60,036 bases of DNA, taken from positions 1-60,036 of the forward strand of contig NZ_CAINTR010000099.1 in the NCBI RefSeq assembly GCF_903853455.1. Reading direction: 5' to 3'. Below, piece after piece: positions 1 through 60,036 of the stretch. The notes beneath the pieces were generated by a model. That model did not search any database. It was not told where the DNA came from and worked only from the letters and a program-made list of their open reading frames with translations. Numbering within the stretch: the first letter of the stretch is position 1; every line of letters starts with the position of its first letter. The position numbers were made by a program, and so were the translations under genes. The DNA is from an uncultured Magnetospirillum sp. GTDB taxonomy: Bacteria > Pseudomonadota > Alphaproteobacteria > Rhodospirillales > Magnetospirillaceae.

Positions 1-306
1 GGCCTATGCCCTGGCCCGCGGCCTCGGCCTCCATGTGGACATGATCGACTGCATGGTGCTGGTGCCGCCGGTGATCCTGATCATGACCCTGCCCATCTCC
101 ATCGCCGGCCTCGGCCTGCGGGAAACCGCCATGGTGGTGGCCTTCGGCTATGTGGGGGTCGAATCCCATTCCGCCCTGGCCCTGTCGGTGCTGTTCGCCC
201 TGGTCAACATCGCCACCGCCCTGCCCGGCGGCGTCATCTGGCTGCTGGCCGGCGAACACCCCGCCCCAAACGAGATCGCCGAGGTCGAACACGCCGTCGA
301 GGACGC
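1..306 (+). repeat. Left copy of terminal inverted repeat
   Basis: Bases 1-306 match the reverse complement of 59731-60036. Bases 1-141 are identical. Mismatches are seen at 142, 268 and 269, and similarity stops after 306. Both copies lie in the 3' end of a flippase-like gene. Confidence 0.95.
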
Positions 307-322
307 CGCCGAAGAAGCGTGA
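2..322 (+). CDS. Flippase-like membrane protein, C-terminal part (5' truncated by window edge)
   Basis: The reading frame is open from the window edge, so only the last 106 residues are present. The visible part is hydrophobic with at least two membrane segments and carries a proline/glycine motif ([12 protein letters not shown]). This resembles the C-terminus of the flippase-like / lysylphosphatidylglycerol synthase transmembrane family (UPF0104), whose members sit in the inner membrane and are often found beside glycosyltransferases. The tail ends in an acidic stretch ([13 protein letters not shown]). A copy with 99% identical DNA lies inverted at the right end of the window; the two differ in the last residues and at one Asn/Asp position. 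The family call is moderate because the N-terminus is missing. Confidence 0.7.
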
Positions 323-356
323 AGAAAGCCCCTTCACCACGCCCATTCACCACGCA

Positions 357-385
357 TTGACTCTGTGGCATCGCCGGCATATATA
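357..385 (+). promoter_or_regulatory. Sigma-70-type promoter of the rpmH operon
   Basis: TTGACT (357-362) and TATATA (380-385) are separated by exactly 17 bases, about 44 bases upstream of the rpmH start. This is a near-consensus housekeeping promoter, as expected for a ribosomal protein operon. Confidence 0.75.
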
Positions 386-428
386 CGTCCGCTCGTTTTC
401 AAGTCCAGTTCGTATCGGAGTACCACCC

Positions 429-563
429 GTGAAGCGTACCTATCAGCCGAGCAAGCTCGTCCGCGCCCGCCGCCACGGCTTCCGCGCTCGCATGGCCACC
501 GTCGGTGGTCGTCGCGTCATCGCCAACCGTCGCCGCCAGGGCCGCAAGAAGCTGTCTGCCTAG
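429..563 (+). CDS. rpmH: 50S ribosomal protein L34
   Basis: This 44-residue, very basic protein of the large ribosomal subunit begins MKRTYQPSK and ends GRKKLSA, which matches L34 over its full length. The start codon is GTG at 429, preceded by GGAG at 417-420 with an 8-base spacing. The gene lies directly upstream of rnpA, the nearly universal bacterial arrangement, behind a strong promoter at 357-385. It is the first gene of a run that continues through yidD and yidC to argB. Confidence 0.97.
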
Positions 564-577
564 GGTCGTCCAGGGCC

Positions 578-964
578 ATGACGGCGCGGCTTGATCGGCT
601 GAAAAAGCGGCCCGATTTCCTGCGCATCGCGGCTTTGAGACGCAAATGGGCGGCGCCCGGCCTGATTCTTCAGGCGGCGCCCGGCACCGGACCGGAATCG
701 CAAGCCGACTCGCTTCGAGTCGGCTTCACCGTTTCCAAGAAGGTGGGGAACGCCGTTTGTCGCAACCGGGCCAGACGACGTCTGAAGGCGGCGGTGGGGG
801 AGATCTTTCCCTCCCAAGCCGTGCCTGGGTTGGACTATGTGGTGATCGGCCGTCGCGAGACTCTTGAACGGCCATATTCTCTTCTCTTGCAGGATTTGGT
901 GGCGGCGCTTAAACGTGTCGGCGGATTGCGGGGTTCGCCCGTAAGTCCGACCAAGGAAGCGTGA
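578..964 (+). CDS. rnpA: Ribonuclease P protein component
   Basis: This basic 128-residue protein binds the RNase P catalytic RNA and helps it process the 5' ends of precursor tRNAs. The signature block [24 protein letters not shown] is present in the middle of the protein (its RNR motif contacts RNA), followed by the conserved D-Y-V-V-I strand. The start chosen is the ATG at 578, which gives the usual family length. The gene follows rpmH by 14 bases and runs into yidD. The C-terminal tail after residue 110 ([14 protein letters not shown]) is poorly conserved in the family. Confidence 0.95.
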
Positions 965-972
965 GGAGAGGC

Positions 973-1269
973 ATGAACCCCGTCGGCCTGGCGATGCGCG
1001 GAACCATCCGCATGTACCAGCTGGTCGTCTCGCCGATTCTGCCGGCGAGTTGCCGGTTCGTGCCGTCATGCTCGTCCTACGCCATGGAAGCGATCCACCG
1101 GCACGGCCCCTTGGCCGGCTCGTGGCTGGCCGCCCGACGGATCTGCCGTTGCCACCCCTGGAACGACGGTGGTTACGACCCCGTTCCCGAACCAAGCCCA
1201 GGCCTTGAACCAAGCCCCGAATGTGGCGGCAAGGCTGCGCCGTCCCGAATGCCGGATAGGATGTCATGA
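973..1269 (+). CDS. yidD: Membrane protein insertion efficiency factor YidD
   Basis: This small membrane-associated protein (98 residues) assists YidC-dependent insertion of inner-membrane proteins. The family pattern is clear: [21 protein letters not shown], then R-I-C-R-C-H-P and DPVP. The start is the ATG at 973 with GGAGAG just upstream; a GTG at 961 would also be in frame. The gene overlaps the yidC start by four bases (ATGA-type coupling), so the two are probably co-translated. The tail beyond DPVP is proline- and glycine-rich and probably disordered. Confidence 0.93.
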
Positions 1270-2984
1270 ACGATCAGCGCAACCTCTTCCTCGCCATCGC
1301 CATTTCGGTCGCGATCATGATCGGCTGGCAGTATTTTCTGCCGTCGAAGCCGCCCGTTCCCGCGACGCAGGCGACTGCCGACCAGGCGGCCACCGAGATC
1401 AAGCCGGCCACTCCGGCCACCATGCCGCAGATTCCGGGATCGCCCGCCGCCGTGGCGGCCGCCACCGAATCCCGCGCCGCCGCCCTGGACAAGAGCCGCC
1501 GCGTCGCCATCACGACGCCCTCGGTGCATGGCTCCATCGCCCTGATGGGCGCGCGGATCGACGACCTGACCCTGGTCAAGTACCGCGAGACCCCCAGCGA
1601 CCAGAGCGCCGAGATCAACCTGCTGTCGCCGGCCGGTTCGCCCGAGCCCTATTGGGCCGAGTTCGGCTGGGTTCCCACCGATGCCTCGGTCAAGGTCCCC
1701 GGTCCCGAAACGGTGTGGGCGACGCCGTCCAACGCGGCGCTGACCCCCGACAGCACGCTGGTGCTGACCTGGGACAACGGCGACGGCCTGCGCTTCGTGC
1801 GGACCTACGCCATCGACGCCGACTACATGTTCACCATCGGCCAGCGGGTCGAGAATTACGGCACCAAGCCCGTGTCGCTGCACCCTTATGCCCTGCTGTC
1901 GCGCACCGGCACCCCCAAGGTCGCCGGCATGTACATCCTGCATGAAGGGCCGCTGGGCTATTTTGGCCACGACTACCATCAGACCAAATACGACGACCTC
2001 AAGAAGGACGGCGTCAACAGTTACGAGGCGGAAGGCGGCTGGGCCGGCATCACCGACAAATATTGGCTTGCCGCCTTGATCCCGCCGAACGGGGCCAAGC
2101 TCACCGGACGCTTCGTCCATCAGCGCCAGGATAATTCCGAGCGGTATCAGGTCGATTATCTGGCCCAGCCCCGCATCGTCGAGCCGGGCAAGTCCGAGGA
2201 AGCCGGCTTTCGCCTGTTCGCCGGCGCCAAGGAAATCAACCTGCTCACCGCCTATTCGGAAAAGCTGGGCATATACCAGTTCAAGAACGCCATCGACTTC
2301 GGCTGGTTCTATTTCCTGACGGAGCCGTTCTTCTATCTGCTCCAGATGCTGCATACCGCGCTGGGCAACATGGGCCTCGCCATCCTGGCGCTGACCGTGG
2401 TGCTCAAGCTCGCCATGTTCCCGTTGGCCAACAAGTCCTACGTGGCCATGAGCAAGATGAAGAAGCTCCAGCCCCAGATCAAGGTGCTGCAGGAGCGCTT
2501 CGGCGACGACAAGATGCGCCTCCAGCAGGAGATGATGGCGCTGTACAAGGCGGAGAAGGTCAACCCGGTCTCGGGCTGCCTGCCCATCATGGTGCAGATC
2601 CCGGTGTTCTTCGCCCTGTACAAGGTGCTGTTCGTCACCATCGAGATGCGGCACGCGCCGTTCTACGGCTGGATCCATGACCTGTCGGCCCAGGACCCCA
2701 CCAACGTCTTCACCCTGCTCGGGCTGATTCCGTGGGATCCGCCCAGCATGTTCCATCTGGGCGTCTGGCCGATCATCATGGGCGTCACCATGTTCCTGCA
2801 GCAGAAGCTCAATCCGCAGCCGACCGATCCGGTCCAGGCCAAGATGATGCAGTTCCTGCCGCTGATCTTCACCTTCCTGCTGGCCAATTTCGCCTCGGGG
2901 CTGGTGATCTACTGGGCCTGGAGCAATTCGCTGTCGATCCTGCAACAATGGGTCATCATGCGGCGCGCGGAGGCCAAGTCCTGA
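1266..2984 (+). CDS. yidC: Membrane protein insertase YidC
   Basis: This inner-membrane insertase of 572 residues inserts and folds membrane proteins alone or together with SecYEG. An N-terminal membrane anchor (about residues 5-22) is followed by an Ala/Pro/Thr-rich linker, the large periplasmic beta-sandwich domain typical of Gram-negative YidC, and then the conserved 60 kDa inner-membrane core from about residue 350. In that core, the stretches [27 protein letters not shown] and the final hydrophobic hairpin are recognisable. Length and domain order are standard. The gene starts inside the end of yidD, and the engB reading frame begins within a few codons of its stop. Confidence 0.97.
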
Positions 2985-3007
2985 GCGGCACCGCCCCAAT
3001 CGAGACC

Positions 3008-3124
3008 GACGTGGAAAAGGCCAGCCTCATCGAGGCTGCCCAGGCCGACGTGGAAAAGGCCAGCCTCATCGAGGCTGCCCAGGCCGATGCGCAAAAGGCC
3101 AGCCTCGTCGAGGCTGGCCGTCTG
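3008..3124 (+). repeat. Three tandem 39-bp units in the 5' end of engB
   Basis: Units lie at 3008-3046, 3047-3085 and 3086-3124. The first two are identical and encode [13 protein letters not shown]; the third has diverged and runs into the conserved EngB sequence ([13 protein letters not shown]). The first two units each contain an in-frame GTG. Confidence 0.9.
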
Positions 3125-3727
3125 CTGTTCGCCCGCGAATGCGTCTTCATGCTGGGCGTCGCCGCCCTGAGCGGCCTACCCGACGCCAGCCTGCCGGAGG
3201 TGGCGTTCGCCGGCCGCTCCAACGTGGGCAAGTCGAGCCTGATCAACGCGCTCACCGGGCGCAACACCCTGGCGCGCACCTCCAACACGCCGGGGCGCAC
3301 CCAGGAGCTGAACTTCTTCAACCTGGGCCAACGCCTGATCCTGGTGGACATGCCGGGCTACGGCTTCGCCAACGCCCCCAAGGGGCTGGTGGACAAATGG
3401 ACCCGGTTGGTCAACGGCTTCCTCAAGGGCCGCGCGGTGCTGCGCCGCGCCATCGTCCTGGTGGATTCGCGTCATGGCCTCAAGGACAGCGACCGCGACA
3501 TGATGACCATGCTGGACAAGGCGGCGGTGGTTTACCAGGTGGTCCTGACCAAGGTGGACAAGATCAAGGCCTCCGAGTTGGACGAGGTCAGCCGCCGCAC
3601 CCTCGACGAGATCAAGGGCCGGGTCGCCGCTTATCCCAGCCTGATCGCCACCTCATCCGAAACCGGGCTCGGCATCGCCGAACTGCGGGCCGAATTGACC
3701 ACTCTCAGCCAAGGAGTGTCCCCATGA
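3011..3727 (+). CDS. engB: Ribosome biogenesis GTP-binding protein YihA/YsxC (EngB)
   Basis: This GTPase is needed for assembly of the large ribosomal subunit. All G motifs are visible: GRSNVGKSS (G1), TSNTPGRT (G2), DMPGYG (G3), TKVD (G4) and a serine-rich G5 near the end. The N-terminus is odd. Ahead of the usual start of homology ([12 protein letters not shown]) there are tandem 13-residue repeats with GTG codons at 3011 and 3050 and no in-frame ATG until 3148. The start at 3011 is therefore uncertain, and 3050 or a non-standard codon at the yidC stop are alternatives. The gene overlaps the argB start by four bases (ATGA). Confidence 0.92.
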
Positions 3728-4644
3728 ACACCCCCGACTCTCCCGACATCCTGCATGACCGCAAGGCGTGGCTGGACCGCGCCAAGACCCTGTCCGAGGC
3801 GCTGCCCTTCATGCGGCAGTTCTCCGACGAGTCGCTGGTGATCAAGTTCGGCGGCCATGCCATGGAATCCGACGACCTGGCGCGGCTGTTCGCCCACGAC
3901 GTCGTCCTGCTCAAGCAGGTGGGCATCAATCCGGTGGTGGTCCATGGCGGCGGGCCGCAGATCGACGCCATGCTGAAGCGTCTCGACATCCAGACGCCGC
4001 GGGTGGACGGGCTGCGCTTCACCGACGAGGCCACCGTCGAGGTGGTGGAGATGATCCTGTCGGGCAAGATCAACAAGCAGATCGTCTCGGCCATCAACGA
4101 GGCCGGCGGTTTCGCCGTGGGCCTGTCGGGCAAGGACGGCCACCTGATCCGGGCGCGTAAGCTGCGCCGCACCGTCAAGGACCCCGACTCCCAGATCGAG
4201 AAGGTGCTGGACCTGGGCTTCGTCGGCGAACCGGCGGAGATCACCCCCCACATCCTCAATTTTTTCCGCGAATCGGACATCATTCCGGTGATCGCCCCGG
4301 TGGGCATGGGACCGGCCGGCGAAACCTACAACATCAACGCCGACACCGCCGCCGGCGCCATCGCCGGCGCCATCAGCGCCCGCCGCCTGCTGATGCTGAC
4401 CGACGTGGCCGGGGTGCTGGACAAGTCGGGCAACCTGATCCCGGAAATGACCGCCGCACAGGTGAAGGCCTATATCGCCGACGGCACCATCTCGGGCGGA
4501 ATGATTCCCAAGGTGGAGACCTGCCTGGACGCGGTCGAGCAAGGCGTCGATGCCGCTGTCATCCTCGACGGCCGCGTGCCCCACGCCATCTTGCTGGAAC
4601 TGTTCACTCCCCACGGCGTCGGCACCCTCATCAAGGCCGGCTGA
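3724..4644 (+). CDS. argB: Acetylglutamate kinase
   Basis: This 306-residue enzyme phosphorylates N-acetylglutamate, the second step of arginine synthesis. The amino acid kinase fold is clear: VIKFGGHAM near residue 40 (phosphate-binding lysine), [11 protein letters not shown], the NAG-binding region around LSGKDG, and the nucleotide site with MLTDVAGVL and GGMIPK. The ATG at 3724 has AAGGAG upstream and overlaps the engB stop. An arginine gene at the end of the yidC-engB run is common in alphaproteobacteria. A strong stem-loop follows at 4697-4720. Confidence 0.96.
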
Positions 4645-5115
4645 GCCACCCGCCGGCTTTCCCCCTTCGCGTCGAAGCATCCGCTCTTCCGGCACCGGCG
4701 AGTCACGACCGTGACTCGCCGAAAGTCTGGTCTGCGCTATTCATTTCGGCGTAGCGCGGCACGGTAGACGCCCGCGGGAACACTGCCCCTAAGAGAAGGA
4801 GGAGTTGGGCCAAGAGCTGCGTAGTGCTCGATACATCGGGGCTGAATTGCCTTCCAGTGCTGCCGACCATTCTTTAGTTATACAATGACCGTATCGGTCG
4901 AATTGACTGTGATTTATAGAGCGCACACAATGTCCCGAGAGCATCAGAGCGGACAGAACACATCCAAACGGTTGCTTAAGATGTGTAGGCTAGGTCCGAG
5001 TTTGTGTGGCCCTGCTGTTCTAGTTGGTTTTTCCATTATTTCGAGTGCCTTTTCCCTCTTGCCTTTACAAAACTACTAGAGCATGTATTGAACACTTCAT
5101 GGAATAGAGGGAACC
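4645..5115. other. 471-bp gap without a convincing gene
   Basis: Apart from the stem-loop at 4697-4720, the stretch from about 4860 to 5110 is clearly more AT-rich than its surroundings. TTGACT (4903-4908) and CACAAT (4926-4931) with 17-base spacing form a possible plus-strand promoter. A 64-codon frame at 4885-5079 has a hydrophobic C-terminus but no ribosome binding site and is not annotated as a gene. The region could hold the leader of the HTH gene at 5116, a small RNA or decayed foreign DNA. Confidence 0.4.
4697..4720 (+). terminator. Perfect 10-bp stem-loop after argB (candidate terminator)
   Basis: GGCGAGTCAC (4697-4706) and GTGACTCGCC (4711-4720) form a perfect stem with a 4-base loop, 52 bases after the argB stop. 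No clear T-run follows, so it could also be an mRNA 3' stabiliser. Confidence 0.5.
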
Positions 5116-5580
5116 ATGCCCCGAAGAAAGGCAAATCGCGGCCGCACACCGGCGGGCGCCCCGAACCCGGTTGATGTTCACGTTGGATCGCGGATGCGGC
5201 TGCGGCGGACCCTGTTGGGCCTCAGTCAGGAAAAGTTGGGCGAGATGATCGGCCTGACCTTCCAGCAGGTTCAGAAATACGAACGCGGCGCCAACCGGGT
5301 CAGTTGCTCGCGGCTGTTCGACTTGTCGCGGTCGCTGGATGTCCCGGTCTCTTACTTCTTCGACGACATGGCCGTGGAAGTCAGCAATCTCAGCCCGGTG
5401 CAGATGGGGCGCGAGCCGCCGAAGGAAGAGCCCGCCGCCGCCGAGGCCGACCCCCGGCTGCGCCGCGAGACGCTGGAGCTGGTTCGCAATTACTACTCGA
5501 TCACCGATCCGGATGTGCGGCGACGCATCTACGACCTCGCCAAGGCCCTCAGCAGCCGAGGCGACGCCGACGAGGGCTGA
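5116..5580 (+). CDS. XRE-family helix-turn-helix transcriptional regulator
   Basis: This 154-residue DNA-binding protein has a lambda-repressor-like HTH (about residues 22-80) with RMRLRRTLLGLSQEKLGE as the first helices, GLTFQQVQKYERG as the recognition region, and SYFFDDM after it. The form is widespread in alphaproteobacteria, where close relatives are often annotated as HTH regulators of unknown target. The C-terminal third is acidic/proline-rich and then helical (LELVRNYYSITDPDVRRRIYDLAKAL). GAGGGA at about 5106 precedes the ATG. The gene converges on the rhodanese gene, with a shared hairpin between them. Nothing in the sequence shows its target. Confidence 0.88.
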   Translation: MPRRKANRGRTPAGAPNPVDVHVGSRMRLRRTLLGLSQEKLGEMIGLTFQQVQKYERGANRVSCSRLFDLSRSLDVPVSYFFDDMAVEVSNLSPVQMGREPPKEEPAAAEADPRLRRETLELVRNYYSITDPDVRRRIYDLAKALSSRGDADEG

Positions 5581-5595
5581 CGCGAGCGTCAGCCC
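5574..5595. terminator. Hairpin between convergent genes (candidate bidirectional terminator)
   Basis: GGGCTGACG (5574-5582), loop CGAG, CGTCAGCCC (5587-5595): a perfect 9-bp stem overlapping the HTH gene stop and lying 11 bases from the end of the convergent rhodanese gene. Confidence 0.55.
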
Positions 5596-5606
5596 CTCCG
5601 CTCCGG

Positions 5607-6017
5607 CTAATCCTTCTTGTGCACCGGCTTTTCGCCCACGGGGCCGCCGGAATCCTTCCAGGCGCGGAAGCCGCCCTCCACATGGGCGACGGGAGCCAAG
5701 CCCATCTCCCGCACCGCCTTGGTGGCCAGGGCCGAGCGCCAGCCCGACTGGCAATAGAACACGAAGCGCTTGCCCGAGCCGAACACCTCCTTGAAATAAG
5801 GGCTGGTGGGGTCGATCCAGAATTCCAGCATGCCGCGCGGGGCATGGAAGGCGCCGGGCACCATGCCTTCGCGCTCCAGTTCGCGCGGGTCGCGCAAATC
5901 GACGAACACCACCTCCGGGTCGCCGTGCAGCGCGATGGCGGCGGCGGTGGGAACGGTCTCGATCACCGCGTTGGCTTCGTCGATCAGCTGGCGGTGGGTC
6001 TTTACCAAAGTCATCAT
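5607..6017 (-). CDS. Rhodanese-like sulfurtransferase domain protein
   Basis: This single-domain rhodanese of 136 residues carries the active-site loop CQSGWRSA with the catalytic cysteine, and the conserved VFVDLRDPRE strand near residue 40. Such proteins transfer sulfane sulfur as a persulfide, and the physiological acceptor is unknown. Tandem ATG codons at 6017 and 6014 follow a GGAGC ribosome binding site, and the stop of the antiporter gene overlaps the first of them, so the two genes are likely co-translated. The coupling to an ion antiporter is seen in the sequence; any functional link is inference. Confidence 0.9.
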   Translation of the reverse strand: MMTLVKTHRQLIDEANAVIETVPTAAAIALHGDPEVVFVDLRDPRELEREGMVPGAFHAPRGMLEFWIDPTSPYFKEVFGSGKRFVFYCQSGWRSALATKAVREMGLAPVAHVEGGFRAWKDSGGPVGEKPVHKKD

Positions 6018-7810
6018 CGTGCTCCTTTTCCAAACCAACGCCGGACCATGCCGCGCAACTCGGCCCGGCTTTGGAACAGCGGCAATTTCGGCTTGTCGAT
6101 GGCGGTGGGCTCCACCGCCAGACCGATCTCGGAAATGCTGTCATCCCAGTCCAGGGCGCGGACGATCAGCTCGACCTCGCCCAGCGTCACCCGGTCACCG
6201 GTACCCGGCGCGTGGCCCAGTTCGCGGATCAGCCACTGCGCCACGTTCATCTCGAAATCGGTGACCGGCACCGGCAGCCCGTAGGACTGCGCCAGCTCCC
6301 TCATGTGGATGGCGGGGGCGAGGGCGAAATCGCCGAAGAACTGGCGGTCGGCCTCGGCCGCCGGCGCGGCGCTGGCGAACAGGCGGTCGAGATGGGGCAC
6401 CCGCTCCGGCCGGGCGAACAGATAGGCGGTGTCGCCCGGCTTGAGATGGCCGGCGGCATGGGCACTGTAGGATTTGTCGGCGCGCACCACCAGCGACGGC
6501 TCGGCCCAGCGCGGCAGGCGGTGACCACGCGCCACCAGCGAATCCGCCACCACGTGGTAGGCCACCAGCTCGTGGCGGGCGCCGGGGATTTCCAGCTCCT
6601 GGCGCTCCACCGGTCCGATGCGCTTGGGTACGATCTGTCCGAGAAAGCGGGCAACCGGACCGATGGTCCAGCCTTGCAGGCTGAGGCTGACCAACACCAT
6701 CAGGAAGGCGACGATGAAATAGTCCCGGCCATGGGGCAGGCCGGCCACCATGGGCACGATGGACAGCAACACCGACACCGAGCCGCGCAGCCCCACCCAG
6801 GCGACCAGGGCGGTCTCGTTGCGATTGAACCCGAACGGCAGCAGGCACAGCCACACCGCCAGCGGCCGCGCCACCAGGATCAGCACCAGGGCGATTCCCA
6901 GGGCGGCCGGGGCGAAGGCGGGGAATTCCGACGGCGTCGCCAGCAGGCCCAGGGTCAGGAACATGACGATCTGCGCCAGCCAGGTGATGCCGTCCTGGAA
7001 GCGGCGCATGGTCTCGGGGGCGTTGATGCGGGCGTTGCCGGCCACCAGACCGGCGACGTAGACGGCGAGGAAACCGCTGCCATGCAGGGCGCCGGCGGTG
7101 GCGAACACCACCAGCGCCAAGCTGATGGCCGCCAGCGGCTGCAATCCACGCTCGAAGCCCATGCGGTTGAGGGCAAGGACGATCAGGGCGCCACCGCCCA
7201 GGCCGATCAGGGCGCCGACCCCGAACTGGGCTCCGAACTCGGCGATGATCCGCACCGCCGAAACCGATTGATGCCCGGCCAGCAAGGCGACCAGAGACAG
7301 GGTCAGGAAGATGGCCATGGGATCGTTGCTGCCCGATTCCACCTCCAGGGTCGAGCGCACCCGGTCACGCACATGGATGCCGCCGACCCGCAGCAGGAAG
7401 AACACCGCCGCCGCGTCGGTGGAACTGGCGATGGCGCCCATCAGCGCCGATTCCAGCCAGCCGAGGTGCAGCAGGAGGTGGACCGGCACCGCCACCACGG
7501 CAGTGGTGACGAAGACCCCCAGGCTGGCCAGGGTCATGGCCGGCCAAGCGGCGGCACGGAACGCCTTGATGTCGGTGTGAAAGCCGGAATCGAACAGAAT
7601 CACCGCCAGGGCGACGCTGCCGATCAGATAGGCGGCGTTGACGTCGTCGAAATGCAGGCCGCCCAGCCCGTCCTCGCCGGCGATCAGTCCCACGCACAGG
7701 AACACCAGCAGCAGCGGCGCCCCGATGCGGAAACTGAGCAGGCTGGAGAAAATGGACAACGCCACCAGACCCGACACGATCAGGATGGAAGCATTCATGG
7801 TGTCGAGCAT
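6014..7810 (-). CDS. CPA1-family K+/Na+:H+ antiporter (NhaP2/CvrA type)
   Basis: This inner-membrane protein of 598 residues has about 12 hydrophobic segments over the first 390 residues, and the family signatures are visible: LAVILFDSGFHTD, ASSTDAAAVFFLL and LEVESGSNDPMA (the acidic ion-binding pair). The C-terminal 200 residues are soluble and include a TrkA_C-like regulatory domain (about 400-480), as in NhaP2/CvrA, which expels K+ or Na+ in exchange for protons. The start at 7810 is the first ATG; 7798 is an alternative. The ion specificity cannot be read from the sequence. The downstream rhodanese gene is translationally coupled. Confidence 0.9.
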   Translation of the reverse strand: MLDTMNASILIVSGLVALSIFSSLLSFRIGAPLLLVFLCVGLIAGEDGLGGLHFDDVNAAYLIGSVALAVILFDSGFHTDIKAFRAAAWPAMTLASLGVFVTTAVVAVPVHLLLHLGWLESALMGAIASSTDAAAVFFLLRVGGIHVRDRVRSTLEVESGSNDPMAIFLTLSLVALLAGHQSVSAVRIIAEFGAQFGVGALIGLGGGALIVLALNRMGFERGLQPLAAISLALVVFATAGALHGSGFLAVYVAGLVAGNARINAPETMRRFQDGITWLAQIVMFLTLGLLATPSEFPAFAPAALGIALVLILVARPLAVWLCLLPFGFNRNETALVAWVGLRGSVSVLLSIVPMVAGLPHGRDYFIVAFLMVLVSLSLQGWTIGPVARFLGQIVPKRIGPVERQELEIPGARHELVAYHVVADSLVARGHRLPRWAEPSLVVRADKSYSAHAAGHLKPGDTAYLFARPERVPHLDRLFASAAPAAEADRQFFGDFALAPAIHMRELAQSYGLPVPVTDFEMNVAQWLIRELGHAPGTGDRVTLGEVELIVRALDWDDSISEIGLAVEPTAIDKPKLPLFQSRAELRGMVRRWFGKGAR

Positions 7811-7941
7811 GGGGCGGCCGGTCTCCTCGCGCGAAATTCTCCCGCCTTCCCGCCGTCCTGGTCACTTCCCGCCCGTGAGGGACCGGCGACGAACCCGGTG
7901 GGTCTTCCTCCTTTCTTAGATAAGCCAGTTACGGGACGTCG

Positions 7942-9020
7942 TCACCCCCATTGCTCGGTGGCGGGTGGCGCCTTGGCGCCGTCGTCGATCTCGGGCAGCG
8001 GCGCCTTGAGCAGGGCGAGGATGTCGAGCCCCCCCGACACGAAGTCGCCGTCGTCGTCGGCAAGGCCCTTGGGCGGCGCGATCTCGTCTGGCCGCTTGGG
8101 CCGGATGCGGCTGAAACCGGGGAGCGCTCCCATGTCGCGGGCGGTCGATTTCAGCAGATGGCGGAAGGCTTCGACCCGTTTCCACAGCGCGCCGCCGTAT
8201 TTGTCCAGCAAGGCGTCGCCGCGATGACGCAGCCACATGGCGGCGGCCCCGGCTACATGCGGGGTGGCGAACGAGGTGCCGTCGCAAAATCCGTAGCCAT
8301 AGGACCAGGCGAACGCGCCATCGGGTTCGGTCTGCGCCCGCCAGACCGGATCGGCCGGAGCCCAGACATCAACGAAGCCGTTCAGTCCCTGGTAGTCCAG
8401 GTAGATGCCGGAATCGCCACCTCTGTAGCCGCCGACTCCGATGGCGCGGACGTATTTGCCGGGGTAGCAGATATGGTCCTCCGTCGCGCCGGCCTCGGCG
8501 GCGATGATGACGCCGTTTTCGTAGGCGTAATCGACGGCGGCACCGACGACATGGTGCCAGGGATGCATCTCGGGATAGCCCAGGCTGACGGAAATGACCG
8601 AGCAGGCGTTGGCGTCGATGGCATGGCGGATGGCTTGAGCGATGTTGACCCGCTCCCGGTCTCCGGCCAGGAGCACACCGTATTGGTCACCCGGTAAGGC
8701 ACCACCGGCAGCATCGGCGCGACGCCTCGGAACCCGCTGGCGGGGTCATGGCCGGTCAGGACGCTGCATGTTTTGGTTCCATGGCCCGGAAAGTCGAGGG
8801 GGGCGTTGTAATTCTTGGGATCATAGGGCCGCCCGCCCGGCTTCATGTAGTTGACACCCCGATCCGCCATCACCCAGGAGCCGAGGGCGGGATGGGTGGT
8901 GATGCCGGTGTCAAGATGGGCGACGCGGATCCGCCCCCAATCCACCGGCTCACCCAGAAGCTGCAAGGCCTGCTGCGCGTTGACCGTGGTGTTCGACCAC
9001 GACTTATCGGGGTACTTCAT
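7942..9020 (-). pseudogene. S8 subtilisin-like serine protease, interrupted by a frameshift
   Basis: All three catalytic motifs of a subtilase are present but in two reading frames. The upstream frame (from the ATG at 9020, with GGGAG about ten bases before it) holds the Asp motif HLDTGI and the His motif PGHGTKT. The downstream frame holds the Ser motif GTSFATPHVAG. The frames meet at a CACAC run (8674-8678 on the plus strand); removing one dinucleotide joins PYRVTNTV to LLAGDRERVN and gives a 358-residue protein. No signal peptide is seen. Either this is a recent pseudogene, a sequencing or assembly error, or (least likely) programmed frameshifting. The acidic C-terminal tail is unlike the protease domain. 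Confidence 0.82.
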
Positions 9021-9185
9021 GCATTGAATCTCCCTATAGCTACCAATATCTACGAAAACAATCCGCAATATAATGCTATATTACGCACGAGTCTCCTTAT
9101 ATGCTGCCACGTGCAGTTGAATTGCTCTTCCGGTGTCTAATTCACATTGAACTTAACAACTGATAGGAGATAGACGGTCTCGGTC

Positions 9186-9215
9186 GTGACAGATCGCCCA
9201 ATCCGGGCTAATAAT
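9186..9215 (+). promoter_or_regulatory. Possible promoter of the aldolase/dehydrogenase gene
   Basis: GTGACA (9186-9191) and AATAAT (9210-9215) are 18 bases apart and lie 35 bases upstream of the ATG at 9251. Each box matches the sigma-70 consensus at five of six positions. Confidence 0.4.
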
Positions 9216-9250
9216 CCCGCCTGCCCGCGTCCCCCGTTTCGAGGTTGTCC

Positions 9251-11305
9251 ATGAAATCGCTGTGGTCCGATGCCGATGCCGATGCCTATGTGGCCAAGTA
9301 TGCCCCCCAGGGGGTGAACCGCGATCTGGCCCTGCGGGTCTACACCACACGGCTGCTGGGCGGCGATCCCCGGCTGGTGCTGCATGGCGGCGGCAACACC
9401 TCGTGCAAGACCGACGTGACCGATCTGCTGGGCGAGAGCGTCGAGGTTCTGTGCGTCAAGGGCTCCGGCTGGGACATGGGCGACATCGAGCCCGCCGGCC
9501 TGCCGGCGGTGCGCCTCGCGCCGCTGCTCAAACTGCGCCGGCTGGACAGGCTGGCCGACGAGGACATGGTGGACTTCCAGCGCGGCAATCTGCTGACCTC
9601 GTCGTCGCCCAATCCGTCGGTGGAGACGCTGCTGCACGCCTTCCTGCCGCACCGCTTCATCGACCACACCCATTCCACCGCCGTGCTGTCGCTGACCGAC
9701 CTGCCCGACGGCGACGCCATCTGCCGCGAGGTGTTCGGAACCAAGATGGGCTATGTCCCCTACATCATGCCCGGCTTCGACCTGGCCAAGAAGGCGGCCG
9801 AGGTCTACGAACAGGACCCCGGCGTCGAGGGGCTGATCCTGCTCAAGCACGGCATCTTCACCTTCGGCGCGACGGCGCGCGAGGCCTATGAGCGCATGAT
9901 CGCCATGGTCACTCTGGCCGAGCAGCGCCTGGAAAAAGGCCGCAAGCCCCTGGTCGCCGCCGCCGGACTGCCCCGGAATCCGGCCACGCTGGCCGAGGTG
10001 GCGCCGGTGCTGCGCGGCCTGCTGGCGCTGGACCGGGGCGACGGCGCCTATCAGCGCTGGGTGATGGATTTCCGCGCCAGCCCCGCCATCCGCGCCTATG
10101 TGGACGGTGCCGAACTGGCCCGCTATTCCCAGCAGGGCGTCGTCACCCCCGACCATACCATCCGCACCAAGAACTGGCCGGTGCTGCTGCCGGCGCCCGA
10201 GGCGGGCAAGCTGGAGGACTGGGCCAAGGGGGCCGAGGCCGCCATCGCGGCGTTCGAAAGCCGCTACCACGCCTATTTCGCCCGCAACAACGCTCGCGCC
10301 ACCATCAAGAAGACCGAGCTGGACCCCATGCCGCGCGTCGCCCTGGTTCCCGGCCTGGGGCTGTTCGGTATCGGCGCCTCGGCCAAGGACGCCGCCATCG
10401 CCGCCGACATCGCGGTCAACACCGTGGCCTGCATCACCGACGCCGAGGCCATCGGCCACTTCCAGGCCCTGCCCGAGAACGATCTGTTCGAACTGGAATA
10501 CTGGTCGCTGGAACAGGCCAAGCTGGGCAAGGGGGCGGAAAAGCCCTTCGCCCGTCAGGTGGTGGTGGTCACCGGCGGCGGCTCGGGCATCGGCGCCGCC
10601 ACCGCCAAGGCCTTCGCCAAGGACGGCGCCGAGGTGGCGGTACTCGACCGCGATCCCGAAGCGGCCACGGCCGCCGCCAAGGCCTGCGGCGGCAAGGCCC
10701 TGGCCCTAAGCTGCGACGTCACCGACCCGCAAGCGGTGCGCGCCGCCTTCGACGCGGTGGTCGAACGCTTCGGCGGCATCGACGTGGTGGTCAGCAATGC
10801 CGGCGCGGCGTGGCAAGGCACGGTGGGCACGGTCGACGACGCGGTGCTGCGCCGTTCGTTCGAACTGAACTTCTTCGCCCATCAGAGCGTCGCCCAGAAC
10901 GCGGTGCGGGTGATGACCGCGCAAGGGTCGGGCGGCGCCCTGCTGTTCAACACCTCCAAGCAGGCGGTCAATCCCGGCAAGAATTTCGGCCCCTACGGCC
11001 TGCCCAAGGCCGCCAGCCTGTTCCTGATGAAGCAGTACGCCCTGGATCACGGCAAGGACGGCATCCGCTCCAACGCGGTCAACGCCGACCGCATCCGCTC
11101 CGGCCTGCTGACCACGGAGATGATCGCCAGCCGCTCCAAGGCGCGCGGCCTGACCGAGAAGGATTACATGGCCGGCAATCTGCTGGGCCGCGAGGTCACC
11201 GCCGAGGATGTGGCCGACGCCTTCGTCTGGCTGGCCCGCTCCAGCAAGGTCACCGCCTGCACCGTCACGGTGGACGGCGGCAACATCGAGGCCAGCCTGC
11301 GGTAG
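9251..11305 (+). CDS. Bifunctional class II aldolase / short-chain dehydrogenase
   Basis: This 684-residue fusion has an N-terminal class II (zinc) aldolase domain (about residues 20-240), with zinc-ligand histidines in IDHTHST and in LLKHGIFTFG. A C-terminal SDR follows from about residue 430, with the NAD-binding motif TGGGSGIG and the YxxxK catalytic pair (YGLPK). Known proteins of this architecture act in deoxysugar breakdown, for example rhamnulose-1-phosphate aldolase joined to lactaldehyde dehydrogenase. No rhamnose genes are nearby, so the substrate is open. The ATG at 9251 is preceded by GAGG. The gene is flanked by two AT-richer spacers and appears monocistronic. Confidence 0.92.
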   Translation: MKSLWSDADADAYVAKYAPQGVNRDLALRVYTTRLLGGDPRLVLHGGGNTSCKTDVTDLLGESVEVLCVKGSGWDMGDIEPAGLPAVRLAPLLKLRRLDRLADEDMVDFQRGNLLTSSSPNPSVETLLHAFLPHRFIDHTHSTAVLSLTDLPDGDAICREVFGTKMGYVPYIMPGFDLAKKAAEVYEQDPGVEGLILLKHGIFTFGATAREAYERMIAMVTLAEQRLEKGRKPLVAAAGLPRNPATLAEVAPVLRGLLALDRGDGAYQRWVMDFRASPAIRAYVDGAELARYSQQGVVTPDHTIRTKNWPVLLPAPEAGKLEDWAKGAEAAIAAFESRYHAYFARNNARATIKKTELDPMPRVALVPGLGLFGIGASAKDAAIAADIAVNTVACITDAEAIGHFQALPENDLFELEYWSLEQAKLGKGAEKPFARQVVVVTGGGSGIGAATAKAFAKDGAEVAVLDRDPEAATAAAKACGGKALALSCDVTDPQAVRAAFDAVVERFGGIDVVVSNAGAAWQGTVGTVDDAVLRRSFELNFFAHQSVAQNAVRVMTAQGSGGALLFNTSKQAVNPGKNFGPYGLPKAASLFLMKQYALDHGKDGIRSNAVNADRIRSGLLTTEMIASRSKARGLTEKDYMAGNLLGREVTAEDVADAFVWLARSSKVTACTVTVDGGNIEASLR

Positions 11306-11324
11306 AGAGAGTCGAGACGAGGAG

Positions 11325-11549
11325 TCAGGCGCCCTGCAACATGGGCGTTTGGCTCCGCTTGTCGCGCAGGGACCGGATCGTGTCCAGGGCATGCCGCGCC
11401 GTGACCACGGTCAGAGCGGCATAGCGGTCGGGATGTTCGAGGATCACCAGGGCCTCGCCCTCGATCTCGTCCAGAACCTCGTCGCTGAGGTCCCTCCCGC
11501 TGTCCAGAATTGCATGCCGCCCAATCACATCCGCGATCCCTGTTCCCAT
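11325..11549 (-). CDS. Small protein of unknown function
   Basis: This 74-residue frame is acidic in the first half and has a plausible helical pattern (DEVLDEIEGEALVILEHPDRYAALTVVTARHALDTIRSL split by short turns). It converges on the aldolase/SDR gene, ending 19 bases from it, and starts with ATG below an AT-rich spacer (11575-11610) that could hold its promoter. I do not recognise a family. The codon pattern is consistent with a real gene. Confidence 0.5.
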   Translation of the reverse strand: MGTGIADVIGRHAILDSGRDLSDEVLDEIEGEALVILEHPDRYAALTVVTARHALDTIRSLRDKRSQTPMLQGA

Positions 11550-11633
11550 AGGCTCGACGGAGGCAGTGATACCATACTTTATCGTAAAATTAATACTACT
11601 TTAGGATAAAATTGGTCCGATACTTGCCGCCGA

Positions 11634-12467
11634 CTACTCCTTTCGAAGTAGCGCCAGCGCCGAATCAGGGTCGAGCCGGACATCCAGCCACGACATTCCC
11701 CAATGCAGGTGCGCCCCCGTCGCCAGACCGGTGGCGCCGACGGCGCCGATCCGCTCGCCGGCGACGACACGCTGTCCTGGCTCCACATCCCGACGCGACA
11801 GATGGGCATAGCTCGACATCAAACCGAGGCCGTGGTCGATCAGGATGGTCTGGCCGGTGAGGAACAGGTCGGGTGCCGCCAGCACCACCACCCCATCGGC
11901 GGCGGCCAGCACCGGACTTCCTTGGGGCGCGGCGATGTCGAGACCGGAATGGGGCGCGCCGGGGATGCCGTTATAGACCCGCTGGCTGCCGAACACGCCG
12001 GAGACGATGCCCTCGGCCGGGCGGATCAGGCCGGTCAGAAACCACGGCTGGGGCGTGACCTTGGCCCGCAGCGACCGCAGCATCTCGGTTTCCGCCTTGA
12101 TGCGGGCGACGGCGGCCGGGTCGGGTTCGACCTTCTCGCGCGGCAGGCCCTCGATGCGCTGGACCACCCAATCGCGCCGGGCGACGGTCAGGGCGCGGGT
12201 CTCGACCGCGTCGCCATGCCGAATCTCCAACACCGCGCTGGGGGCGGCATCACGGCCGAAGCCCAGCAGGAAGCGACCTTGCGGCTCCACCGGCACCAAG
12301 CGCCCGTCCAGGGTGACCGTGGCCGGAGGATCGGTGCGCCCCAGGACGAGGCCGCCCTGCTCCGGCCGCCCCGACAGGACGGTCTCGGCCCCGGCGGACG
12401 AGGCGGCCAGTCCCAGCGCCAATATCAGGGCGCGGAGGCTATTTTGGTGACCACATGATGGTGGCAT
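11634..12467 (-). CDS. M23 (LytM-type) metallopeptidase
   Basis: This secreted or periplasmic peptidase of 277 residues has a signal-like N-terminus (LRALILALGLAASSAGA) and a beta-rich middle domain. The C-terminal M23 domain carries zinc ligands in HSGLDIA and the HLHW motif, so it is predicted to cut peptidoglycan cross-links. Active-site residues look complete. The gene overlaps the upstream membrane-protein gene by 29 bases, which suggests an operon and a joint envelope role. The ATG at 12467 is used; a start a few codons downstream is also possible. Confidence 0.9.
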   Translation of the reverse strand: MPPSCGHQNSLRALILALGLAASSAGAETVLSGRPEQGGLVLGRTDPPATVTLDGRLVPVEPQGRFLLGFGRDAAPSAVLEIRHGDAVETRALTVARRDWVVQRIEGLPREKVEPDPAAVARIKAETEMLRSLRAKVTPQPWFLTGLIRPAEGIVSGVFGSQRVYNGIPGAPHSGLDIAAPQGSPVLAAADGVVVLAAPDLFLTGQTILIDHGLGLMSSYAHLSRRDVEPGQRVVAGERIGAVGATGLATGAHLHWGMSWLDVRLDPDSALALLRKE

Positions 12468-13263
12468 TGCCCGTGTCGCTGTTGCAGAGTTCGGTGATCT
12501 TGCCAGCCGAGATGCGGGTCGGCGTCACCCCGTTGATGGACAGCACCCCGCCCCGCACCAGCGCCCAGCCGGCGGCGGAGCAGATGCTGGGCGGAACCTT
12601 TTCGGCCACCACCACCGGCCGTCCGCCCAGGGTGACCACTTTCAGCGATCCGCCGAAGATATGGGTGTCGGGACCGCCGCCTTGGGCCGCATCCATCACT
12701 TGACGTGCGAACCTTCCGGCCTCGGAGGCATCGACGCTGTCGCCCGTCCCCGTGCCGCTCCACCAGATATAGCCGCCCAGCAGGGTCAGCAGCGCCACCA
12801 CCGCCACCGCGATCCGGGTGGTGGCCGTGCCGCTGTCGGCCTCCTCGCTGGGGTGGTGGACCGGCTTGAAGCGCCGCTTGCCGTCCGACTGCGCCCAATT
12901 GTCGGCGGCCATCTGGGCCTTGCGCGGCAACCGCCGCTCCTTGGCCGCCTGCAGCACCTTGATGCAGCCGCGCGCGGCGAAACGCATCTCGTTGCGCATG
13001 CTCTCGGGCGAATGGCCGGGCTTGACCGCGGCGACGATGACGAGGATCTGGTGAGTCAGTTCGTCACGCAACTCCCGGTCGGCGGGACGGCGCAGCATAA
13101 GCGCCAGCGCCAGGGTGGCGACTTCCTGAAGCTGTCCGGGCTCCTCCACCGAAGGAAGCTTCCGGATGATCGCCTGAAAGAGTGCTTCTTGTTCTTCGGC
13201 TGTCGCTGGCTTGCCCACGGATCGGTCCGTTTGTGATATGGAAGCCCATTCCCCCCGTATCAC
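12439..13263 (-). CDS. Unknown protein with one transmembrane segment
   Basis: This is a 274-residue protein if the GTG at 13263 is used; a GTG at 13218 is an alternative, and neither has a clear ribosome binding site. The N-terminal half is helical and soluble, a single hydrophobic segment lies near residue 150 (IAVAVVALLTLLGGYIWW), and the C-terminal 100 residues carry two cysteines that could pair outside the membrane. The topology suggests a cytoplasmic helical domain and a periplasmic domain. It overlaps the downstream M23 peptidase gene by 29 bases, so an envelope function tied to that enzyme is plausible. The family was not recognised. Confidence 0.65.
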   Translation of the reverse strand: MIRGEWASISQTDRSVGKPATAEEQEALFQAIIRKLPSVEEPGQLQEVATLALALMLRRPADRELRDELTHQILVIVAAVKPGHSPESMRNEMRFAARGCIKVLQAAKERRLPRKAQMAADNWAQSDGKRRFKPVHHPSEEADSGTATTRIAVAVVALLTLLGGYIWWSGTGTGDSVDASEAGRFARQVMDAAQGGGPDTHIFGGSLKVVTLGGRPVVVAEKVPPSICSAAGWALVRGGVLSINGVTPTRISAGKITELCNSDTGNATIMWSPK

Positions 13264-13338
13264 TATAATCGCGGCGGCGTTAACGAGGCGTTATCCGACG
13301 AGCAGCCGTTCTCATTATGGCGCAGGGGAGGTCTTATA

Positions 13339-13492
13339 CCCCTCTCCCGTCTCACGGGAGAGGGTGCCGAGCGCAAGCGAGGCGGGTGAGGGCGCGCGCG
13401 TCTGCGCGCCATCCGACTTATTCGCTGGCGCGAGGCTCGCACTGCCGTGCGAGCCGCCCTCACCCCAACCCTCTCCCGCAAGCGGGAGAGGG
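13339..13492. repeat. Composite palindromic repeat, copy 1
   Basis: Two hairpins with the same arms (CCCTCTCCCG / CGGGAGAGGG) lie at 13340-13364 and 13469-13492. Between them, GGGTGAGGGC (13384-13393) can pair with GCCCTCACCC (13456-13465). The same architecture recurs at 50595-50721, so this is a dispersed REP/BIME-like element. Confidence 0.85.
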
Positions 13493-13561
13493 AGAGAAAA
13501 GCCATAGTGAGAACTGTTATCCGACGCGCCGGCCCATTGAGAAAAGCGATTTTGTCTCGCC

Positions 13562-13661
13562 GCATCCTTCGAGACAGCCGCTCCGCGGCTTCCTCAGGAT
13601 GAGGCTAATGAAGCACCTCATGCTGAGGAAGCCGCCTAAGGGCGACCGTCTCGAAGCATCC
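13562..13661. repeat. Long palindromic intergenic repeat
   Basis: Arms at 13585-13604 and 13616-13635 pair at 19 of 20 positions around an 11-base loop. An outer pair, TTCGAGAC and GTCTCGAA, extends the stem. The sequence resembles dispersed palindromes common in alphaproteobacterial intergenic DNA. Confidence 0.8.
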
Positions 13662-13782
13662 TTGCCGCCACCCACGCCATTCTCCACAAAATTTTTGGTG
13701 TTGTTGATAATTCTACACAATGCCATATCCATTTCAGTTTTGCCCTCCGGCTCCCCTAAACTCTCCCCAGGCAGCAGATGCA

Positions 13783-16700
13783 ATGAGTGTGGACATGACC
13801 CATCCGGCCCTTGGTTTCGGCATTTCCTTTCCCGACCTGTATGCGCGGGATGGGCTGGAGCGCGTCGATCACGCCTTCCTCGACGAGTTGGGACAGGCCG
13901 ATAGCCCCCTGCGGGATCGGCTGCTGGCGGCACGCGCCGAACCGGCGGCGGTGACGCCGAAGGAAGAGTCCGAGCTGATCATCGCCCTGGCTACCCATCT
14001 CGACGACTTCCTGGCCGGACTGTTCGGCATCCGCGCCGCTTGCGCCGAGCTGCGGCAACGCCACTCGGCCCTGGCGCCGCTGTATCAGGCCAAGCGCTTG
14101 TTCGTGCAGCGCCGCGCCGTCAAGGAGGTCAAGCCCGAGGAGGCTGCCGGCCTCGACCCCGATGCCCTGGTGCTGGACTATTCGGTGCGCACCGGCGAGA
14201 CCTTCTCCGAGATCGGCTTCGCCCGCCGGGTGCTGGCCTGGCTGGACGACGAGGCCGAGCATGGCGACGACCTCGCCTTCGCCGCTCGCCTCGCCGCCGC
14301 CAAGGTGGCCGAGGCTGGCCGCATGGTTCATCCCGAGGGCGTCCTGTTCCGCCTGCCGGGCAAGCACGATCCCCTCGCCCTGGTGGCGGTCGAAACGGTG
14401 GACCATTGCGGCGTCGCCGCCTTGCAGGGTGAAAGCGCCCGGCTGCGGCGGCGCGAGGGCTTCGACCTCACCGATTCCGGCACCGATCTGGCCGGCGCCC
14501 TGGACGAGATCAACTACTGCATCCTCTGCCACCATCAGGGCCGCGATTCCTGCTCCAAGGGCATGCGGGACAAGAAGACCGGCGAACTGGCCAAGACCGC
14601 TCTCGGCGTGGTCATGGAGGGCTGCCCGCTGGAGGAGAAGATCTCGGAGATGCACGAGGTCAAGGCCACCGGCCTGGCCCTGGCGGCGCTGGCGGTGATC
14701 ACCATCGACAATCCCATGGCCGCCGGCACCGGCCACCGCATCTGCAACGACTGCATGACCGCCTGCGTCTACCAGAACCAGAACCGCGATCCGGTCAACG
14801 TGCCCGAGGCCGAGACCCGCACCCTCAAGGACGTCATCGAGCTGCCCTGGGGCTTCGAGATCTATTCCCTGCTGACCCGCTGGAACCCGGTCAACCTGCG
14901 CCGACCGCTGCCGCGCCCCGATTCGGGCCGCAAGGTGCTGGTGGTCGGCATGGGGCCGGCCGGCTATACCCTCTCGCATCACCTGATGCAGGACGGCCAC
15001 CATGTGGTCGCCGTCGATGGCCTCAAGATCGAACCGCTGGCCGCCGACCTGTCGGGGGTCGATCCCCATGGCAAGCGGGTGCCGTTCCAGCCGGTGCGCG
15101 ACATCCGCGCCCTGTGGCAGAAGTTGGGCGACCGCGTCATGGGCGGATTCGGCGGTGTCGCCGAATACGGCATCACCGTGCGCTGGGACAAGAACTACCT
15201 GGACGTTATCCGCCTGCTGCTGGAGCGCCGGGCCGAATTCGCTCTGTTCGGCGGCGTGCGGTTCGGTGGCAACCTGACCCTGGAGGGCGCCTTCGCGCTC
15301 GGCTTCGACCATGTGGCGCTGGCGACGGGCGCCGGCAAGCCCACCATCCTCGACATGCCCAACGGCTTGGCGCGCGGCGTGCGCCAAGCCTCCGACTTCC
15401 TGATGGCGTTGCAGCTGACCGGCGCGGCGCGGGCCGACACCCTGGCCAATCTGCAATTGCGGCTGCCGGTGGTGGTGATCGGCGGCGGGCTGACCGCGGT
15501 GGATACAACCACCGAGGCGCTGGCCTATTACCCGGTCCAGGTGGAGAAGTTCCTTAGCCGCCACGAACTGCTGGTGGCCGAACGCGGCGAGCATGTGGTG
15601 CGGCTGCAATGGTCGGCGGAGGATCACGAGATCGCCGACGAGTTCATCGCCCATGCCCAGGCCATCCGGGCCGAGCGCCGGCTGGCGGCCGAGGAGGGGC
15701 GCCCGCCCCATATCCGCGAACTGCTGCAAAGCTGGGGCGGTGCCACCCTGGCCTATCGCCGCCGCCTGATCGACAGCCCCGCCTACCGCAATCACGAGGA
15801 AATCTCCAAGGCGCTGGAGGAGGGCATCCGCTTCGCCGAATGCCTGACCCCGGTGGCGGTGGAGGTGGACGATTTCGGCTCGGCCTCGGGCCTTCAGGTC
15901 AAGGACAAGGACGGCGTGCCCCATCGCCTGCCCGCCCGCTCCATCCTGGTGGCCGCCGGCACCGTGCCCAATACCAGCCTGGCCCGCGAGCGCTCCGACA
16001 TCACGCTCGACGGCAAGTTCTTCCAGGCGGTGGACGAGGACGGCCAGCCGGTCAGCCCCGAACGCCTGTCCAAGCCCGGCACGCCGCAGGTGCTGATGCA
16101 TGTGGACGGCCTGGACCGCACCGTCAGCTTCTTCGGCGACCTCCACCCTTCCTATGCCGGCAACGTGGTCTCGGCCATGGCCTCGGCCAAGCAGGGCCAC
16201 CCGGTGGTGACGCGGGCCATGGCGCGGCGGCCGGCCTCGGACGTGACCGCCAAGCAGCTGTTTGAACGGCTCAACGACAGCTTGCGGGCCAGCGTCCACG
16301 CCGTCAACCGCCTGACCCCCACCATCATCGAGGTGGTGATCCGCGCTCCCGCCGCCGCTCGGGCCTTCGAGCCGGGCCAGTTCTTCCGGTTGCAGAATTT
16401 CGAGATGCTGGCGCGCAAGGCCGGCGGCGCCGCGCTGGCCATGGAAGGCCTCGCCCTGACGGGGGCCTGGGTCGACAAGAGCCAGGGGCTGGTCGGGCTG
16501 ATCGTGCTGGAGATGGGCGGGTCCAGCGATCTGTGCGCCCATCTGCGGGTGGGCGAGCCGGTGATCCTGATGGGGCCGACCGGGGCTCCCACCCATGTCT
16601 GCGGCAAGGAAACCGTGCTGCTGGCCGGCGGCGGCCTGGGCAACGCCGTGCTGTTCTCCATCGGCCACGCCTTCCGCGCCGCCGGGTCCAAGGTGCTGTA

Positions 16701-17253
16701 CTTCGCCGGCTACAAGAACGCCCATGACCGCTTCAAAGTAGCCGACATCGAGGCCGCCGCCGACGTGGTGGTGTGGTGCGTCGATGGCGGCGAGGGTTTC
16801 ACCCCCGGCCGGCCCCAGGACAGGACCTTCGTCGGCAACATCGTCGAGGCCATGGTGGCCTATGGCGAGGGCCGCCTGGGCGAGCAGGCCATCGCCCTGT
16901 CATCCGTGGATCGGGTGATCGCCATCGGCTCGGACCGCATGATGGCGGCGGTGGCCAAGGCCCGCCACGACCGGCTGGCCCCCTGGCTGGTGGAGGGCCA
17001 TACCGCCATCGGCTCCATCAACTCGCCCATGCAATGCATGCTGAAGGAGGTCTGCGCCCAATGCCTCCAGCGCCACAAGGACCCGGTCACCGGCGAGGAG
17101 AAGATCGTCTTCACCTGCGCCGACCAGGACCAGCCGCTGGACCATGTGGATTTCGTCAGCCTGAACGAGCGCCTCAGCCAGAACTCCACCTGGGAGAAGC
17201 TGGGCAAGGCCTGGATCGACCGGGCGCTCAGGCAAGCGGGGCTGAGGGGATGA
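13783..17253 (+). CDS. Single-chain NfnB/GltD-like plus NfnA/PyrK-like iron-sulfur flavoprotein oxidoreductase
   Basis: This 1156-residue protein has four parts. Residues 1-240 match nothing I recognise. A GltD-like two-cluster segment follows, with cysteines in CILCHHQGRDSC (about 246-256) and CNDCMTAC (about 321-328). Next come an FAD site (VVGMGPAG, about 386) and an NAD(P) site (GGGLTA, about 566), as in the GltD/NfnB family. The last 330 residues resemble PyrK/NfnA: an FAD barrel (FEPGQFF), an NAD site (AGGGLG, about 947) and a C-x5-C-x2-C-x17-C cluster motif (1085-1112). By analogy it should move electrons between NADH, NADPH and ferredoxin, possibly by bifurcation. The start could also be the ATG at 13795 or 13720. 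It stands alone between a repeat region and a convergent cluster. Confidence 0.85.
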   Translation: MSVDMTHPALGFGISFPDLYARDGLERVDHAFLDELGQADSPLRDRLLAARAEPAAVTPKEESELIIALATHLDDFLAGLFGIRAACAELRQRHSALAPLYQAKRLFVQRRAVKEVKPEEAAGLDPDALVLDYSVRTGETFSEIGFARRVLAWLDDEAEHGDDLAFAARLAAAKVAEAGRMVHPEGVLFRLPGKHDPLALVAVETVDHCGVAALQGESARLRRREGFDLTDSGTDLAGALDEINYCILCHHQGRDSCSKGMRDKKTGELAKTALGVVMEGCPLEEKISEMHEVKATGLALAALAVITIDNPMAAGTGHRICNDCMTACVYQNQNRDPVNVPEAETRTLKDVIELPWGFEIYSLLTRWNPVNLRRPLPRPDSGRKVLVVGMGPAGYTLSHHLMQDGHHVVAVDGLKIEPLAADLSGVDPHGKRVPFQPVRDIRALWQKLGDRVMGGFGGVAEYGITVRWDKNYLDVIRLLLERRAEFALFGGVRFGGNLTLEGAFALGFDHVALATGAGKPTILDMPNGLARGVRQASDFLMALQLTGAARADTLANLQLRLPVVVIGGGLTAVDTTTEALAYYPVQVEKFLSRHELLVAERGEHVVRLQWSAEDHEIADEFIAHAQAIRAERRLAAEEGRPPHIRELLQSWGGATLAYRRRLIDSPAYRNHEEISKALEEGIRFAECLTPVAVEVDDFGSASGLQVKDKDGVPHRLPARSILVAAGTVPNTSLARERSDITLDGKFFQAVDEDGQPVSPERLSKPGTPQVLMHVDGLDRTVSFFGDLHPSYAGNVVSAMASAKQGHPVVTRAMARRPASDVTAKQLFERLNDSLRASVHAVNRLTPTIIEVVIRAPAAARAFEPGQFFRLQNFEMLARKAGGAALAMEGLALTGAWVDKSQGLVGLIVLEMGGSSDLCAHLRVGEPVILMGPTGAPTHVCGKETVLLAGGGLGNAVLFSIGHAFRAAGSKVLYFAGYKNAHDRFKVADIEAAADVVVWCVDGGEGFTPGRPQDRTFVGNIVEAMVAYGEGRLGEQAIALSSVDRVIAIGSDRMMAAVAKARHDRLAPWLVEGHTAIGSINSPMQCMLKEVCAQCLQRHKDPVTGEEKIVFTCADQDQPLDHVDFVSLNERLSQNSTWEKLGKAWIDRALRQAGLRG

Positions 17254-17260
17254 AGACGGA

Positions 17261-18265
17261 TTAGCGGAATTCCAGCCCGTCGGGCTCATAGACGACGATC
17301 TTGCTGCCCGAATTGTCGATGTCGAAATCCACGTGGATCAGCGAGTTCAGGCGCTCCCTGACCTTGGCCTGCTTCTCGGGCTCGACGTAGAACAGCATGA
17401 AGCCGCCGCCGCCGGCCCCCAGCAATTTCCCCCCGACGGCGCCGGCCTCGCGGGCGGCGTCGTAGATGGCGTCGATCTCGGGGGTGGTCACCGCGTCGGC
17501 CAGTTCGCGCTTCAGGCACCAGCTGTCATGCAGCAGCAGGCCGAGATCGGACAGCGGCCGCCGGTCGGTGGCCAGGATGTCCACCGCCTCGTCGACCATG
17601 GCCACCATCTTGCGGATATGAGCCTCGCGGTTGCCCAGATTGGCGATCTGCTTGGCCGCCACCTTGTCGGCATAGCGGGAAAAGCCGGTGAACATCAGCA
17701 TCAAGGAGCCCAGCATCTGCTTGCGCCGCTCCAGCGGCACGATCAGCGGCGAGACGTCGAAGGAATCGTCGCGATGGAAGTCGATGCGGTTCAGCCCGCC
17801 ATAGGCGGCCCAGACCTGATCCTGCGACCCCACATTCTCGCCGATCACCTTCTGCTCGATGCGGATGGCCTCCTCGGCCAGTTGCCGCTTGGTCGCCATC
17901 CGCCCTTGCTTGGCCATCAGGGTGTTGATCAGGCCGACGGTGAAGGAGGAGCTCGATCCCATGCCGGAGCGGGCGGGCAGGTCGCCGTCATGGTGGATTT
18001 CGACGCCGGTGGTGACGTTGAACTCGGACAGCACGGCGCGCACCGCCGGGTGCTGGATCTCGGCGATCTCGTTGACCGTCTCCACCTTGGAATAGGCGAT
18101 GCGGTGGCGGTGGGCGAAGAAGGGCGGCAGCGAACGCAGCGTGATGTAGCAGTATTTGTTGATGGTGAAGCCCATCACCGAACCGCCGTTCTGGCGGAAC
18201 CAAGTGGGATAGTCCGAGCCGCCGCCGAACAGGGACACGCGAAACGGAGTGCGGCTGATGATCAT
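17261..18265 (-). CDS. GHMP sugar kinase (HddA-like heptose-7-phosphate kinase family)
   Basis: This 334-residue kinase starts MIISRTPFRVSLFGGGSDY and carries the ATP-binding GHMP motif PARSGMGSSSS near residue 105 and the C-terminal glycine loop GKLLGAGGGG. It is closest in look to D-glycero-D-manno-heptose 7-phosphate kinase (HddA), but L-fucose and related sugar kinases share these features. The ATG at 18265 overlaps the stop of the nucleotidyltransferase gene (ATGA). A kinase plus a sugar-1-phosphate nucleotidyltransferase fits the HddA/HddC steps of GDP-heptose synthesis; no isomerase or phosphatase (GmhA, GmhB) is in the window, so the exact sugar is inference. Confidence 0.87.
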   Translation of the reverse strand: MIISRTPFRVSLFGGGSDYPTWFRQNGGSVMGFTINKYCYITLRSLPPFFAHRHRIAYSKVETVNEIAEIQHPAVRAVLSEFNVTTGVEIHHDGDLPARSGMGSSSSFTVGLINTLMAKQGRMATKRQLAEEAIRIEQKVIGENVGSQDQVWAAYGGLNRIDFHRDDSFDVSPLIVPLERRKQMLGSLMLMFTGFSRYADKVAAKQIANLGNREAHIRKMVAMVDEAVDILATDRRPLSDLGLLLHDSWCLKRELADAVTTPEIDAIYDAAREAGAVGGKLLGAGGGGFMLFYVEPEKQAKVRERLNSLIHVDFDIDNSGSKIVVYEPDGLEFR

Positions 18266-18999
18266 GCTTCGGTCTTTCCCTGGGGGAGCACGCCGCCGGC
18301 CTCGGCCAGACTGTCGGGCGTGCCGATGTCGATGAAGGCGGCGCCCTCGGCCCGCCAGCCGTGAATCCAGCCCGGCGGCAACCGCCCCAGGAAATCCTGC
18401 TCCAGCGACGGTCCCGAACCGGCGGCGAGGTGGTCCAGCGCCGGACGCGACAGCAGCAGCGCGCCGCCGTTGATCCAGCCGGGACCGGTCCGGCCGGGGG
18501 CCTTTTCGGCGAAGCGGGTCACGCTGCCGTCTTCCGCCAGTTCCACCTGCCCGTAGCGCGACACGTCGTCGACCGCGACGCAAAGCAGCGAGACCGGACA
18601 GGCGGCGCGGCGATGCTCGGCCAGGAAGGCGGCGAAGTCGGTTTCCAGCCAGGTGTCGCCGTTCATCACCATGACCGGGTCGCTGGTCAGGCGGGGCAGG
18701 ACATGACGCAGGGCGCCGCCGGTACCCAGCGGTGCCGGCTCCACCACCGGGACCACCGGCAGCGGCGGCGGATGGCGGTCGAGATGGGCGGTTACTTGCT
18801 CGGCGCCGACGCCCAGCGACAGCACGGCGCGGCCGGCGCCCAAGCCCGCCAGATGGTCGAGCAGATGGTCGAGGAAGGGGCGGCCGTTGATGGGGGCCAG
18901 CACCTTGGGCGTGTCGCCCAGAACGCCGCGAATGCGGGTTCCCAGGCCCCCGGCCAGCACGACCACATCGATTCCGAACAGTCCCGGCATGGCTTTCAC
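18262..18999 (-). CDS. Sugar-1-phosphate nucleotidyltransferase (HddC/RmlA-like)
   Basis: This 245-residue nucleotidyltransferase has the nucleotide-binding signature VVLAGGLGTR near residue 12, followed by PKVLAPINGRPFLDHLL, the metal-binding MVMNGDTW, and a C-terminal GAAFIDIGTPD. It activates a sugar 1-phosphate with a nucleotide. Pairing with the GHMP kinase immediately downstream suggests the HddC role (GDP-heptose), while glucose- or mannose-1-phosphate substrates are possible. The start is ATG at 18999, with a second ATG three codons later. A gap of 67 bases separates it from the membrane glycosyltransferase upstream. Confidence 0.87.
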   Translation of the reverse strand: MKAMPGLFGIDVVVLAGGLGTRIRGVLGDTPKVLAPINGRPFLDHLLDHLAGLGAGRAVLSLGVGAEQVTAHLDRHPPPLPVVPVVEPAPLGTGGALRHVLPRLTSDPVMVMNGDTWLETDFAAFLAEHRRAACPVSLLCVAVDDVSRYGQVELAEDGSVTRFAEKAPGRTGPGWINGGALLLSRPALDHLAAGSGPSLEQDFLGRLPPGWIHGWRAEGAAFIDIGTPDSLAEAGGVLPQGKTEA

Positions 19000-19066
19000 G
19001 GCATCCCTGACGACGAATGTCGGGAGTGTTACCAGAAGCGCGGTGCCATCCCAAGCGGTTTAAGGA

Positions 19067-20551
19067 TTACGCGGCGCATCGCCAGACATCGAAATACCGG
19101 CCGCTCGAGTCCAGATGGTGGTGGGCGGCGAAGGTCCGGCGGAAGCTGTCGTCGTAGACGGTCTGGTCGTAATAGCCGATCAGGCTGAACGGCGCCTCGC
19201 CGTGGGGGGTCAGCCACAGCCGGGTCTCGCAGGCGGCCATGCGGCGGACGGTTTCGGCCGGCATGGCGACGCCCAGCTTGGTCATCTCCATGACGATGCC
19301 GGTGTCCAGGGTATAGGGGCTGCCGGCGAAGACCGGCAGGTTGCGCCAGGAATACAGGTAGAACTTCTGGTCGGCGCGGGGGCCGCCGACTCCCATCTGG
19401 ATCGACTCGCCGGGATGGGCGCGAAGGACGCCCTCGATCTCCGCCGTGACCTCCCGCGACTCGTTCCATTCCAGCGTCTTGAAAAACCGCTTCTCGGTCT
19501 GGGCCGCCATGAACAGCAGCAGGACCGCCACCACCGCCAGGGCCCGCCGGGCCAGCACCCGCTCGCCCGCCGCCGACAGGGCGCGCAGGGTCAGGTCGAT
19601 CAGGATGGGGAGGAACGGCAGGTAGTAGTGGTGGCTGCCGCCGAATTTGGTCGCCGGGAACAGGACCAGCAGGACGCAGCCCACATAGGCGGCGAGATAC
19701 AGCCGCAGACGGCCGCGCAGGGCGGAGAATCCGGCCAATCCCCACACCACCAGGGGAATGCCCAGGTAGAAGGCGAACTTCATCCACAACACGCGAAAGC
19801 CGTTCCAGGTGTTCTCCTTGCCCGACATGGGACCGAACCAGGACAGATAGTCCGCCAGCGGGAACAGCGGCGACAGGAACGGCACCGCCAGCGCCGCCAG
19901 CCCGGCCACCGCCATGGGCGCCAGCCGCCGCCAGTTGGGAACCAGATGGAACAGCACCGCCGGGGCCAGATACAGTCCGGCGTGGATCTTGACGTTGACG
20001 GCGATGCCGCCGGCGACGCCGATCACCAGGGTTTCGCCCCAGGCCATGTCGGTCCTGGCCTCGGCCCGCAGCGCCGCCAGGACCGCCAGGGTCACCAGGG
20101 CGGTCAGCAGGGAATCGGGCCGGATGGTGATGGGAAAGCCCAGATGGAAGAGGATCAGGCCGGCGGCCAGCGCCACCGCCACCGCCTCGCCCAGCCTGCC
20201 GTGACGTCGCCCGATCATCCAGGCGCCGGCGAGCACCAGGACGGGGGCGAGAACTCCCGCGATCTTGCTCGACGCCAGCGATGCCCCGAACAGGGCCAGC
20301 GGCCATGCGTGCCATAGATAGGTCCAGGGACCGTAGACGTTGGAAATCCGCTCCGGCGCGTCGAAGGCGTAATAGGCCGGATGCCCCTGGAGCAGGCGAT
20401 AGGCGGTGGCCGAGATGGCGGCCTCGCCATGTTCCAGGTAGCCGGGATACAGGGCGTAGGCGACGACCACCGCCAGCAGGTTGACGGCGGCGAACGCCGC
20501 CAGCCCGAGAAGAACGCGCGACGCCGCGTCCCGCGGCAACCGGGTCGTCAC
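19067..20551 (-). CDS. Multi-spanning membrane glycosyltransferase-like protein (ArnT/PMT-type)
   Basis: This 494-residue integral membrane protein has about ten hydrophobic segments and a soluble C-terminal domain of about 120 residues. The loop after the first segment is acidic and rich in aromatics (EHGEAAISATAYRLLQGHPAYY), which fits GT-C transferases that use polyprenyl-phosphate sugars. The start is GTG at 20551, overlapping the stop of the preceding family 2 glycosyltransferase (GTGA). That upstream enzyme could make the polyprenyl-phosphate sugar this protein transfers in the periplasm. Specificity is unknown. Confidence 0.75.
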   Translation of the reverse strand: MTTRLPRDAASRVLLGLAAFAAVNLLAVVVAYALYPGYLEHGEAAISATAYRLLQGHPAYYAFDAPERISNVYGPWTYLWHAWPLALFGASLASSKIAGVLAPVLVLAGAWMIGRRHGRLGEAVAVALAAGLILFHLGFPITIRPDSLLTALVTLAVLAALRAEARTDMAWGETLVIGVAGGIAVNVKIHAGLYLAPAVLFHLVPNWRRLAPMAVAGLAALAVPFLSPLFPLADYLSWFGPMSGKENTWNGFRVLWMKFAFYLGIPLVVWGLAGFSALRGRLRLYLAAYVGCVLLVLFPATKFGGSHHYYLPFLPILIDLTLRALSAAGERVLARRALAVVAVLLLFMAAQTEKRFFKTLEWNESREVTAEIEGVLRAHPGESIQMGVGGPRADQKFYLYSWRNLPVFAGSPYTLDTGIVMEMTKLGVAMPAETVRRMAACETRLWLTPHGEAPFSLIGYYDQTVYDDSFRRTFAAHHHLDSSGRYFDVWRCAA

Positions 20552-21513
20552 GCTTGCGTCACCGCGCGGTCGGGAACGATCTCCACCCCCTCGGCCTCGG
20601 CGACGAGCCAGCGCGGCCGACCGCGCACATCCTTGTAGACCCGCGCCACGTAGACGCCGGTGACGCCCATGGCCGCCATCAGGCTGCCCCAGAAGAACAC
20701 GGCCAGCGCCGCGATCAGCCAGCCCGACGCCGAGGCCCCCACGGCCAGGGCAAGCAGTCCGGCCAGCACCAGCAGCGGCACCAGGGCGAGCCCGGCCAGT
20801 CCGGCCCAGACCACCACGTAGATCGGCAGGAACGAGAACGAGGTCACGCCGGAGACCATGGTCTTGACCGCGTTGCGATGCAGGCCGGAGAACTTGCTTT
20901 CGCCGCAATGGCGGGGCTGACGTTCGTAATCGACGAAGACCTGGCGAAAGCCCATCCACACGGCGAGGCCGCGGATATAGGGGTCCTGCTCCCGCAGGCT
21001 CAGCATATGCTGGGCGGCGCGGCGCGACAGCAGCTTGAAGTCGCCGGACTCGATGGGCATCTGGCCGCGCGAGGTCCAGTTGATCAGCTCGTAGGCGCGC
21101 CGGGTCAGCCACATGCGCAGCGGCGCCTCGCCATGACGGGCGATGCGCCTTGTGTGGACCACGTCGTGGCCGGCCCGCCACTCGGCCAGCAACAGCGGCA
21201 CCAGCTCGGGCGGGTCCTGGAGGTCGCAGTCCATGTAGATGCGGGCATCGCCGGTGGCGGCGGCCAGACCGGCCAGCACGCCCTCGGAGGGGCCGGCGCG
21301 CCGGGCGGTGGTGATGAACTTGACGCGCGGATCACCGGCGCGGGCCTGGGTCAGGATCGCCACCGACCGGTCGGTGGAGCAATCGTTGACGAAGATGAAC
21401 TCATAGCCCTCGGGCCGGCCATCGGCCATGGCCTGGAGGCGGCGGATCAGCTCCGGCAGGTTATCCTCCTCGTTGCGGAACGAGAGGATGATGGAAACCA
21501 GATCGGATTTCAT
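20548..21513 (-). CDS. Family 2 glycosyltransferase with C-terminal membrane hairpin (DPM1/GtrB/ArnC-like)
   Basis: This 321-residue protein has an N-terminal GT-A domain with SIILSFRNEEDNL, VNDCSTD and the metal-binding YMDCDLQDPPE. Two membrane segments follow (about residues 230-290), ending in a short tail. This is the layout of polyprenyl-phosphate glycosyltransferases, which load a sugar from a nucleotide donor onto undecaprenyl phosphate at the inner face of the membrane. The next gene, coupled by overlap, is a GT-C-like membrane protein, the expected partner. The ATG at 21513 is the natural start. Confidence 0.9.
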   Translation of the reverse strand: MKSDLVSIILSFRNEEDNLPELIRRLQAMADGRPEGYEFIFVNDCSTDRSVAILTQARAGDPRVKFITTARRAGPSEGVLAGLAAATGDARIYMDCDLQDPPELVPLLLAEWRAGHDVVHTRRIARHGEAPLRMWLTRRAYELINWTSRGQMPIESGDFKLLSRRAAQHMLSLREQDPYIRGLAVWMGFRQVFVDYERQPRHCGESKFSGLHRNAVKTMVSGVTSFSFLPIYVVVWAGLAGLALVPLLVLAGLLALAVGASASGWLIAALAVFFWGSLMAAMGVTGVYVARVYKDVRGRPRWLVAEAEGVEIVPDRAVTQA

Positions 21514-21572
21514 TCAATACCGCCATGACCTGCTGTCGGGTGCGGGCGCACTTTAGGCAATGACGGACTGTA

Positions 21573-23084
21573 TTACAACAGCGGCTCAATCAGCGCGTCT
21601 TCCACCAGCTTCCGCTTCAGCCGGTGCACCGCCATCGCCTCGATGTGGTGGCGGGTGTCCCAGCCGAAGCGCTGCGCCACCATGCCGAGATAGCGCTCGG
21701 CGGCGAAGTATTCGTGGAAGGCGTCGTCGCGGAACTTCAACACCTGGGCGGCGGTACAATGCTCGGTGGGCAGCGGCTTGCAGTCATAGGAATGCTGGGA
21801 ATAGCCGGCCCAGGATGCGGGCAACGGCCAGCCCTGCTCCACCGCCTGGGTGTAGAGGCCGGAGCCGGGATAGGCCATGGCGGAATAGAAATTGGCGAAC
21901 TCGCAGTTCAGTTCCTTGGCCAGGTCCAGGGTTTCGCGCATGGTGGCCAGGGTGTCGTCGGGCAGGCCGAAGATGTAGTTGCCGATGACGCAGATCCCCG
22001 CCTTCTGGATCTCGCGGACAATGCCGACGATATCCTCGTAGCGCAGATTCTTGTCGGCGCCGTCGCGCACATGCTTGGAGCCCGATTCGATGCCCAGCGC
22101 CAGCCAGCGGATGCCGGCTTGGCGCAGCTTGGCCAGCATGGCCGGCTTGACGGTGTCGACGCGGGCATAGGCCCAGAAATTCAACTGGTCGGAATAGCCC
22201 AGCTCGATCAGCCCGTCGCAGATGGCGGTCACGTGACGGTCGTTCAGCACGAACATCTCGTCGATGATCTTGAAGGTCTTGACGCCATAGGTGCGGTACA
22301 GCCGATCGACCTCGGCCACCACCTGAACCGGGGACCGCATGCGGTAGCGATTGGCGTCGAACGGCGCGTTGATGCAACAGAAGCTGCACTTGTAGGGGCA
22401 GCCCAGCGAGGTGTAGATGCTGGCATAGGGCAGCCGGTTGTCCAGGTCGCCGAAGCATTGCCAGTTGTGGGCGCGATACTTGGCCATGGGCAGCAGGTGC
22501 CAAACGTCGCCGTGCAGGTCGGCGTCGAGGTCGTGGATCAGCGGCGCCGATAGGTTCACCTTGATCTCGTCCTCGCCGTCGCGCCAGACCAGCCCCGCCA
22601 CCTCGCGGGGTTCGTCCACCGCGCCGGCCTCCAGCCAGTCCAGCAGCTGAACCACGGTGACCGGCCCCTCGCCCTTGCAGGCGAAGTCCACCGGCTCCTC
22701 GGCCAGGGTGCGTTCCGGCAAGGCGGAGACATGGCCGCCGACGATCAGGATGGGAATCTCCGGCGTCCGCTCCTTGATGGCGGAGCAGGATTCGCCGGCA
22801 GCAACCATCTGCTGGGTCGAGGCCGAGGGCTGGTGGCCGAACACCACCATCACCACCAGGGTGGGGCTCAGCTCCTGGATGCGCGCCGCCACCGCCGCCG
22901 GCCCCATCTCCTCGGCCTCGGAATCGATGATCACCACCCGCTTGCCGCGGTCGACGGCATAGCCGGCGATCAGGCGGCACCACAGCGGCGGCTCGATGGC
23001 GGTCAGGTCGGTGCCGAGCTGCTGATAGATGCGCTCGCGGCCGCCGGGGTTGACGAGGACGAGGTCGGGGCGGCTGGTGGTCAT
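21573..23084 (-). CDS. B12-binding-domain radical SAM protein
   Basis: This 503-residue protein has an N-terminal cobalamin-binding-like domain (about residues 10-150, with GGHVSALPE and CKGEGP; the classical DxHxxG is not conserved). A radical SAM barrel follows, whose cluster motif is CPYKCSFC (about residue 228). A C-terminal domain follows with NYIFGLPDD near residue 370. Enzymes of this layout methylate unreactive carbons or do other radical chemistry. Being inside a sugar cluster, between an SDR and glycosyltransferases, it may modify a sugar or lipid carrier; this is inference. It starts four bases after the SDR stop. Confidence 0.9.
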   Translation of the reverse strand: MTTSRPDLVLVNPGGRERIYQQLGTDLTAIEPPLWCRLIAGYAVDRGKRVVIIDSEAEEMGPAAVAARIQELSPTLVVMVVFGHQPSASTQQMVAAGESCSAIKERTPEIPILIVGGHVSALPERTLAEEPVDFACKGEGPVTVVQLLDWLEAGAVDEPREVAGLVWRDGEDEIKVNLSAPLIHDLDADLHGDVWHLLPMAKYRAHNWQCFGDLDNRLPYASIYTSLGCPYKCSFCCINAPFDANRYRMRSPVQVVAEVDRLYRTYGVKTFKIIDEMFVLNDRHVTAICDGLIELGYSDQLNFWAYARVDTVKPAMLAKLRQAGIRWLALGIESGSKHVRDGADKNLRYEDIVGIVREIQKAGICVIGNYIFGLPDDTLATMRETLDLAKELNCEFANFYSAMAYPGSGLYTQAVEQGWPLPASWAGYSQHSYDCKPLPTEHCTAAQVLKFRDDAFHEYFAAERYLGMVAQRFGWDTRHHIEAMAVHRLKRKLVEDALIEPLL

Positions 23085-23088
23085 GGGG

Positions 23089-24027
23089 TCAGACGTTTCC
23101 GTAGATGCTGTTCTTGATCATGGTGTAGCCCTTGATCAGGTCGTCGATGCCGGCGTCCAGCGAATGGGCGGGTTTCCAGCCGGTCCGCTCGATCTTCTCG
23201 TTGGACACGATGTAGTCGCGCTTGTCGGGGTCCTCGCCGATGGGGGCCTCGACGAACACGAACTTCGGCAGATGCTTCTGGATCACCTGGGCCAATTCCA
23301 TCTTGGACAAGTTGGCGTCGGACAGGCCCACATTGTAGGGCTGATCTTTCATGGCGTCGAAATTGTTCAGGCCATGCATGAAGGCGCGGGTCACGTCGCG
23401 CACGTGGATGTAGTTGCGCTTGAAGTGCGGCTCGAACAGCACCACGGCGCGGTCAGTGACGGCGCGGTAGGTGAAGTCGTTGACCAAGAGGTCGATGCGC
23501 ATGCGCGGCGCCATGCCGAACACGGTGGCGAGGCGGAAGCTGATGGCGTTGCCGCGCTCCATCAGCGCCTTCTCCACCTCGACCTTGTGGATGCCGTACA
23601 GCGACAGCGGCCGCAGCGGCGATTCCTCGGTGCAGAACTTGCCGTGCTCGCCGACGCCGTAGCCGGAATTGGTGATGGGCATCAGCACCCGTTGCTCGCG
23701 CGACAGCATCTTGAACAGGGCTAGCGGCGAGTCGAGGTTAGTGGTGGTGGCGCCGATGGGGTCGAGCGAACACAGCGGCGCCCCCACCAGGGCGGCCAGC
23801 GGGACCACCACGTCGGCGCCCTTGACCAGCGTCTTCATCAGCGCCTCGTCGCGGCAATCGCCCTTGACCACCGAGAAGTTGGTATTGGCGCAGCAATGGG
23901 CCAGCGAGTTCTGCTTGAACATGAAATTGTCGAGCACGGTGACCTTGTGACCGGCCGCCAGCAGTTCGGGCACCATGATCGAGCCGAGATAGCCGGCACC
24001 GCCGGTCACCAGGATGTTGTAGGTCAT
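23089..24027 (-). CDS. NAD-dependent epimerase/dehydratase (extended SDR)
   Basis: This 312-residue enzyme starts MTYNILVTGGAGYLGS, with the Rossmann motif at residues 9-15 and the catalytic YxxxK in YGIHK. It is a nucleotide-sugar epimerase, dehydratase or reductase. The ATG at 24027 is chosen because GGAGG lies just upstream and homology starts there; an in-frame start at 24099 would add a highly charged leader. In the context of a ColD-like dehydratase and a transketolase pair it could be the reductase or epimerase that completes a deoxysugar. The exact reaction cannot be told from sequence. Confidence 0.9.
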   Translation of the reverse strand: MTYNILVTGGAGYLGSIMVPELLAAGHKVTVLDNFMFKQNSLAHCCANTNFSVVKGDCRDEALMKTLVKGADVVVPLAALVGAPLCSLDPIGATTTNLDSPLALFKMLSREQRVLMPITNSGYGVGEHGKFCTEESPLRPLSLYGIHKVEVEKALMERGNAISFRLATVFGMAPRMRIDLLVNDFTYRAVTDRAVVLFEPHFKRNYIHVRDVTRAFMHGLNNFDAMKDQPYNVGLSDANLSKMELAQVIQKHLPKFVFVEAPIGEDPDKRDYIVSNEKIERTGWKPAHSLDAGIDDLIKGYTMIKNSIYGNV

Positions 24028-24061
24028 CGCTTCGCTCCTCCCTTTATTTTTGTCCTCAAGC

Positions 24062-24166
24062 GCCGGCACTCGCTCGCGCTCGCTTGGCTTCCGCGCCATG
24101 TGGCGCGCGCCCTCAACGGGCTAGTCGCTTCGCTCCCTGTTCTCCCCTCCCCTTGATGGGGAGGGG
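24062..24166. repeat. Intergenic repeat block with GC-rich hairpins
   Basis: The block contains a GCGCCATGTGGCGC palindrome and, at 24144-24166, a CCCCTCCCC / GGGGAGGGG hairpin. The reverse complement of about 24085-24113 shares a core (GGCGCGG-AGCCAAG pattern) with the intergenic region at about 40612-40640. Confidence 0.6.
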
Positions 24167-24181
24167 GCGGGGGTGAGGTGG

Positions 24182-25354
24182 TCACCGGCATGTCTTATCC
24201 AGAACCTCGCGCAGACGGGTGATCTGCGGCGTCACGTCGAACGGATGGTTGCCGACGAAGAAGCCATGGTCATGGGCGGTGTCGGCATTGGGCACCGCGC
24301 CGCCGACCACCTCGTAGTCGTAGTGCTTGATCACGTCGTGGCGCAGGAAATTGCCGCCGGTGATGATGCGATAGCCGATATCGGCGTCCTTGAGGGCGGC
24401 GAAGACCTTGTTGCGGTCGATCTTCTTGGCCGGGTTCAAGATGATGGTCAGGGCGAAGGCCGAGCTTTTGCCGTTCTCGCGCTGGATGACGAAGCGCTCG
24501 TCCGTGCCGAACAGCTCCTGGAACAGGGCCAGGTTGTTGCGGCGCTGAACGGTGAAGCCGGGCAGCTTCTTCAACTGCTCGCGGCCGATGGCGGCTTCGA
24601 TTTCCAGCGGCCGCACGTTGTAGCCGGGCAGCACGAAGCGGTAGGCCTCGAAGAAATCGCTGCCCGTCTTCTGGAACACCGGGCTGTCGGGCGGCAGGTC
24701 CCGCGTCCAGCCATGGGCGCGCAACGAGCGGCACAAATGCGCCAGCTCGGTGTCGTCGGTGAGGATCATGCCCCCTTCCATGGTCGAGATATGGTGCGAG
24801 AAGAAGAAGCTGAAGGTGTTGAGATGGCCGAAGGTGCCGCACTTCCGGCCGTTCAGCTCGGCATCCATGCTCTCGCAATTGTCTTCCAGCAGGTAGAGGC
24901 CGTGGGCGTCGGCGAAGGCGCGCATCACGTCCAGCGCCGCCGGATTGCCCAGGATCGACACCGCGACGATGGCCCGCGTCCTGGGGGTCAGCGCCTTCTC
25001 AAGCTGGGTGACGTCCATGTTCAGGGTCTGGAGGTCCACATCGATGAAGCGGAGCTTGAGGCCGTATTGCTGCAGCGGGTGATAGGTGGTGGCCCACGAG
25101 ATCACCGGCACGATGACCTCGTCGCCGCGCTGCAACGGACGGTCGGCCTTGTAGGCCAGGGCGGCCACCGCGATCAGGTTGGCCGAGGAACCGGAATTGA
25201 CCATGATGCCGTGTTTGACGCCGTGATAGGCGGCGAACTCTTCCTCGAACGCCTTGACATGGGCGCCCATGGTGTAGAACCCGGAATCGATGACACCCTT
25301 GGCGGCGGCGGCCTCTTCGGGACCCCAGGACGGGGCGGCGAGCTCGTAGAACAT
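24182..25354 (-). CDS. DegT/DnrJ/EryC1-fold sugar 3-dehydratase, ColD-like (His replaces PLP lysine)
   Basis: This 390-residue PLP-dependent fold-type I protein has the usual lysine position occupied by histidine: the segment is SHHISTMEGG, with the second His at residue 188. In E. coli ColD (GDP-4-keto-6-deoxymannose 3-dehydratase, almost the same length) His188 replaces the lysine; in E1/RfbH a His does the same. These enzymes remove the C3 hydroxyl of a 4-keto-6-deoxy sugar rather than transaminate. The start is the ATG at 25354; an in-frame TTG at 25396 overlapping the upstream stop is less likely. The neighbours are a split transketolase and an SDR. Whether the sugar is GDP- or CDP-linked is inference. 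Confidence 0.9.
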   Translation of the reverse strand: MFYELAAPSWGPEEAAAAKGVIDSGFYTMGAHVKAFEEEFAAYHGVKHGIMVNSGSSANLIAVAALAYKADRPLQRGDEVIVPVISWATTYHPLQQYGLKLRFIDVDLQTLNMDVTQLEKALTPRTRAIVAVSILGNPAALDVMRAFADAHGLYLLEDNCESMDAELNGRKCGTFGHLNTFSFFFSHHISTMEGGMILTDDTELAHLCRSLRAHGWTRDLPPDSPVFQKTGSDFFEAYRFVLPGYNVRPLEIEAAIGREQLKKLPGFTVQRRNNLALFQELFGTDERFVIQRENGKSSAFALTIILNPAKKIDRNKVFAALKDADIGYRIITGGNFLRHDVIKHYDYEVVGGAVPNADTAHDHGFFVGNHPFDVTPQITRLREVLDKTCR

Positions 25355-25382
25355 AATCCAAGCAATCCTGTGGTTAGGGTCG

Positions 25383-26345
25383 TTACTGCCGCTCAAGGAA
25401 GGCGCGCACTCTCGTCTCGGCCACGGCCGGACCGATCCCCACCTGCTCGTGCAAGGTGGCGCGGTCGCCCAGCTCGAAACGATAGGCCGGTTCCACCCCG
25501 ATGCCCAGGGTGGGGCGTTCCAGCCCCTGTCGGCTCAACAGATCGCGCAACAGGGAATCCACGCCGCCCCGGCCGCTGAAGCCCTCTTCCATGCTGATCA
25601 GCGTCGGCCTGGCGGCGAGCAGTCTGGCCAGCGCGTCCTGGTCGAAGCCGGACAGGTCGAACAGGTCGACGACGGCAAGGTGGATTCCGTCCTCGGCAAG
25701 CCTTTCCGCCACCTTCAGCGCGGTATGCACCATATAGCCGGTGGCCACCACACTGGCGTCGGTCCCGTCCCGCAGCAGGGTGAAGCCTTGGGTAAGGTCG
25801 GGTGCCGTCTCGCCATAGAGGACCGGCAGGTTCTGGGCGTCGAAGCGCAGATATTTCAGTCCCGTCCGACCGGCGCAGTGGTCGAACAGAGCGCCGGCGG
25901 TGACGTGGTCGGCGGGCGACAGCACCCGGAACCCGGGCAGGGCTCGCATCAGGGTGATGTCCTCGTAGCACTGGTGGGTCGGTCCCGACACCACGTAGCT
26001 GTAGCCAGCCCCCACCCCGACCAGGGTGACGTTCATGGTCCGCACCGTGGACAGCAGGGCCAGATTGGTGCGGCACTGCTCGTAACAGCGCATGGTGATG
26101 AAGGGGGCGATGGCGTAGGCGAAGACCTTGAACCCCTCCAGCGCCAGGCCGGCGGACACATTGATCAGATTCTGTTCGGCGATGCCCACATTGACGAAAC
26201 GGTTGGGGAAATCGCTCCGGATGCGGTCCAGGGTGGGGGCGCCGAAATCGGCGGCGACGAAGAACAGGCGCTCGTCCGCGGCCATGCCCTGCCAGATGCG
26301 CTCCAGCAGGGCGTCGCGCATGGCCCTTGGGCGGGGCGCGGTCAT
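25383..26345 (-). CDS. Transketolase C-terminal subunit (pyrimidine-binding part)
   Basis: This 320-residue protein contains the PYR domain and the C-terminal transketolase domain. The conserved glutamate that activates thiamine diphosphate lies in NVGIAEQNL (about residue 57), and GPTHQCYEDI matches the family. It forms an active enzyme with the subunit encoded just upstream; the ATG at 26345 overlaps that gene's stop (ATGA). Split transketolases of this type are often found in secondary or surface-sugar clusters rather than in the pentose phosphate pathway. Here the neighbouring ColD-like dehydratase suggests two-carbon transfer to a keto-deoxysugar, which is inference. Confidence 0.92.
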   Translation of the reverse strand: MTAPRPRAMRDALLERIWQGMAADERLFFVAADFGAPTLDRIRSDFPNRFVNVGIAEQNLINVSAGLALEGFKVFAYAIAPFITMRCYEQCRTNLALLSTVRTMNVTLVGVGAGYSYVVSGPTHQCYEDITLMRALPGFRVLSPADHVTAGALFDHCAGRTGLKYLRFDAQNLPVLYGETAPDLTQGFTLLRDGTDASVVATGYMVHTALKVAERLAEDGIHLAVVDLFDLSGFDQDALARLLAARPTLISMEEGFSGRGGVDSLLRDLLSRQGLERPTLGIGVEPAYRFELGDRATLHEQVGIGPAVAETRVRAFLERQ

Positions 26346-27169
26346 GGCCGGGAGTCCTGCAACAGGGCGTCGATGAGTTCGATCTTGGGCGACATGATGT
26401 GGGACAGCGGGGCATTCTCCAGGCCGGGCACGCCCCGGCCCTTGATGGTGCGGGCCACCAGCGCCTTGGGTCGGCCGTTCCGGGCCTTCTTCAGATGCGT
26501 CAGCGCCCCGTGCACCGCCATGACGTCGTGGCCGTCCACCTCCAGGCAGTCCCAGCCGAAACCGCCCAGGCGGTCGGCAAGCTTGCCCAGAGAGTTGATC
26601 TCGTCGGTGAAGCCCAGCATGCAGATGCGGTTGTCATCGACGATCAGGGTCAGGTTGTCCAGCCGGTTCTGGGCGGCGAACATGATGGCCTCCCAGTTGG
26701 CGCCCTCGTGCAGTTCGCCGTCGCCGGTGACCACGACGACGTCCTGCGGCATGCCCTTGACCTTGAGGCCCAGCGCCATGCCGCTGGCCACGCCCAATCC
26801 GTGACCCAAAGAGCCGTTGACCGTTTCATAGCCGGGGATCACCGGATCGGGGATGCCGCCCAGGAAGCTGCCGGCCTGGCACACCCGCTCGAGCTCCTCG
26901 GCCGGGAAGAAGCCCAGGTCGGCCAGGATCGGGTACATGCAGATGGAGCCATGGCCCTTGCTGATGATGCAGCGGTCACGCTCTTCCCAGCCGGGGTGCT
27001 GGGGATCGAAGCGCAGCAGGCCGCCGTAATAGAGCGCGACGAAAATCTCGATGGGCGACAGCGACGATGCCAAGCGGACTTCCGGTGCCCGGCGGTAGAC
27101 TTCCAGGGTCTGGCGCCATACCCAGTCCGCCTTGGCCCGCAAATCCACGTTGACCCCTGAAGCTTCCAC
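26342..27169 (-). CDS. Transketolase N-terminal subunit (ThDP-binding part)
   Basis: This 275-residue subunit carries the thiamine diphosphate/metal motif GDGELHEGANWEA followed by the conserved Asn (about residues 148-175), and the SKGHGS and GSLGHGLGVASGMA segments. It supplies the pyrophosphate-binding half of the active site. The start is GTG at 27169, with AAGG a few bases upstream. The gene is the first of the minus-strand run that continues through the sugar enzymes, so promoter activity should lie in 27170-27234. Confidence 0.92.
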   Translation of the reverse strand: MEASGVNVDLRAKADWVWRQTLEVYRRAPEVRLASSLSPIEIFVALYYGGLLRFDPQHPGWEERDRCIISKGHGSICMYPILADLGFFPAEELERVCQAGSFLGGIPDPVIPGYETVNGSLGHGLGVASGMALGLKVKGMPQDVVVVTGDGELHEGANWEAIMFAAQNRLDNLTLIVDDNRICMLGFTDEINSLGKLADRLGGFGWDCLEVDGHDVMAVHGALTHLKKARNGRPKALVARTIKGRGVPGLENAPLSHIMSPKIELIDALLQDSRP

Positions 27170-27234
27170 GCCTTGGACCCCAATCCTTCAATTCGAGCGC
27201 ACACTAGCAAATCGCTCCTGCCGCTCCAAGCATC

Positions 27235-27426
27235 TCAATCCATGAAGCCGTCATCGGGACTCCGCGCGACGCCGTCGCCGAACTGGGCGGCCTGGGCGAA
27301 GGACTCCTCGCAATCGGTGACGAAAGCCCTGATGGCGGACAGCGCGCATTCGGCCGGATCGCGCTTCAGCCGGCGGGCGGCGGTGTAAAGGCGGGACGCC
27401 AGTTTGAGGTCGAGGTCGATTTTCAT
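27235..27426 (-). CDS. Small helical protein of unknown function
   Basis: This 63-residue protein starts MKIDLDLKLASRLYTAARRLKRD. A short strand followed by helices could be a ribbon-helix-helix or antitoxin-like fold, but no family is recognised and no toxin gene lies next to it. It starts with ATG just below an AT-rich spacer and reads in the same direction as the transketolase pair, 65 bases upstream of it. Its effect on that cluster, if any, is unknown. Confidence 0.5.
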   Translation of the reverse strand: MKIDLDLKLASRLYTAARRLKRDPAECALSAIRAFVTDCEESFAQAAQFGDGVARSPDDGFMD

Positions 27427-27558
27427 GTTAAATATTGACCCTCAATCTTTCTGCCGCGTATCAGTCGCCCGGGCCTAACGCCGGGCGGTACAATCTAGCT
27501 GAGAAATTTGTTGCGGAAGAAACAGCGTGACGATGGCGGAGCTTTCGGGATAATGTAC

Positions 27559-27587
27559 TTGACGTCGGCGTGGCGTTTCGCTAGAAA
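27559..27587 (+). promoter_or_regulatory. Promoter of the 27619-28835 locus
   Basis: TTGACG (27559-27564) and TAGAAA (27582-27587) are separated by 17 bases and lie 32 bases upstream of the first gene. It is a good sigma-70-type match. Confidence 0.55.
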
Positions 27588-27618
27588 CCCCCCCGCTTTC
27601 TAAGATTCGGGAGGGAGC

Positions 27619-27804
27619 ATGGAACTCGTTGTTACGCTGCTCTCGTCTTTAGGCGCTGTGGTCGTTATCGTGTTCGGTATTGCCGTCCAGGCCGGAGCAG
27701 GAAGCACCATCGTCGGCAAGTTGGATAGGATGTTCGAGCAGCGTTTTGCGGCTCGCGCTATCGTTGTCGATGTTGCTCCGGATCGCAAGAAGCGCCACAC
27801 CTAA
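27619..27804 (+). CDS. Small single-span membrane protein of unknown function
   Basis: This 61-residue protein has one hydrophobic segment (about residues 4-28) and a short basic tail ending DRKKRHT. A strong ribosome binding site, GGGAGGGAG, precedes the ATG, and a promoter lies at 27559-27587, which support expression. It precedes the larger two-span membrane protein by 56 bases, so the two probably form one unit. Base composition is visibly AT-richer than the surrounding genes. No family is recognised. Confidence 0.55.
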   Translation: MELVVTLLSSLGAVVVIVFGIAVQAGAGSTIVGKLDRMFEQRFAARAIVVDVAPDRKKRHT

Positions 27805-27860
27805 TCCCGTCTCAGCTACAACTGGTTGATTTTGGCCCTGCCATCTGGTAGGCCATTTTC

Positions 27861-28835
27861 ATGTCGACTCAGAAAAAGATACTCCGGGTTCCTTGGGTCG
27901 TAGTCGCTGCGTTGGCCGCGCCATTTGCGCCAGGCGTTGTTGTTGCCGTGTACAATACCTTAGCGGGAAAAACCATCGGAAGCGTCGATGGCTTTTCGGC
28001 GATGGTTTGGGCGAATTTTTGGAAGTGGGTAACGGACTACGTTCCCAGCCATCCGGTCAGGGCGTTATGGTTCTCTGCTGTGGTGGTGTTTTTATGGGTG
28101 TTTTTTTCCAACGGTCTGCCCTTCATCAAGCGGGCGTGGCGACGGCGTATACTATTCCAAAGGGTTGGAATTCGCGGCTACCTCCCTCGGGAGACAGATG
28201 CGGATAAAAAGGCCAGCTGGAGTGACTGCGTCCAATTCCTGTCAGACCCCGGCAATGACACCATCTGCATCCTCGGAGCTAATGGCTGGGAGACGTTTGG
28301 TGCCCCTAAAGCGCCGCTTCATTCTCTTTTAGAGCGTTTCGGAGGGTCTGTTCGCATTCTTTTAGTTCACCCTTTCTCTGACAGCCTGGATATGCGTGCT
28401 GCCAGTATCGGCGCAGATATAGAGCATTACCGTAGCAATATATTTCAGTCTCTGGGCTTTTGCAGGACGCTTAGACGAAAAGGCCTTGACGTTAGCGTCC
28501 GTCTATCTGACTGGCCCCCAGTTTGGAAAATGATTATGTCGCGGGATCGTCTGTGGCTCCAGCATTATAAGCACGGCGAGCAAGTGGATGATACGCCCGT
28601 CTATAGTTTTGGCCGTGAGCCGATGTCATCTCTTTATCACCCGTTTCGTTTGGAATTTCAAAGGATGTGGGATCGCGCTGAATCGGTTGAGATACACCTC
28701 TCAGATTCTGTTTTGCGCAGAGCGCTCGCTAGTCGCCCCCTTCCAACGGTTTGCGGTAAATGCGATGGGACCCCCGCAGGTCGTCTGGGGCAGACTGCTA
28801 ACGACGCCACAGATTTAGACACTGCAAAGCCATAG
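27861..28835 (+). CDS. Two-span membrane protein with a soluble domain resembling PLD-like folds
   Basis: This 324-residue protein has hydrophobic segments at about residues 12-32 and 68-84, then a soluble domain of about 220 residues. That domain has the strand pattern of phospholipase D-like superfamily domains: an NDTICILGANGWE strand, VRILLVHPFSD, and later SRDRLWLQHYKHG. A complete HxKxxxxD motif is not present; HYK occurs but the spacing to the next Asp is off by one. The resemblance is by eye and weak. Composition is AT-richer and codon use differs from neighbours, suggesting transfer. It follows a small membrane protein behind a promoter, a layout seen in some defence or stress cassettes; the role is unknown. 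Confidence 0.6.
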   Translation: MSTQKKILRVPWVVVAALAAPFAPGVVVAVYNTLAGKTIGSVDGFSAMVWANFWKWVTDYVPSHPVRALWFSAVVVFLWVFFSNGLPFIKRAWRRRILFQRVGIRGYLPRETDADKKASWSDCVQFLSDPGNDTICILGANGWETFGAPKAPLHSLLERFGGSVRILLVHPFSDSLDMRAASIGADIEHYRSNIFQSLGFCRTLRRKGLDVSVRLSDWPPVWKMIMSRDRLWLQHYKHGEQVDDTPVYSFGREPMSSLYHPFRLEFQRMWDRAESVEIHLSDSVLRRALASRPLPTVCGKCDGTPAGRLGQTANDATDLDTAKP

Positions 28836-28978
28836 GGTGTAGCCGTAACTGGAGCGTCGTGCTTTTTTCAGCATTGCACCAAAAAGGATCGACGTGATCC
28901 GCATCCTTCACGGCGCCCGTGACGTGCAAAGCCTTTAGCCCTTGATTCTTGCACCGGTTCCGACGAAAACCCAAGCCC
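28836..28978. other. Leader region of prfC with two short hairpins
   Basis: GGATC/GATCC (28886-28900) and TCACGG/CCGTGA (28908-28922) are adjacent dyads between the unknown membrane gene and prfC. They might end the upstream transcript or structure the prfC leader. No promoter stands out. Confidence 0.3.
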
Positions 28979-30565
28979 ATGAGCACTCTGTCCGAATCCC
29001 TGGCGCTGCGGCGCACCTTCGCCATCATCTCGCACCCGGATGCCGGCAAGACCACCCTGACCGAAAAGCTGCTGCTGTTCGGCGGCGCCATCCAGCTGGC
29101 CGGCGCGGTGCGCGCGCGCGGCGAGCAGCGGCGCACCCGGTCCGACTGGATGGCCATCGAGAAGGAACGCGGCATCTCGGTGTCGGCCTCGGTGATGACC
29201 TTCGAGCATGAAGGGCTGACCTTCAACCTGCTCGACACGCCCGGTCACGAAGACTTTTCCGAGGATACCTACCGCACCCTGACCGCCGTCGATTCGGCGA
29301 TCATGGTGCTGGACGCCGCCAAGGGCATCGAGACCCAGACCCTGAAGCTGTTCGAGGTCTGCCGCCTGCGCGACGTGCCCATCATCACCTTCATCAACAA
29401 GGTGGACCGCGAGGGCCGCGACACCTTCGACCTGCTGCACGAGGTGGAAAAGACCCTGGCGCTGGACGTCTGCCCGGTCACCTGGCCCATCGGCATGGGC
29501 CGCGACCTCAAGGGCGTGTTCGACCTGGTGCGCGACCGGGTCATCCTGTTCGATCCCGGCCGCGGCGACCACATCGTCGAGATCGCGGTGGACGCTCCGC
29601 TCGACTCGCCCAAGCTGGACGAGGTGGTGGGCGCCGCCGCCGCCGCCAAGCTGCGGGACGAGGTCGAGCTGGTGCGCGGCGGCTATCCCGAATTCGACCT
29701 GGAAAGCTTCCTGGCCGGCCACTTGACGCCGGTGTTCTTCGGCAGCGCCTTGAAGACCTTCGGCGTGGCCGAACTGCTGCGCGGAGTCGGCCGGCTGGCG
29801 CCGCCGCCGCAGCCGCGCAAGGCCCAGAGCCGCTCCGTCGAGCCCATTGAGCCCAAGGTCACCGGCTTCGTGTTCAAGGTCCAGGCTAACATGGACCCCA
29901 ACCACCGCGACCGCATCGCCTTCTTCCGCATCTGCTCGGGCCGCTTCAAGCGCGGCATGAAGCTGAAGCATGTGCGTTCCGGCAAGATGATGGCCCTGGT
30001 CAACCCGGTGTTCTTCCTGGCCCGCGACCGCGAGCTGGCGGAAGAGGCCTTCCCCGGCGATATCATGGGCATTCCCAACCACGGCCAGTTGCGCATCGGC
30101 GACACCTTGTCGGAAAGCGAGGACCTCAACTTCCTCGGCATTCCCACCTTCGCGCCGGAAGTGCTGCGCCGGGTCCGTCTCGACGACCCCATGAAGGCCA
30201 AGCAGTTGCGCAAGGCGCTGGAAGACCTGGCCGAGGAAGGCGTCTCCCAGGTGTTCAAGCCGCTGGACGGCTCGACCTGGATCGTCGGCGTGGTCGGCGC
30301 GCTGCAATTCGACGTGCTGACCACCCGCATCGAAAGCGAATACAGCATCAAGGCCGGCTTCGAGGAGGCTCCCTTCGTCACCGCCCGCTGGGTCGCCTGC
30401 GACTCCGAGGTCGAGATGAAGCGCTTCATGGAGGCCAACAAGTCCAACATGGCCGAGGACCGCGACGGCGGCATCGTCTATCTCGCCCGCAACACCTGGC
30501 AGATGAACCGGGCGCAGCAGGATTTCGAGACGGTCCGCTTCACCTCGACGCGGGAGCAGCATTAG
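28979..30565 (+). CDS. prfC: Peptide chain release factor 3
   Basis: This 528-residue translational GTPase removes RF1/RF2 from the ribosome after termination. G motifs: SHPDAGKTT (G1), ERGISV (G2), DTPGHEDF (G3), NKVDREG (G4). Domains II and III follow with GFVFKVQANMDPNHRDR and TWIVGVVGALQFDV, which identify RF3 rather than EF-G. The ATG at 28979 gives the standard length; an in-frame TTG at 28949 is less likely. The methyltransferase gene follows after 13 bases, so they may share a transcript. Confidence 0.97.
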   Translation: MSTLSESLALRRTFAIISHPDAGKTTLTEKLLLFGGAIQLAGAVRARGEQRRTRSDWMAIEKERGISVSASVMTFEHEGLTFNLLDTPGHEDFSEDTYRTLTAVDSAIMVLDAAKGIETQTLKLFEVCRLRDVPIITFINKVDREGRDTFDLLHEVEKTLALDVCPVTWPIGMGRDLKGVFDLVRDRVILFDPGRGDHIVEIAVDAPLDSPKLDEVVGAAAAAKLRDEVELVRGGYPEFDLESFLAGHLTPVFFGSALKTFGVAELLRGVGRLAPPPQPRKAQSRSVEPIEPKVTGFVFKVQANMDPNHRDRIAFFRICSGRFKRGMKLKHVRSGKMMALVNPVFFLARDRELAEEAFPGDIMGIPNHGQLRIGDTLSESEDLNFLGIPTFAPEVLRRVRLDDPMKAKQLRKALEDLAEEGVSQVFKPLDGSTWIVGVVGALQFDVLTTRIESEYSIKAGFEEAPFVTARWVACDSEVEMKRFMEANKSNMAEDRDGGIVYLARNTWQMNRAQQDFETVRFTSTREQH

Positions 30566-30578
30566 GGGCGAGGGGGAG

Positions 30579-31261
30579 ATGAAGGAAACCAGCAAGTCGG
30601 TCATGCGGCGCCTGCACGACAGCCGCTTCGTCTCCCGCTTCTTCGTGGGCGAGGGCATCGACGTGGGATGCGGCACCGACCCCATCTCGCTCTACGCCGA
30701 GCTGTTCCCCCTGATGAAGACGGTCAAGGCCTGGGACGTGTCGGATGGCGACGCGCAATTCCTGGCCGGCGTCGCGGACGAGACCTTCGATTTCGTCCAT
30801 TCCAGCCATTGCCTCGAACATCTGGCCGATCCCCAGGTGGCGCTGGAAAACTGGTTCCGGGTGCTCAAGCCCGGCGGCTATCTGGTCATGCTGCTGCCCG
30901 ACGAGGATCTCTACGAGATGGGCACCTTTCCGTCGCGGGTGAACCCCGACCACAAATGGAGCTTCACCCTCTACAAGGAAAGCTCGTGGAACGCCAAGTC
31001 GGTCAATGTGGTCGACCTGATCAAGGCGCTGGGCAACGTGGTTCAGCCGGTGAAGCTGGAACTGCTCGACGCCAGCCACCGCTACGGCCTACCGGCCATG
31101 GACCAGACCCTGACCCCGGTCGGCGAATGCGCCATCGAAGTGGTGCTGCGCAAGCGCTGCGCCGACGAGATCACGCTCAAGGGCCGGCTGCCGCCGCCGG
31201 GGGGAATGACCCTCGACACCTATTATGCCCTGACCGGCATCCGCATTCCCGCGAAGTCGCG

Positions 31262-31265
<4 letters not shown>
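30579..31265 (+). CDS. SAM-dependent methyltransferase (type 11 family)
   Basis: This 228-residue methyltransferase has the SAM-binding motif GIDVGCGTDP near residue 27, the post-motif acidic FDFVHSSHCLEHL (about residue 70), and FRVLKPGGYLVMLLPDED. The fold is class I. A strong GGGGGAG ribosome binding site precedes the ATG. The substrate is unknown; a C-terminal stretch (residues 185-228) is not typical of small-molecule methyltransferases. Its stop overlaps the stop of the convergent cbiO by four bases, leaving no room for a terminator between them. Confidence 0.85.
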
Positions 31266-32034
<769 letters not shown>

Positions 32035-32047
<13 letters not shown>

Positions 32048-32769
32048 AGGGAGACTCCCGCCAAAGCGGCCTCGGCGGTCGCCACCAGACCCAGCCAGAC
32101 CGCCGAGACCGGCCGCGCTGGCGACAGCATGCGCAAGGTCCCGTCGAAACTGCGCGCCGCCAGTCCGATCTCCAGCCGCCGGGCGCTATCCATGGCGCGC
32201 GGCAACAGCAGGGCGATCAGCAGGCCCAGCGAATGCAGGCCTCGCCGCCAGTTGCTCCAGCCCAGTCGCGACTCCTGGGCCCCCCGGATGGCGGCGGCGG
32301 CGTCCAGCAGCAGGAACAGGAAGCGCCAGGTCAGCAACGCCACCTCGGCGATTTCGGCCGGCAGGCCCAGCCGCCGCAAGCCCTGGATCAGATCGGGAGT
32401 GGGGGTGGTGACCGCCAGCAGCAGCAGGCAGGACGTCGCCGCCGAGGCCCGCAACACCACCGCCAGCGCCCGGATGCCGTGATCGGCGGCCAGCCCCAGC
32501 CCGTCCGGCCCCAGCTCCACCGCCAGGGTGGCGGCACCGGTCAGCACGAAACCCAGCGGCGCCGCGTTCAATCGCAGCCAGTCGGCCAGCCCGATGCGGG
32601 CGCCGATCAGCGCCGTGCCCCAGGCGACGGCCAGCACCAGCGCCGCCCCCGGCCAGGGCGGCAGGACCAGGGCCAGGACCAGCAGGCCGAGGGCCAGCGC
32701 CGCCTTCTCGCCCAGCGCCCGCGTTCGCCACGGGCTGGCCTGGGCGAGACGGTCGATGGCGAGGGTCAT
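32035..32769 (-). CDS. cbiQ: Cobalt ECF transporter transmembrane protein CbiQ
   Basis: This 244-residue integral membrane T-component couples the ATPase to the substrate-binding unit. It has about five or six hydrophobic segments, and the coupling-helix region around LIQGLRRLGLP and ARRLEIGLAARSFDG matches the CbiQ family (the A-R-S/G motifs that contact the ATPase). The ATG at 32769 is the natural start. It is separated from cbiN by 127 bases that hold a dispersed repeat (32790-32883). Confidence 0.92.
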
Positions 32770-32789
32770 GGCGGGTGTATTTCAAGAAT

Positions 32790-32883
32790 CGTCACCCCCG
32801 GACTTGATCCGGGGGTCCATGGTGCCGTCCGGCCGTGCGGCGGACGCGTGGATGGCCGGGTCAAGCCCGGCCATGACGATGAC
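32790..32883. repeat. Palindromic repeat inside the cbi operon
   Basis: Two hairpins: CCCCCGGA / TCCGGGGG (32795-32815) and GGCCGGG / CCCGGCC (32854-32872), bounded by GTCA/TGAC-type ends. The form resembles the element at 55248-55352. It sits between cbiN and cbiQ and could affect mRNA stability. Confidence 0.75.
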
Positions 32884-32896
32884 GTGAGAGGCGCGC

Positions 32897-33160
32897 TCAC
32901 TTGCTGCGGCGGCCGATGACATAGCCCAGCACGCCGGCGCCGATGGCGGCTTGCAGCGCGAACAGCAGGCTTTCCACCTCCTTGCCCGGCGGCTCCCACA
33001 GCGGCGTGGTCCAGCGCCGGTAATCGGGATGGGACGCGGCGACCAGTTCGCTGGCGGCGTCGTCGGTGCCGCCGAACGGAGCGGAGGGATTGAGGACCAG
33101 CGGCGCCGCGACGATCAGCGCCGCCAGACCCAGCAGCAGGACGTTGGTGCGGGCGGTCAT
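32897..33160 (-). CDS. cbiN: Cobalt transporter accessory protein CbiN
   Basis: This 87-residue protein has two membrane segments (about residues 6-24 and 66-82) joined by a polar extracytoplasmic loop with FGGTDDAA, as in CbiN, which is needed for loading cobalt onto CbiM. The ATG at 33160 overlaps the cbiM stop (ATGA). Length and topology fit the family well; identity rests partly on its place between cbiM and cbiQ. Confidence 0.88.
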
Positions 33161-33810
33161 GCCTTGACTCCCACCATGGGGTGCTGGCCGCGCGCCGCCA
33201 GGGCGTTCATCACCACCACGGTCACCAAACCCTCGGCCACCGCCAGCGGCGCCTGGGTCACGGCGAAGATGCCGGCGAATTTGACGAAGGCGCCGCCGAA
33301 GCCCGACACCGCGTCGGGGAAGGCCAGGGCCAGTTGCGCCGAGGTCACGCCATAGGTGGCGAGGTCGCCCAGCAGCGCCGACAGGAAAATACCGACCGCC
33401 ATGGGCAGCCCCAGCCTGTCCGCGGCCCGCCACACCGCCCAGGCCACCCAGGGGCCGGCGACGGCCATGGAGAACACGTTGGCGCCCAGCGTGGTCAACC
33501 CGCCATGGGCCAGCAGCAGGGCCTGGAACAGCAGCACCATGGTGCCCATCACCGCCATCACCGGCGGGCCGAACATCATGGCGCCCAGGCTGGTGCCGGT
33601 GGGGTGGGAACACGATCCGGTGACGCTGGGCAGCTTCAAGGCCGACAGGACGAAGGTGAAGCCGCCGGCGGCGGCCAGTTGCAGGCGGGCCTCGGGGCGC
33701 TCGGCGACGACGCGCCGAAGGCGGCGAGCCCCCACCACCACGAAGGGGGCGGAGACGAGGGTCCAAGCCAGGGCATGCCCGGCCGGGAGGAAGCCTTCCA
33801 TGATATGCAT
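33157..33810 (-). CDS. cbiM: Cobalt ECF transporter substrate-binding protein CbiM
   Basis: This 217-residue S-component starts MHIMEGFLP. In this family the N-terminal Met-His and a further internal His bind Co(II), so the start must be the ATG at 33810 and not the in-frame ATG at 33861. The conserved [14 protein letters not shown] near residue 60 and about six hydrophobic segments are present. It is the first gene of the cbiMNQO operon, which is preceded by a cobalamin riboswitch, so cobalt uptake should fall when B12 is plentiful. Confidence 0.95.
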
Positions 33811-33907
33811 TTCGACGACAGACTCCGTTGGTCGAGAGACGTGTCGTTGCGAAACGGACATCCAAAACCCACCAGCACACCCCGGCCGAACAGGCTCGCA
33901 ACGACTC

Positions 33908-34102
33908 TCGTGATGGCAGGTCTCCTGACTCGCGGGTCATGAGGTCCGGCATAGCCTTCCCAGCCGCTTCGCGGCCAGTGGCGTCTCTGGGGCCGGACCC
34001 TCTCCGCTTACAGTTGCGGGGGCAGCCGTGGAATCGGCCCCTTTTCGGGCGCCTCACCACGTTCCCTTTTCACCCGGGGCCCTGCGGCCACGGGAACCAT
34101 CG
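33908..34102 (-). promoter_or_regulatory. Cobalamin (adenosylcobalamin) riboswitch
   Basis: On the minus strand the conserved elements appear in order: a 5' segment with AACGTGGTGAGGCG-like sequence, CCCCCGCAACTGTAAGCGG, GCCACTGGC...GGGAAGGC, and the B12 box AGTCAGGAGACCTGCC close to the 3' end. It lies about 100 bases upstream of cbiM. Binding of cobalamin is expected to switch off the cobalt transporter. Confidence 0.95.
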
Positions 34103-34160
34103 CCGGCCACTATAATTTCGCCACGATTGGGATGCAAACCATTCGCGAGGTGTTACCTTA

Positions 34161-34189
34161 CCCCTCTCCTCCGCGCCGGGGGAGAGGGG
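34161..34189. repeat. Short GC-rich palindrome between riboswitch and chvI
   Basis: CCCCTCTCC (34161-34169) pairs with GGAGAGGGG (34181-34189). The arms match those of the composite repeats at 13339 and 50595, so it is probably a single unit of that family. Confidence 0.65.
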
Positions 34190-34214
34190 GAAATACGGTA
34201 CAGGAGGCTCTTTC

Positions 34215-34913
34215 GTGTCCCACACCATCGCGTTGGTCGATGACGACCGCAACATCCTGACCTCGGTGTCCATGGCGCTGGAAGCCGAGGGCTTCAAGGT
34301 CCGCACCTATGCCGACGGGGCCGAGGCGTTGCGCGGACTGACCAGCCATCCCGCCGACATCGCCGTGCTCGACATCAAGATGCCGCGCATGGACGGCATG
34401 GAGTTGCTGCAACGCCTGCGCAAGCAATCGGCCATCCCGGTGATCTTCCTGACCTCCAAGGACGACGAGATCGACGAACTTCTGGGCCTGCGCATGGGCG
34501 CCGACGACTACATCAAGAAACCGTTTTCGCAAAAGCTGCTGATCGAGCGCATCCGCGCCCTGATCCGCCGGTTGGAGATCAATGCCGGCGGCCCCGCGAC
34601 CGAGGGCGGCGACGTCATGGTGCGCGGCCAGCTGGTGCTGGATCCGGGGCGGCATATCTGCACCTGGAAGGACGCCAAGGTGGACCTGACGGTCACCGAG
34701 TTCCTGCTGCTCAAGGCGCTGGCCCAGCGCCCCGGCCATGTGAAGAACCGCGACCAGCTGATCGACGCCGCCTATGGCGAGTCCATCTATGTGGACGACC
34801 GCACCATCGACAGCCACATCAAGCGCCTGCGCAAGAAGTTCCGCGACGCGGACGAGGATTTCAGCCATATCGAAACCCTCTACGGGGTGGGGTATCGCTA
34901 CGCCGATGAGTAA
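34215..34913 (+). CDS. chvI: Two-component response regulator, ChvI-type
   Basis: This 232-residue OmpR-family regulator has a receiver domain with acidic DDD at residues 9-11, the phospho-accepting Asp in VLDIKMP (about residue 52) and Lys in KKPF. A winged-helix DNA-binding domain follows (about 130-230), with [12 protein letters not shown] and [18 protein letters not shown]. The sequence is typical of ChvI, which with ChvG/ExoS controls envelope, acid and polysaccharide genes in alphaproteobacteria. The start is GTG at 34215 with a consensus AGGAGG upstream. Its end overlaps the kinase start. Confidence 0.92.
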
Positions 34914-36522
34914 GGACGAGGCAGTCTCTCCGGTGGTCAAGCGCAAGCTGCCGCGCTGGCGGCCCCTGGCCTCGCCGCTGACCCGGCGCATCCTGACGGT
35001 CAATCTGCTGGCGCCGATCGTGCTGGTGTTGGGGTTGCTCTATCTCGACCACTACAAGCAGGGGCTGATCCGCACCGAACTGGAGGGCCTGGGCACCCAG
35101 GCCGAGATGATGGCGGCGGCCATCGGCGAAAGCGCGGTGATCGAGGAAGAGCACGGCTTCCACGAAATCAATCACGACATGGCGCAGCAGATGGTCCGCC
35201 GACTGGCCGAGCCGGCCAAGCTGCGCGCCCGGCTGTTCGGCTCGGTGGGCGAGCTGGCGGCCGATTCGCGCAACCGCCACGGCGCCACCGGCATGGTTCA
35301 TATCGAGGAACTGCCGGCGCCGCGCATCCCCCACTGGACCGACCGGCTGCGGCTGGTGTGGGAACACGCCACCCGTTGGATTCCCTCCGACGAATCATTG
35401 CCGCTGTATGTGGACCCCGCCCATCCCCGTGCCGACAATTATGCCGAGGTGATGAGCGCCATGGCCGGCCGGATGGGCTGGGCGGTCCGGGTGCGCAAGG
35501 GCGGCGCCCTGGTTCTGTCGGTGGCGGTGCCGGTGCAACACTACAAGCAGGTGGTCGGCGCCCTGCTGATCACCGCCGACGGCACCAACGTGGCGCGCTC
35601 GCTGTTCCAGGTCCGCGTCGCCATCCTGGAGGCCTTCGCCTTTTCCCTGGCCATCACCTTCGGCCTGTCGCTGTACATGGCCGGCACCATCGCCCGGCCG
35701 ATCCGCCGGCTGGCCCTGGCGGCCGAGCGGGTCCGCCACGGTCACGGCCGCGCCCATTCCATTCCCGACATGTCGGCGCGCAAGGACGAGATCGGCGAAT
35801 TGTCGCTGGCGCTGAAGGAAATGACCGAAGCGCTGTGGCGGCGCATGGACGCCATCGAGGCCTTCGCCGCCGACGTGGCGCACGAGATCAAGAATCCGCT
35901 GACCAGCTTGCGCTCGGCGGTGGAGACGGCGGCGCATATCGACAATCCCGATCAGCAGCGCAAACTGATGGCCATCATCCTCGACGACGTGGGGCGGCTC
36001 AACCGCCTGATCAGCGACATCTCCGACGCGTCACGGGTGGATGCCGAGATGTCGCGCATCGAGACCGAGCCGGTGGCCCTGGCCGCCCTGCTGGACGCCC
36101 TGGTCGAGGTCTATCGCGCCACCACCGCCGCCCAGAACGTGGTCTTCACCCTGGAGCGGCCGGCCGGCGATCCACTGGTGGTCCAGGGGCTGGAATCCCG
36201 GCTGGTTCAGGTTCTGCGCAATCTCATCGCCAACGCCATCTCGTTCAGCCCTCCCGGTGGCGCCATCACCCTGTGGGCCGGCCGCGCCGACAACGGCGAT
36301 GTCCGCATCGCGGTCGAGGACGACGGTCCCGGCATTCCGTCCAACAAGCTGGAGGCCATCTTCGAACGGTTTTACTCGGAGCGGCCGCAGGGCGAGAAGT
36401 TCGGCACCCATTCCGGCCTGGGCCTGTCCATCTCCAAGCAGATCATCGACGCCCATGGCGGAACCCTGCGCGCGGAGAACCGCCCCGAAGGCGGCGCCCG
36501 CTTCAGTGTCGAACTGCCGTAG
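34906..36522 (+). CDS. chvG: Sensor histidine kinase, ChvG-type
   Basis: This 538-residue inner-membrane kinase has an N-terminal membrane segment ([16 protein letters not shown]), a periplasmic sensor of about 180 residues, a second membrane segment (about 240-262) and HAMP. The phosphorylated histidine is in [14 protein letters not shown], and the ATPase domain has the N box [22 protein letters not shown] and [10 protein letters not shown]. The segment after the first transmembrane helix matches the ChvG/ExoS stimulus-sensing domain. The ATG at 34906 overlaps the chvI end by eight bases. Confidence 0.92.
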
Positions 36523-36669
36523 GCTGGGCTTCATTGTTTGGTGTTTGCTCCATTCAAGGGCCGGCTTGCAACAGCGCCAGGAAAGGTTTACAACCAATGA
36601 AAGCTATTTAGGCGCGCGGTCACCTGTACGGGAAATTCGTCGCGCATGCTGCTTATAAAAGGTTGAGTT

Positions 36670-36909
36670 ATGTACAAAGTGGGCACCAGAGTGCATGGCG
36701 GGGCGATTACCGTTGATGGCGATGTCAGTCCTCAGGCGATGAGGTATCGCCATGCCGTTCAGCCCCCCCTCTCGACAGCCCATAGCATGGATGCGGCCAT
36801 TAATTCCGCCGAGTCAAAAGTTCGCTCCCGTGTCATGCAAACCGAGAACACGCGAGAGGCAGTTCAGCATCTTTGTTCCAGTTTATTCAAACCTGGGGAC
36901 GTGACTTAA
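36670..36909 (+). CDS. Small protein of unknown function
   Basis: This 79-residue frame starts MYKVGTRVHGG. The AAGG upstream is a modest ribosome binding site. It has no membrane segment or known motif. The region has lower GC than the flanking chv and aminopeptidase genes and is probably acquired. It may be cotranscribed with the cysteine-motif protein that starts 24 bases downstream. The gene call is tentative. Confidence 0.4.
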   Translation: MYKVGTRVHGGAITVDGDVSPQAMRYRHAVQPPLSTAHSMDAAINSAESKVRSRVMQTENTREAVQHLCSSLFKPGDVT

Positions 36910-36933
36910 GCTTCAGGACCGGCGGATTCGTTG

Positions 36934-37536
36934 ATGAAAAATATACAGGCCGAGTTACGAGACTTGCGTCTCGTGATGGTAGCGAGCAAGGACCTTCACC
37001 CGTCTCCATTCGTTAATATTGATGCGATTGCAGCTCAGAAAGTTGACGATCTTGTTCGTGTGCATGGCGACTCCACTGACCCGCTTTTTAATCGATTCGT
37101 CTTCTGGGCTGCTGTTTGCGTGGCGCAGCCATACCGATCCCCAGGAAGATCCAGTGAGGTAGTCAACTACTGTGCCGTGCTGCGTGCAATGTCACGCAGA
37201 AGTATAAAACAAGATTCGCGCTGCCGTAACTGTCATCACCGTAACGAATGCACCGAAGGCAATATCTGCTTTGAGTCTTTAATTTCTTATCGGATATCAG
37301 CTCACGCCTGGGACAAGAAATTTTCGTACGCCAAACTGATGCCGCAACACCCCACGGCGGGGATATTTGATTTCACAAAATTTATCGCACTGCTATTTGC
37401 GGAGTACCTTGATATCGCTCGAAAAAATAAGTTCAAAATGGCAAGGAAGAGGGAATCCCTCTGGCACAATGTCAAATTCGCAATTAATGCGATTATTTGC
37501 ATCATCCTTCCAATCAAGGCGGCAGCACGGCAGTGA
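36934..37536 (+). CDS. Unknown protein with a cysteine cluster
   Basis: This 200-residue protein of low-GC codon use has a cysteine/histidine cluster near residues 97-112, CRNCHHRNECTEGNIC, which could bind zinc or an iron-sulfur cluster. The C-terminus is basic and ends in a hydrophobic stretch (FAINAIICIILP). The start could be the TTG at 36931 or the ATG at 36934. No family is recognised. It shares the low-GC island with the 79-residue protein upstream and is followed by a T-run that may end transcription. Confidence 0.6.
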   Translation: MKNIQAELRDLRLVMVASKDLHPSPFVNIDAIAAQKVDDLVRVHGDSTDPLFNRFVFWAAVCVAQPYRSPGRSSEVVNYCAVLRAMSRRSIKQDSRCRNCHHRNECTEGNICFESLISYRISAHAWDKKFSYAKLMPQHPTAGIFDFTKFIALLFAEYLDIARKNKFKMARKRESLWHNVKFAINAIICIILPIKAAARQ

Positions 37537-37582
37537 CCGTCAATAGTCCGCTTTTTTGCCACAATCCCATGGCAGTATAATG

Positions 37583-37622
37583 TGGTGGTATAGCCACCAT
37601 CCAGCCTCAGGGCGTTTTTTTT
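37583..37622 (+). terminator. Candidate terminator of the 36670-37536 island
   Basis: A TGGTGG / CCACCA stem (37583-37599) is followed 15 bases later by eight Ts (37615-37622). The distance between stem and T-run is larger than ideal. Confidence 0.4.
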
Positions 37623-39429
37623 AACATAAGGCCCGCGTCGCCTCGTCCAGCCATGCCCGCGTCTCGCCGTCGATCAGCGGGCCGATCTCGGCGCGGATGC
37701 GGGCGTGGTAGGCGTTCAGCCATGCCAACTCCTCGCCGCTCAACCGGTCGGGCTCGATCAGGGCCCGGTCGATGGGAACCAGGGTCAGGGTCTCGAAGCC
37801 CAGCAACGGACGCTCGGCCGCCGCCGGAGCCGGGGCCTCGGTGACGCAGATCAGGTTCTCGATGCGGATGCCGTAGGCGCCGGCCTTGTAGTAGCCGGGT
37901 TCGTCGGACACGATCATTCCCGGCCGCAGCGCGGTGGAATTGCCCAGCTTGGAGATGCGGTGCGGCCCCTCGTGCACCGACAGGTAGCTGCCGACCCCGT
38001 GGCCGGTGCCGTGGTCGTAGTCCAGACCCTCCGCCCACAGGGCGCGCCGGGCCAGGACGTCGAGCTGGCTGCCGGTGGTTCCGGTCGGAAACACCGCCAT
38101 GGCCAGGGCGATATGGCCCTTCAGCACCAGGGTGAAGCGGTGGCGCTCCTCCGCTCCCGCCGGACCGATGGCGACGGTGCGGGTGATGTCGGTGGTGCCG
38201 TCGAGATACTGCGCCCCCGAATCCACCAGATACAGCTGTCCCGCCGTCAAGGCATGGTTGGTCGCCGGAGTGGAGCGGTAATGGACGATGGCGCCGTTGG
38301 CGCCCGCCCCCGAAATGGTGGGAAAGGACAGGCCGCGGAAATTCTCGCCCTCGCTGCGGAAACCCTCCAGCTTTTCGGCGGCTGCCAGTTCGTCGATCCG
38401 CCCGCCGGGCGCTTCCCGCGCCAGCCAGGCCAGGAAGCGGACCATGGCCACGGCGTCGCGGCGATGGGCCGCCCGGCTTCCCGCCAGTTCCACCGGGTTC
38501 TTGCAGGCCCGGGGCAGCAGACAGGGGTCGGCGCCGCGATCCAGCCGCGCCCCGGCCTCCTTCAGCCGCTCCGCCACATGGCTGGGGGCGGTGGCGCTAT
38601 CGATCCGCACCCGCTTGCCCCCCAGCCGCGCCAGGGCCGCCTCGAACGCCGAGGGCTCGGCGAGACGGATCTGGGGGCCGAGATGGTCGATCACCGCCGG
38701 TGTCAGCTTGCGCGCGTCCATGAACAACTCGACCCCGCCATCGTCATGCAGGATGGCGAAGGACAGCGGCAGCGGCGTATAGGCCACGTCGCCGCCACGG
38801 ATGTTCAGCAACCAGGCGATGGAGTCCGGCGCGGTCAGCACCGCCGCGTCAAGCCGGTCGGTGGCCAGCGCCCCGGCGACATCCGCCCGCTTCTGGGCGG
38901 CGGAGCGCCCGGCCAGGGCGTCGGCATGGCTTGACACCGGCGCCAATGGCGGCGGCGGCCGGCCGGTCCAGACCGCGTCCAGCGGATTGTCGGGACAGGC
39001 CACCAGTTCGGCGCCGCAGCGTTCGCAGGCGGCGCGCAGCGTCTCCACCTGGTCGGAGGTGTGCAGCCACGGATCGAAGCCCAGCCGCTCGCCCCGGTTC
39101 AGCACCTCGCCGACCCAGCGGGCCGGCGGCTGGTCCACCAGATGCAGCGGCAGGAAGAGTCCGCAATCCACCTCGGCGCGGACCTGAATCGTGTAGCGGC
39201 CATCGACGAAGATGGCGGCCCGATCCAGCAGCACCACCGCCGTCCCGGCCGAGCCGGTGAAGCCGGTCAGCCAGGCCAGACGCTGGGCGCTGGGTGGAAC
39301 ATACTCGCCCTGATGCTCGTCGCTGCGCGGCACCACGAAGCCCGACAGCGAACGGCGGCGCAATTCGGCGCGCAAGGCCTCCAGTCGCTCGGGGTCGGCG
39401 GGACCGGTGATGGCGTCGGCATCGTCCAT
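37621..39429 (-). CDS. Xaa-Pro aminopeptidase (M24B family)
   Basis: This 602-residue peptidase is of the long, three-domain P1 type: two creatinase-like N-terminal domains and a pita-bread catalytic domain (about 300-540). Metal ligands are visible: Asp in VDSGAQYLDGTTD, His in TGHGVG, Glu in DEPGYY and Glu in RIENL. A C-terminal extension of about 60 residues follows, as usual for this subgroup. It removes N-terminal residues that precede proline. The ATG at 39429 is chosen; an in-frame ATG at 39471 is an alternative. It converges on the low-GC island gene at 37536. Confidence 0.92.
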   Translation of the reverse strand: MDDADAITGPADPERLEALRAELRRRSLSGFVVPRSDEHQGEYVPPSAQRLAWLTGFTGSAGTAVVLLDRAAIFVDGRYTIQVRAEVDCGLFLPLHLVDQPPARWVGEVLNRGERLGFDPWLHTSDQVETLRAACERCGAELVACPDNPLDAVWTGRPPPPLAPVSSHADALAGRSAAQKRADVAGALATDRLDAAVLTAPDSIAWLLNIRGGDVAYTPLPLSFAILHDDGGVELFMDARKLTPAVIDHLGPQIRLAEPSAFEAALARLGGKRVRIDSATAPSHVAERLKEAGARLDRGADPCLLPRACKNPVELAGSRAAHRRDAVAMVRFLAWLAREAPGGRIDELAAAEKLEGFRSEGENFRGLSFPTISGAGANGAIVHYRSTPATNHALTAGQLYLVDSGAQYLDGTTDITRTVAIGPAGAEERHRFTLVLKGHIALAMAVFPTGTTGSQLDVLARRALWAEGLDYDHGTGHGVGSYLSVHEGPHRISKLGNSTALRPGMIVSDEPGYYKAGAYGIRIENLICVTEAPAPAAAERPLLGFETLTLVPIDRALIEPDRLSGEELAWLNAYHARIRAEIGPLIDGETRAWLDEATRALC

Positions 39430-39691
39430 GACATGACTCGTTTGCAGCTTCTCCCTTTGAAGGTAGTGCATCCCACCGGTTCCCGGTAGTGCCCTTCCCT
39501 CCCGGAGAGGTTGGAACAATTTGGGTCGGAACCATGCCTATTATGCTAGCGATAACTAATTTTGCGGTGCAGCAAAAAATATTACCCCGCCATTACTTAG
39601 ACAAAGGTCATGCCCATATAGACAGCCTTCATTAATCATTATGGTTCGTGATACTATTTTTCTCCCCAATCGCAGGGTGTTTAACTGACCG

Positions 39692-40558
39692 ATGCAGCAG
39701 AGGCAGATCCAGATGGGGGCGCAGGAATCCGCGCCGGTGATCGAGCCGGATGCCGCCATGCTCATGCGGGAGCCCGGCGGCAAGCGATGCCGTGGCGTCG
39801 CCGGCATCGCCATTCGCGCCCTGATCGACCTGCTGGACGAATCCGCCACCGACGGCGCGGTGACCATGGACGTGGTGCGGCGCGTCGCCAGTGCGGTGCT
39901 GTCGGCGCGTGGCCCGTTGTCGGAGTATTACGCCAACTGGGAGGCCGGCTGCGACTCGGCCTTCGCGCTGCGGCGGATCGAGCAGCAGCGCACCGACTTC
40001 ATCGGCCGCATCATCACCCAACCCTTCGCCGCCTTGCTCGACGACCGCGCCGCCGGCCTTGAACGCAAGCATCTGTCCCAATTCTTCGCCGCGGTGCGGA
40101 TGATCGTCGGCGACGAACCCTTCGACGGATTGCGCACCCGCGCCAACGAAGCGGCCGAGCGCCACCGCACCCCCGAGGGAATGGTGGCGTGGGACGATTT
40201 CTACCGCGACTTCGACGTCATGCAGATCTTCGAGCAGATCGCGGTGGCCATGGCCCGCAGCTTCCGCCGGTTCGAGCCGCGCAAGGACTGGTTCCTGATC
40301 ATCATGAATTCCAGCCCGTCCTCGATCTCGACCTCGTCCAACGCCTTCATCCCCAAGAAGGCAGAGGACAAGGTGACGCGCGAATTCAGCGAAGCCCACA
40401 TGGTCCGCATGTTCCAGGCGCTGTTCTCCGAATTCCGCCTGGAGACCTTCACGCCGGAGCGCAAGGCGGTCTTCATGGAGCGCTGGGGCAGCGAACCGGA
40501 AAAGGTGTTCGGCCCGCTCTTCGTCAGCCTGCTGGCCATGGCCCAGCAAGCCGTCTGA
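39692..40558 (+). CDS. Conserved-looking protein of unknown function
   Basis: This 288-residue soluble protein is predicted largely helical, with no membrane segment. Regular codon use and GC content match the chromosome, so it is probably native. There is a serine-rich loop around residue 210 (NSSPSSISTSSNAF). No catalytic motif or family is recognised. The start may be the ATG at 39692 or at 39713. The upstream spacer (39454-39691) is AT-rich and may hold divergent promoters for this gene and the aminopeptidase. A block of hairpins follows the stop. Confidence 0.7.
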   Translation: MQQRQIQMGAQESAPVIEPDAAMLMREPGGKRCRGVAGIAIRALIDLLDESATDGAVTMDVVRRVASAVLSARGPLSEYYANWEAGCDSAFALRRIEQQRTDFIGRIITQPFAALLDDRAAGLERKHLSQFFAAVRMIVGDEPFDGLRTRANEAAERHRTPEGMVAWDDFYRDFDVMQIFEQIAVAMARSFRRFEPRKDWFLIIMNSSPSSISTSSNAFIPKKAEDKVTREFSEAHMVRMFQALFSEFRLETFTPERKAVFMERWGSEPEKVFGPLFVSLLAMAQQAV

Positions 40559-40596
40559 TACCACGTATCGATGAGGGTGACTCACCGGGACGTGGT

Positions 40597-40697
40597 CGGC
40601 CGCGACTGCGGCCGCGCGCCCCGTGGCGCGGGAGCCAAGGGCCACGGAGGTGGCCCGCCCGGCGCATGAGGGCGTCGCTGATCGGTTACGATCAGCG
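40597..40697. repeat. Four consecutive hairpins between convergent genes
   Basis: Stems: CGGCCGC/GCGGCCG (40597-40614), CGCGCC/GGCGCG (40615-40630), GGGCCAC/GTGGCCC (40639-40656) and CGCTGATC/GATCAGCG (40676-40697). The last is a likely bidirectional terminator. The second stem and its right flank resemble part of the block at 24062-24113. Confidence 0.7.
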
Positions 40698-40714
40698 AAA
40701 TATGGTGTGACACA

Positions 40715-41230
40715 TCACCGTTCCGGCCGGCCGCGCGGCGGGAAGTGCGCGCAGCCCTTGACCTCGCGCTCGTATTCCAACGACCAGCGGACATTGGGAT
40801 AGGCCAAGTGGTCCCAGGGAATCTCGTCCCAGGTGAACAGCCCCGCCTCCAAGCTTTCCGTCCCCGGCGCGAAGTCGTCCGACAGCATCTCGGCCCGGTA
40901 GATCATGTGGACCTGGCTGATTTCGGGAATGGAAAAGACCGACAGCAGGCCGGAGATCGCGGCCCTGGCGCAGGCCTCTTCCCATACCTCGCGCAGCGCC
41001 CCCTGCTCGGTGGTCTCGCCCAGTTCCATGTAGCCGATGGGCATGGTCCAGAATCCCAGGCGGGGCTCGATGGCGCGGCGCACCAGCAGATAGCGGTCTT
41101 GCCAGGTGCAGACGGCCCCGACGATGACCTTGGGATTATCGTAGAGAACGAAGCCGCAGTCGCCGCAGACCAGCCGTTCGCGGTCGTCGCCGTCGGGAAT
41201 GGTGCGAATGGTGGGGCCGGACTGCTTCAT
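40715..41230 (-). CDS. NUDIX hydrolase with N-terminal CxxC
   Basis: This 171-residue protein has the Nudix box GYMELGETTEQGALREVWEEA (Gx5Ex7REUxEE pattern, about residues 66-86), preceded by a short CGDCG element near residue 22 like the zinc ribbon of NADH pyrophosphatase-type proteins, here with only one CxxC. It should hydrolyse a nucleoside diphosphate linked to another group; the substrate is not known. The start is uncertain: ATG at 41230 fits homologues best, while ATG at 41266 has AGGA upstream. It converges on the unknown protein at 40558. Confidence 0.88.
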   Translation of the reverse strand: MKQSGPTIRTIPDGDDRERLVCGDCGFVLYDNPKVIVGAVCTWQDRYLLVRRAIEPRLGFWTMPIGYMELGETTEQGALREVWEEACARAAISGLLSVFSIPEISQVHMIYRAEMLSDDFAPGTESLEAGLFTWDEIPWDHLAYPNVRWSLEYEREVKGCAHFPPRGRPER

Positions 41231-41373
41231 GGGGGGCAGTGTCGCCGAAAATGCTTCGCCTGTCATGCGTCCTGGCATATGGACAGAACACTTTGCTCAT
41301 GGCCAAATAAGATCTATTCAACCTTGAGGCGTTCGACTGGACACGTTTCTATGTCGGGGCTGACCGGACAATC

Positions 41374-42990
41374 ATGGCCAAGCAATTCGCCGTCAATATC
41401 GCCGAGGCCTTCTCCCATGCCATGCGGACCTGGGAAGACGGCAACGCGGCCGAGGCGCGCCGGCTCGCCCGCAAGATCGCCGATTCCAATCCCGGCTTCG
41501 GCGGCGCCCATTACCTGTTGGGCCTGATCGCCCTGCAACAGGGCCAGGCCCGCAAGGCGGCCGAGCATCTGTCGCGCGCCGTCACCGCCGATCCGACCCA
41601 GACGGTGCCCCGGCTGGCGCTGGGCCGGGCGCTGGAAGCCCAGGACAGCCTCAACACCGCCATCTTGCAGTATCGCGCCATCCTGGCCGCCGAGCCGGCC
41701 CATGCAGAGGCCCACGCCCGGCTGGGCGACCTGCTGGGCCGCACCGGCAAGATCGACGAGGCCATCACCCACTGCCGGCACGCCATCGCCGCCAATCCTC
41801 GCCATGCCGAGGCGTTATGCACGCTGGGCGGATTGCTGCACCAGCGCGGCTGCAACGAGGAGGCCGCCCGTTGCCTGGAGCAGGCGCTGGAGCTGCGGCC
41901 GGACCGGGCGGTGGCCCTGCACAATTACGGCTTGGTTCTGCGCGCCTTGGGGCAGTCCGAACGCGCCGTCGCCATCCTCGGCGGCGCGGTGGAGCTGCGC
42001 CGCGACCATGCCGGCAGCCGCGCCAACCTCGCCGGAGCGCTGCGCGATCTCGGCCGGCTGGACGACGCCCGCATCCAGGCCGAACGCGCCACCAAGATCG
42101 CGTCGCACGATCCCGCCGGCTGGCTTGAGCTGGGGCTGGTCCGCAAGCTCCAGGGCATGCCGGAAGGGGCGGCGGCCGCCTTCGAGCGGGCGGTGGCGGC
42201 CGACCCGGCCTCGGTCGAGGCCCACTGGTGTCTGGCCGAAATCCGCCGCGACCTGGGCGACAACGCCCGCGCCGCCAACCATTATCGCCGCTGCCTGGAG
42301 TTGGACCCCGACGACCGCCACGGCGCCACCCTCGGGCTGGCCCAGGTCGGCGCCGCGCCCATGCCGGATCAGGCGCCCAACGCCTATGTCCGCCAACTGT
42401 TCGACGACTACGCCGAAAAATTCGACGCCGCCCTGGTGGACAAGCTGGGCTACCGCGCCCCCGCCTTGCTGGCCGACGCCCTGTCGCGCACCCTGGAGCG
42501 AAAGCGGGATCTGGACGTGCTGGATGCCGGCTGTGGCACCGGTCTGGCGGCGCCGGTGCTGCGGCCGCTGGCGGCTCGGCTGGATGGCGTCGACCTGTCG
42601 CCGTCCATGGTCGACAAGGCGCGCCAGCGCGGCCTTTACGACGATCTGGCGGTGGGGGAGCTGGGGGCGGCGCTGACCCGCCGGCCGGAGCGCTACGATC
42701 TGGTGGCGGCGGCCGACGTGCTGGTCTATTTCGGCGACCTCGGCCCGGTGCTGTCCGCCGCCCATGCCGCGCTGCGCCCCGGCGGCGTCTTCGCCTTCAC
42801 GGTGGAGCGGGCCGAGGATTGCTCGTCCTATGTCCTGGGGTCGAAGAACCGCTACGCCCATGCCCCGGACTATGTGCGTGCCCTGGCCGAAGCCGCCGGC
42901 TTCCAGGTGGCGCTGGCCGAGCCCGCCGTCACCCGCCAAGAGGCGGGAGCCGATGTCCCCGGTCTGGTGGTGGCGCTGCGAAAGGACTAG
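41374..42990 (+). CDS. TPR-repeat protein fused to a SAM methyltransferase
   Basis: This 538-residue protein has about nine tetratricopeptide repeats over residues 1-310 (repeated A-x-LG / A-x-AxP patterns such as HAEAHARLGDLLG), then a class I methyltransferase domain with motif I VLDAGCGTG at about residue 385 and a YDLVAAADVLVYFGDL post-motif. The architecture is common in alphaproteobacteria and the methyl acceptor is unknown. The TPR part probably binds a protein partner. The asparagine synthetase gene follows after 59 bases in the same direction. Confidence 0.88.
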   Translation: MAKQFAVNIAEAFSHAMRTWEDGNAAEARRLARKIADSNPGFGGAHYLLGLIALQQGQARKAAEHLSRAVTADPTQTVPRLALGRALEAQDSLNTAILQYRAILAAEPAHAEAHARLGDLLGRTGKIDEAITHCRHAIAANPRHAEALCTLGGLLHQRGCNEEAARCLEQALELRPDRAVALHNYGLVLRALGQSERAVAILGGAVELRRDHAGSRANLAGALRDLGRLDDARIQAERATKIASHDPAGWLELGLVRKLQGMPEGAAAAFERAVAADPASVEAHWCLAEIRRDLGDNARAANHYRRCLELDPDDRHGATLGLAQVGAAPMPDQAPNAYVRQLFDDYAEKFDAALVDKLGYRAPALLADALSRTLERKRDLDVLDAGCGTGLAAPVLRPLAARLDGVDLSPSMVDKARQRGLYDDLAVGELGAALTRRPERYDLVAAADVLVYFGDLGPVLSAAHAALRPGGVFAFTVERAEDCSSYVLGSKNRYAHAPDYVRALAEAAGFQVALAEPAVTRQEAGADVPGLVVALRKD

Positions 42991-43049
42991 CGGGAGGAGG
43001 ACCTCGCCGCTACCTTCCTGCTCGACTTCCATCTGGACATTGCCCAGCC

Positions 43050-44984
43050 ATGTGCGGCTTCGCCGGCTTTCTCGATCTTAAGCATTCCACCCCCGACCGG
43101 GCGGCGGTGGTCCGCGCCATGGCGGCGACCCTGGTGCATCGCGGCCCCGACGACGACGGAATCTGGACCGACGACGCGGCCGGCATCGCCCTGGGCTTCC
43201 GCCGGCTGGCCATTCTCGATCTCAGCCCCCAGGGCCATCAGCCCATGGTCTCCCATGACGGCCGCTATGTGATCAGCTTCAACGGCGAGATCTACAACCA
43301 CGCCGCCATCAAGACCCGGCTGCTTCCCCCGTCCGCGTCCACCCCCGCCATTCGGTGGCGCGGCCATTCCGATACCGAGATCCTGCTGGAAGCGGTCTCG
43401 GCCTGGGGGGTGGAAAAGGCGGTGGCGGCGTTCGACGGCATGTTCGCCTTCGCCCTGTGGGACCGGGCTGAGCGCAGCCTCACCCTCGGGCGCGACCGCT
43501 TCGGCGAGAAGCCGCTGTATTGGGCCGAGATGGGCGGAACCTTGCTGTTCGGCTCCGAGTTGAAGGCGCTGGCCGCCCATCCCGCCTGGGATGGCAGCCT
43601 CGACCACGACGCCATGGCGCTGTATATGCGGCTGGGCTGGATTCCGGCGCCGCACACCATCCACGCCCTGGCCCGCAAGCTGGAGCCCGGCACCTTGCTG
43701 ACGGTGAAGGACGGGCGGCGGTGGCTGTCGCCCTACTGGTCGGCCCGCGGGCGCGCCGCCGCGGTGGAGAACAGCTTCCAGGGCGATGCGGAGGAGGCGG
43801 CCGACCGGCTGGAACAGTTGCTGCGCGCCTCGGTGGCCTTGCGCATGCAGGCGGATGTGCCGGTGGGGCTGTTCCTGTCCGGGGGAGTGGATTCGTCGCT
43901 CACCGCCGCCCTGATGCGCCAACTGTCGGCGGCGCCGGTGCACAGCTTCACCATCGGCTTCGACCAGTCGTCGCTGGACGAAAGCCCCCATGCGCGGGCC
44001 GTCGCCGACCATCTCGGCACCGTTCACACCGAGGTCCGCATCTCCGATGCCGAGGCGCTGGAGCTGGTGCCCCGGCTGCCCGTCCTCTATGACGAGCCCT
44101 TCGCCGACAGCGCCGCCCTGCCCACCGCCCTGCTGGCCCAGGTCACCCGGCGTTCCGTCACGGTGGCGCTGTCGGGCGACGGCGCCGACGAATTGTTCGG
44201 CGGCTATGGCATCTACCGCTCCATCCCCAGGGACTGGGCGGCGCTGGCGGGGTTCCCCGCCGGCTTGCGCGCCGTCGGAGCGGGAGCCGCGCGGCTGCTG
44301 GCCGGACCGGCGGAGATGCTGGCCGATATGGCCGCCAAGCTCCGCAAACGCCGCAGCCATCCCGGCTATCGCCTGGGCCGGACCGCCGAGCATCTCGGCG
44401 CCGCCAGTCTGGCCGAACTGCTGGGGCTGCATTATTCCCGCTGGCGCGGCATGCCCGCCCCGGTGCCGGGCGCCCGACCCGCCGCCAGCCGGTTCAGCGG
44501 TCCGACGCCGCCGGTGCGCGATGCCGCCCTGGCCACCATGCTGCTGGATGCCGAGGCCTATCTCCCCGACGATCTGTGCGTCAAGACCGACCGCGCCACC
44601 ATGGCCGCCTCGCTGGAAGCGCGCCTGCCCTTCCTCGATCCCGCCATCGCCGAATTCGCCTGGAGCCTGCCCACGCGCTTGAAGATCGAGGGCGCCACCG
44701 GCAAGGCGGTGCTGCGGCGAGTACTTTATCGCCATGTGCCGCGCGCCCTGGTGGACCGTCCCAAGATGGGATTCGAAGTGCCGCTGCGCCGCTGGCTGAC
44801 CGGCCGCCTACGGGACTGGGCCGACGACCTGCTGTCCGAGGACCGCCTGCGCCGCCAGGGTCTGCTCGACGCCGCGCTGGTGGCCCGCTGCTGGAGCGAG
44901 CACCGCAGCGGCGCCAAGAACTGGCAGACCGAAATCTGGCACGCCCTGATGCTTCAGGCGTGGCTGGAGAAGATGGGGAGGTAG
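43050..44984 (+). CDS. asnB: Asparagine synthetase (glutamine-hydrolysing)
   Basis: This 644-residue enzyme has the N-terminal glutaminase domain beginning MCGFAGF with the nucleophile Cys2, RGPDDDG near residue 33 and FNGEIYNH. The synthetase domain has the PP-loop LSGGVDSS (about 276) and SGDGADELFGGYG (about 375). The start is fixed by Cys2. It could be the housekeeping enzyme or one of the AsnB relatives that amidate sugars or peptides in surface-polysaccharide loci. The sequence looks catalytically complete. It ends close to a low-GC island. Confidence 0.9.
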   Translation: MCGFAGFLDLKHSTPDRAAVVRAMAATLVHRGPDDDGIWTDDAAGIALGFRRLAILDLSPQGHQPMVSHDGRYVISFNGEIYNHAAIKTRLLPPSASTPAIRWRGHSDTEILLEAVSAWGVEKAVAAFDGMFAFALWDRAERSLTLGRDRFGEKPLYWAEMGGTLLFGSELKALAAHPAWDGSLDHDAMALYMRLGWIPAPHTIHALARKLEPGTLLTVKDGRRWLSPYWSARGRAAAVENSFQGDAEEAADRLEQLLRASVALRMQADVPVGLFLSGGVDSSLTAALMRQLSAAPVHSFTIGFDQSSLDESPHARAVADHLGTVHTEVRISDAEALELVPRLPVLYDEPFADSAALPTALLAQVTRRSVTVALSGDGADELFGGYGIYRSIPRDWAALAGFPAGLRAVGAGAARLLAGPAEMLADMAAKLRKRRSHPGYRLGRTAEHLGAASLAELLGLHYSRWRGMPAPVPGARPAASRFSGPTPPVRDAALATMLLDAEAYLPDDLCVKTDRATMAASLEARLPFLDPAIAEFAWSLPTRLKIEGATGKAVLRRVLYRHVPRALVDRPKMGFEVPLRRWLTGRLRDWADDLLSEDRLRRQGLLDAALVARCWSEHRSGAKNWQTEIWHALMLQAWLEKMGR

Positions 44985-45015
44985 CGACCCGCCAAACGCC
45001 TCAGAAAAGTCACGA

Positions 45016-45588
45016 TTATCGTGATACAGCAGTAGAGACGATCATTGGCCGAGCCATTTCGGCATCCCGCTGCACGATCTGGAAACTGCACAAAAAAGCA
45101 GCCTCTTCAAGAGCCTTCAGTCCGAAGTTCAGCACGGCATCCAGCGCTGTTGCAATAATGTATACAATTGCCGCCATAGACAATAGTATTGGCGACCGCC
45201 CGACAATGACAATGAACATAATTCTTCCGGCCGCCTCCATGCCAGACTTGAGATTTTCTTTAATATACGATTCAGGCATATTTGATATTGCTGCCTCAAT
45301 ATCGCTGATCCTGGGTGATGCCCCATTTATTCTATGAACGGCGGCAAGGTACAGTAGGCGAGGCCAAGTTAATTCATGCATGAATCGGATGGCTGAATTA
45401 TATGAGTTTCGAATCGTCTTGTATTCTTCGTCATCAAACTTAATAAGCCCATCTGCGGCGAGGTCAAAAAGATTGTCTCGGATTTCAAAAAGGCGCTGGC
45501 GCCCCCAATCCTCCCAGAACGTTTGCCATGGGCCATAAATGAAGAGTGCCAAGGCAAGCAACAGCAGCCAGCTGAATGCGACATCCAT
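45016..45588 (-). CDS. Membrane protein of unknown function
   Basis: This 190-residue protein has an N-terminal membrane segment (about residues 3-20), a polar middle, and a second strongly hydrophobic region near residues 130-170 (IMFIVIVGRSPILLSMAAIVYIIATAL). The start at 45588 is supported by GAGGAGG upstream. Low GC and codon use differ from asnB. It follows another small membrane protein gene by 13 bases, so they form a two-gene unit. No family is recognised. Confidence 0.6.
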   Translation of the reverse strand: MDVAFSWLLLLALALFIYGPWQTFWEDWGRQRLFEIRDNLFDLAADGLIKFDDEEYKTIRNSYNSAIRFMHELTWPRLLYLAAVHRINGASPRISDIEAAISNMPESYIKENLKSGMEAAGRIMFIVIVGRSPILLSMAAIVYIIATALDAVLNFGLKALEEAAFLCSFQIVQRDAEMARPMIVSTAVSR

Positions 45589-45601
45589 GGTAACCTCCTC
45601 T

Positions 45602-46012
45602 CTAAAATGTATCTTCGGGGTTCGTTTGGCCATCAGGAAGCAGATTGCTCGATGACCGATCAGGATCCTTCATCCTCTCAAGATTTCTGGACCGTTCTGC
45701 AAGTAGGCGAGTCTTCCGCCGTTTTTCTCGTCGCTCCATAAGCCCGTACCCAACACCGCTGACTCCGAGGATCGCGGCAAGGCCGCAGGGCAATCGTCCT
45801 TCCCCAAAAAACTTAACCAGCACACCAACACTCGTAGTCTCTCCAGCCAAACTGGAGATCGCAAGGCTAGCTCGATACGCCATCCACCCGAATATACCCC
45901 ATTTAATGCAGGTTGCGGGGAGTTTGTAGGCCAGATCAAACCATTGCTGCCGTTTGAGTAGCTCAACGCGGGCCTTGGCCGGAATTTCCGATTGTTTGGC
46001 AGACTTGGCCAT
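45602..46012 (-). CDS. Small membrane protein of unknown function
   Basis: This 136-residue protein has a basic N-terminus with a helical stretch, hydrophobic segments around residues 35-55 and 75-92, and a very basic, Arg-rich stretch after the second (RREKRRKTRLLAERSRNLER). Composition is AT-richer than the chromosome. It is the first gene of a two-gene unit with the membrane protein at 45016-45588. The 182-base gap upstream holds no feature I can support beyond a possible weak promoter. Confidence 0.55.
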   Translation of the reverse strand: MAKSAKQSEIPAKARVELLKRQQWFDLAYKLPATCIKWGIFGWMAYRASLAISSLAGETTSVGVLVKFFGEGRLPCGLAAILGVSGVGYGLMERREKRRKTRLLAERSRNLERMKDPDRSSSNLLPDGQTNPEDTF

Positions 46013-46194
46013 GGAGCGCGATCTCGCTCAATTTCGAGGAACATCGAGTGCGGAGACTATACCCCCGAGATTCCCCTGCAAAGCGAATTTTTCGGAGCGC
46101 CTTGTCGTATTCGGGAGTCCTGCTGATGCGACGAGACACTTGTTTTCGGTGAATATTCCCTTCGCACAGGGGGGGCATTACTGGATACGCCCAC

Positions 46195-46875
46195 TTAAAC
46201 GTACCCCGCCGGATCCTTGAGCCCCGCCTCGGCGAACCCCTTCAGCCGCAGGTGACACGAATCGCACTGGCCGCAGGCCAGCCCGGACGGATCGGGGTCG
46301 TAACAGGTCGATGTGATGGCATAGTCCACCCCCAGCGCCAGCCCCTGCCGGATGATCTCCGCCTTGGTCAACTGGATCAGCGGGGTGTGGATGGTCAGCC
46401 TGTGGCCCTCGACCGCCGCCTTGGTGGCGAGATTGGCCATGGCCTCGAAGGCGGCGATATAGTCGGGCCGGCAGTCGGGGTAACCAGAATAATCCACCGC
46501 GTTGACGCCCACGAAGATGTCGGCGGCGCCGATCACCTCGGCGAAGGCGAGCGCGAAGGACAGCATGATGGTGTTGCGGGCCGGCACATAGGTGACCGGG
46601 ATGCCGGACGCCATCTCGGCATCGTCACGGCCCTTGGGCACCGCGATGTCCGAGGTCAGCGCCGAACCGCCGAACACCCGCAGATCGATGTCGGCGATGC
46701 GGTGGTCGGCCACCCCCATGGCGGCGGCGACCCGGCGCGCGGCTTCGATCTCGACGGCATGGCGCTGGCCGTAGCGGAAGGTCAGCGCCGAGAGCGTGAA
46801 GCCCTGGGCCTGGGCCATGGCCAGCACGGTGGCGGAATCGAGGCCGCCGCTCAACAGGACGATGGCAGGTTTCAT
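46195..46875 (-). CDS. queC: 7-cyano-7-deazaguanine synthase
   Basis: This 226-residue enzyme makes preQ0 from carboxydeazaguanine and ammonia, feeding queuosine in tRNA. It has the ATP pyrophosphatase loop [10 protein letters not shown] near residue 8, [12 protein letters not shown], and the four zinc cysteines near the C-terminus ([17 protein letters not shown]). Length is standard. The other preQ0 genes (queD, queE) are not in the window. The PanD-like gene lies 71 bases upstream in the same direction. Confidence 0.96.
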
Positions 46876-46946
46876 CGTAACAAACCTCAGTTCCCGCGAA
46901 AGCCAAGGCGGACGGAGCTCCGCCGCCCGGCGATTGAGGGACGAAT

Positions 46947-47489
46947 CTACAAGGAAAAATGCGTCGCGAGGAAGTCGTCGATCTCGGCCTCGCTCCAGCC
47001 CTTGGCGGCGAGACCGTCACGGACGCGGGTGATGTCCACGTTGGGCCAGGTGTGGCAGCTTTCCACCGTATGCTTGTCGGCATCGACGATGCGGAAATCA
47101 TAGGGCCGCCGCTCGCTCTGGAACACGTCGTAATACAGCACCTGGTCGATGTGGTTGTCCGGCAGGAAGGTCAGGATGCGCGGCTTGATGTCGTAGAGCT
47201 TTTCCGGGCCGCTGATGGTCTCGGTGGCGGCGATGATCAACTCGTCGCCCTTCTGGCAGGTGCGGGCGGCGGCGCCGTTCAGCACGCAGCAGCGCGAGCC
47301 CGATTCGCCGAAGATCACATAGGTCGAGATGCGGGCCGCCGAGTTCTTGTTCCAGATCTCGACGAATTCCATGGGATAGATTCCCGCCATCTCGCACTGC
47401 TCGGGATCGAGGGTGATCGAGCCGTGGTAATTGAGATCGGCGTTAGTGACGCGGATGCCGTGAAGCTTCGCGCGAATGACGTTCATCAT
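46947..47489 (-). CDS. panD: Aspartate 1-decarboxylase with C-terminal extension
   Basis: PanD makes beta-alanine for pantothenate and CoA. The self-cleavage site GS (residues 23-24 in YHGSITLD) that yields the pyruvoyl group is present. So are the other active-site residues of the family: Lys in RAKLH, Arg and Tyr in ARISTYVIF, and the LNGAAAR segment. PanD normally ends near residue 126. This protein has 180 residues, so about 60-70 extra residues ([19 protein letters not shown] and after) follow the core. The start is one of the paired ATG codons at 47489 and 47486. The extension might regulate maturation, like a built-in PanZ; that is inference. Confidence 0.85.
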
Positions 47490-47691
47490 GGGACACCGGA
47501 ACAAACGGGTAAGGGCCGGGAGTGACCTAAGCGCAGAGCCGACCTTTCCGCAACACCTTAATTGCGTCCCCGGCCAACGAATATGGGAGCCGGCCCGCCG
47601 ATTCGGCGCTTGACGCCCTCGCCACCGCTGTCGTTTGCTAGCGCGGGCTCGCTATCCTTGCCCCCGTTTCGCCAGAGCAGGAATTTTCCCC

Positions 47692-49059
47692 ATGTCCGCA
47701 CCCGCCAAGCCGAGCGACGAGCCCATCACCGGCAAGCGCCAGATGGTCGAGTCCCTGGAATCCGGTTGCAAGCCGCGCGACGCCTGGCGCATCGGCACCG
47801 AGCACGAGAAGTTCGGCTATACCCTGGACGATCTCCGGCCGCTGCCCTATGAGGGCGAGCGCGGGGTCAAGGCCATGCTGGACGGGCTGGCGGCATTGGG
47901 TTGGGAACCGGTGCTGGAGGGCGGCAACGTCATCGCCCTGCTGGACCACGACGGCGCTGCCATCAGCCTGGAGCCCGGCGGCCAATTGGAATTGTCCGGC
48001 GGATTGATGGAAACCATCCACCAGACCGCCGGCGAGGTCACCCACCACCTGGATCAGGTCAAGCAGGTGGCCGGCAAGCTGGGCATCGCCTTCCTCGGGG
48101 TCGGTTTCCAGCCCAAATGGGGCCGCGCCGACACGCCGTGGATGCCCAAGGGCCGCTACGGCATCATGCGCCGCCACATGCCGCTGGTGGGCGGCAAGGG
48201 CCTCGACATGATGCTGCGCACCTGCACCGTGCAGGTGAACCTGGACTTCGCCTCGGAAGCCGACATGGTCAAGAAGCTGCGGGTGTCGCTGGCCTTGCAG
48301 CCCGTCGCTACCGCCCTGTTCGCCAGTTCGCCCTTCATCGACGGCAAGCCGTCGGGCCTGCTGTCGGCCCGCGCCGCCGTCTGGACCGACACCGACCCGC
48401 ACCGCACCGGCACCTTGCCCTTCGCCTTCGAGGACGGAATGGGGTTCGAGCGTTACGTGGACTGGATGCTGGATGTGCCCATGTATTTCGTCTATCGCGA
48501 CGGCAAATACATCGACGCCGCCGGCCAGAGCTTCCGCGACTTCCTGGCCGGCAAGCTGCCGGCCCTGCCCGGCGAGCTGCCGACCGTGGGCGACTGGGCG
48601 GATCACCTGACCACCGCCTTCCCCGAGGTGCGGCTGAAGAAGTTCCTGGAAATGCGCGGCGCCGATGGCGGGCCATGGCGCCGCCTCTGCGCCCTGCCGG
48701 CGCTGTGGACCGGCTTGCTCTACGACGACGTGGCGCTGGACGGCGCCTGGCAGTTGGTCAAGGACTGGACCGCCGAGGAGCGCGAGAGCTTGCGCCGCGA
48801 CGTTCCGGCCCAGGCGCTGTCGGCCTCCATTCGGGGACGCTCGGTGCGCGAGCTGGCGCTGGAGGTGCTGGACCTGGCCAAGGGCGGACTGAAGCGGCGC
48901 GCCCGCCTCAACGATTCCGGCCGTGACGAGACCCTCTATCTCGACACGCTGGAGATGATCGCCCAGTCCGGCAAAACCGCCGCCGAGGACATGCTCGACG
49001 CCTTCGCCGGCCGCTGGCAGGGCAGTGTCGATCCGATCTTCCGCGAATACGCCTATTAG
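47692..49059 (+). CDS. gshA: Glutamate-cysteine ligase (plant/alphaproteobacterial type)
   Basis: This 455-residue enzyme performs the first, ATP-dependent step of glutathione synthesis. It belongs to the group shared by plants and alphaproteobacteria: [12 protein letters not shown] near residue 32, [14 protein letters not shown] near 90, and [13 protein letters not shown] near 178 are typical. The ATG at 47692 with AGGA upstream is used. It converges with the cupin gene (overlapping ends at 49056-49059). gshB is not in the window. Confidence 0.93.
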
Positions 49060-49541
49060 GCCGGGGGCTGCCACCGCGCGCCCGGAACCGCTTCGGTCCG
49101 CAGCCAGTCGCGGCACGCCGCCGCCTCGTCGCCGCCTTCCGGGGGAGCCCAGGCGGCGAAGTCCGCTCCGGCGGTGGGGACATAGGGACCGGGCTTGATC
49201 TCCATCACCACGGTTCCCGCGTCCAGAACCACCAGGCTATGCCAGCAGCCGGGTGGGAACTCGGCGACCCGGGCGGCGCCCTCGCCCATCTCCACTTGTC
49301 GCTCCACCGTCCCCACGTCGTCGAAGGTCAGCAGGCGGCAGCGCCCGGCGATCAGGACGAACACCTCGAATTTGTCGCAATGGCGGTGCGGCCGCACATA
49401 GGTGTCGGGCTCCAGCGCGATGACCAGCCGGTTAATCGGCTCGGCCGGGTCGGCGTGCAGGTTGAGGTGCACCCGCCGCCGAGGCGCGGTCTTGGCGTCG
49501 GCGACCAGGGCGTCGATGCGATCCGAATCGATGATTTTCAT
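49056..49541 (-). CDS. WbuC-family cupin metalloprotein
   Basis: This 161-residue cupin has metal-binding motifs in [14 protein letters not shown] (two His and a Glu, about residues 50-63) and a later His in CWHSLVV. The layout fits the WbuC family, often found in O-antigen or polysaccharide loci, with unknown reaction. The ATG at 49541 overlaps the stop of the AbrB-type gene (ATGA), so they are co-translated. The C-terminal tail after residue 135 is Trp-rich. Confidence 0.85.
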
Positions 49542-50587
49542 GACGGCCGTCCCTTCCTCGCCAGCAGCCGGAACGCCAGCGGCGCCAGCATGATCACCAG
49601 AACCACCCGCACCACGTGATGGGTGGAGACGAAGGCCACATCCTGGCCCAAGGCCAGCGCCACCAGACACATCTCGGCGATGCCGCCCGGCACGAAGGCC
49701 AGCAACAGGGCCGGAAACGGCAGCCCCGAGCCCAGCGCCAGCAAGGCGGCGGCTCCGGCCGAGATCACCAGCATGATGGCGGTGGCACCCAGCGCCGGTC
49801 GCGCCATCATCGCCACCTCGCCCCAGCGCAAGCCCCGGAAGCGCGAGCCGATGCTGGCCCCGATCACCACCTGGGCCAGGATCACCAGTTCGGCCGGCGG
49901 CCTGGACAGGGTGAGGCCGGCCAGGTGCAGGCCGGCGCTGGCGATCATCGGGCCGGTCAGGGGCCAGGCCGGCAGCCGGGCCAGCCGGGCCAGCGCCGCC
50001 CCGATCACCGCGCACCCGGCCAGCACCAGAGCGTCACGGAGGCCGAGATCCATCAGCCGCCCCATGCTCTGGGCCATGGGGACCGAGTGGATATGGGCGA
50101 TCAGGCGATAGCCGAACGGCACGGTGAAGACGATCAGCAGGATGCGAAGCGAGTGGGACAGGGCGATACCGCGCTCGTCGCCCCCCAACTCGGTTCCGGC
50201 CAGCACCATTTCGTTGATGCCGCCCGGCGCCCCGGCGAAGAAGGCGGTGACGGTGTCCATTCCCGCCACCCGGCGCAGATAGACCACCACCAGGGCCGTG
50301 GTGACCACCATGGCGGCGAGCAGCACCGCCATGCTGCCGGCCCAGCGGCCGATGCGGTCCAGCAGGTCGGGAGCGAAGGCGCTGCCCAGCATCAGCCCCA
50401 GCACCGCGATCATGGCGGTGCGCAGGTGCTGGGGCACCTTGGGACTCCAGCCCGACAGCGAGGCGGAGATGGTGGCGCTGAGCGCTCCCAGCATCCAGGG
50501 CAGGGGGAGGTTCAAGGTGGCGAACAGCCCGCCGCCCAGCGCGCCGAGACCGAGGCCCAGCGCCCAATGCCGATAGGTTCGCGTCAC
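49538..50587 (-). CDS. AbrB-family integral membrane protein
   Basis: This protein of about 349 residues has some ten to twelve hydrophobic segments in two similar halves. Each half has the family motif: LPWMLGALSAT in the first half and PAWPLTGPMIASAG in the second, with FFAGAPGGINEMV and LAFVPGGIAEMC. It matches the AbrB family (Pfam PF05145), once mis-named ammonia monooxygenase. Transport function is presumed but the substrate is unknown. The start is GTG at 50587 with GAGGG seven bases upstream, lying at the edge of a repeat. Confidence 0.87.
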   Translation of the reverse strand: MTRTYRHWALGLGLGALGGGLFATLNLPLPWMLGALSATISASLSGWSPKVPQHLRTAMIAVLGLMLGSAFAPDLLDRIGRWAGSMAVLLAAMVVTTALVVVYLRRVAGMDTVTAFFAGAPGGINEMVLAGTELGGDERGIALSHSLRILLIVFTVPFGYRLIAHIHSVPMAQSMGRLMDLGLRDALVLAGCAVIGAALARLARLPAWPLTGPMIASAGLHLAGLTLSRPPAELVILAQVVIGASIGSRFRGLRWGEVAMMARPALGATAIMLVISAGAAALLALGSGLPFPALLLAFVPGGIAEMCLVALALGQDVAFVSTHHVVRVVLVIMLAPLAFRLLARKGRPS

Positions 50588-50594
50588 GGACAAA

Positions 50595-50721
50595 CCCTCG
50601 CCCGCTCGCGGGAGAGGGTGGCGAGGCGAAGCCGAGCCGGGTGAGGGCTCGTCTGCCTGAAAAGGCCCTCACCCTCCCAGCCTTCGGCCGGGCCCCTCCC
50701 TCTCCCGCAAGCGGGAGAGGG
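50595..50721. repeat. Composite palindromic repeat, copy 2
   Basis: Hairpins at 50595-50618 and 50698-50721 (arms CCCTCTCCCG / CGGGAGAGGG, one mismatch in the first) flank GGGTGAGGGC (50639-50648) and GCCCTCACCC (50665-50674), the same plan as 13339-13492. It lies between nadK and the AbrB-type gene, and its left end supplies the latter's ribosome binding site. Confidence 0.85.
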
Positions 50722-50750
50722 GCATGCCGCCCCGAAATTGCCGGCGCGCC

Positions 50751-51518
50751 TCATGGCAGGAACTGTTCGACGGTGATGCGCTCTTCCAGATTGTGCTCGG
50801 GATCGAACAGCAGGGTCACATCGCAGGAGCGATCCTCGCGCACCTCGACCTCGAAGACGTCGCGCACTTCGGTATAGTCGGCCACGGCGCTGACCGGGCG
50901 CTTGGACGCTTCCTGAATCTCGAACAGAACGGTGGCGGTATGGGGCAGCAAGGCGCCGCGCCAGCGCCGCGGCCGAAAGGGGCTGATGGGGGTCAGGGCG
51001 GCGACGCCGGCCCCCAGGGGAATGATGGGGCCGTGGGCCGACAGGTTATAGGCGGTGCTGCCGGCCGGGGTCGACAGCAGGATGCCGTCGCAGATCAGTT
51101 CCTCCAGCCGGATCTTGCCGTCGATGCGAATGCGCAGCTTGGCCGCCTGACGGGTTTCGCGCAGCAGCGACACCTCGTTCATGGCCAGGGCCTCCACCAC
51201 CTCGCCGGCACCGGTGCGGGCCCGCATGCGCAGGGGATGCAGAACCACCTTCTGGGCGCGCGACAGCCGCTCGATCAGCCCGTGTTCGCGGAAGGTGTTC
51301 ATCAGGAAGCCGACCGATCCCCGGTTCATGCCGTAGATCGGCACCTTGCGCTCGACGAAGCTGTGCAGCATCTCCAGCATGAACCCGTCGCCGCCCAGCG
51401 CCACGATGAGATCGGCTTCCTCGGGCGGCACATGGGGGTAGCGGTTCGTCAACCGGTCCAGTGCCGCCTTGGCGGCCTCGGTCTCGGCGCCGACAAAAGC
51501 GATGGAGGAAAAGGTCAT
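50751..51518 (-). CDS. nadK: NAD kinase
   Basis: This 255-residue enzyme makes NADP from NAD. The diagnostic [10 protein letters not shown] (GGDG, about residue 40), the [11 protein letters not shown] segment, [10 protein letters not shown] and the second nucleotide loop [17 protein letters not shown] are present. The ATG at 51518 fits the family start. The length is near the short end for the family, as in many alphaproteobacteria. It is followed downstream by a repeat and the AbrB-type gene. Confidence 0.95.
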
Positions 51519-51594
51519 GAATGCCTCGGGGCGGCTTGGGCTGCCCGGAGTATATACCTTGCCGCGAAAGCCTCACCAAGTTTAGCTGGCGGGG

Positions 51595-51616
51595 GAAGAT
51601 CCCGCGCGGGATCTTC
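51595..51616. repeat. Perfect 22-bp palindrome
   Basis: GAAGATCCCGC (51595-51605) is followed directly by its reverse complement (51606-51616), in the 202-base gap between nadK and moaA. It could be a moaA terminator stem or a protein-binding site. Confidence 0.6.
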
Positions 51617-51720
51617 TGCAACTCCCGCCGCTCCGCTTGCCAGCGCCCCTCGTCGTCGCGTTCGCTCCGGCGGATATGGGGGCGGCCAGTTGAGTGGCGA
51701 GAGGCCTCTGATGCCGATTT

Positions 51721-52707
51721 TCAGCCGCCGGTGACGCTCATATGGCGGCTGACCGCCGGATGGGCGTTGCGGTCGATGATGAAGTCGTGCCCCTTGGGCT
51801 TGCGGCTGATGGCCTCGGCGATGGCCGCCTCCAGCAGGTGGTCGGACTCGCTGGCCCGCAGCGGCGCCCGCAGGTCGGCGGCGTCTTCCTGACCCAGGCA
51901 CATGAACAAGGTGCCGGTACAGGTCACCCGCACCCGGTTGCACGATTCGCAGAAATTATGGGTCAGCGGGGTGATGAAGCCGATCCGCCGGCCGGTTTCG
52001 GCCACCTGGACATAGGTGGCGGGGCCGCCGGTGCGATAGTCGATGTCGGCGAGCGTCCAGCGCTGCTCCAGGCGCGAGCGCACCAGCGACAGCGGCAGAT
52101 ACTGCTCGGTGCGGTCGGCGTGGATCTCGCCCATGGGCATGGTCTCGATGAAGGTCAGGTCGAAACCGTGCTCGCCGCACCATTCCACCAGCCGGTCGTG
52201 CTCGTCCTCGTTGCCGTCCTTGAGCGCCACGGTGTTGATTTTCACCGCCAGCCCGGCCGCCTTGGCGGCCATGATGCCGGCCAGCACCTGATCCAGCTTG
52301 CCCCAGCGGGTGATGGTCTGGAACCGCTCGGGGTCGAGGCTGTCCAGCGAGATGTTGATGCGGCGCACCCCCGCCTGGGCCAGACCCTCGGCATATTTGG
52401 CCAATTGGGTGGCATTGGTGGTCAGGGTCAGCTCGTCCAGGTCGCCGGCCTTGACCATCTGCCCCAGACGATCCACCAGGCTCATGACGTTGCGCCGCAC
52501 CAGCGGCTCGCCGCCGGTCAGGCGGATCTTGCGCACGCCCTGGCGGACGAAGGCGGCGCACAGGCGCTCCAGCTCCTCCAGCGACAGAATGTCGGCCTTG
52601 GGCAGGAAATGCATATCCTCGCCCATGCAATAGACGCAACGCAGGTCGCAGCGGTCGGTCACCGACACGCGCAGATAGGTGATGCGGCGCCCAAAGGGAT
52701 CGATCAT
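51721..52707 (-). CDS. moaA: GTP 3',8-cyclase (molybdenum cofactor synthesis)
   Basis: This 328-residue radical SAM enzyme starts molybdenum cofactor synthesis. The N-terminal cluster CDLRCVYC (residues 20-27) and the C-terminal cluster [11 protein letters not shown] are present, with LTGGEPLVR between. The C-terminal GG needed for activity is seen (SVTGG). The start is ATG at 52707. It is divergent from a DUF2478-domain gene, a family found near molybdate and heavy-metal genes; the 111-base spacer may hold both promoters. Confidence 0.96.
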
Positions 52708-52818
52708 GGCACATCCTCCATACCCCTCGGCGGGGGCTTGTCAGGATGATATATAGTGAGCCCGACGAAAAACAGTATTGGCTTTGATCAAGGCAGCCCG
52801 CGAAGGATTCCGACCGCC

Positions 52819-54048
52819 ATGACCGCTCTCCCCCATCCCGGCATCCCGGCCATCGGCGCCGTGATCTACGCGCCGGGGAAGCCGCCGGAAGATCTGCTCA
52901 CCACCTTCGCCGGCCAGCTTCAGGGACGCGGCTTCGCCATCGGCGGCCTGCTGCAGGACACGATGCGGGCCCCGGACGGCCGCAAGACCGACATGCAGGT
53001 GACCGAGCTGGATACCGGCCGCCGCCTGTCCATCGGTCAGGCCCTGGGCAAGGCCTCCAAGTCCTGCATCCTCGACACCCAGGCGCTGGCCGAGGCCTCG
53101 GGCGCCGTGCGCCGCGCCATCGAGACGCGGGTCGACCTGCTGTTCGTCAACAAATTCTCCAAGTCGGAATGCGAGGGCCAAGGGCTGGCCTCGGACATGC
53201 TGGCGGCGGTGGCCGACGGCATCCCGGTCATCACCGCCGTGCCCGGCGTGCTGATCGCGGAATGGCTCGCCTTCACCGGCGGCCGCACCGACCTGCTGGC
53301 CCCGACCCCGGAGGCCCTGTGGCGCTGGTGGGGACCGCGGCGGCTTTACGCCGACCTCGCCCAGGGCGTCGCCGAGACCGAGGTGCGGCGGGTGGTGATC
53401 GGCGTCAACTGGACCATGGTGGAATGCGCCACCGGCATCGGACTGGCCCAAACTCCCGAACGCGGCACCTTCGGCTGTGGCTCCGCCCCCCGGGCGGGGC
53501 AGCGCGCCGGCGGCTCGCTGAAGGACCTGGCGGCGCTGGTCAACTCCGCCAATCCGTTCGACGTGGCGCTGGGCATCGCCGCCTGCAACGCCCATTACAA
53601 CCGCTTCGACCTGGTGGCAGCGTCCGGCAACGGCCTCGACAGCTTTGGCCGTCCCGATGGCGAGACCGTGGTGATCGGCGCGTTCCCCGCCATCGCCGAG
53701 CGCCTGCCCGGCATCAAGGTGATCGACCGCCGCCCCGGCCCCGGACAATATCCCGAGGAAGCGGCGGAGATCCTGCTGCCCGCCGCCGAAACCGTGATCA
53801 TCACCTCGGCCACCCTGGCCAACCGGTCGCTGCCCCGCCTGCTGGCGATGACCCGCCACGCCCGCATCGCCCTGGTGGGACCGGGCGCCCCCTTGACCGA
53901 GCGGCTGTTCTCCTACGGCATCGAGGTCACCTCCGGCCTGATCGCCGAGGATAAGGACGGCCTCGCCCGGGTGGTGGCCGAAGGCGGCGGCGCCCGTGAT
54001 CTGAAGCAGTTCGGCCGGCCGGCGACCCTGCGGCGTGGCGTGGCTTGA
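52819..54048 (+). CDS. DUF2478 and DUF4213/DUF364 fusion protein
   Basis: This 409-residue fusion has residues about 10-160 resembling DUF2478 (a P-loop-like domain found near molybdenum genes; VNKFSKSECEGQGL is characteristic). Residues about 175-400 resemble DUF4213/DUF364, a putative metal-chelation or metal-related domain (ANPFDVALGIAACNAHYNR). The ATG at 52819 has GAAGGA upstream. Placing it opposite moaA suggests a role in molybdenum or another metal; this is inference. The downstream glycosyltransferase overlaps its stop by four bases (TTGA). Confidence 0.8.
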   Translation: MTALPHPGIPAIGAVIYAPGKPPEDLLTTFAGQLQGRGFAIGGLLQDTMRAPDGRKTDMQVTELDTGRRLSIGQALGKASKSCILDTQALAEASGAVRRAIETRVDLLFVNKFSKSECEGQGLASDMLAAVADGIPVITAVPGVLIAEWLAFTGGRTDLLAPTPEALWRWWGPRRLYADLAQGVAETEVRRVVIGVNWTMVECATGIGLAQTPERGTFGCGSAPRAGQRAGGSLKDLAALVNSANPFDVALGIAACNAHYNRFDLVAASGNGLDSFGRPDGETVVIGAFPAIAERLPGIKVIDRRPGPGQYPEEAAEILLPAAETVIITSATLANRSLPRLLAMTRHARIALVGPGAPLTERLFSYGIEVTSGLIAEDKDGLARVVAEGGGARDLKQFGRPATLRRGVA

Positions 54049-55163
54049 TCGTGGCCGCTCCCCTCAAGGTCCTGGTCAACGCCGTCCACTCCAAGAGCGG
54101 CGGCGGCGTGACCTATCTGCGCAACCTGCTGCCGCTGCTGGGCCGCGCGTTCGAGCTGCATGTGGTGGTCCAGGCCGATCAGGTGGAGATGGTCGGCCCC
54201 CTCTGCGCCCAGGCCGGCCTGACCCTGCATGTGATTCCCGTCTGGTCCAAGCTGGCCACCGTGCTGGTACAGGAACAGGTGGTGGTGCCGCTGCTGGCGC
54301 GGCGGATCGGCGCGGTGGTGATCTTTTCGCCGGCCAATTACGGCCCGGTTCTCGGCGGCCGCTCGGTGATCCTGCTGCGCAACGCCTTCGAGGTCACCAC
54401 CTTGGAGGAGCGCTGGTCCAAGCGGGCCTATTGGCTGGCGGTCAAGCTGCTGACCTGGGCCTGCTTCAAGACCTGCCGCCGCGCCATGGTGGTGTCGGCC
54501 CATGCCGGCCGCGCCTTCCTCAAGACGTTCGGCCTGGCCGACGATTCCCGCCTCGGCGTGGTTTATCACGGCGTCGGACGCGCCTTCCATCCTCCGGCCG
54601 AGGACCGGCCGCGCATACCCGGCCGCCTGCTGGCGGTGTCGGACATTTATGTGCAGAAGAATTTCGAGACCCTGCTGCGGGCGCTGGCCCGGCTGCGGCC
54701 CGGCCATCCCGGCCTGCACCTGCAGATCGCCGGCCGCGAGCTGGACCCCGGCTATGCCGCCGGCCTGCGGGCGCTGTGCGCCGAGTTGGGCATCGCCGAC
54801 GCGGTCACCTTCCTGGGCGGCCAGCCACCGCAGCGGATCGCCGAATTGTATCGCGAGGCCGATATTTTCGTCTTCCCGTCGCTGGTGGAAACCTTCGGCA
54901 ATCCCCTGGTCGAAGCCATGGCCTCGGGCATTCCGGTGGTCTGCACCGACGCCGCCGCCATGCCGGAAGTGGTGGGCGGCGCCGCCCTGCTGGCGCCTCC
55001 CCGCGACGATGCCGCCATGGCGCACCAGATCGGCCGCCTGCTGGACGACCGCGACCTGTGGCGCGCCATGGCGGCCAAGGGGCTGGAGCGTGCCGCCGCT
55101 TTCTCGTGGGACAGGACCGCCGCGCTCACCATCGCCGTGTTGCGCCAGGCGGCGGAGGATTGA
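54045..55163 (+). CDS. Family 4 glycosyltransferase
   Basis: This 372-residue GT-B enzyme has an N-terminal acceptor domain (VNAVHSKSGGGVTY, a glycine-rich loop near residue 18) and a C-terminal donor domain with FVFPSLVETFGNPLVEAMASG (the EX7E motif, about residue 285), as in GT4. The start is TTG at 54045, overlapping the stop before it; GTG at 54051 is an alternative. It starts a plus-strand group of sugar-transfer genes running to 59719. Donor and acceptor are unknown. Confidence 0.88.
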   Translation: MIVAAPLKVLVNAVHSKSGGGVTYLRNLLPLLGRAFELHVVVQADQVEMVGPLCAQAGLTLHVIPVWSKLATVLVQEQVVVPLLARRIGAVVIFSPANYGPVLGGRSVILLRNAFEVTTLEERWSKRAYWLAVKLLTWACFKTCRRAMVVSAHAGRAFLKTFGLADDSRLGVVYHGVGRAFHPPAEDRPRIPGRLLAVSDIYVQKNFETLLRALARLRPGHPGLHLQIAGRELDPGYAAGLRALCAELGIADAVTFLGGQPPQRIAELYREADIFVFPSLVETFGNPLVEAMASGIPVVCTDAAAMPEVVGGAALLAPPRDDAAMAHQIGRLLDDRDLWRAMAAKGLERAAAFSWDRTAALTIAVLRQAAED

Positions 55164-55247
55164 TGCGGAGCGGGGGGCGTGGCAGGATGCGCCCGGCATT
55201 TGAGGAACACGAACGGAAGGTGGAGAGACTTGCCGCCCTCTCGTCTC

Positions 55248-55352
55248 GTCACCCCCGCGAAAGCGGGGGTCTATGTTGGATCGAGAGTTGATGCGAACCG
55301 CTCAGTATGAGATTGCCGGACACATGGATTCCCGCTTCCGCGGGAATGACGA
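55248..55352. repeat. Palindromic repeat between glycosyltransferase and deacetylase genes
   Basis: Hairpins ACCCCCGC/GCGGGGGT (55251-55270) and ATTCCCGC/GCGGGAAT (55328-55347) flank 57 unique bases and end in GTCA/TGAC-like sequences. It is a common proteobacterial intergenic form, similar in plan to 32790-32883. Confidence 0.75.
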
Positions 55353-55396
55353 TGGAAGTTCTGGCTGTCCACAGCCTGCCGAATAGGGAACTCACA

Positions 55397-56131
55397 TTGA
55401 GAATTTCCTGGTCCCTGGGCGACTGGCTTCCGGCCATGCGGCATCTGAGCGATCCCGCCGCCGTGGCGATCACGGTGGACGACGCCCCCATGCCCGACAC
55501 CATGCCGGCCATGCTGGACCTGCTGGACCGCTTCGGCGCCAAGGCCACCTTCTTCATGAGCGGCTGCCGCGCGATCCTCGCCGACGAGCTGGTGGCCGAA
55601 ACAGTCCGGCGCGGCCATGCCGTCTACGCCCATGGTTGGGACCATGTCCGCCTCGACCGCGAAAGCCCGGAGCGGCTGCGGGACGACATGGAGCGCTGCG
55701 AGGCGCTGCTGGCCCGCCACCGCCCCACTCCCGATCCCTATCTGGTGCGGCTGCCCTATAACGGCGGCTGGCGCAACGCCCGCGTCCACCGCACCCTGGC
55801 CCGCTGGCAGCCCGGCTGCGCCGTGGTCCACTGGGGGCCTTCCACCGAGGACCACATGATCTCCACCCGCTGCACCGCCCCGGAGCAGGTGGAACCCGAA
55901 TGCCGGCGCGAGGTCGAGCGGCTGATGGCCGATCCCCGCCTGCCCGGCGGCATCATCCTGATGCATGACCAGCCCATCAACGACCGCCCCGGCGGAGAGT
56001 TCAAGCCCGCCGTCACCACCACCCTGCTGCGCCTGCTGCTGGAGGGGTTGGCGGAGAAGGGCCTGACCTCCGTCGTGCTGCCGCCGCCGCCGCCGCAGCA
56101 AGGCTGGTGGCGCCGCTTCGTTTTGACCTAG
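55397..56131 (+). CDS. Polysaccharide deacetylase (NodB-like)
   Basis: This 244-residue NodB-fold enzyme has the metal and catalytic Asp pair in TVDDAP, the metal His pair in HAVYAHGWDH and RLPYNGG, and a C-terminal LMHDQ with the last catalytic His. It probably removes acetyl groups from a surface sugar polymer or lipid-linked sugar. The start chosen is TTG at 55397, with AGGGAA seven bases before; an ATG at 55307 would lie within the repeat element and add a non-conserved leader. The glycosyltransferase at 56143 begins 12 bases after its stop. Confidence 0.87.
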   Translation: MRISWSLGDWLPAMRHLSDPAAVAITVDDAPMPDTMPAMLDLLDRFGAKATFFMSGCRAILADELVAETVRRGHAVYAHGWDHVRLDRESPERLRDDMERCEALLARHRPTPDPYLVRLPYNGGWRNARVHRTLARWQPGCAVVHWGPSTEDHMISTRCTAPEQVEPECRREVERLMADPRLPGGIILMHDQPINDRPGGEFKPAVTTTLLRLLLEGLAEKGLTSVVLPPPPPQQGWWRRFVLT

Positions 56132-56142
56132 GAGAGTCCCGT

Positions 56143-57294
56143 TTGCGCATCCTTCACACCATTCCCGGACGCAATTGGGGCGGCATGGAGCATCGCACCA
56201 TCGAGCAGGTGCGGTGGCTGAACGCCCATGGTCACGCGGTCTGGCTGGCCTCGCCCGGCGACGGCGAGTCGTTCAAGCGGGCCGAGGGGGCCGGCCTGCC
56301 GGTCATCGCCTTCGACTTCGACCGGCCGTGGCGCCCCGCCACCATCCGGGCCTTGCGCATGCTGGTGGTCGAGCGGTCGATCGAGGTGATCGACAGCCAT
56401 GTCACCCGCGACGCCAAGGCCGCCGCCGCCTGCCTGGACCTCTGCGCGGTGGTGCGGTCGCGCCACGTCAACCAGCCGCTGAAGCCCACCGCCATCCGCC
56501 GGCTGCAATGGCGCATGGGCGCCGACCACATCATCACCGTGGCCGAGTGCACCCGCCAACATCTGATGGAGATCGGGCTGGCCGACCCCAAACGTTCGGT
56601 CTCCATCGGCGGCTGGGCCGACGAGCGCTTCTTCCAACTGCCCGACCCCATCGCCACCCGCGCCCGCCTGCGCGCCGAACTGGCCATCCCCGCCGAGGCC
56701 TATGTCTGGGTCTGCGTCGGCATGATCCGCCCCGACAAGGGCCAGGACCATCTGATCGAGGCGCTGGCGCTGCTGGGACGCAACGGGCTGGCGCCGACCC
56801 TGGTGATCGTCGGCTCGGCCACCGCCGAATGCGCCGATTACGAAGCCGGCCTCCATGCCCAGGTGACGGCCAAGGGCCTTGGCGGGCGGGTGCTGTTCAC
56901 CGGCTACCGCGACGACGTGTCGGAGCTGATGCAGATGGGCGACGCGGTGGTGATTCCCAGCCTGACCGAGGCGCAGCCGCGCGTCGCCGTCCAGGCCTTC
57001 GCCGTCGGCAAGCCGGTGGTGGCGAGCGCGGTCGGTGGGGTGCCCGAGATCGTGTTCGACGGCGAGACCGGCTGGCTGGTGCCGCCGGCCCAGCCTTCCA
57101 TCCTGGCCGATTCCATGGCCAAGGTCATGACCGACGCCGCCGCCACCGCGCGCATCGCCGCCAATGCCCGCAAGATGGCGGAGGAGACCATGCGCTTCGA
57201 CCACCGCATGGCCCAGACCCTGGACACCTACCGCACCGCCATGACCCATGCCCGCAACCGGGCCTTCCCGCGTTTCCGGGGGAACGGCGCATGA
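56143..57294 (+). CDS. Family 4 glycosyltransferase
   Basis: This 383-residue GT-B enzyme starts LRILHTIPGRNWGGMEHRT (glycine-rich loop), with the donor-site motif VIPSLTEAQPRVAVQAFAVGKP near residue 280. A GlyGly or ExxE donor segment fits GT4. The start is TTG at 56143 with GGAGAG six bases upstream. The stop overlaps the next gene by four bases (ATGA). In a group with a deacetylase and a family 2 enzyme it probably builds a lipooligosaccharide or capsule; specificity is not visible. Confidence 0.88.
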   Translation: MRILHTIPGRNWGGMEHRTIEQVRWLNAHGHAVWLASPGDGESFKRAEGAGLPVIAFDFDRPWRPATIRALRMLVVERSIEVIDSHVTRDAKAAAACLDLCAVVRSRHVNQPLKPTAIRRLQWRMGADHIITVAECTRQHLMEIGLADPKRSVSIGGWADERFFQLPDPIATRARLRAELAIPAEAYVWVCVGMIRPDKGQDHLIEALALLGRNGLAPTLVIVGSATAECADYEAGLHAQVTAKGLGGRVLFTGYRDDVSELMQMGDAVVIPSLTEAQPRVAVQAFAVGKPVVASAVGGVPEIVFDGETGWLVPPAQPSILADSMAKVMTDAAATARIAANARKMAEETMRFDHRMAQTLDTYRTAMTHARNRAFPRFRGNGA

Positions 57295-58046
57295 GTACCT
57301 TAACCGCTCTGGTGGTGGTCTATAACGAAGAGAAGCGGCTGCCGTCCTGCTTGGAACGCTTGCGCTTCGCCGACGAGGTGGTGGTGGTGCTGGACAAGTG
57401 CACCGACCGCTCCAAGGATATCGCCCTGGCGTTCGGCGCCCGCATCGTCGAGGGCAATTGGGAGCGGGAAGGCGACCGCCGCAACACCGGCATTGCCGCC
57501 TGCCGCACCGACTGGGTGCTGGAGGTGGATGCCGACGAGCATGTGCCGCCGGCCCTGGCCGAGGAGGTGCGCGCGGTCATCGCCACCAGCCCCTTCGCCT
57601 GGCACGAGATCCCGGTGGACAATTTCATCGGCGACCGGCTGGTCCGCCATGGCTGGGGCGCCAGCTACGGCAAGGCCGCCTATCCCGGCCTGTTCCGCCA
57701 GGCGGCCAAGACCTGGGGCAACGACCGCGTCCACCCCTCGCTGGCCTGGCGTGGCAGCAAGGGCCCCATGCTGGAGAGCCGGCTGCTGCACTATGTGGAC
57801 AAGAACATCTCGGACATGATCCGCCGGCTGGATTCCTACTCCACCGCCCGCGCCAGGGACCTGCGCGAGCGCGGTGAGACCTGGGGCGGCACGCTCAGCA
57901 ATGTGCGCCGCATGGCCAGCCGCTTCTTCAAATGCTATGTGCGGCGCGGCGGCTGGCGGGAAGGCGGCTACGGCTTCATCATCGCTACCTGCGCCGCGCT
58001 GTACCCCATGCTGTCGCACCTCAAGGCCAAGCACGAGAAGGAGTAA
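57291..58046 (+). CDS. Family 2 glycosyltransferase (WaaE/KdtX-like)
   Basis: This 251-residue GT-A enzyme has LVVVYNEEKRL at the start, DEVVVVLDKCTDRS and LEVDADEHVPP (DXD-type metal site), then WGASYGKAAYPGLFR. This layout resembles the WaaE/KdtX group, which adds sugars to the lipopolysaccharide core; here that is inference. The ATG at 57291 overlaps the preceding stop. The sequence has no membrane segment, apart from a short hydrophobic patch near the C-terminus. Confidence 0.88.
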   Translation: MSTLTALVVVYNEEKRLPSCLERLRFADEVVVVLDKCTDRSKDIALAFGARIVEGNWEREGDRRNTGIAACRTDWVLEVDADEHVPPALAEEVRAVIATSPFAWHEIPVDNFIGDRLVRHGWGASYGKAAYPGLFRQAAKTWGNDRVHPSLAWRGSKGPMLESRLLHYVDKNISDMIRRLDSYSTARARDLRERGETWGGTLSNVRRMASRFFKCYVRRGGWREGGYGFIIATCAALYPMLSHLKAKHEKE

Positions 58047-58053
58047 CTCTTCC

Positions 58054-58090
58054 GGGATGCACCGTGATACACTGCAACACACAGCATCCC
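58054..58090. promoter_or_regulatory. Possible operator of the toxin-antitoxin operon
   Basis: GGGATGC (58054-58060) and GCATCCC (58084-58090) form a 7-bp inverted repeat with a 23-base spacer just upstream of the antitoxin start. A TACACT -10-like element lies between. Such sites are typical for antitoxin autorepression. Confidence 0.4.
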
Positions 58091-58103
58091 AGGAGATCCC
58101 GCC

Positions 58104-58388
58104 ATGGATGAGCCCGTCGCCAAGGTCCAGATTTCGCTCCGCGTTCCCGCCGATCTGGTGGAGGCCTACGACACCATGGCCAAGGCCATGGAGCGCGACC
58201 GCAGTTGGATGATGCTGCGCGCCTTGAAGCAGTACCTGGAAAGCGAGGAAGGATCGGATACCCTGGCCGAGGCCGAGGGTATCGCCGCCCTGGACCGGGG
58301 CGAAGGCGTCGATTTCGATACGGTGATGGATGAGGCCGACGCCATCATTGCCGCCGCCGAGGCCCGGCTGGCCAGGAAAGCCGGATGA
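58104..58388 (+). CDS. Ribbon-helix-helix antitoxin
   Basis: This 94-residue protein has a strand-helix-helix start (KVQISLRVPADLVEAYDTMAKAMERDRSWMM) typical of ribbon-helix-helix DNA-binding antitoxins, and an acidic C-terminal half that should bind the toxin. It is followed by a RelE/ParE-type toxin whose ATG overlaps its stop (ATGA at 58385-58388). It should neutralise the toxin and repress the operon through an upstream inverted repeat. The module sits between two glycosyltransferase genes. Confidence 0.85.
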   Translation: MDEPVAKVQISLRVPADLVEAYDTMAKAMERDRSWMMLRALKQYLESEEGSDTLAEAEGIAALDRGEGVDFDTVMDEADAIIAAAEARLARKAG

Positions 58389-58675
58389 GCCGAACACGTC
58401 TGGCCGGAATGTCGCCTACTGCACGGGCGTGGTATCTGGCCGAGATCGCCTACCTCTCGGAACGCAATCCCGTCGCCGCCGCCAAGGTTTCCGAAAAAAT
58501 GCGCATTGCCCGGCAGACCCTGGCCGAATACCCCAATATCGGACCCTCGGGCCGCTCGCCCGGAACCCGCCGTCTCGTGGTCGGTTCTTATATCCTGACC
58601 GTGCGCCGGCACCGGGGCGAAACGGAAATCATCCATATCCGCCACGGCCGCCAGACCGAAAAAAGCAAGGACTAA
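58385..58675 (+). CDS. RelE/ParE-family toxin
   Basis: This 96-residue basic protein has the ParE/RelE fold pattern: an N-terminal helix pair (ARAWYLAEIAYLSERNPVAAAKVSEKM), then strands ending in YILTVRRHRGETEIIHIRHGRQ. Conserved Arg residues of the ParE group are present (RRLVVGSY, IHIRHGR). ParE toxins poison DNA gyrase, RelE toxins cut mRNA at the ribosome; the C-terminal form fits ParE better. It is translationally coupled to its antitoxin. The following glycosyltransferase starts only three bases after the stop. Confidence 0.85.
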   Translation: MSRTRLAGMSPTARAWYLAEIAYLSERNPVAAAKVSEKMRIARQTLAEYPNIGPSGRSPGTRRLVVGSYILTVRRHRGETEIIHIRHGRQTEKSKD

Positions 58676-58678
58676 GAC

Positions 58679-59719
58679 ATGGCCCGCATCGTCATGACCG
58701 ACGACGGCATCGTCTTCGACGGCGCCACCCTGGACGAACGGCCGCTGGGGGGGGCCGAGACCTCGTTCATCGAGATGGCCAACGCCCTGGCGGCACGCGG
58801 TCACGACGTGCTGGTGTGCAACAAGTGCGAGGCCGAGCGCGTCCATCGCGGCGTCACCTGGCGGCCCATCGCCCAGGGAGTGCCGGAAGCCGCCGACCTC
58901 TACATCCCCAATCGCGGCGACAAGCTGCTGCGGCTGTGTCCCGACGCCAAAAAGACCATCTTCTGGATTCACAATCCTGCCGGCTATCTGCTGAAGTGGC
59001 GCTACCAGTGGAAGCTGGCCCTGCGCCGGCCGGTGATCGTGTTCTCCGGGGCCAGCCACGCCTCCACCTATCCCGCTTGGGCCTTCGCCGGCGGCCGCGC
59101 GGTCGTGCCCTACGGCCTGACCGACCTGTTCTGCCATGCCGAGGAGCGCGCCGAAGCTCCGCCGCCCCGGGTGGTGTTCACCTCCAATCCCATGCGCTCG
59201 CTGGACTGGCTGCTGGATGTGTGGGAAAGCCGCATCCGTCCGGCGGTGCCCCAGGCCGAGTTGCACGTCTTCGCCGGCACCGCCACCTACGGCGCCGCCG
59301 GCGCCGCCAAGGCCGGCAAGATGGGACCGGTGCTGGACCGCGCCCAATCCCTGGCCAACGAGGGGGTCATCCTGCGCGGCCCCGTCCCCAAGGCCCAACT
59401 GGTGGGGGAACTGGCCCAGGCCCGCGCCCTGCTCTATCGCGGCGATATCGGCGAGACCTTCTGCTCGGCGGTGGCCGAGGCCCAGGCCATGGGCCTGCCC
59501 ATCGTGCTGGAGGACATCGCCTGCATGAGCGAGCGGGTGATCGAGGGCGAGACCGGCTATTGCGTCAAGGGCGCCGAAGCTTTCGCCACAGCCGGCATCC
59601 GCCTGCTCACCGACGACGGGTTGTGGCAGCGCTTCCACCGCGCCTGCCTCGCCAGGCAACGGTCATGGCGCTGGGACCACGCGGCGGCCGAGTTCGAACG
59701 GATCGGCGGAATCGGGTGA
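58679..59719 (+). CDS. Glycosyltransferase (GT4-like)
   Basis: This 346-residue protein has an N-terminal loop PLGGAETSFIEMANALAARGHDV, the usual start of GT-B acceptor domains. A C-terminal donor-side segment with GDIGETFCSAVAEAQAMGLPIV (E-x7-E type) lies near residue 265. Thus it is a GT4-type transferase, with some divergence in the middle. It lies three bases after the toxin gene and converges on the flippase-like gene at 59727, leaving only seven bases between the stops. Confidence 0.85.
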   Translation: MARIVMTDDGIVFDGATLDERPLGGAETSFIEMANALAARGHDVLVCNKCEAERVHRGVTWRPIAQGVPEAADLYIPNRGDKLLRLCPDAKKTIFWIHNPAGYLLKWRYQWKLALRRPVIVFSGASHASTYPAWAFAGGRAVVPYGLTDLFCHAEERAEAPPPRVVFTSNPMRSLDWLLDVWESRIRPAVPQAELHVFAGTATYGAAGAAKAGKMGPVLDRAQSLANEGVILRGPVPKAQLVGELAQARALLYRGDIGETFCSAVAEAQAMGLPIVLEDIACMSERVIEGETGYCVKGAEAFATAGIRLLTDDGLWQRFHRACLARQRSWRWDHAAAEFERIGGIG

Positions 59720-59726
59720 CCTGAAC

Positions 59727-60035
59727 TCAAGCGTCCTCGACGGCGTGTTCGACCTCGGCGATCTCGTCGGGGGCGGGGTGTTCGCCGGCCAGCAGCCAGA
59801 TGACGCCGCCGGGCAGGGCGGTGGCGATGTTGACCAGGGCGAACAGCACCGACAGGGCCAGGGCGGAATGGGATTCGACCCCCACATAGCCGAACGCCAC
59901 CACCATGGCGGTTTCCCGCAGGCCGAGGCCGGCGATGGAGATGGGCAGGGTCATGATCAGGATCACCGGCGGCACCAGCACCATGCAGTCGATCATGTCC
60001 ACATGGAGGCCGAGGCCGCGGGCCAGGGCATAGGC
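59727..60035 (-). CDS. Flippase-like membrane protein, C-terminal part (5' truncated by window edge)
   Basis: This is the inverted second copy of the fragment at 2-322. The frame is open to the right edge, so only the last 102 residues are seen. The DNA differs from the left copy at three of 306 positions, of which one pair changes Asn to Asp. The tail ends EVEHAVEDA, whereas the left copy reads on for four more residues. The position beside glycosyltransferases agrees with a role in translocating a lipid-linked sugar, but this is inference. Confidence 0.7.
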   Translation of the reverse strand, partial: AYALARGLGLHVDMIDCMVLVPPVILIMTLPISIAGLGLRETAMVVAFGYVGVESHSALALSVLFALVNIATALPGGVIWLLAGEHPAPDEIAEVEHAVEDA

Positions 60036-60036
60036 C
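59731..60036 (-). repeat. Right copy of terminal inverted repeat
   Basis: Reverse complement of bases 1-306 with mismatches at the positions matching 142, 268 and 269. The outer 141 bases (59896-60036) are identical to the left end. Confidence 0.95.

Follow-up and report, generated by a model that had tools for sequence, protein, structure and literature searches.

The window, a stretch of 60,036 nucleotides from an uncultured Magnetospirillum sp., contains a compact run of minus-strand genes. The five genes named in the original prediction are all present on one strand (27169-21573), with a largest intergenic gap of 154 bases, and the same-strand run reaches past them down to 17261. By Pfam, this downstream extension (21513-17261) encodes a family 2 glycosyltransferase (GT2), a PMT_2-type membrane protein, an NTP_transferase and a GHMP kinase, which brings the operon to nine genes (27169-17261, minus strand):

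26342..27169, minus strand: split transketolase, N-terminal half (tktN), which binds ThDP (Pfam Transketolase_N, 2e-31)
25383..26345, minus strand: split transketolase, C-terminal half (tktC), comprising the pyrimidine-binding and C domains (Transket_pyr, 2.4e-20; Transketolase_C, 3e-16)
24182..25354, minus strand: ColD-type PLP/PMP 3-dehydratase, His replacing the PLP lysine (Pfam DegT_DnrJ_EryC1, 1.4e-82)
23089..24027, minus strand: extended SDR, relative of 6vo6 (Pfam Epimerase, 1.4e-28)
21573..23084, minus strand: B12-binding radical SAM protein, HpnJ/BchE-like (Pfam B12-binding and Radical_SAM)
20548..21513, minus strand: family 2 glycosyltransferase, PgfS/ArnC-like (Glycos_transf_2, 4.3e-29)
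19067..20551, minus strand: PMT_2-like membrane protein, GT-C type glycosyltransferase (PMT_2, 9.7e-10; start picked from the overlap with the gene upstream)
18262..18999, minus strand: nucleotidyltransferase, HddC-like (NTP_transferase, 2.9e-19)
17261..18265, minus strand: GHMP kinase, HddA-like, a putative heptose-7-phosphate kinase (Pfam GHMP_kinases)

The radical SAM protein carries a CxxxCxxC motif, seen by eye, and scores 170 bits with the NCBIfam HpnJ model, below the cut-off of 578. The GT2 matches the PgfS (195 bits) and ArnC-type (137 bits) NCBIfam models, both under cut-off; its acceptor is perhaps a polyprenyl phosphate. The original prediction proposed looking for the same gene set elsewhere. 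The core set recurs in tens of genomes, and the gene grouping is thus not a matter of chance.

The dehydratase matches ColD over its full length (PDB 2gms; residues 5-389 of 394, E=1e-112), and the next kind of match in the PDB search, a CDP-sugar 3-dehydrase, follows at 4e-49. The histidine claimed in place of the PLP lysine indeed sits at the position of H188 in ColD. It is invariant in 38/38 aligned DegT proteins (H191 in alignment numbering; alignment A1 holds 38 of 41 DegTs, L051, L063 and L066 being omitted for a stop within the match), and the printed alignments place N and K there in PDB 3b8x and 2r0t, respectively. By its sequence the operon enzyme is a ColD-type dehydratase, and C3 deoxygenation of a GDP-4-keto sugar is its putative reaction. 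The colitose pathway (ColD, ColC) has in common with the operon a GDP-sugar 3-dehydratase of this type, at the E value given above; unlike that pathway, the operon holds no 4,6-dehydratase, and the ketone would receive a branch instead of being merely reduced.

The two transketolase halves find their best PDB matches in a split transketolase (6yak for tktN, E=4.5e-49; 6yaj for tktC). The ThDP site is kept, with the GDG...N motif and the catalytic Glu position. Positions H26, H100, H461, D469 and R520 of E. coli transketolase, which serve in donor, acceptor and phosphate binding, read R, I, G, S and A in tktN/tktC, whereas all five are kept in 6yak/6yaj (printed alignments). In a hand-picked table of 20 module TktN proteins and 11 other transketolases, L094 being incomplete, the H100 position is lost in 17/20 of the former and kept in 11/11 of the latter; the TktC table is without the housekeeping transketolase, whose residues were read separately. 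Judged by these positions, the operon transketolase is without substrate-binding residues of an ordinary transketolase. The same genome also encodes a full-length transketolase (C64).

ThDP carboligases of three types lie beside the relatives' dehydratases. We counted them in two overlapping sets: an order set (the window plus 40 of 57 other DegT matches) and a named set (the top 80 among 578 confirmed relatives). Pooled, 95 of 108 distinct relatives have a ThDP carboligase near the DegT gene: pyruvate-dehydrogenase-E1 pairs in 68, transketolase in 20, acetolactate-synthase-like enzymes in 6, and E1 together with transketolase in 1. At a distance of up to 10 kb from the DegT gene, one is found in 36/41 order-set loci (transketolase 16, E1 15, acetolactate synthase 5) and in 73/80 named loci, counts that include some weak matches (e.g., acetolactate synthase at 25-26% and E1 at 28-31% identity); with stricter criteria (80 bits, the same strand and 3 kb) they drop to 29/41 and 63/80. 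For the other 13/108 DegTs no ThDP gene is visible nearby, and among the seven named-set loci of this kind four have less than 1.3 kb upstream and three have more. The order set left out G009, G244, G217, G124, G184 and G194 (short contigs, contig ends or not taken), as well as 11 DegT matches of about 40% identity. Counts were made by tblastn, the GC-based gene caller being unreliable on AT-rich loci such as L076.

As a control, one lysine-type DegT family gave a ThDP match in 0/20 regions (20 of 37 non-query matches listed; threshold 60 bits), two of which span just 4-6 kb. Another control query, which matched only three genomes, was set aside. DegTs of about 40% identity were dropped as controls, several of their 11 regions carrying GMD-, kinase- and E1-like genes. 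Among the five regions of the window's own genome with other DegTs (L174-L178), a split transketolase is present in one (L177).

On a quick tree of 108 distinct DegTs from 121 sequences (ThDP label: 80 bits, 33% identity, 10 kb), the distribution of the three ThDP types takes 11 changes to explain; 35 of the 105 inner branches are open, and the well-supported branches by themselves force three changes for transketolase and four for acetolactate synthase. The exchange is seen in a near relative (L083), where the place of the window's transketolase pair, between the dehydratase and a flanking gene shared with the window (28886-30565), is taken by an E1 pair. The remaining seven operon genes follow in unchanged order there, with one radical-SAM-like gene added. 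Such an additional gene is also found in another E1-bearing near relative (L043), so the products of these two may differ. The role originally assigned to the pair, that of a ThDP carboligase, is thus borne out on two counts: E1 alpha/beta or acetolactate-synthase-like genes adjoin a ColD-type 3-dehydratase in relatives, and in L083 the E1 pair holds the same chromosomal place. The predicted ThDP branching of the ketone has strong support.

The pair might instead supply a precursor for GDP-heptose, either sedoheptulose 7-phosphate or some higher ketose phosphate, with an unbranched 3-deoxyheptose as product. Sedoheptulose 7-phosphate is a product of ordinary transketolase chemistry, and heptose-type genes share the operon. 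Yet the positions that bind hydroxyls and phosphate (H26, H100, D469, H461 and R520) are all changed, the genome already has its full-length transketolase, and the E1 and acetolactate-synthase-like stand-ins are not known as makers of sedoheptulose 7-phosphate. We consider precursor supply quite improbable.

The SDR bears on the identity of the sugar. Its nearest solved relative is 6vo6 (E=9.6e-115; 168/310 aligned residues identical, 54%), the next PDB match standing at 4.6e-24, and the catalytic Tyr-Lys pair (Y144 and K148) is invariant in the 34 SDRs of alignment A2. The PDB names 6vo6 only as 'putative sugar-nucleotide epimerase/dehydratease'. It is probably Cj1427, the GDP-D-glycero-D-manno-heptose C4-dehydrogenase of Campylobacter; a look for the code 6vo6 in open-licence PMC literature did not turn it up. 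Cj1427 is described as a C4 oxidase acting on GDP-manno-heptose (PMC7949155, excerpt), and with the HS:5 C3-dehydratase it gives GDP-3-deoxy-4-keto-heptose in vitro (PMC10680097, excerpt). The proposed C4 oxidation and C3 dehydration have, then, in vitro precedent with homologues.

Two further operon genes point to a heptose. The top four PDB sequences for the GHMP kinase are the heptose kinases 3k85 and 4n3o and a putative sugar kinase, presumably WcbL (4usm, 4usk). The nucleotidyltransferase matches best 6jq8 and 5xhw (about 3e-35), a 'putative 6-deoxy-D-mannoheptose pathway protein' that we take to be HddC. The HddA and HddC assignments draw on these nearest solved structures and on models below their curated cut-offs (HddA 125.5 bits vs 600; HddC 104 vs 300). 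Elsewhere in the genome, GmhA scores 198 bits (cut-off 209) and GmhB 182 bits (cut-off 178); GmhA is present, too, in members of the genus for which the relative search gave no DegT.

The hexose backbone of the original prediction is probably wrong. With no 4,6-dehydratase among the nine genes, an SDR nearest to 6vo6 (probably Cj1427) and HddA/HddC-like genes in the operon, a 3-deoxyheptose is a better guess than a 3,6-dideoxyhexose, and the YerF-like role given to the SDR gives way to that of a putative C4-dehydrogenase. On the hexose reading, a GDP- or CDP-4-keto-6-deoxyhexose would be 3-dehydrated, the transketolase pair would add a hydroxyacetyl unit to yield a branched 3,6-dideoxyhexose, and the SDR would be the final ketoreductase. 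GDP-4-keto-6-deoxymannose is ColD's own substrate (PMC10440746, excerpt), and the genome has a second DegT, 87% identical, beside a GMD-like gene (L039). GMD-like matches occur in 6/41 order-set and 10 of the best 80 named loci, many of them weak and a few strong (L053, L055, L057; L127, L131). Against this stand the far greater nearness of the SDR to 6vo6 (1e-114) than to other solved SDRs (5e-24), the recurrence of the heptose-type genes (kinase match in 24/41 order-set and 56 of the best 80 named loci), and a GDP-fucose-synthase-like match, separate from the SDR, in 26 of the best 80, which is possibly a reductase of its own. We regard the hexose as unlikely.

The substrate could also be GDP-mannose, oxidised at C4 by the SDR, relieved of O3 by the dehydratase and branched at C4 by the ThDP enzyme. 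Among NCBIfam models, mannose-1-phosphate guanylyltransferase ranks first for the nucleotidyltransferase (129 bits) and HddC second, both under cut-off. Of four transketolase-module genomes from family f20 searched with the SIS_2 model, three are without a clear GmhA: the model gives no match in G189, 4e-4 in G138 and 2e-6 in G108; G108 gives 2e-13 with the GmhA model and has an HldE-like gene beside its module (L064). However, a heptose-type GHMP kinase would be superfluous for GDP-mannose, a GmhB-like phosphatase match lies by the module in 8/41 order-set loci, and heptose-pathway proteins are the nearest solved relatives of the kinase, the nucleotidyltransferase and, if 6vo6 is Cj1427, the SDR. 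GDP-mannose is, in our judgment, very unlikely.

With a probability that we put at about 0.6, the product of the operon is a branched 3-deoxyheptose, linked to GDP and destined for a surface glycan, made by steps that we infer from homology, gene order and enzyme exchange. Heptose 7-phosphate would be supplied by GmhA and turned into GDP-D-glycero-D-manno-heptose by the HddA-like kinase, GmhB and the HddC-like guanylyltransferase, the GmhA and GmhB genes lying outside the operon. The SDR would oxidise C4 of the GDP-heptose, like Cj1427, and the ColD-type enzyme with PMP would strip the C3 hydroxyl to give GDP-3-deoxy-4-keto-heptose. The split transketolase-like ThDP enzyme would attach two carbons, as a ketol unit, to the ketone at C4, which would become a tertiary alcohol bearing an acetyl or hydroxyacetyl branch; relatives would carry out this step with a pyruvate-dehydrogenase-E1-like pair or with an enzyme resembling acetolactate synthase. 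The B12 radical-SAM protein would tailor the sugar, for which the original prediction suggested a possible methylation, and the GT2/PMT-like enzymes would transfer it, perhaps via a lipid carrier. The product, the donor and the radical-SAM step we likewise infer. As a whole, the original prediction is partly supported.

Somewhat short of an even chance, in our estimate, is the broader proposal of a widespread and apparently undescribed pathway to a GDP-3-deoxy-4-C-branched (nine-carbon) heptose, mostly in Proteobacteria, in which transketolase, E1 and acetolactate-synthase-like enzymes have been repeatedly interchanged and the transketolase would accept a ketone without ketose-phosphate recognition. 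Among the titles and abstract openings that literature searches of open-licence PMC papers brought up, none gives an account of the gene set, an absence that weighs little, and no branched heptose appears in the excerpt of PMC3210612. A glycan structure of the organism was not found, and a literature search on glycan composition in the genus gave nothing useful. A 2025 review (PMC12247030, excerpt) describes as 'pending' the question of whether transketolases accept ketones in sugar branching. The operon offers a directly testable proteobacterial candidate for such an enzyme, with a substrate obtainable by published enzymes, and the one slot filled by transketolase, E1 or acetolactate-synthase-type enzymes is a natural experiment. 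If the proposal is true, branched heptoses would join the surface sugars as a new class, in bacteria related to magnetotactic, Azospirillum and marine ones, and the enzymes new catalysts toward chiral tertiary alcohols.

Several known systems come close to the operon. In the yersiniose A pathway of Yersinia pseudotuberculosis, whose genes we take to be E1/E3, YerE and YerF, 3-deoxygenation likewise precedes ThDP branching; as expected for a pathway of this type, the operon has a ThDP carboligase beside a PMP 3-dehydratase. The yersiniose pathway differs in its CDP-hexose, 6-deoxy sugar and decarboxylase-type YerE, whereas the present system has genes of heptose type, an enzyme of transketolase or E1 type and a C4-dehydrogenase relative. 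YerE takes activated acetaldehyde from pyruvate and adds it to the keto group of CDP-3,6-dideoxy-4-keto-glucose (PMC12247030, excerpt). GDP-heptose modification in Campylobacter jejuni (Cj1427; HS:5/HS:11 C3-dehydratase) shares the C4-dehydrogenase relative, HddA/HddC-like genes and a ColD-type C3-dehydratase; unlike here, the enzymes were combined for in vitro synthesis of novel compounds, and a ThDP branching step is absent from the excerpted account (PMC10680097).

The relatives' E1 pairs share their alpha/beta domains with alpha-keto acid dehydrogenase-2 enzymes, which put a two-carbon unit from pyruvate onto keto sugars (PMC12247030, excerpt), as in the branching of aldgamycin, kibdelomycin, paulomycin and avilamycin. 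The examples in that excerpt come from antibiotic clusters, whereas the present set is of GDP-heptose type and mostly Gram-negative. For the split transketolase of miharamycin and amipurimycin, hydroxyacetyl transfer to a keto sugar is proposed, in vitro proof lacking, and the 13 split-transketolase candidates listed are all from Streptomycetes (PMC12247030, excerpt). By description rather than by sequence, ours is set apart from these as proteobacterial, adjacent to a ColD-type dehydratase and altered at the H100 position.

The operon on the minus strand of the window reaches further than the original prediction had it, as far as position 17261, and carries the following genes in order of transcription.

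27169 to 21573, minus strand: a transketolase split into two genes (tktN and tktC), a DegT-family dehydratase, an extended SDR and a radical-SAM protein with a B12-binding domain
run continues to 17261, minus strand: a glycosyltransferase (family 2), a membrane protein (PMT_2-like), a nucleotidyltransferase and a GHMP kinase

The transketolase pair, the ColD-like dehydratase with its histidine, the SDR and the B12 radical-SAM protein are all present as originally described. The dehydratase aligns with ColD over the whole length (E=1e-112), and the next match is a CDP-sugar 3-dehydrase at 4e-49. In the printed PDB alignments its histidine occupies the place of ColD H188, where 3b8x has asparagine and 2r0t lysine; this histidine is conserved in 38 of 38 aligned DegT sequences. 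Among the named-record matches listed, the closest DegT is that of a Phaeospirillum MAG (93% identity), and those of Paramagnetospirillum and Magnetospirillum species are 91-92% identical.

Comparison of gene neighborhoods argues for a ThDP carboligase as partner of this dehydratase. Two overlapping sets were used: an order set of 41 loci (the window and 40 of 57 other DegT matches) and the best 80 of 578 DegT relatives with named records. The carboligases are of the transketolase (TK), pyruvate-dehydrogenase-E1 alpha/beta (E1) or acetolactate-synthase-like (ALS) type, with domains in the order set checked on representatives from loci L043 and L056.

Table. ThDP carboligases near DegT
Order set (41 loci, within 10 kb): present 36; TK 16, E1 15, ALS-like 5, none 5
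Best 80 of 578 relatives: present 73; E1 59, TK 8, ALS 3, E1+ALS 2, TK+E1 1, none 7
Pooled, non-redundant (108 DegTs): labeled 95; E1 68, TK 20, ALS 6, E1 and TK 1, none 13

When the carboligase has to lie within 3 kb on the same strand and to score at least 80 bits, 29/41 and 63/80 loci remain, and a control family of lysine-type DegT proteins in the same order gave 0/20. The SDR is present in 76 of the best 80 loci. Matches to the window radical-SAM protein occur in 25/41 and 39/80 loci of the two sets, so this protein looks like a tailoring enzyme and not part of the core. A quick DegT tree requires 11 changes among the three ThDP types; counting well-supported branches alone, at least three remain for TK and at least four for ALS. 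The TKs of L140 and L142 (Niveibacterium sp. 24ML) are 55-57% identical to that of the window and share its Ile and Arg substitutions. L142 is not alphaproteobacterial, which suggests horizontal transfer.

The exchange of one carboligase for another is seen at a single place in L083, a Phaeospirillum MAG. Window positions 17270-25354, from the kinase to the dehydratase start codon, align with L083 in three blocks of 84-91% identity, preserving the order dehydratase, SDR, radical-SAM, glycosyltransferase, PMT-like protein, nucleotidyltransferase and kinase, and a match at 92% covers window 28886-30565, which looks by eye like a release-factor GTPase gene. In the window, the stretch from the dehydratase to this GTPase gene holds the TK pair and approximately 1.7 kb with no conserved counterpart, while L083 has an E1 pair there (positions 7991-10007). 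As the rest of the operon is kept, the two enzymes very probably act in the same pathway. The sole other difference is an added radical-SAM-like frame of 467 residues in L083 (13770-15173), between the radical-SAM and glycosyltransferase genes and 24% identical to the window radical-SAM protein. A similar match lies at this place, but on the opposite strand, in L043 (12431-13393), a locus of the same genus with an E1 pair; no such extra gene was seen in the window, L040, L041 or L042. The final products of the E1 and TK forms may therefore differ.

The window TK pair keeps the ThDP motif and the catalytic glutamate. At the places of H26, H100, H461, D469 and R520 (E. coli numbering), which we take to bind donor and acceptor hydroxyls and phosphate, it has R, I, G, S and A in that order, and none of the five is changed in the split TK 6yak/6yaj. 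H100 is gone from 17 of 20 module TktN proteins (Ile in 6, Tyr in 11), remaining in L039, L094 and L109, and is present in 11 of 11 other TKs. The H461 and D469 changes are less telling, as they are common to all five other split TKs tabulated, and R520 is retained in a second module lineage. The changed residues, together with a full-length TK elsewhere in the genome, make it unlikely that the pair would serve as a pentose-phosphate enzyme. For the transferred unit we would slightly favor acetyl over hydroxyacetyl, given the exchange with pyruvate-type enzymes and the loss of the histidine (H100) that presumably binds the donor C1 hydroxyl.

The same genome holds a second DegT (L039, G000:C181:10345-11514), 87% identical to that of the window, beside genes for a 4,6-dehydratase resembling GMD, an AKR and a further radical-SAM protein; the split TK at this locus is not that of the window and has H100. 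A third cluster of this genome (L177, G000:C122, 9810-13759) combines a split TK with an SDR resembling dTDP-glucose-4,6-dehydratase and with a DegT whose lysine is kept, as judged by eye.

The sugar is likely a GDP-heptose, oxidized at C4 and not 4,6-dehydrated, as judged from the relatives of three enzymes, the GmhA-like and GmhB-like genes of the genome, and the absence of a 4,6-dehydratase from the operon genes. The best solved relative of the SDR is 6vo6 (9.6e-115, 168/310 residues identical), followed after a wide gap by a match at 4.6e-24. We take 6vo6 to be Cj1427; the PDB list names it merely as a putative epimerase/dehydratase, and the literature looked up gave no link between the two. 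The kinase is closest to the heptose kinases 3k85 and 4n3o and to the putative sugar kinases 4usm and 4usk (presumably WcbL), and the nucleotidyltransferase to 6jq8 and 5xhw, named as heptose-pathway proteins and, we assume, HddC. Both score far under the curated cut-offs for HddA and HddC, and for the nucleotidyltransferase the HddC model is outscored by one for mannose-1-phosphate guanylyltransferase. Cj1427 is a GDP-manno-heptose C4 oxidase (PMC7949155, PMC10680097), and purified Campylobacter enzymes, Cj1427 with a C3-dehydratase, yielded GDP-D-glycero-3-deoxy-4-keto-heptose (PMC10680097). Against a heptose, a clear GmhA is absent from three of the four TK-module genomes of family f20 (SIS_2 matches: none in G189, 4e-4 in G138, 2e-6 in G108). 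A strong GMD-like gene in a few relatives' loci indicates that a 6-deoxy version probably coexists.

An HldE-like protein with reversed domain order, adenylyltransferase before PfkB kinase, adjoins the module in G108 (L064:16077-17642). In L163, L164 and L166, DegTs with approximately 40% identity to that of the window have GMD-like, HddA-like and E1 genes in their neighborhood, and so has one in L167 apart from a GMD match; the E1 matches are weak in L163 and L167. These four loci may be a variant of the branching pathway with a 6-deoxyheptose.

The pathway would resemble that of yersiniose in 3-deoxygenation followed by ThDP branching of the C4 ketone, and differs in lacking the 4,6-dehydratase and in having heptose-type genes. 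ThDP branching, as first proposed, is supported by the carboligase beside the dehydratase, whereas the proposed hexose gives way to what is probably a heptose. According to PMC12247030, the alpha/beta branching enzymes of antibiotic clusters use pyruvate, and keto-sugar branching by miharamycin-type split TKs (13 counted, all from Streptomycetes) is proposed but not shown in vitro. We found no account of the present gene combination in listings and abstract openings of the open-licence full-text literature. On sequence grounds, it would be a variant of known ThDP sugar branching with an unusual modular carboligase step.

Convergent with the operon, a 1177-residue protein (window 13720-17253, plus strand) appears by eye to be a redox fusion; DNA close to the module in G118 (L043) aligns with its gene as well. 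The window corresponds to contig C99, part of a 5.18 Mb genome, and its ends (1-306 and 59731-60036) form a 306-base inverted repeat at 99% identity; probably the contig stops within a repeated element, or the tips are an assembly product.
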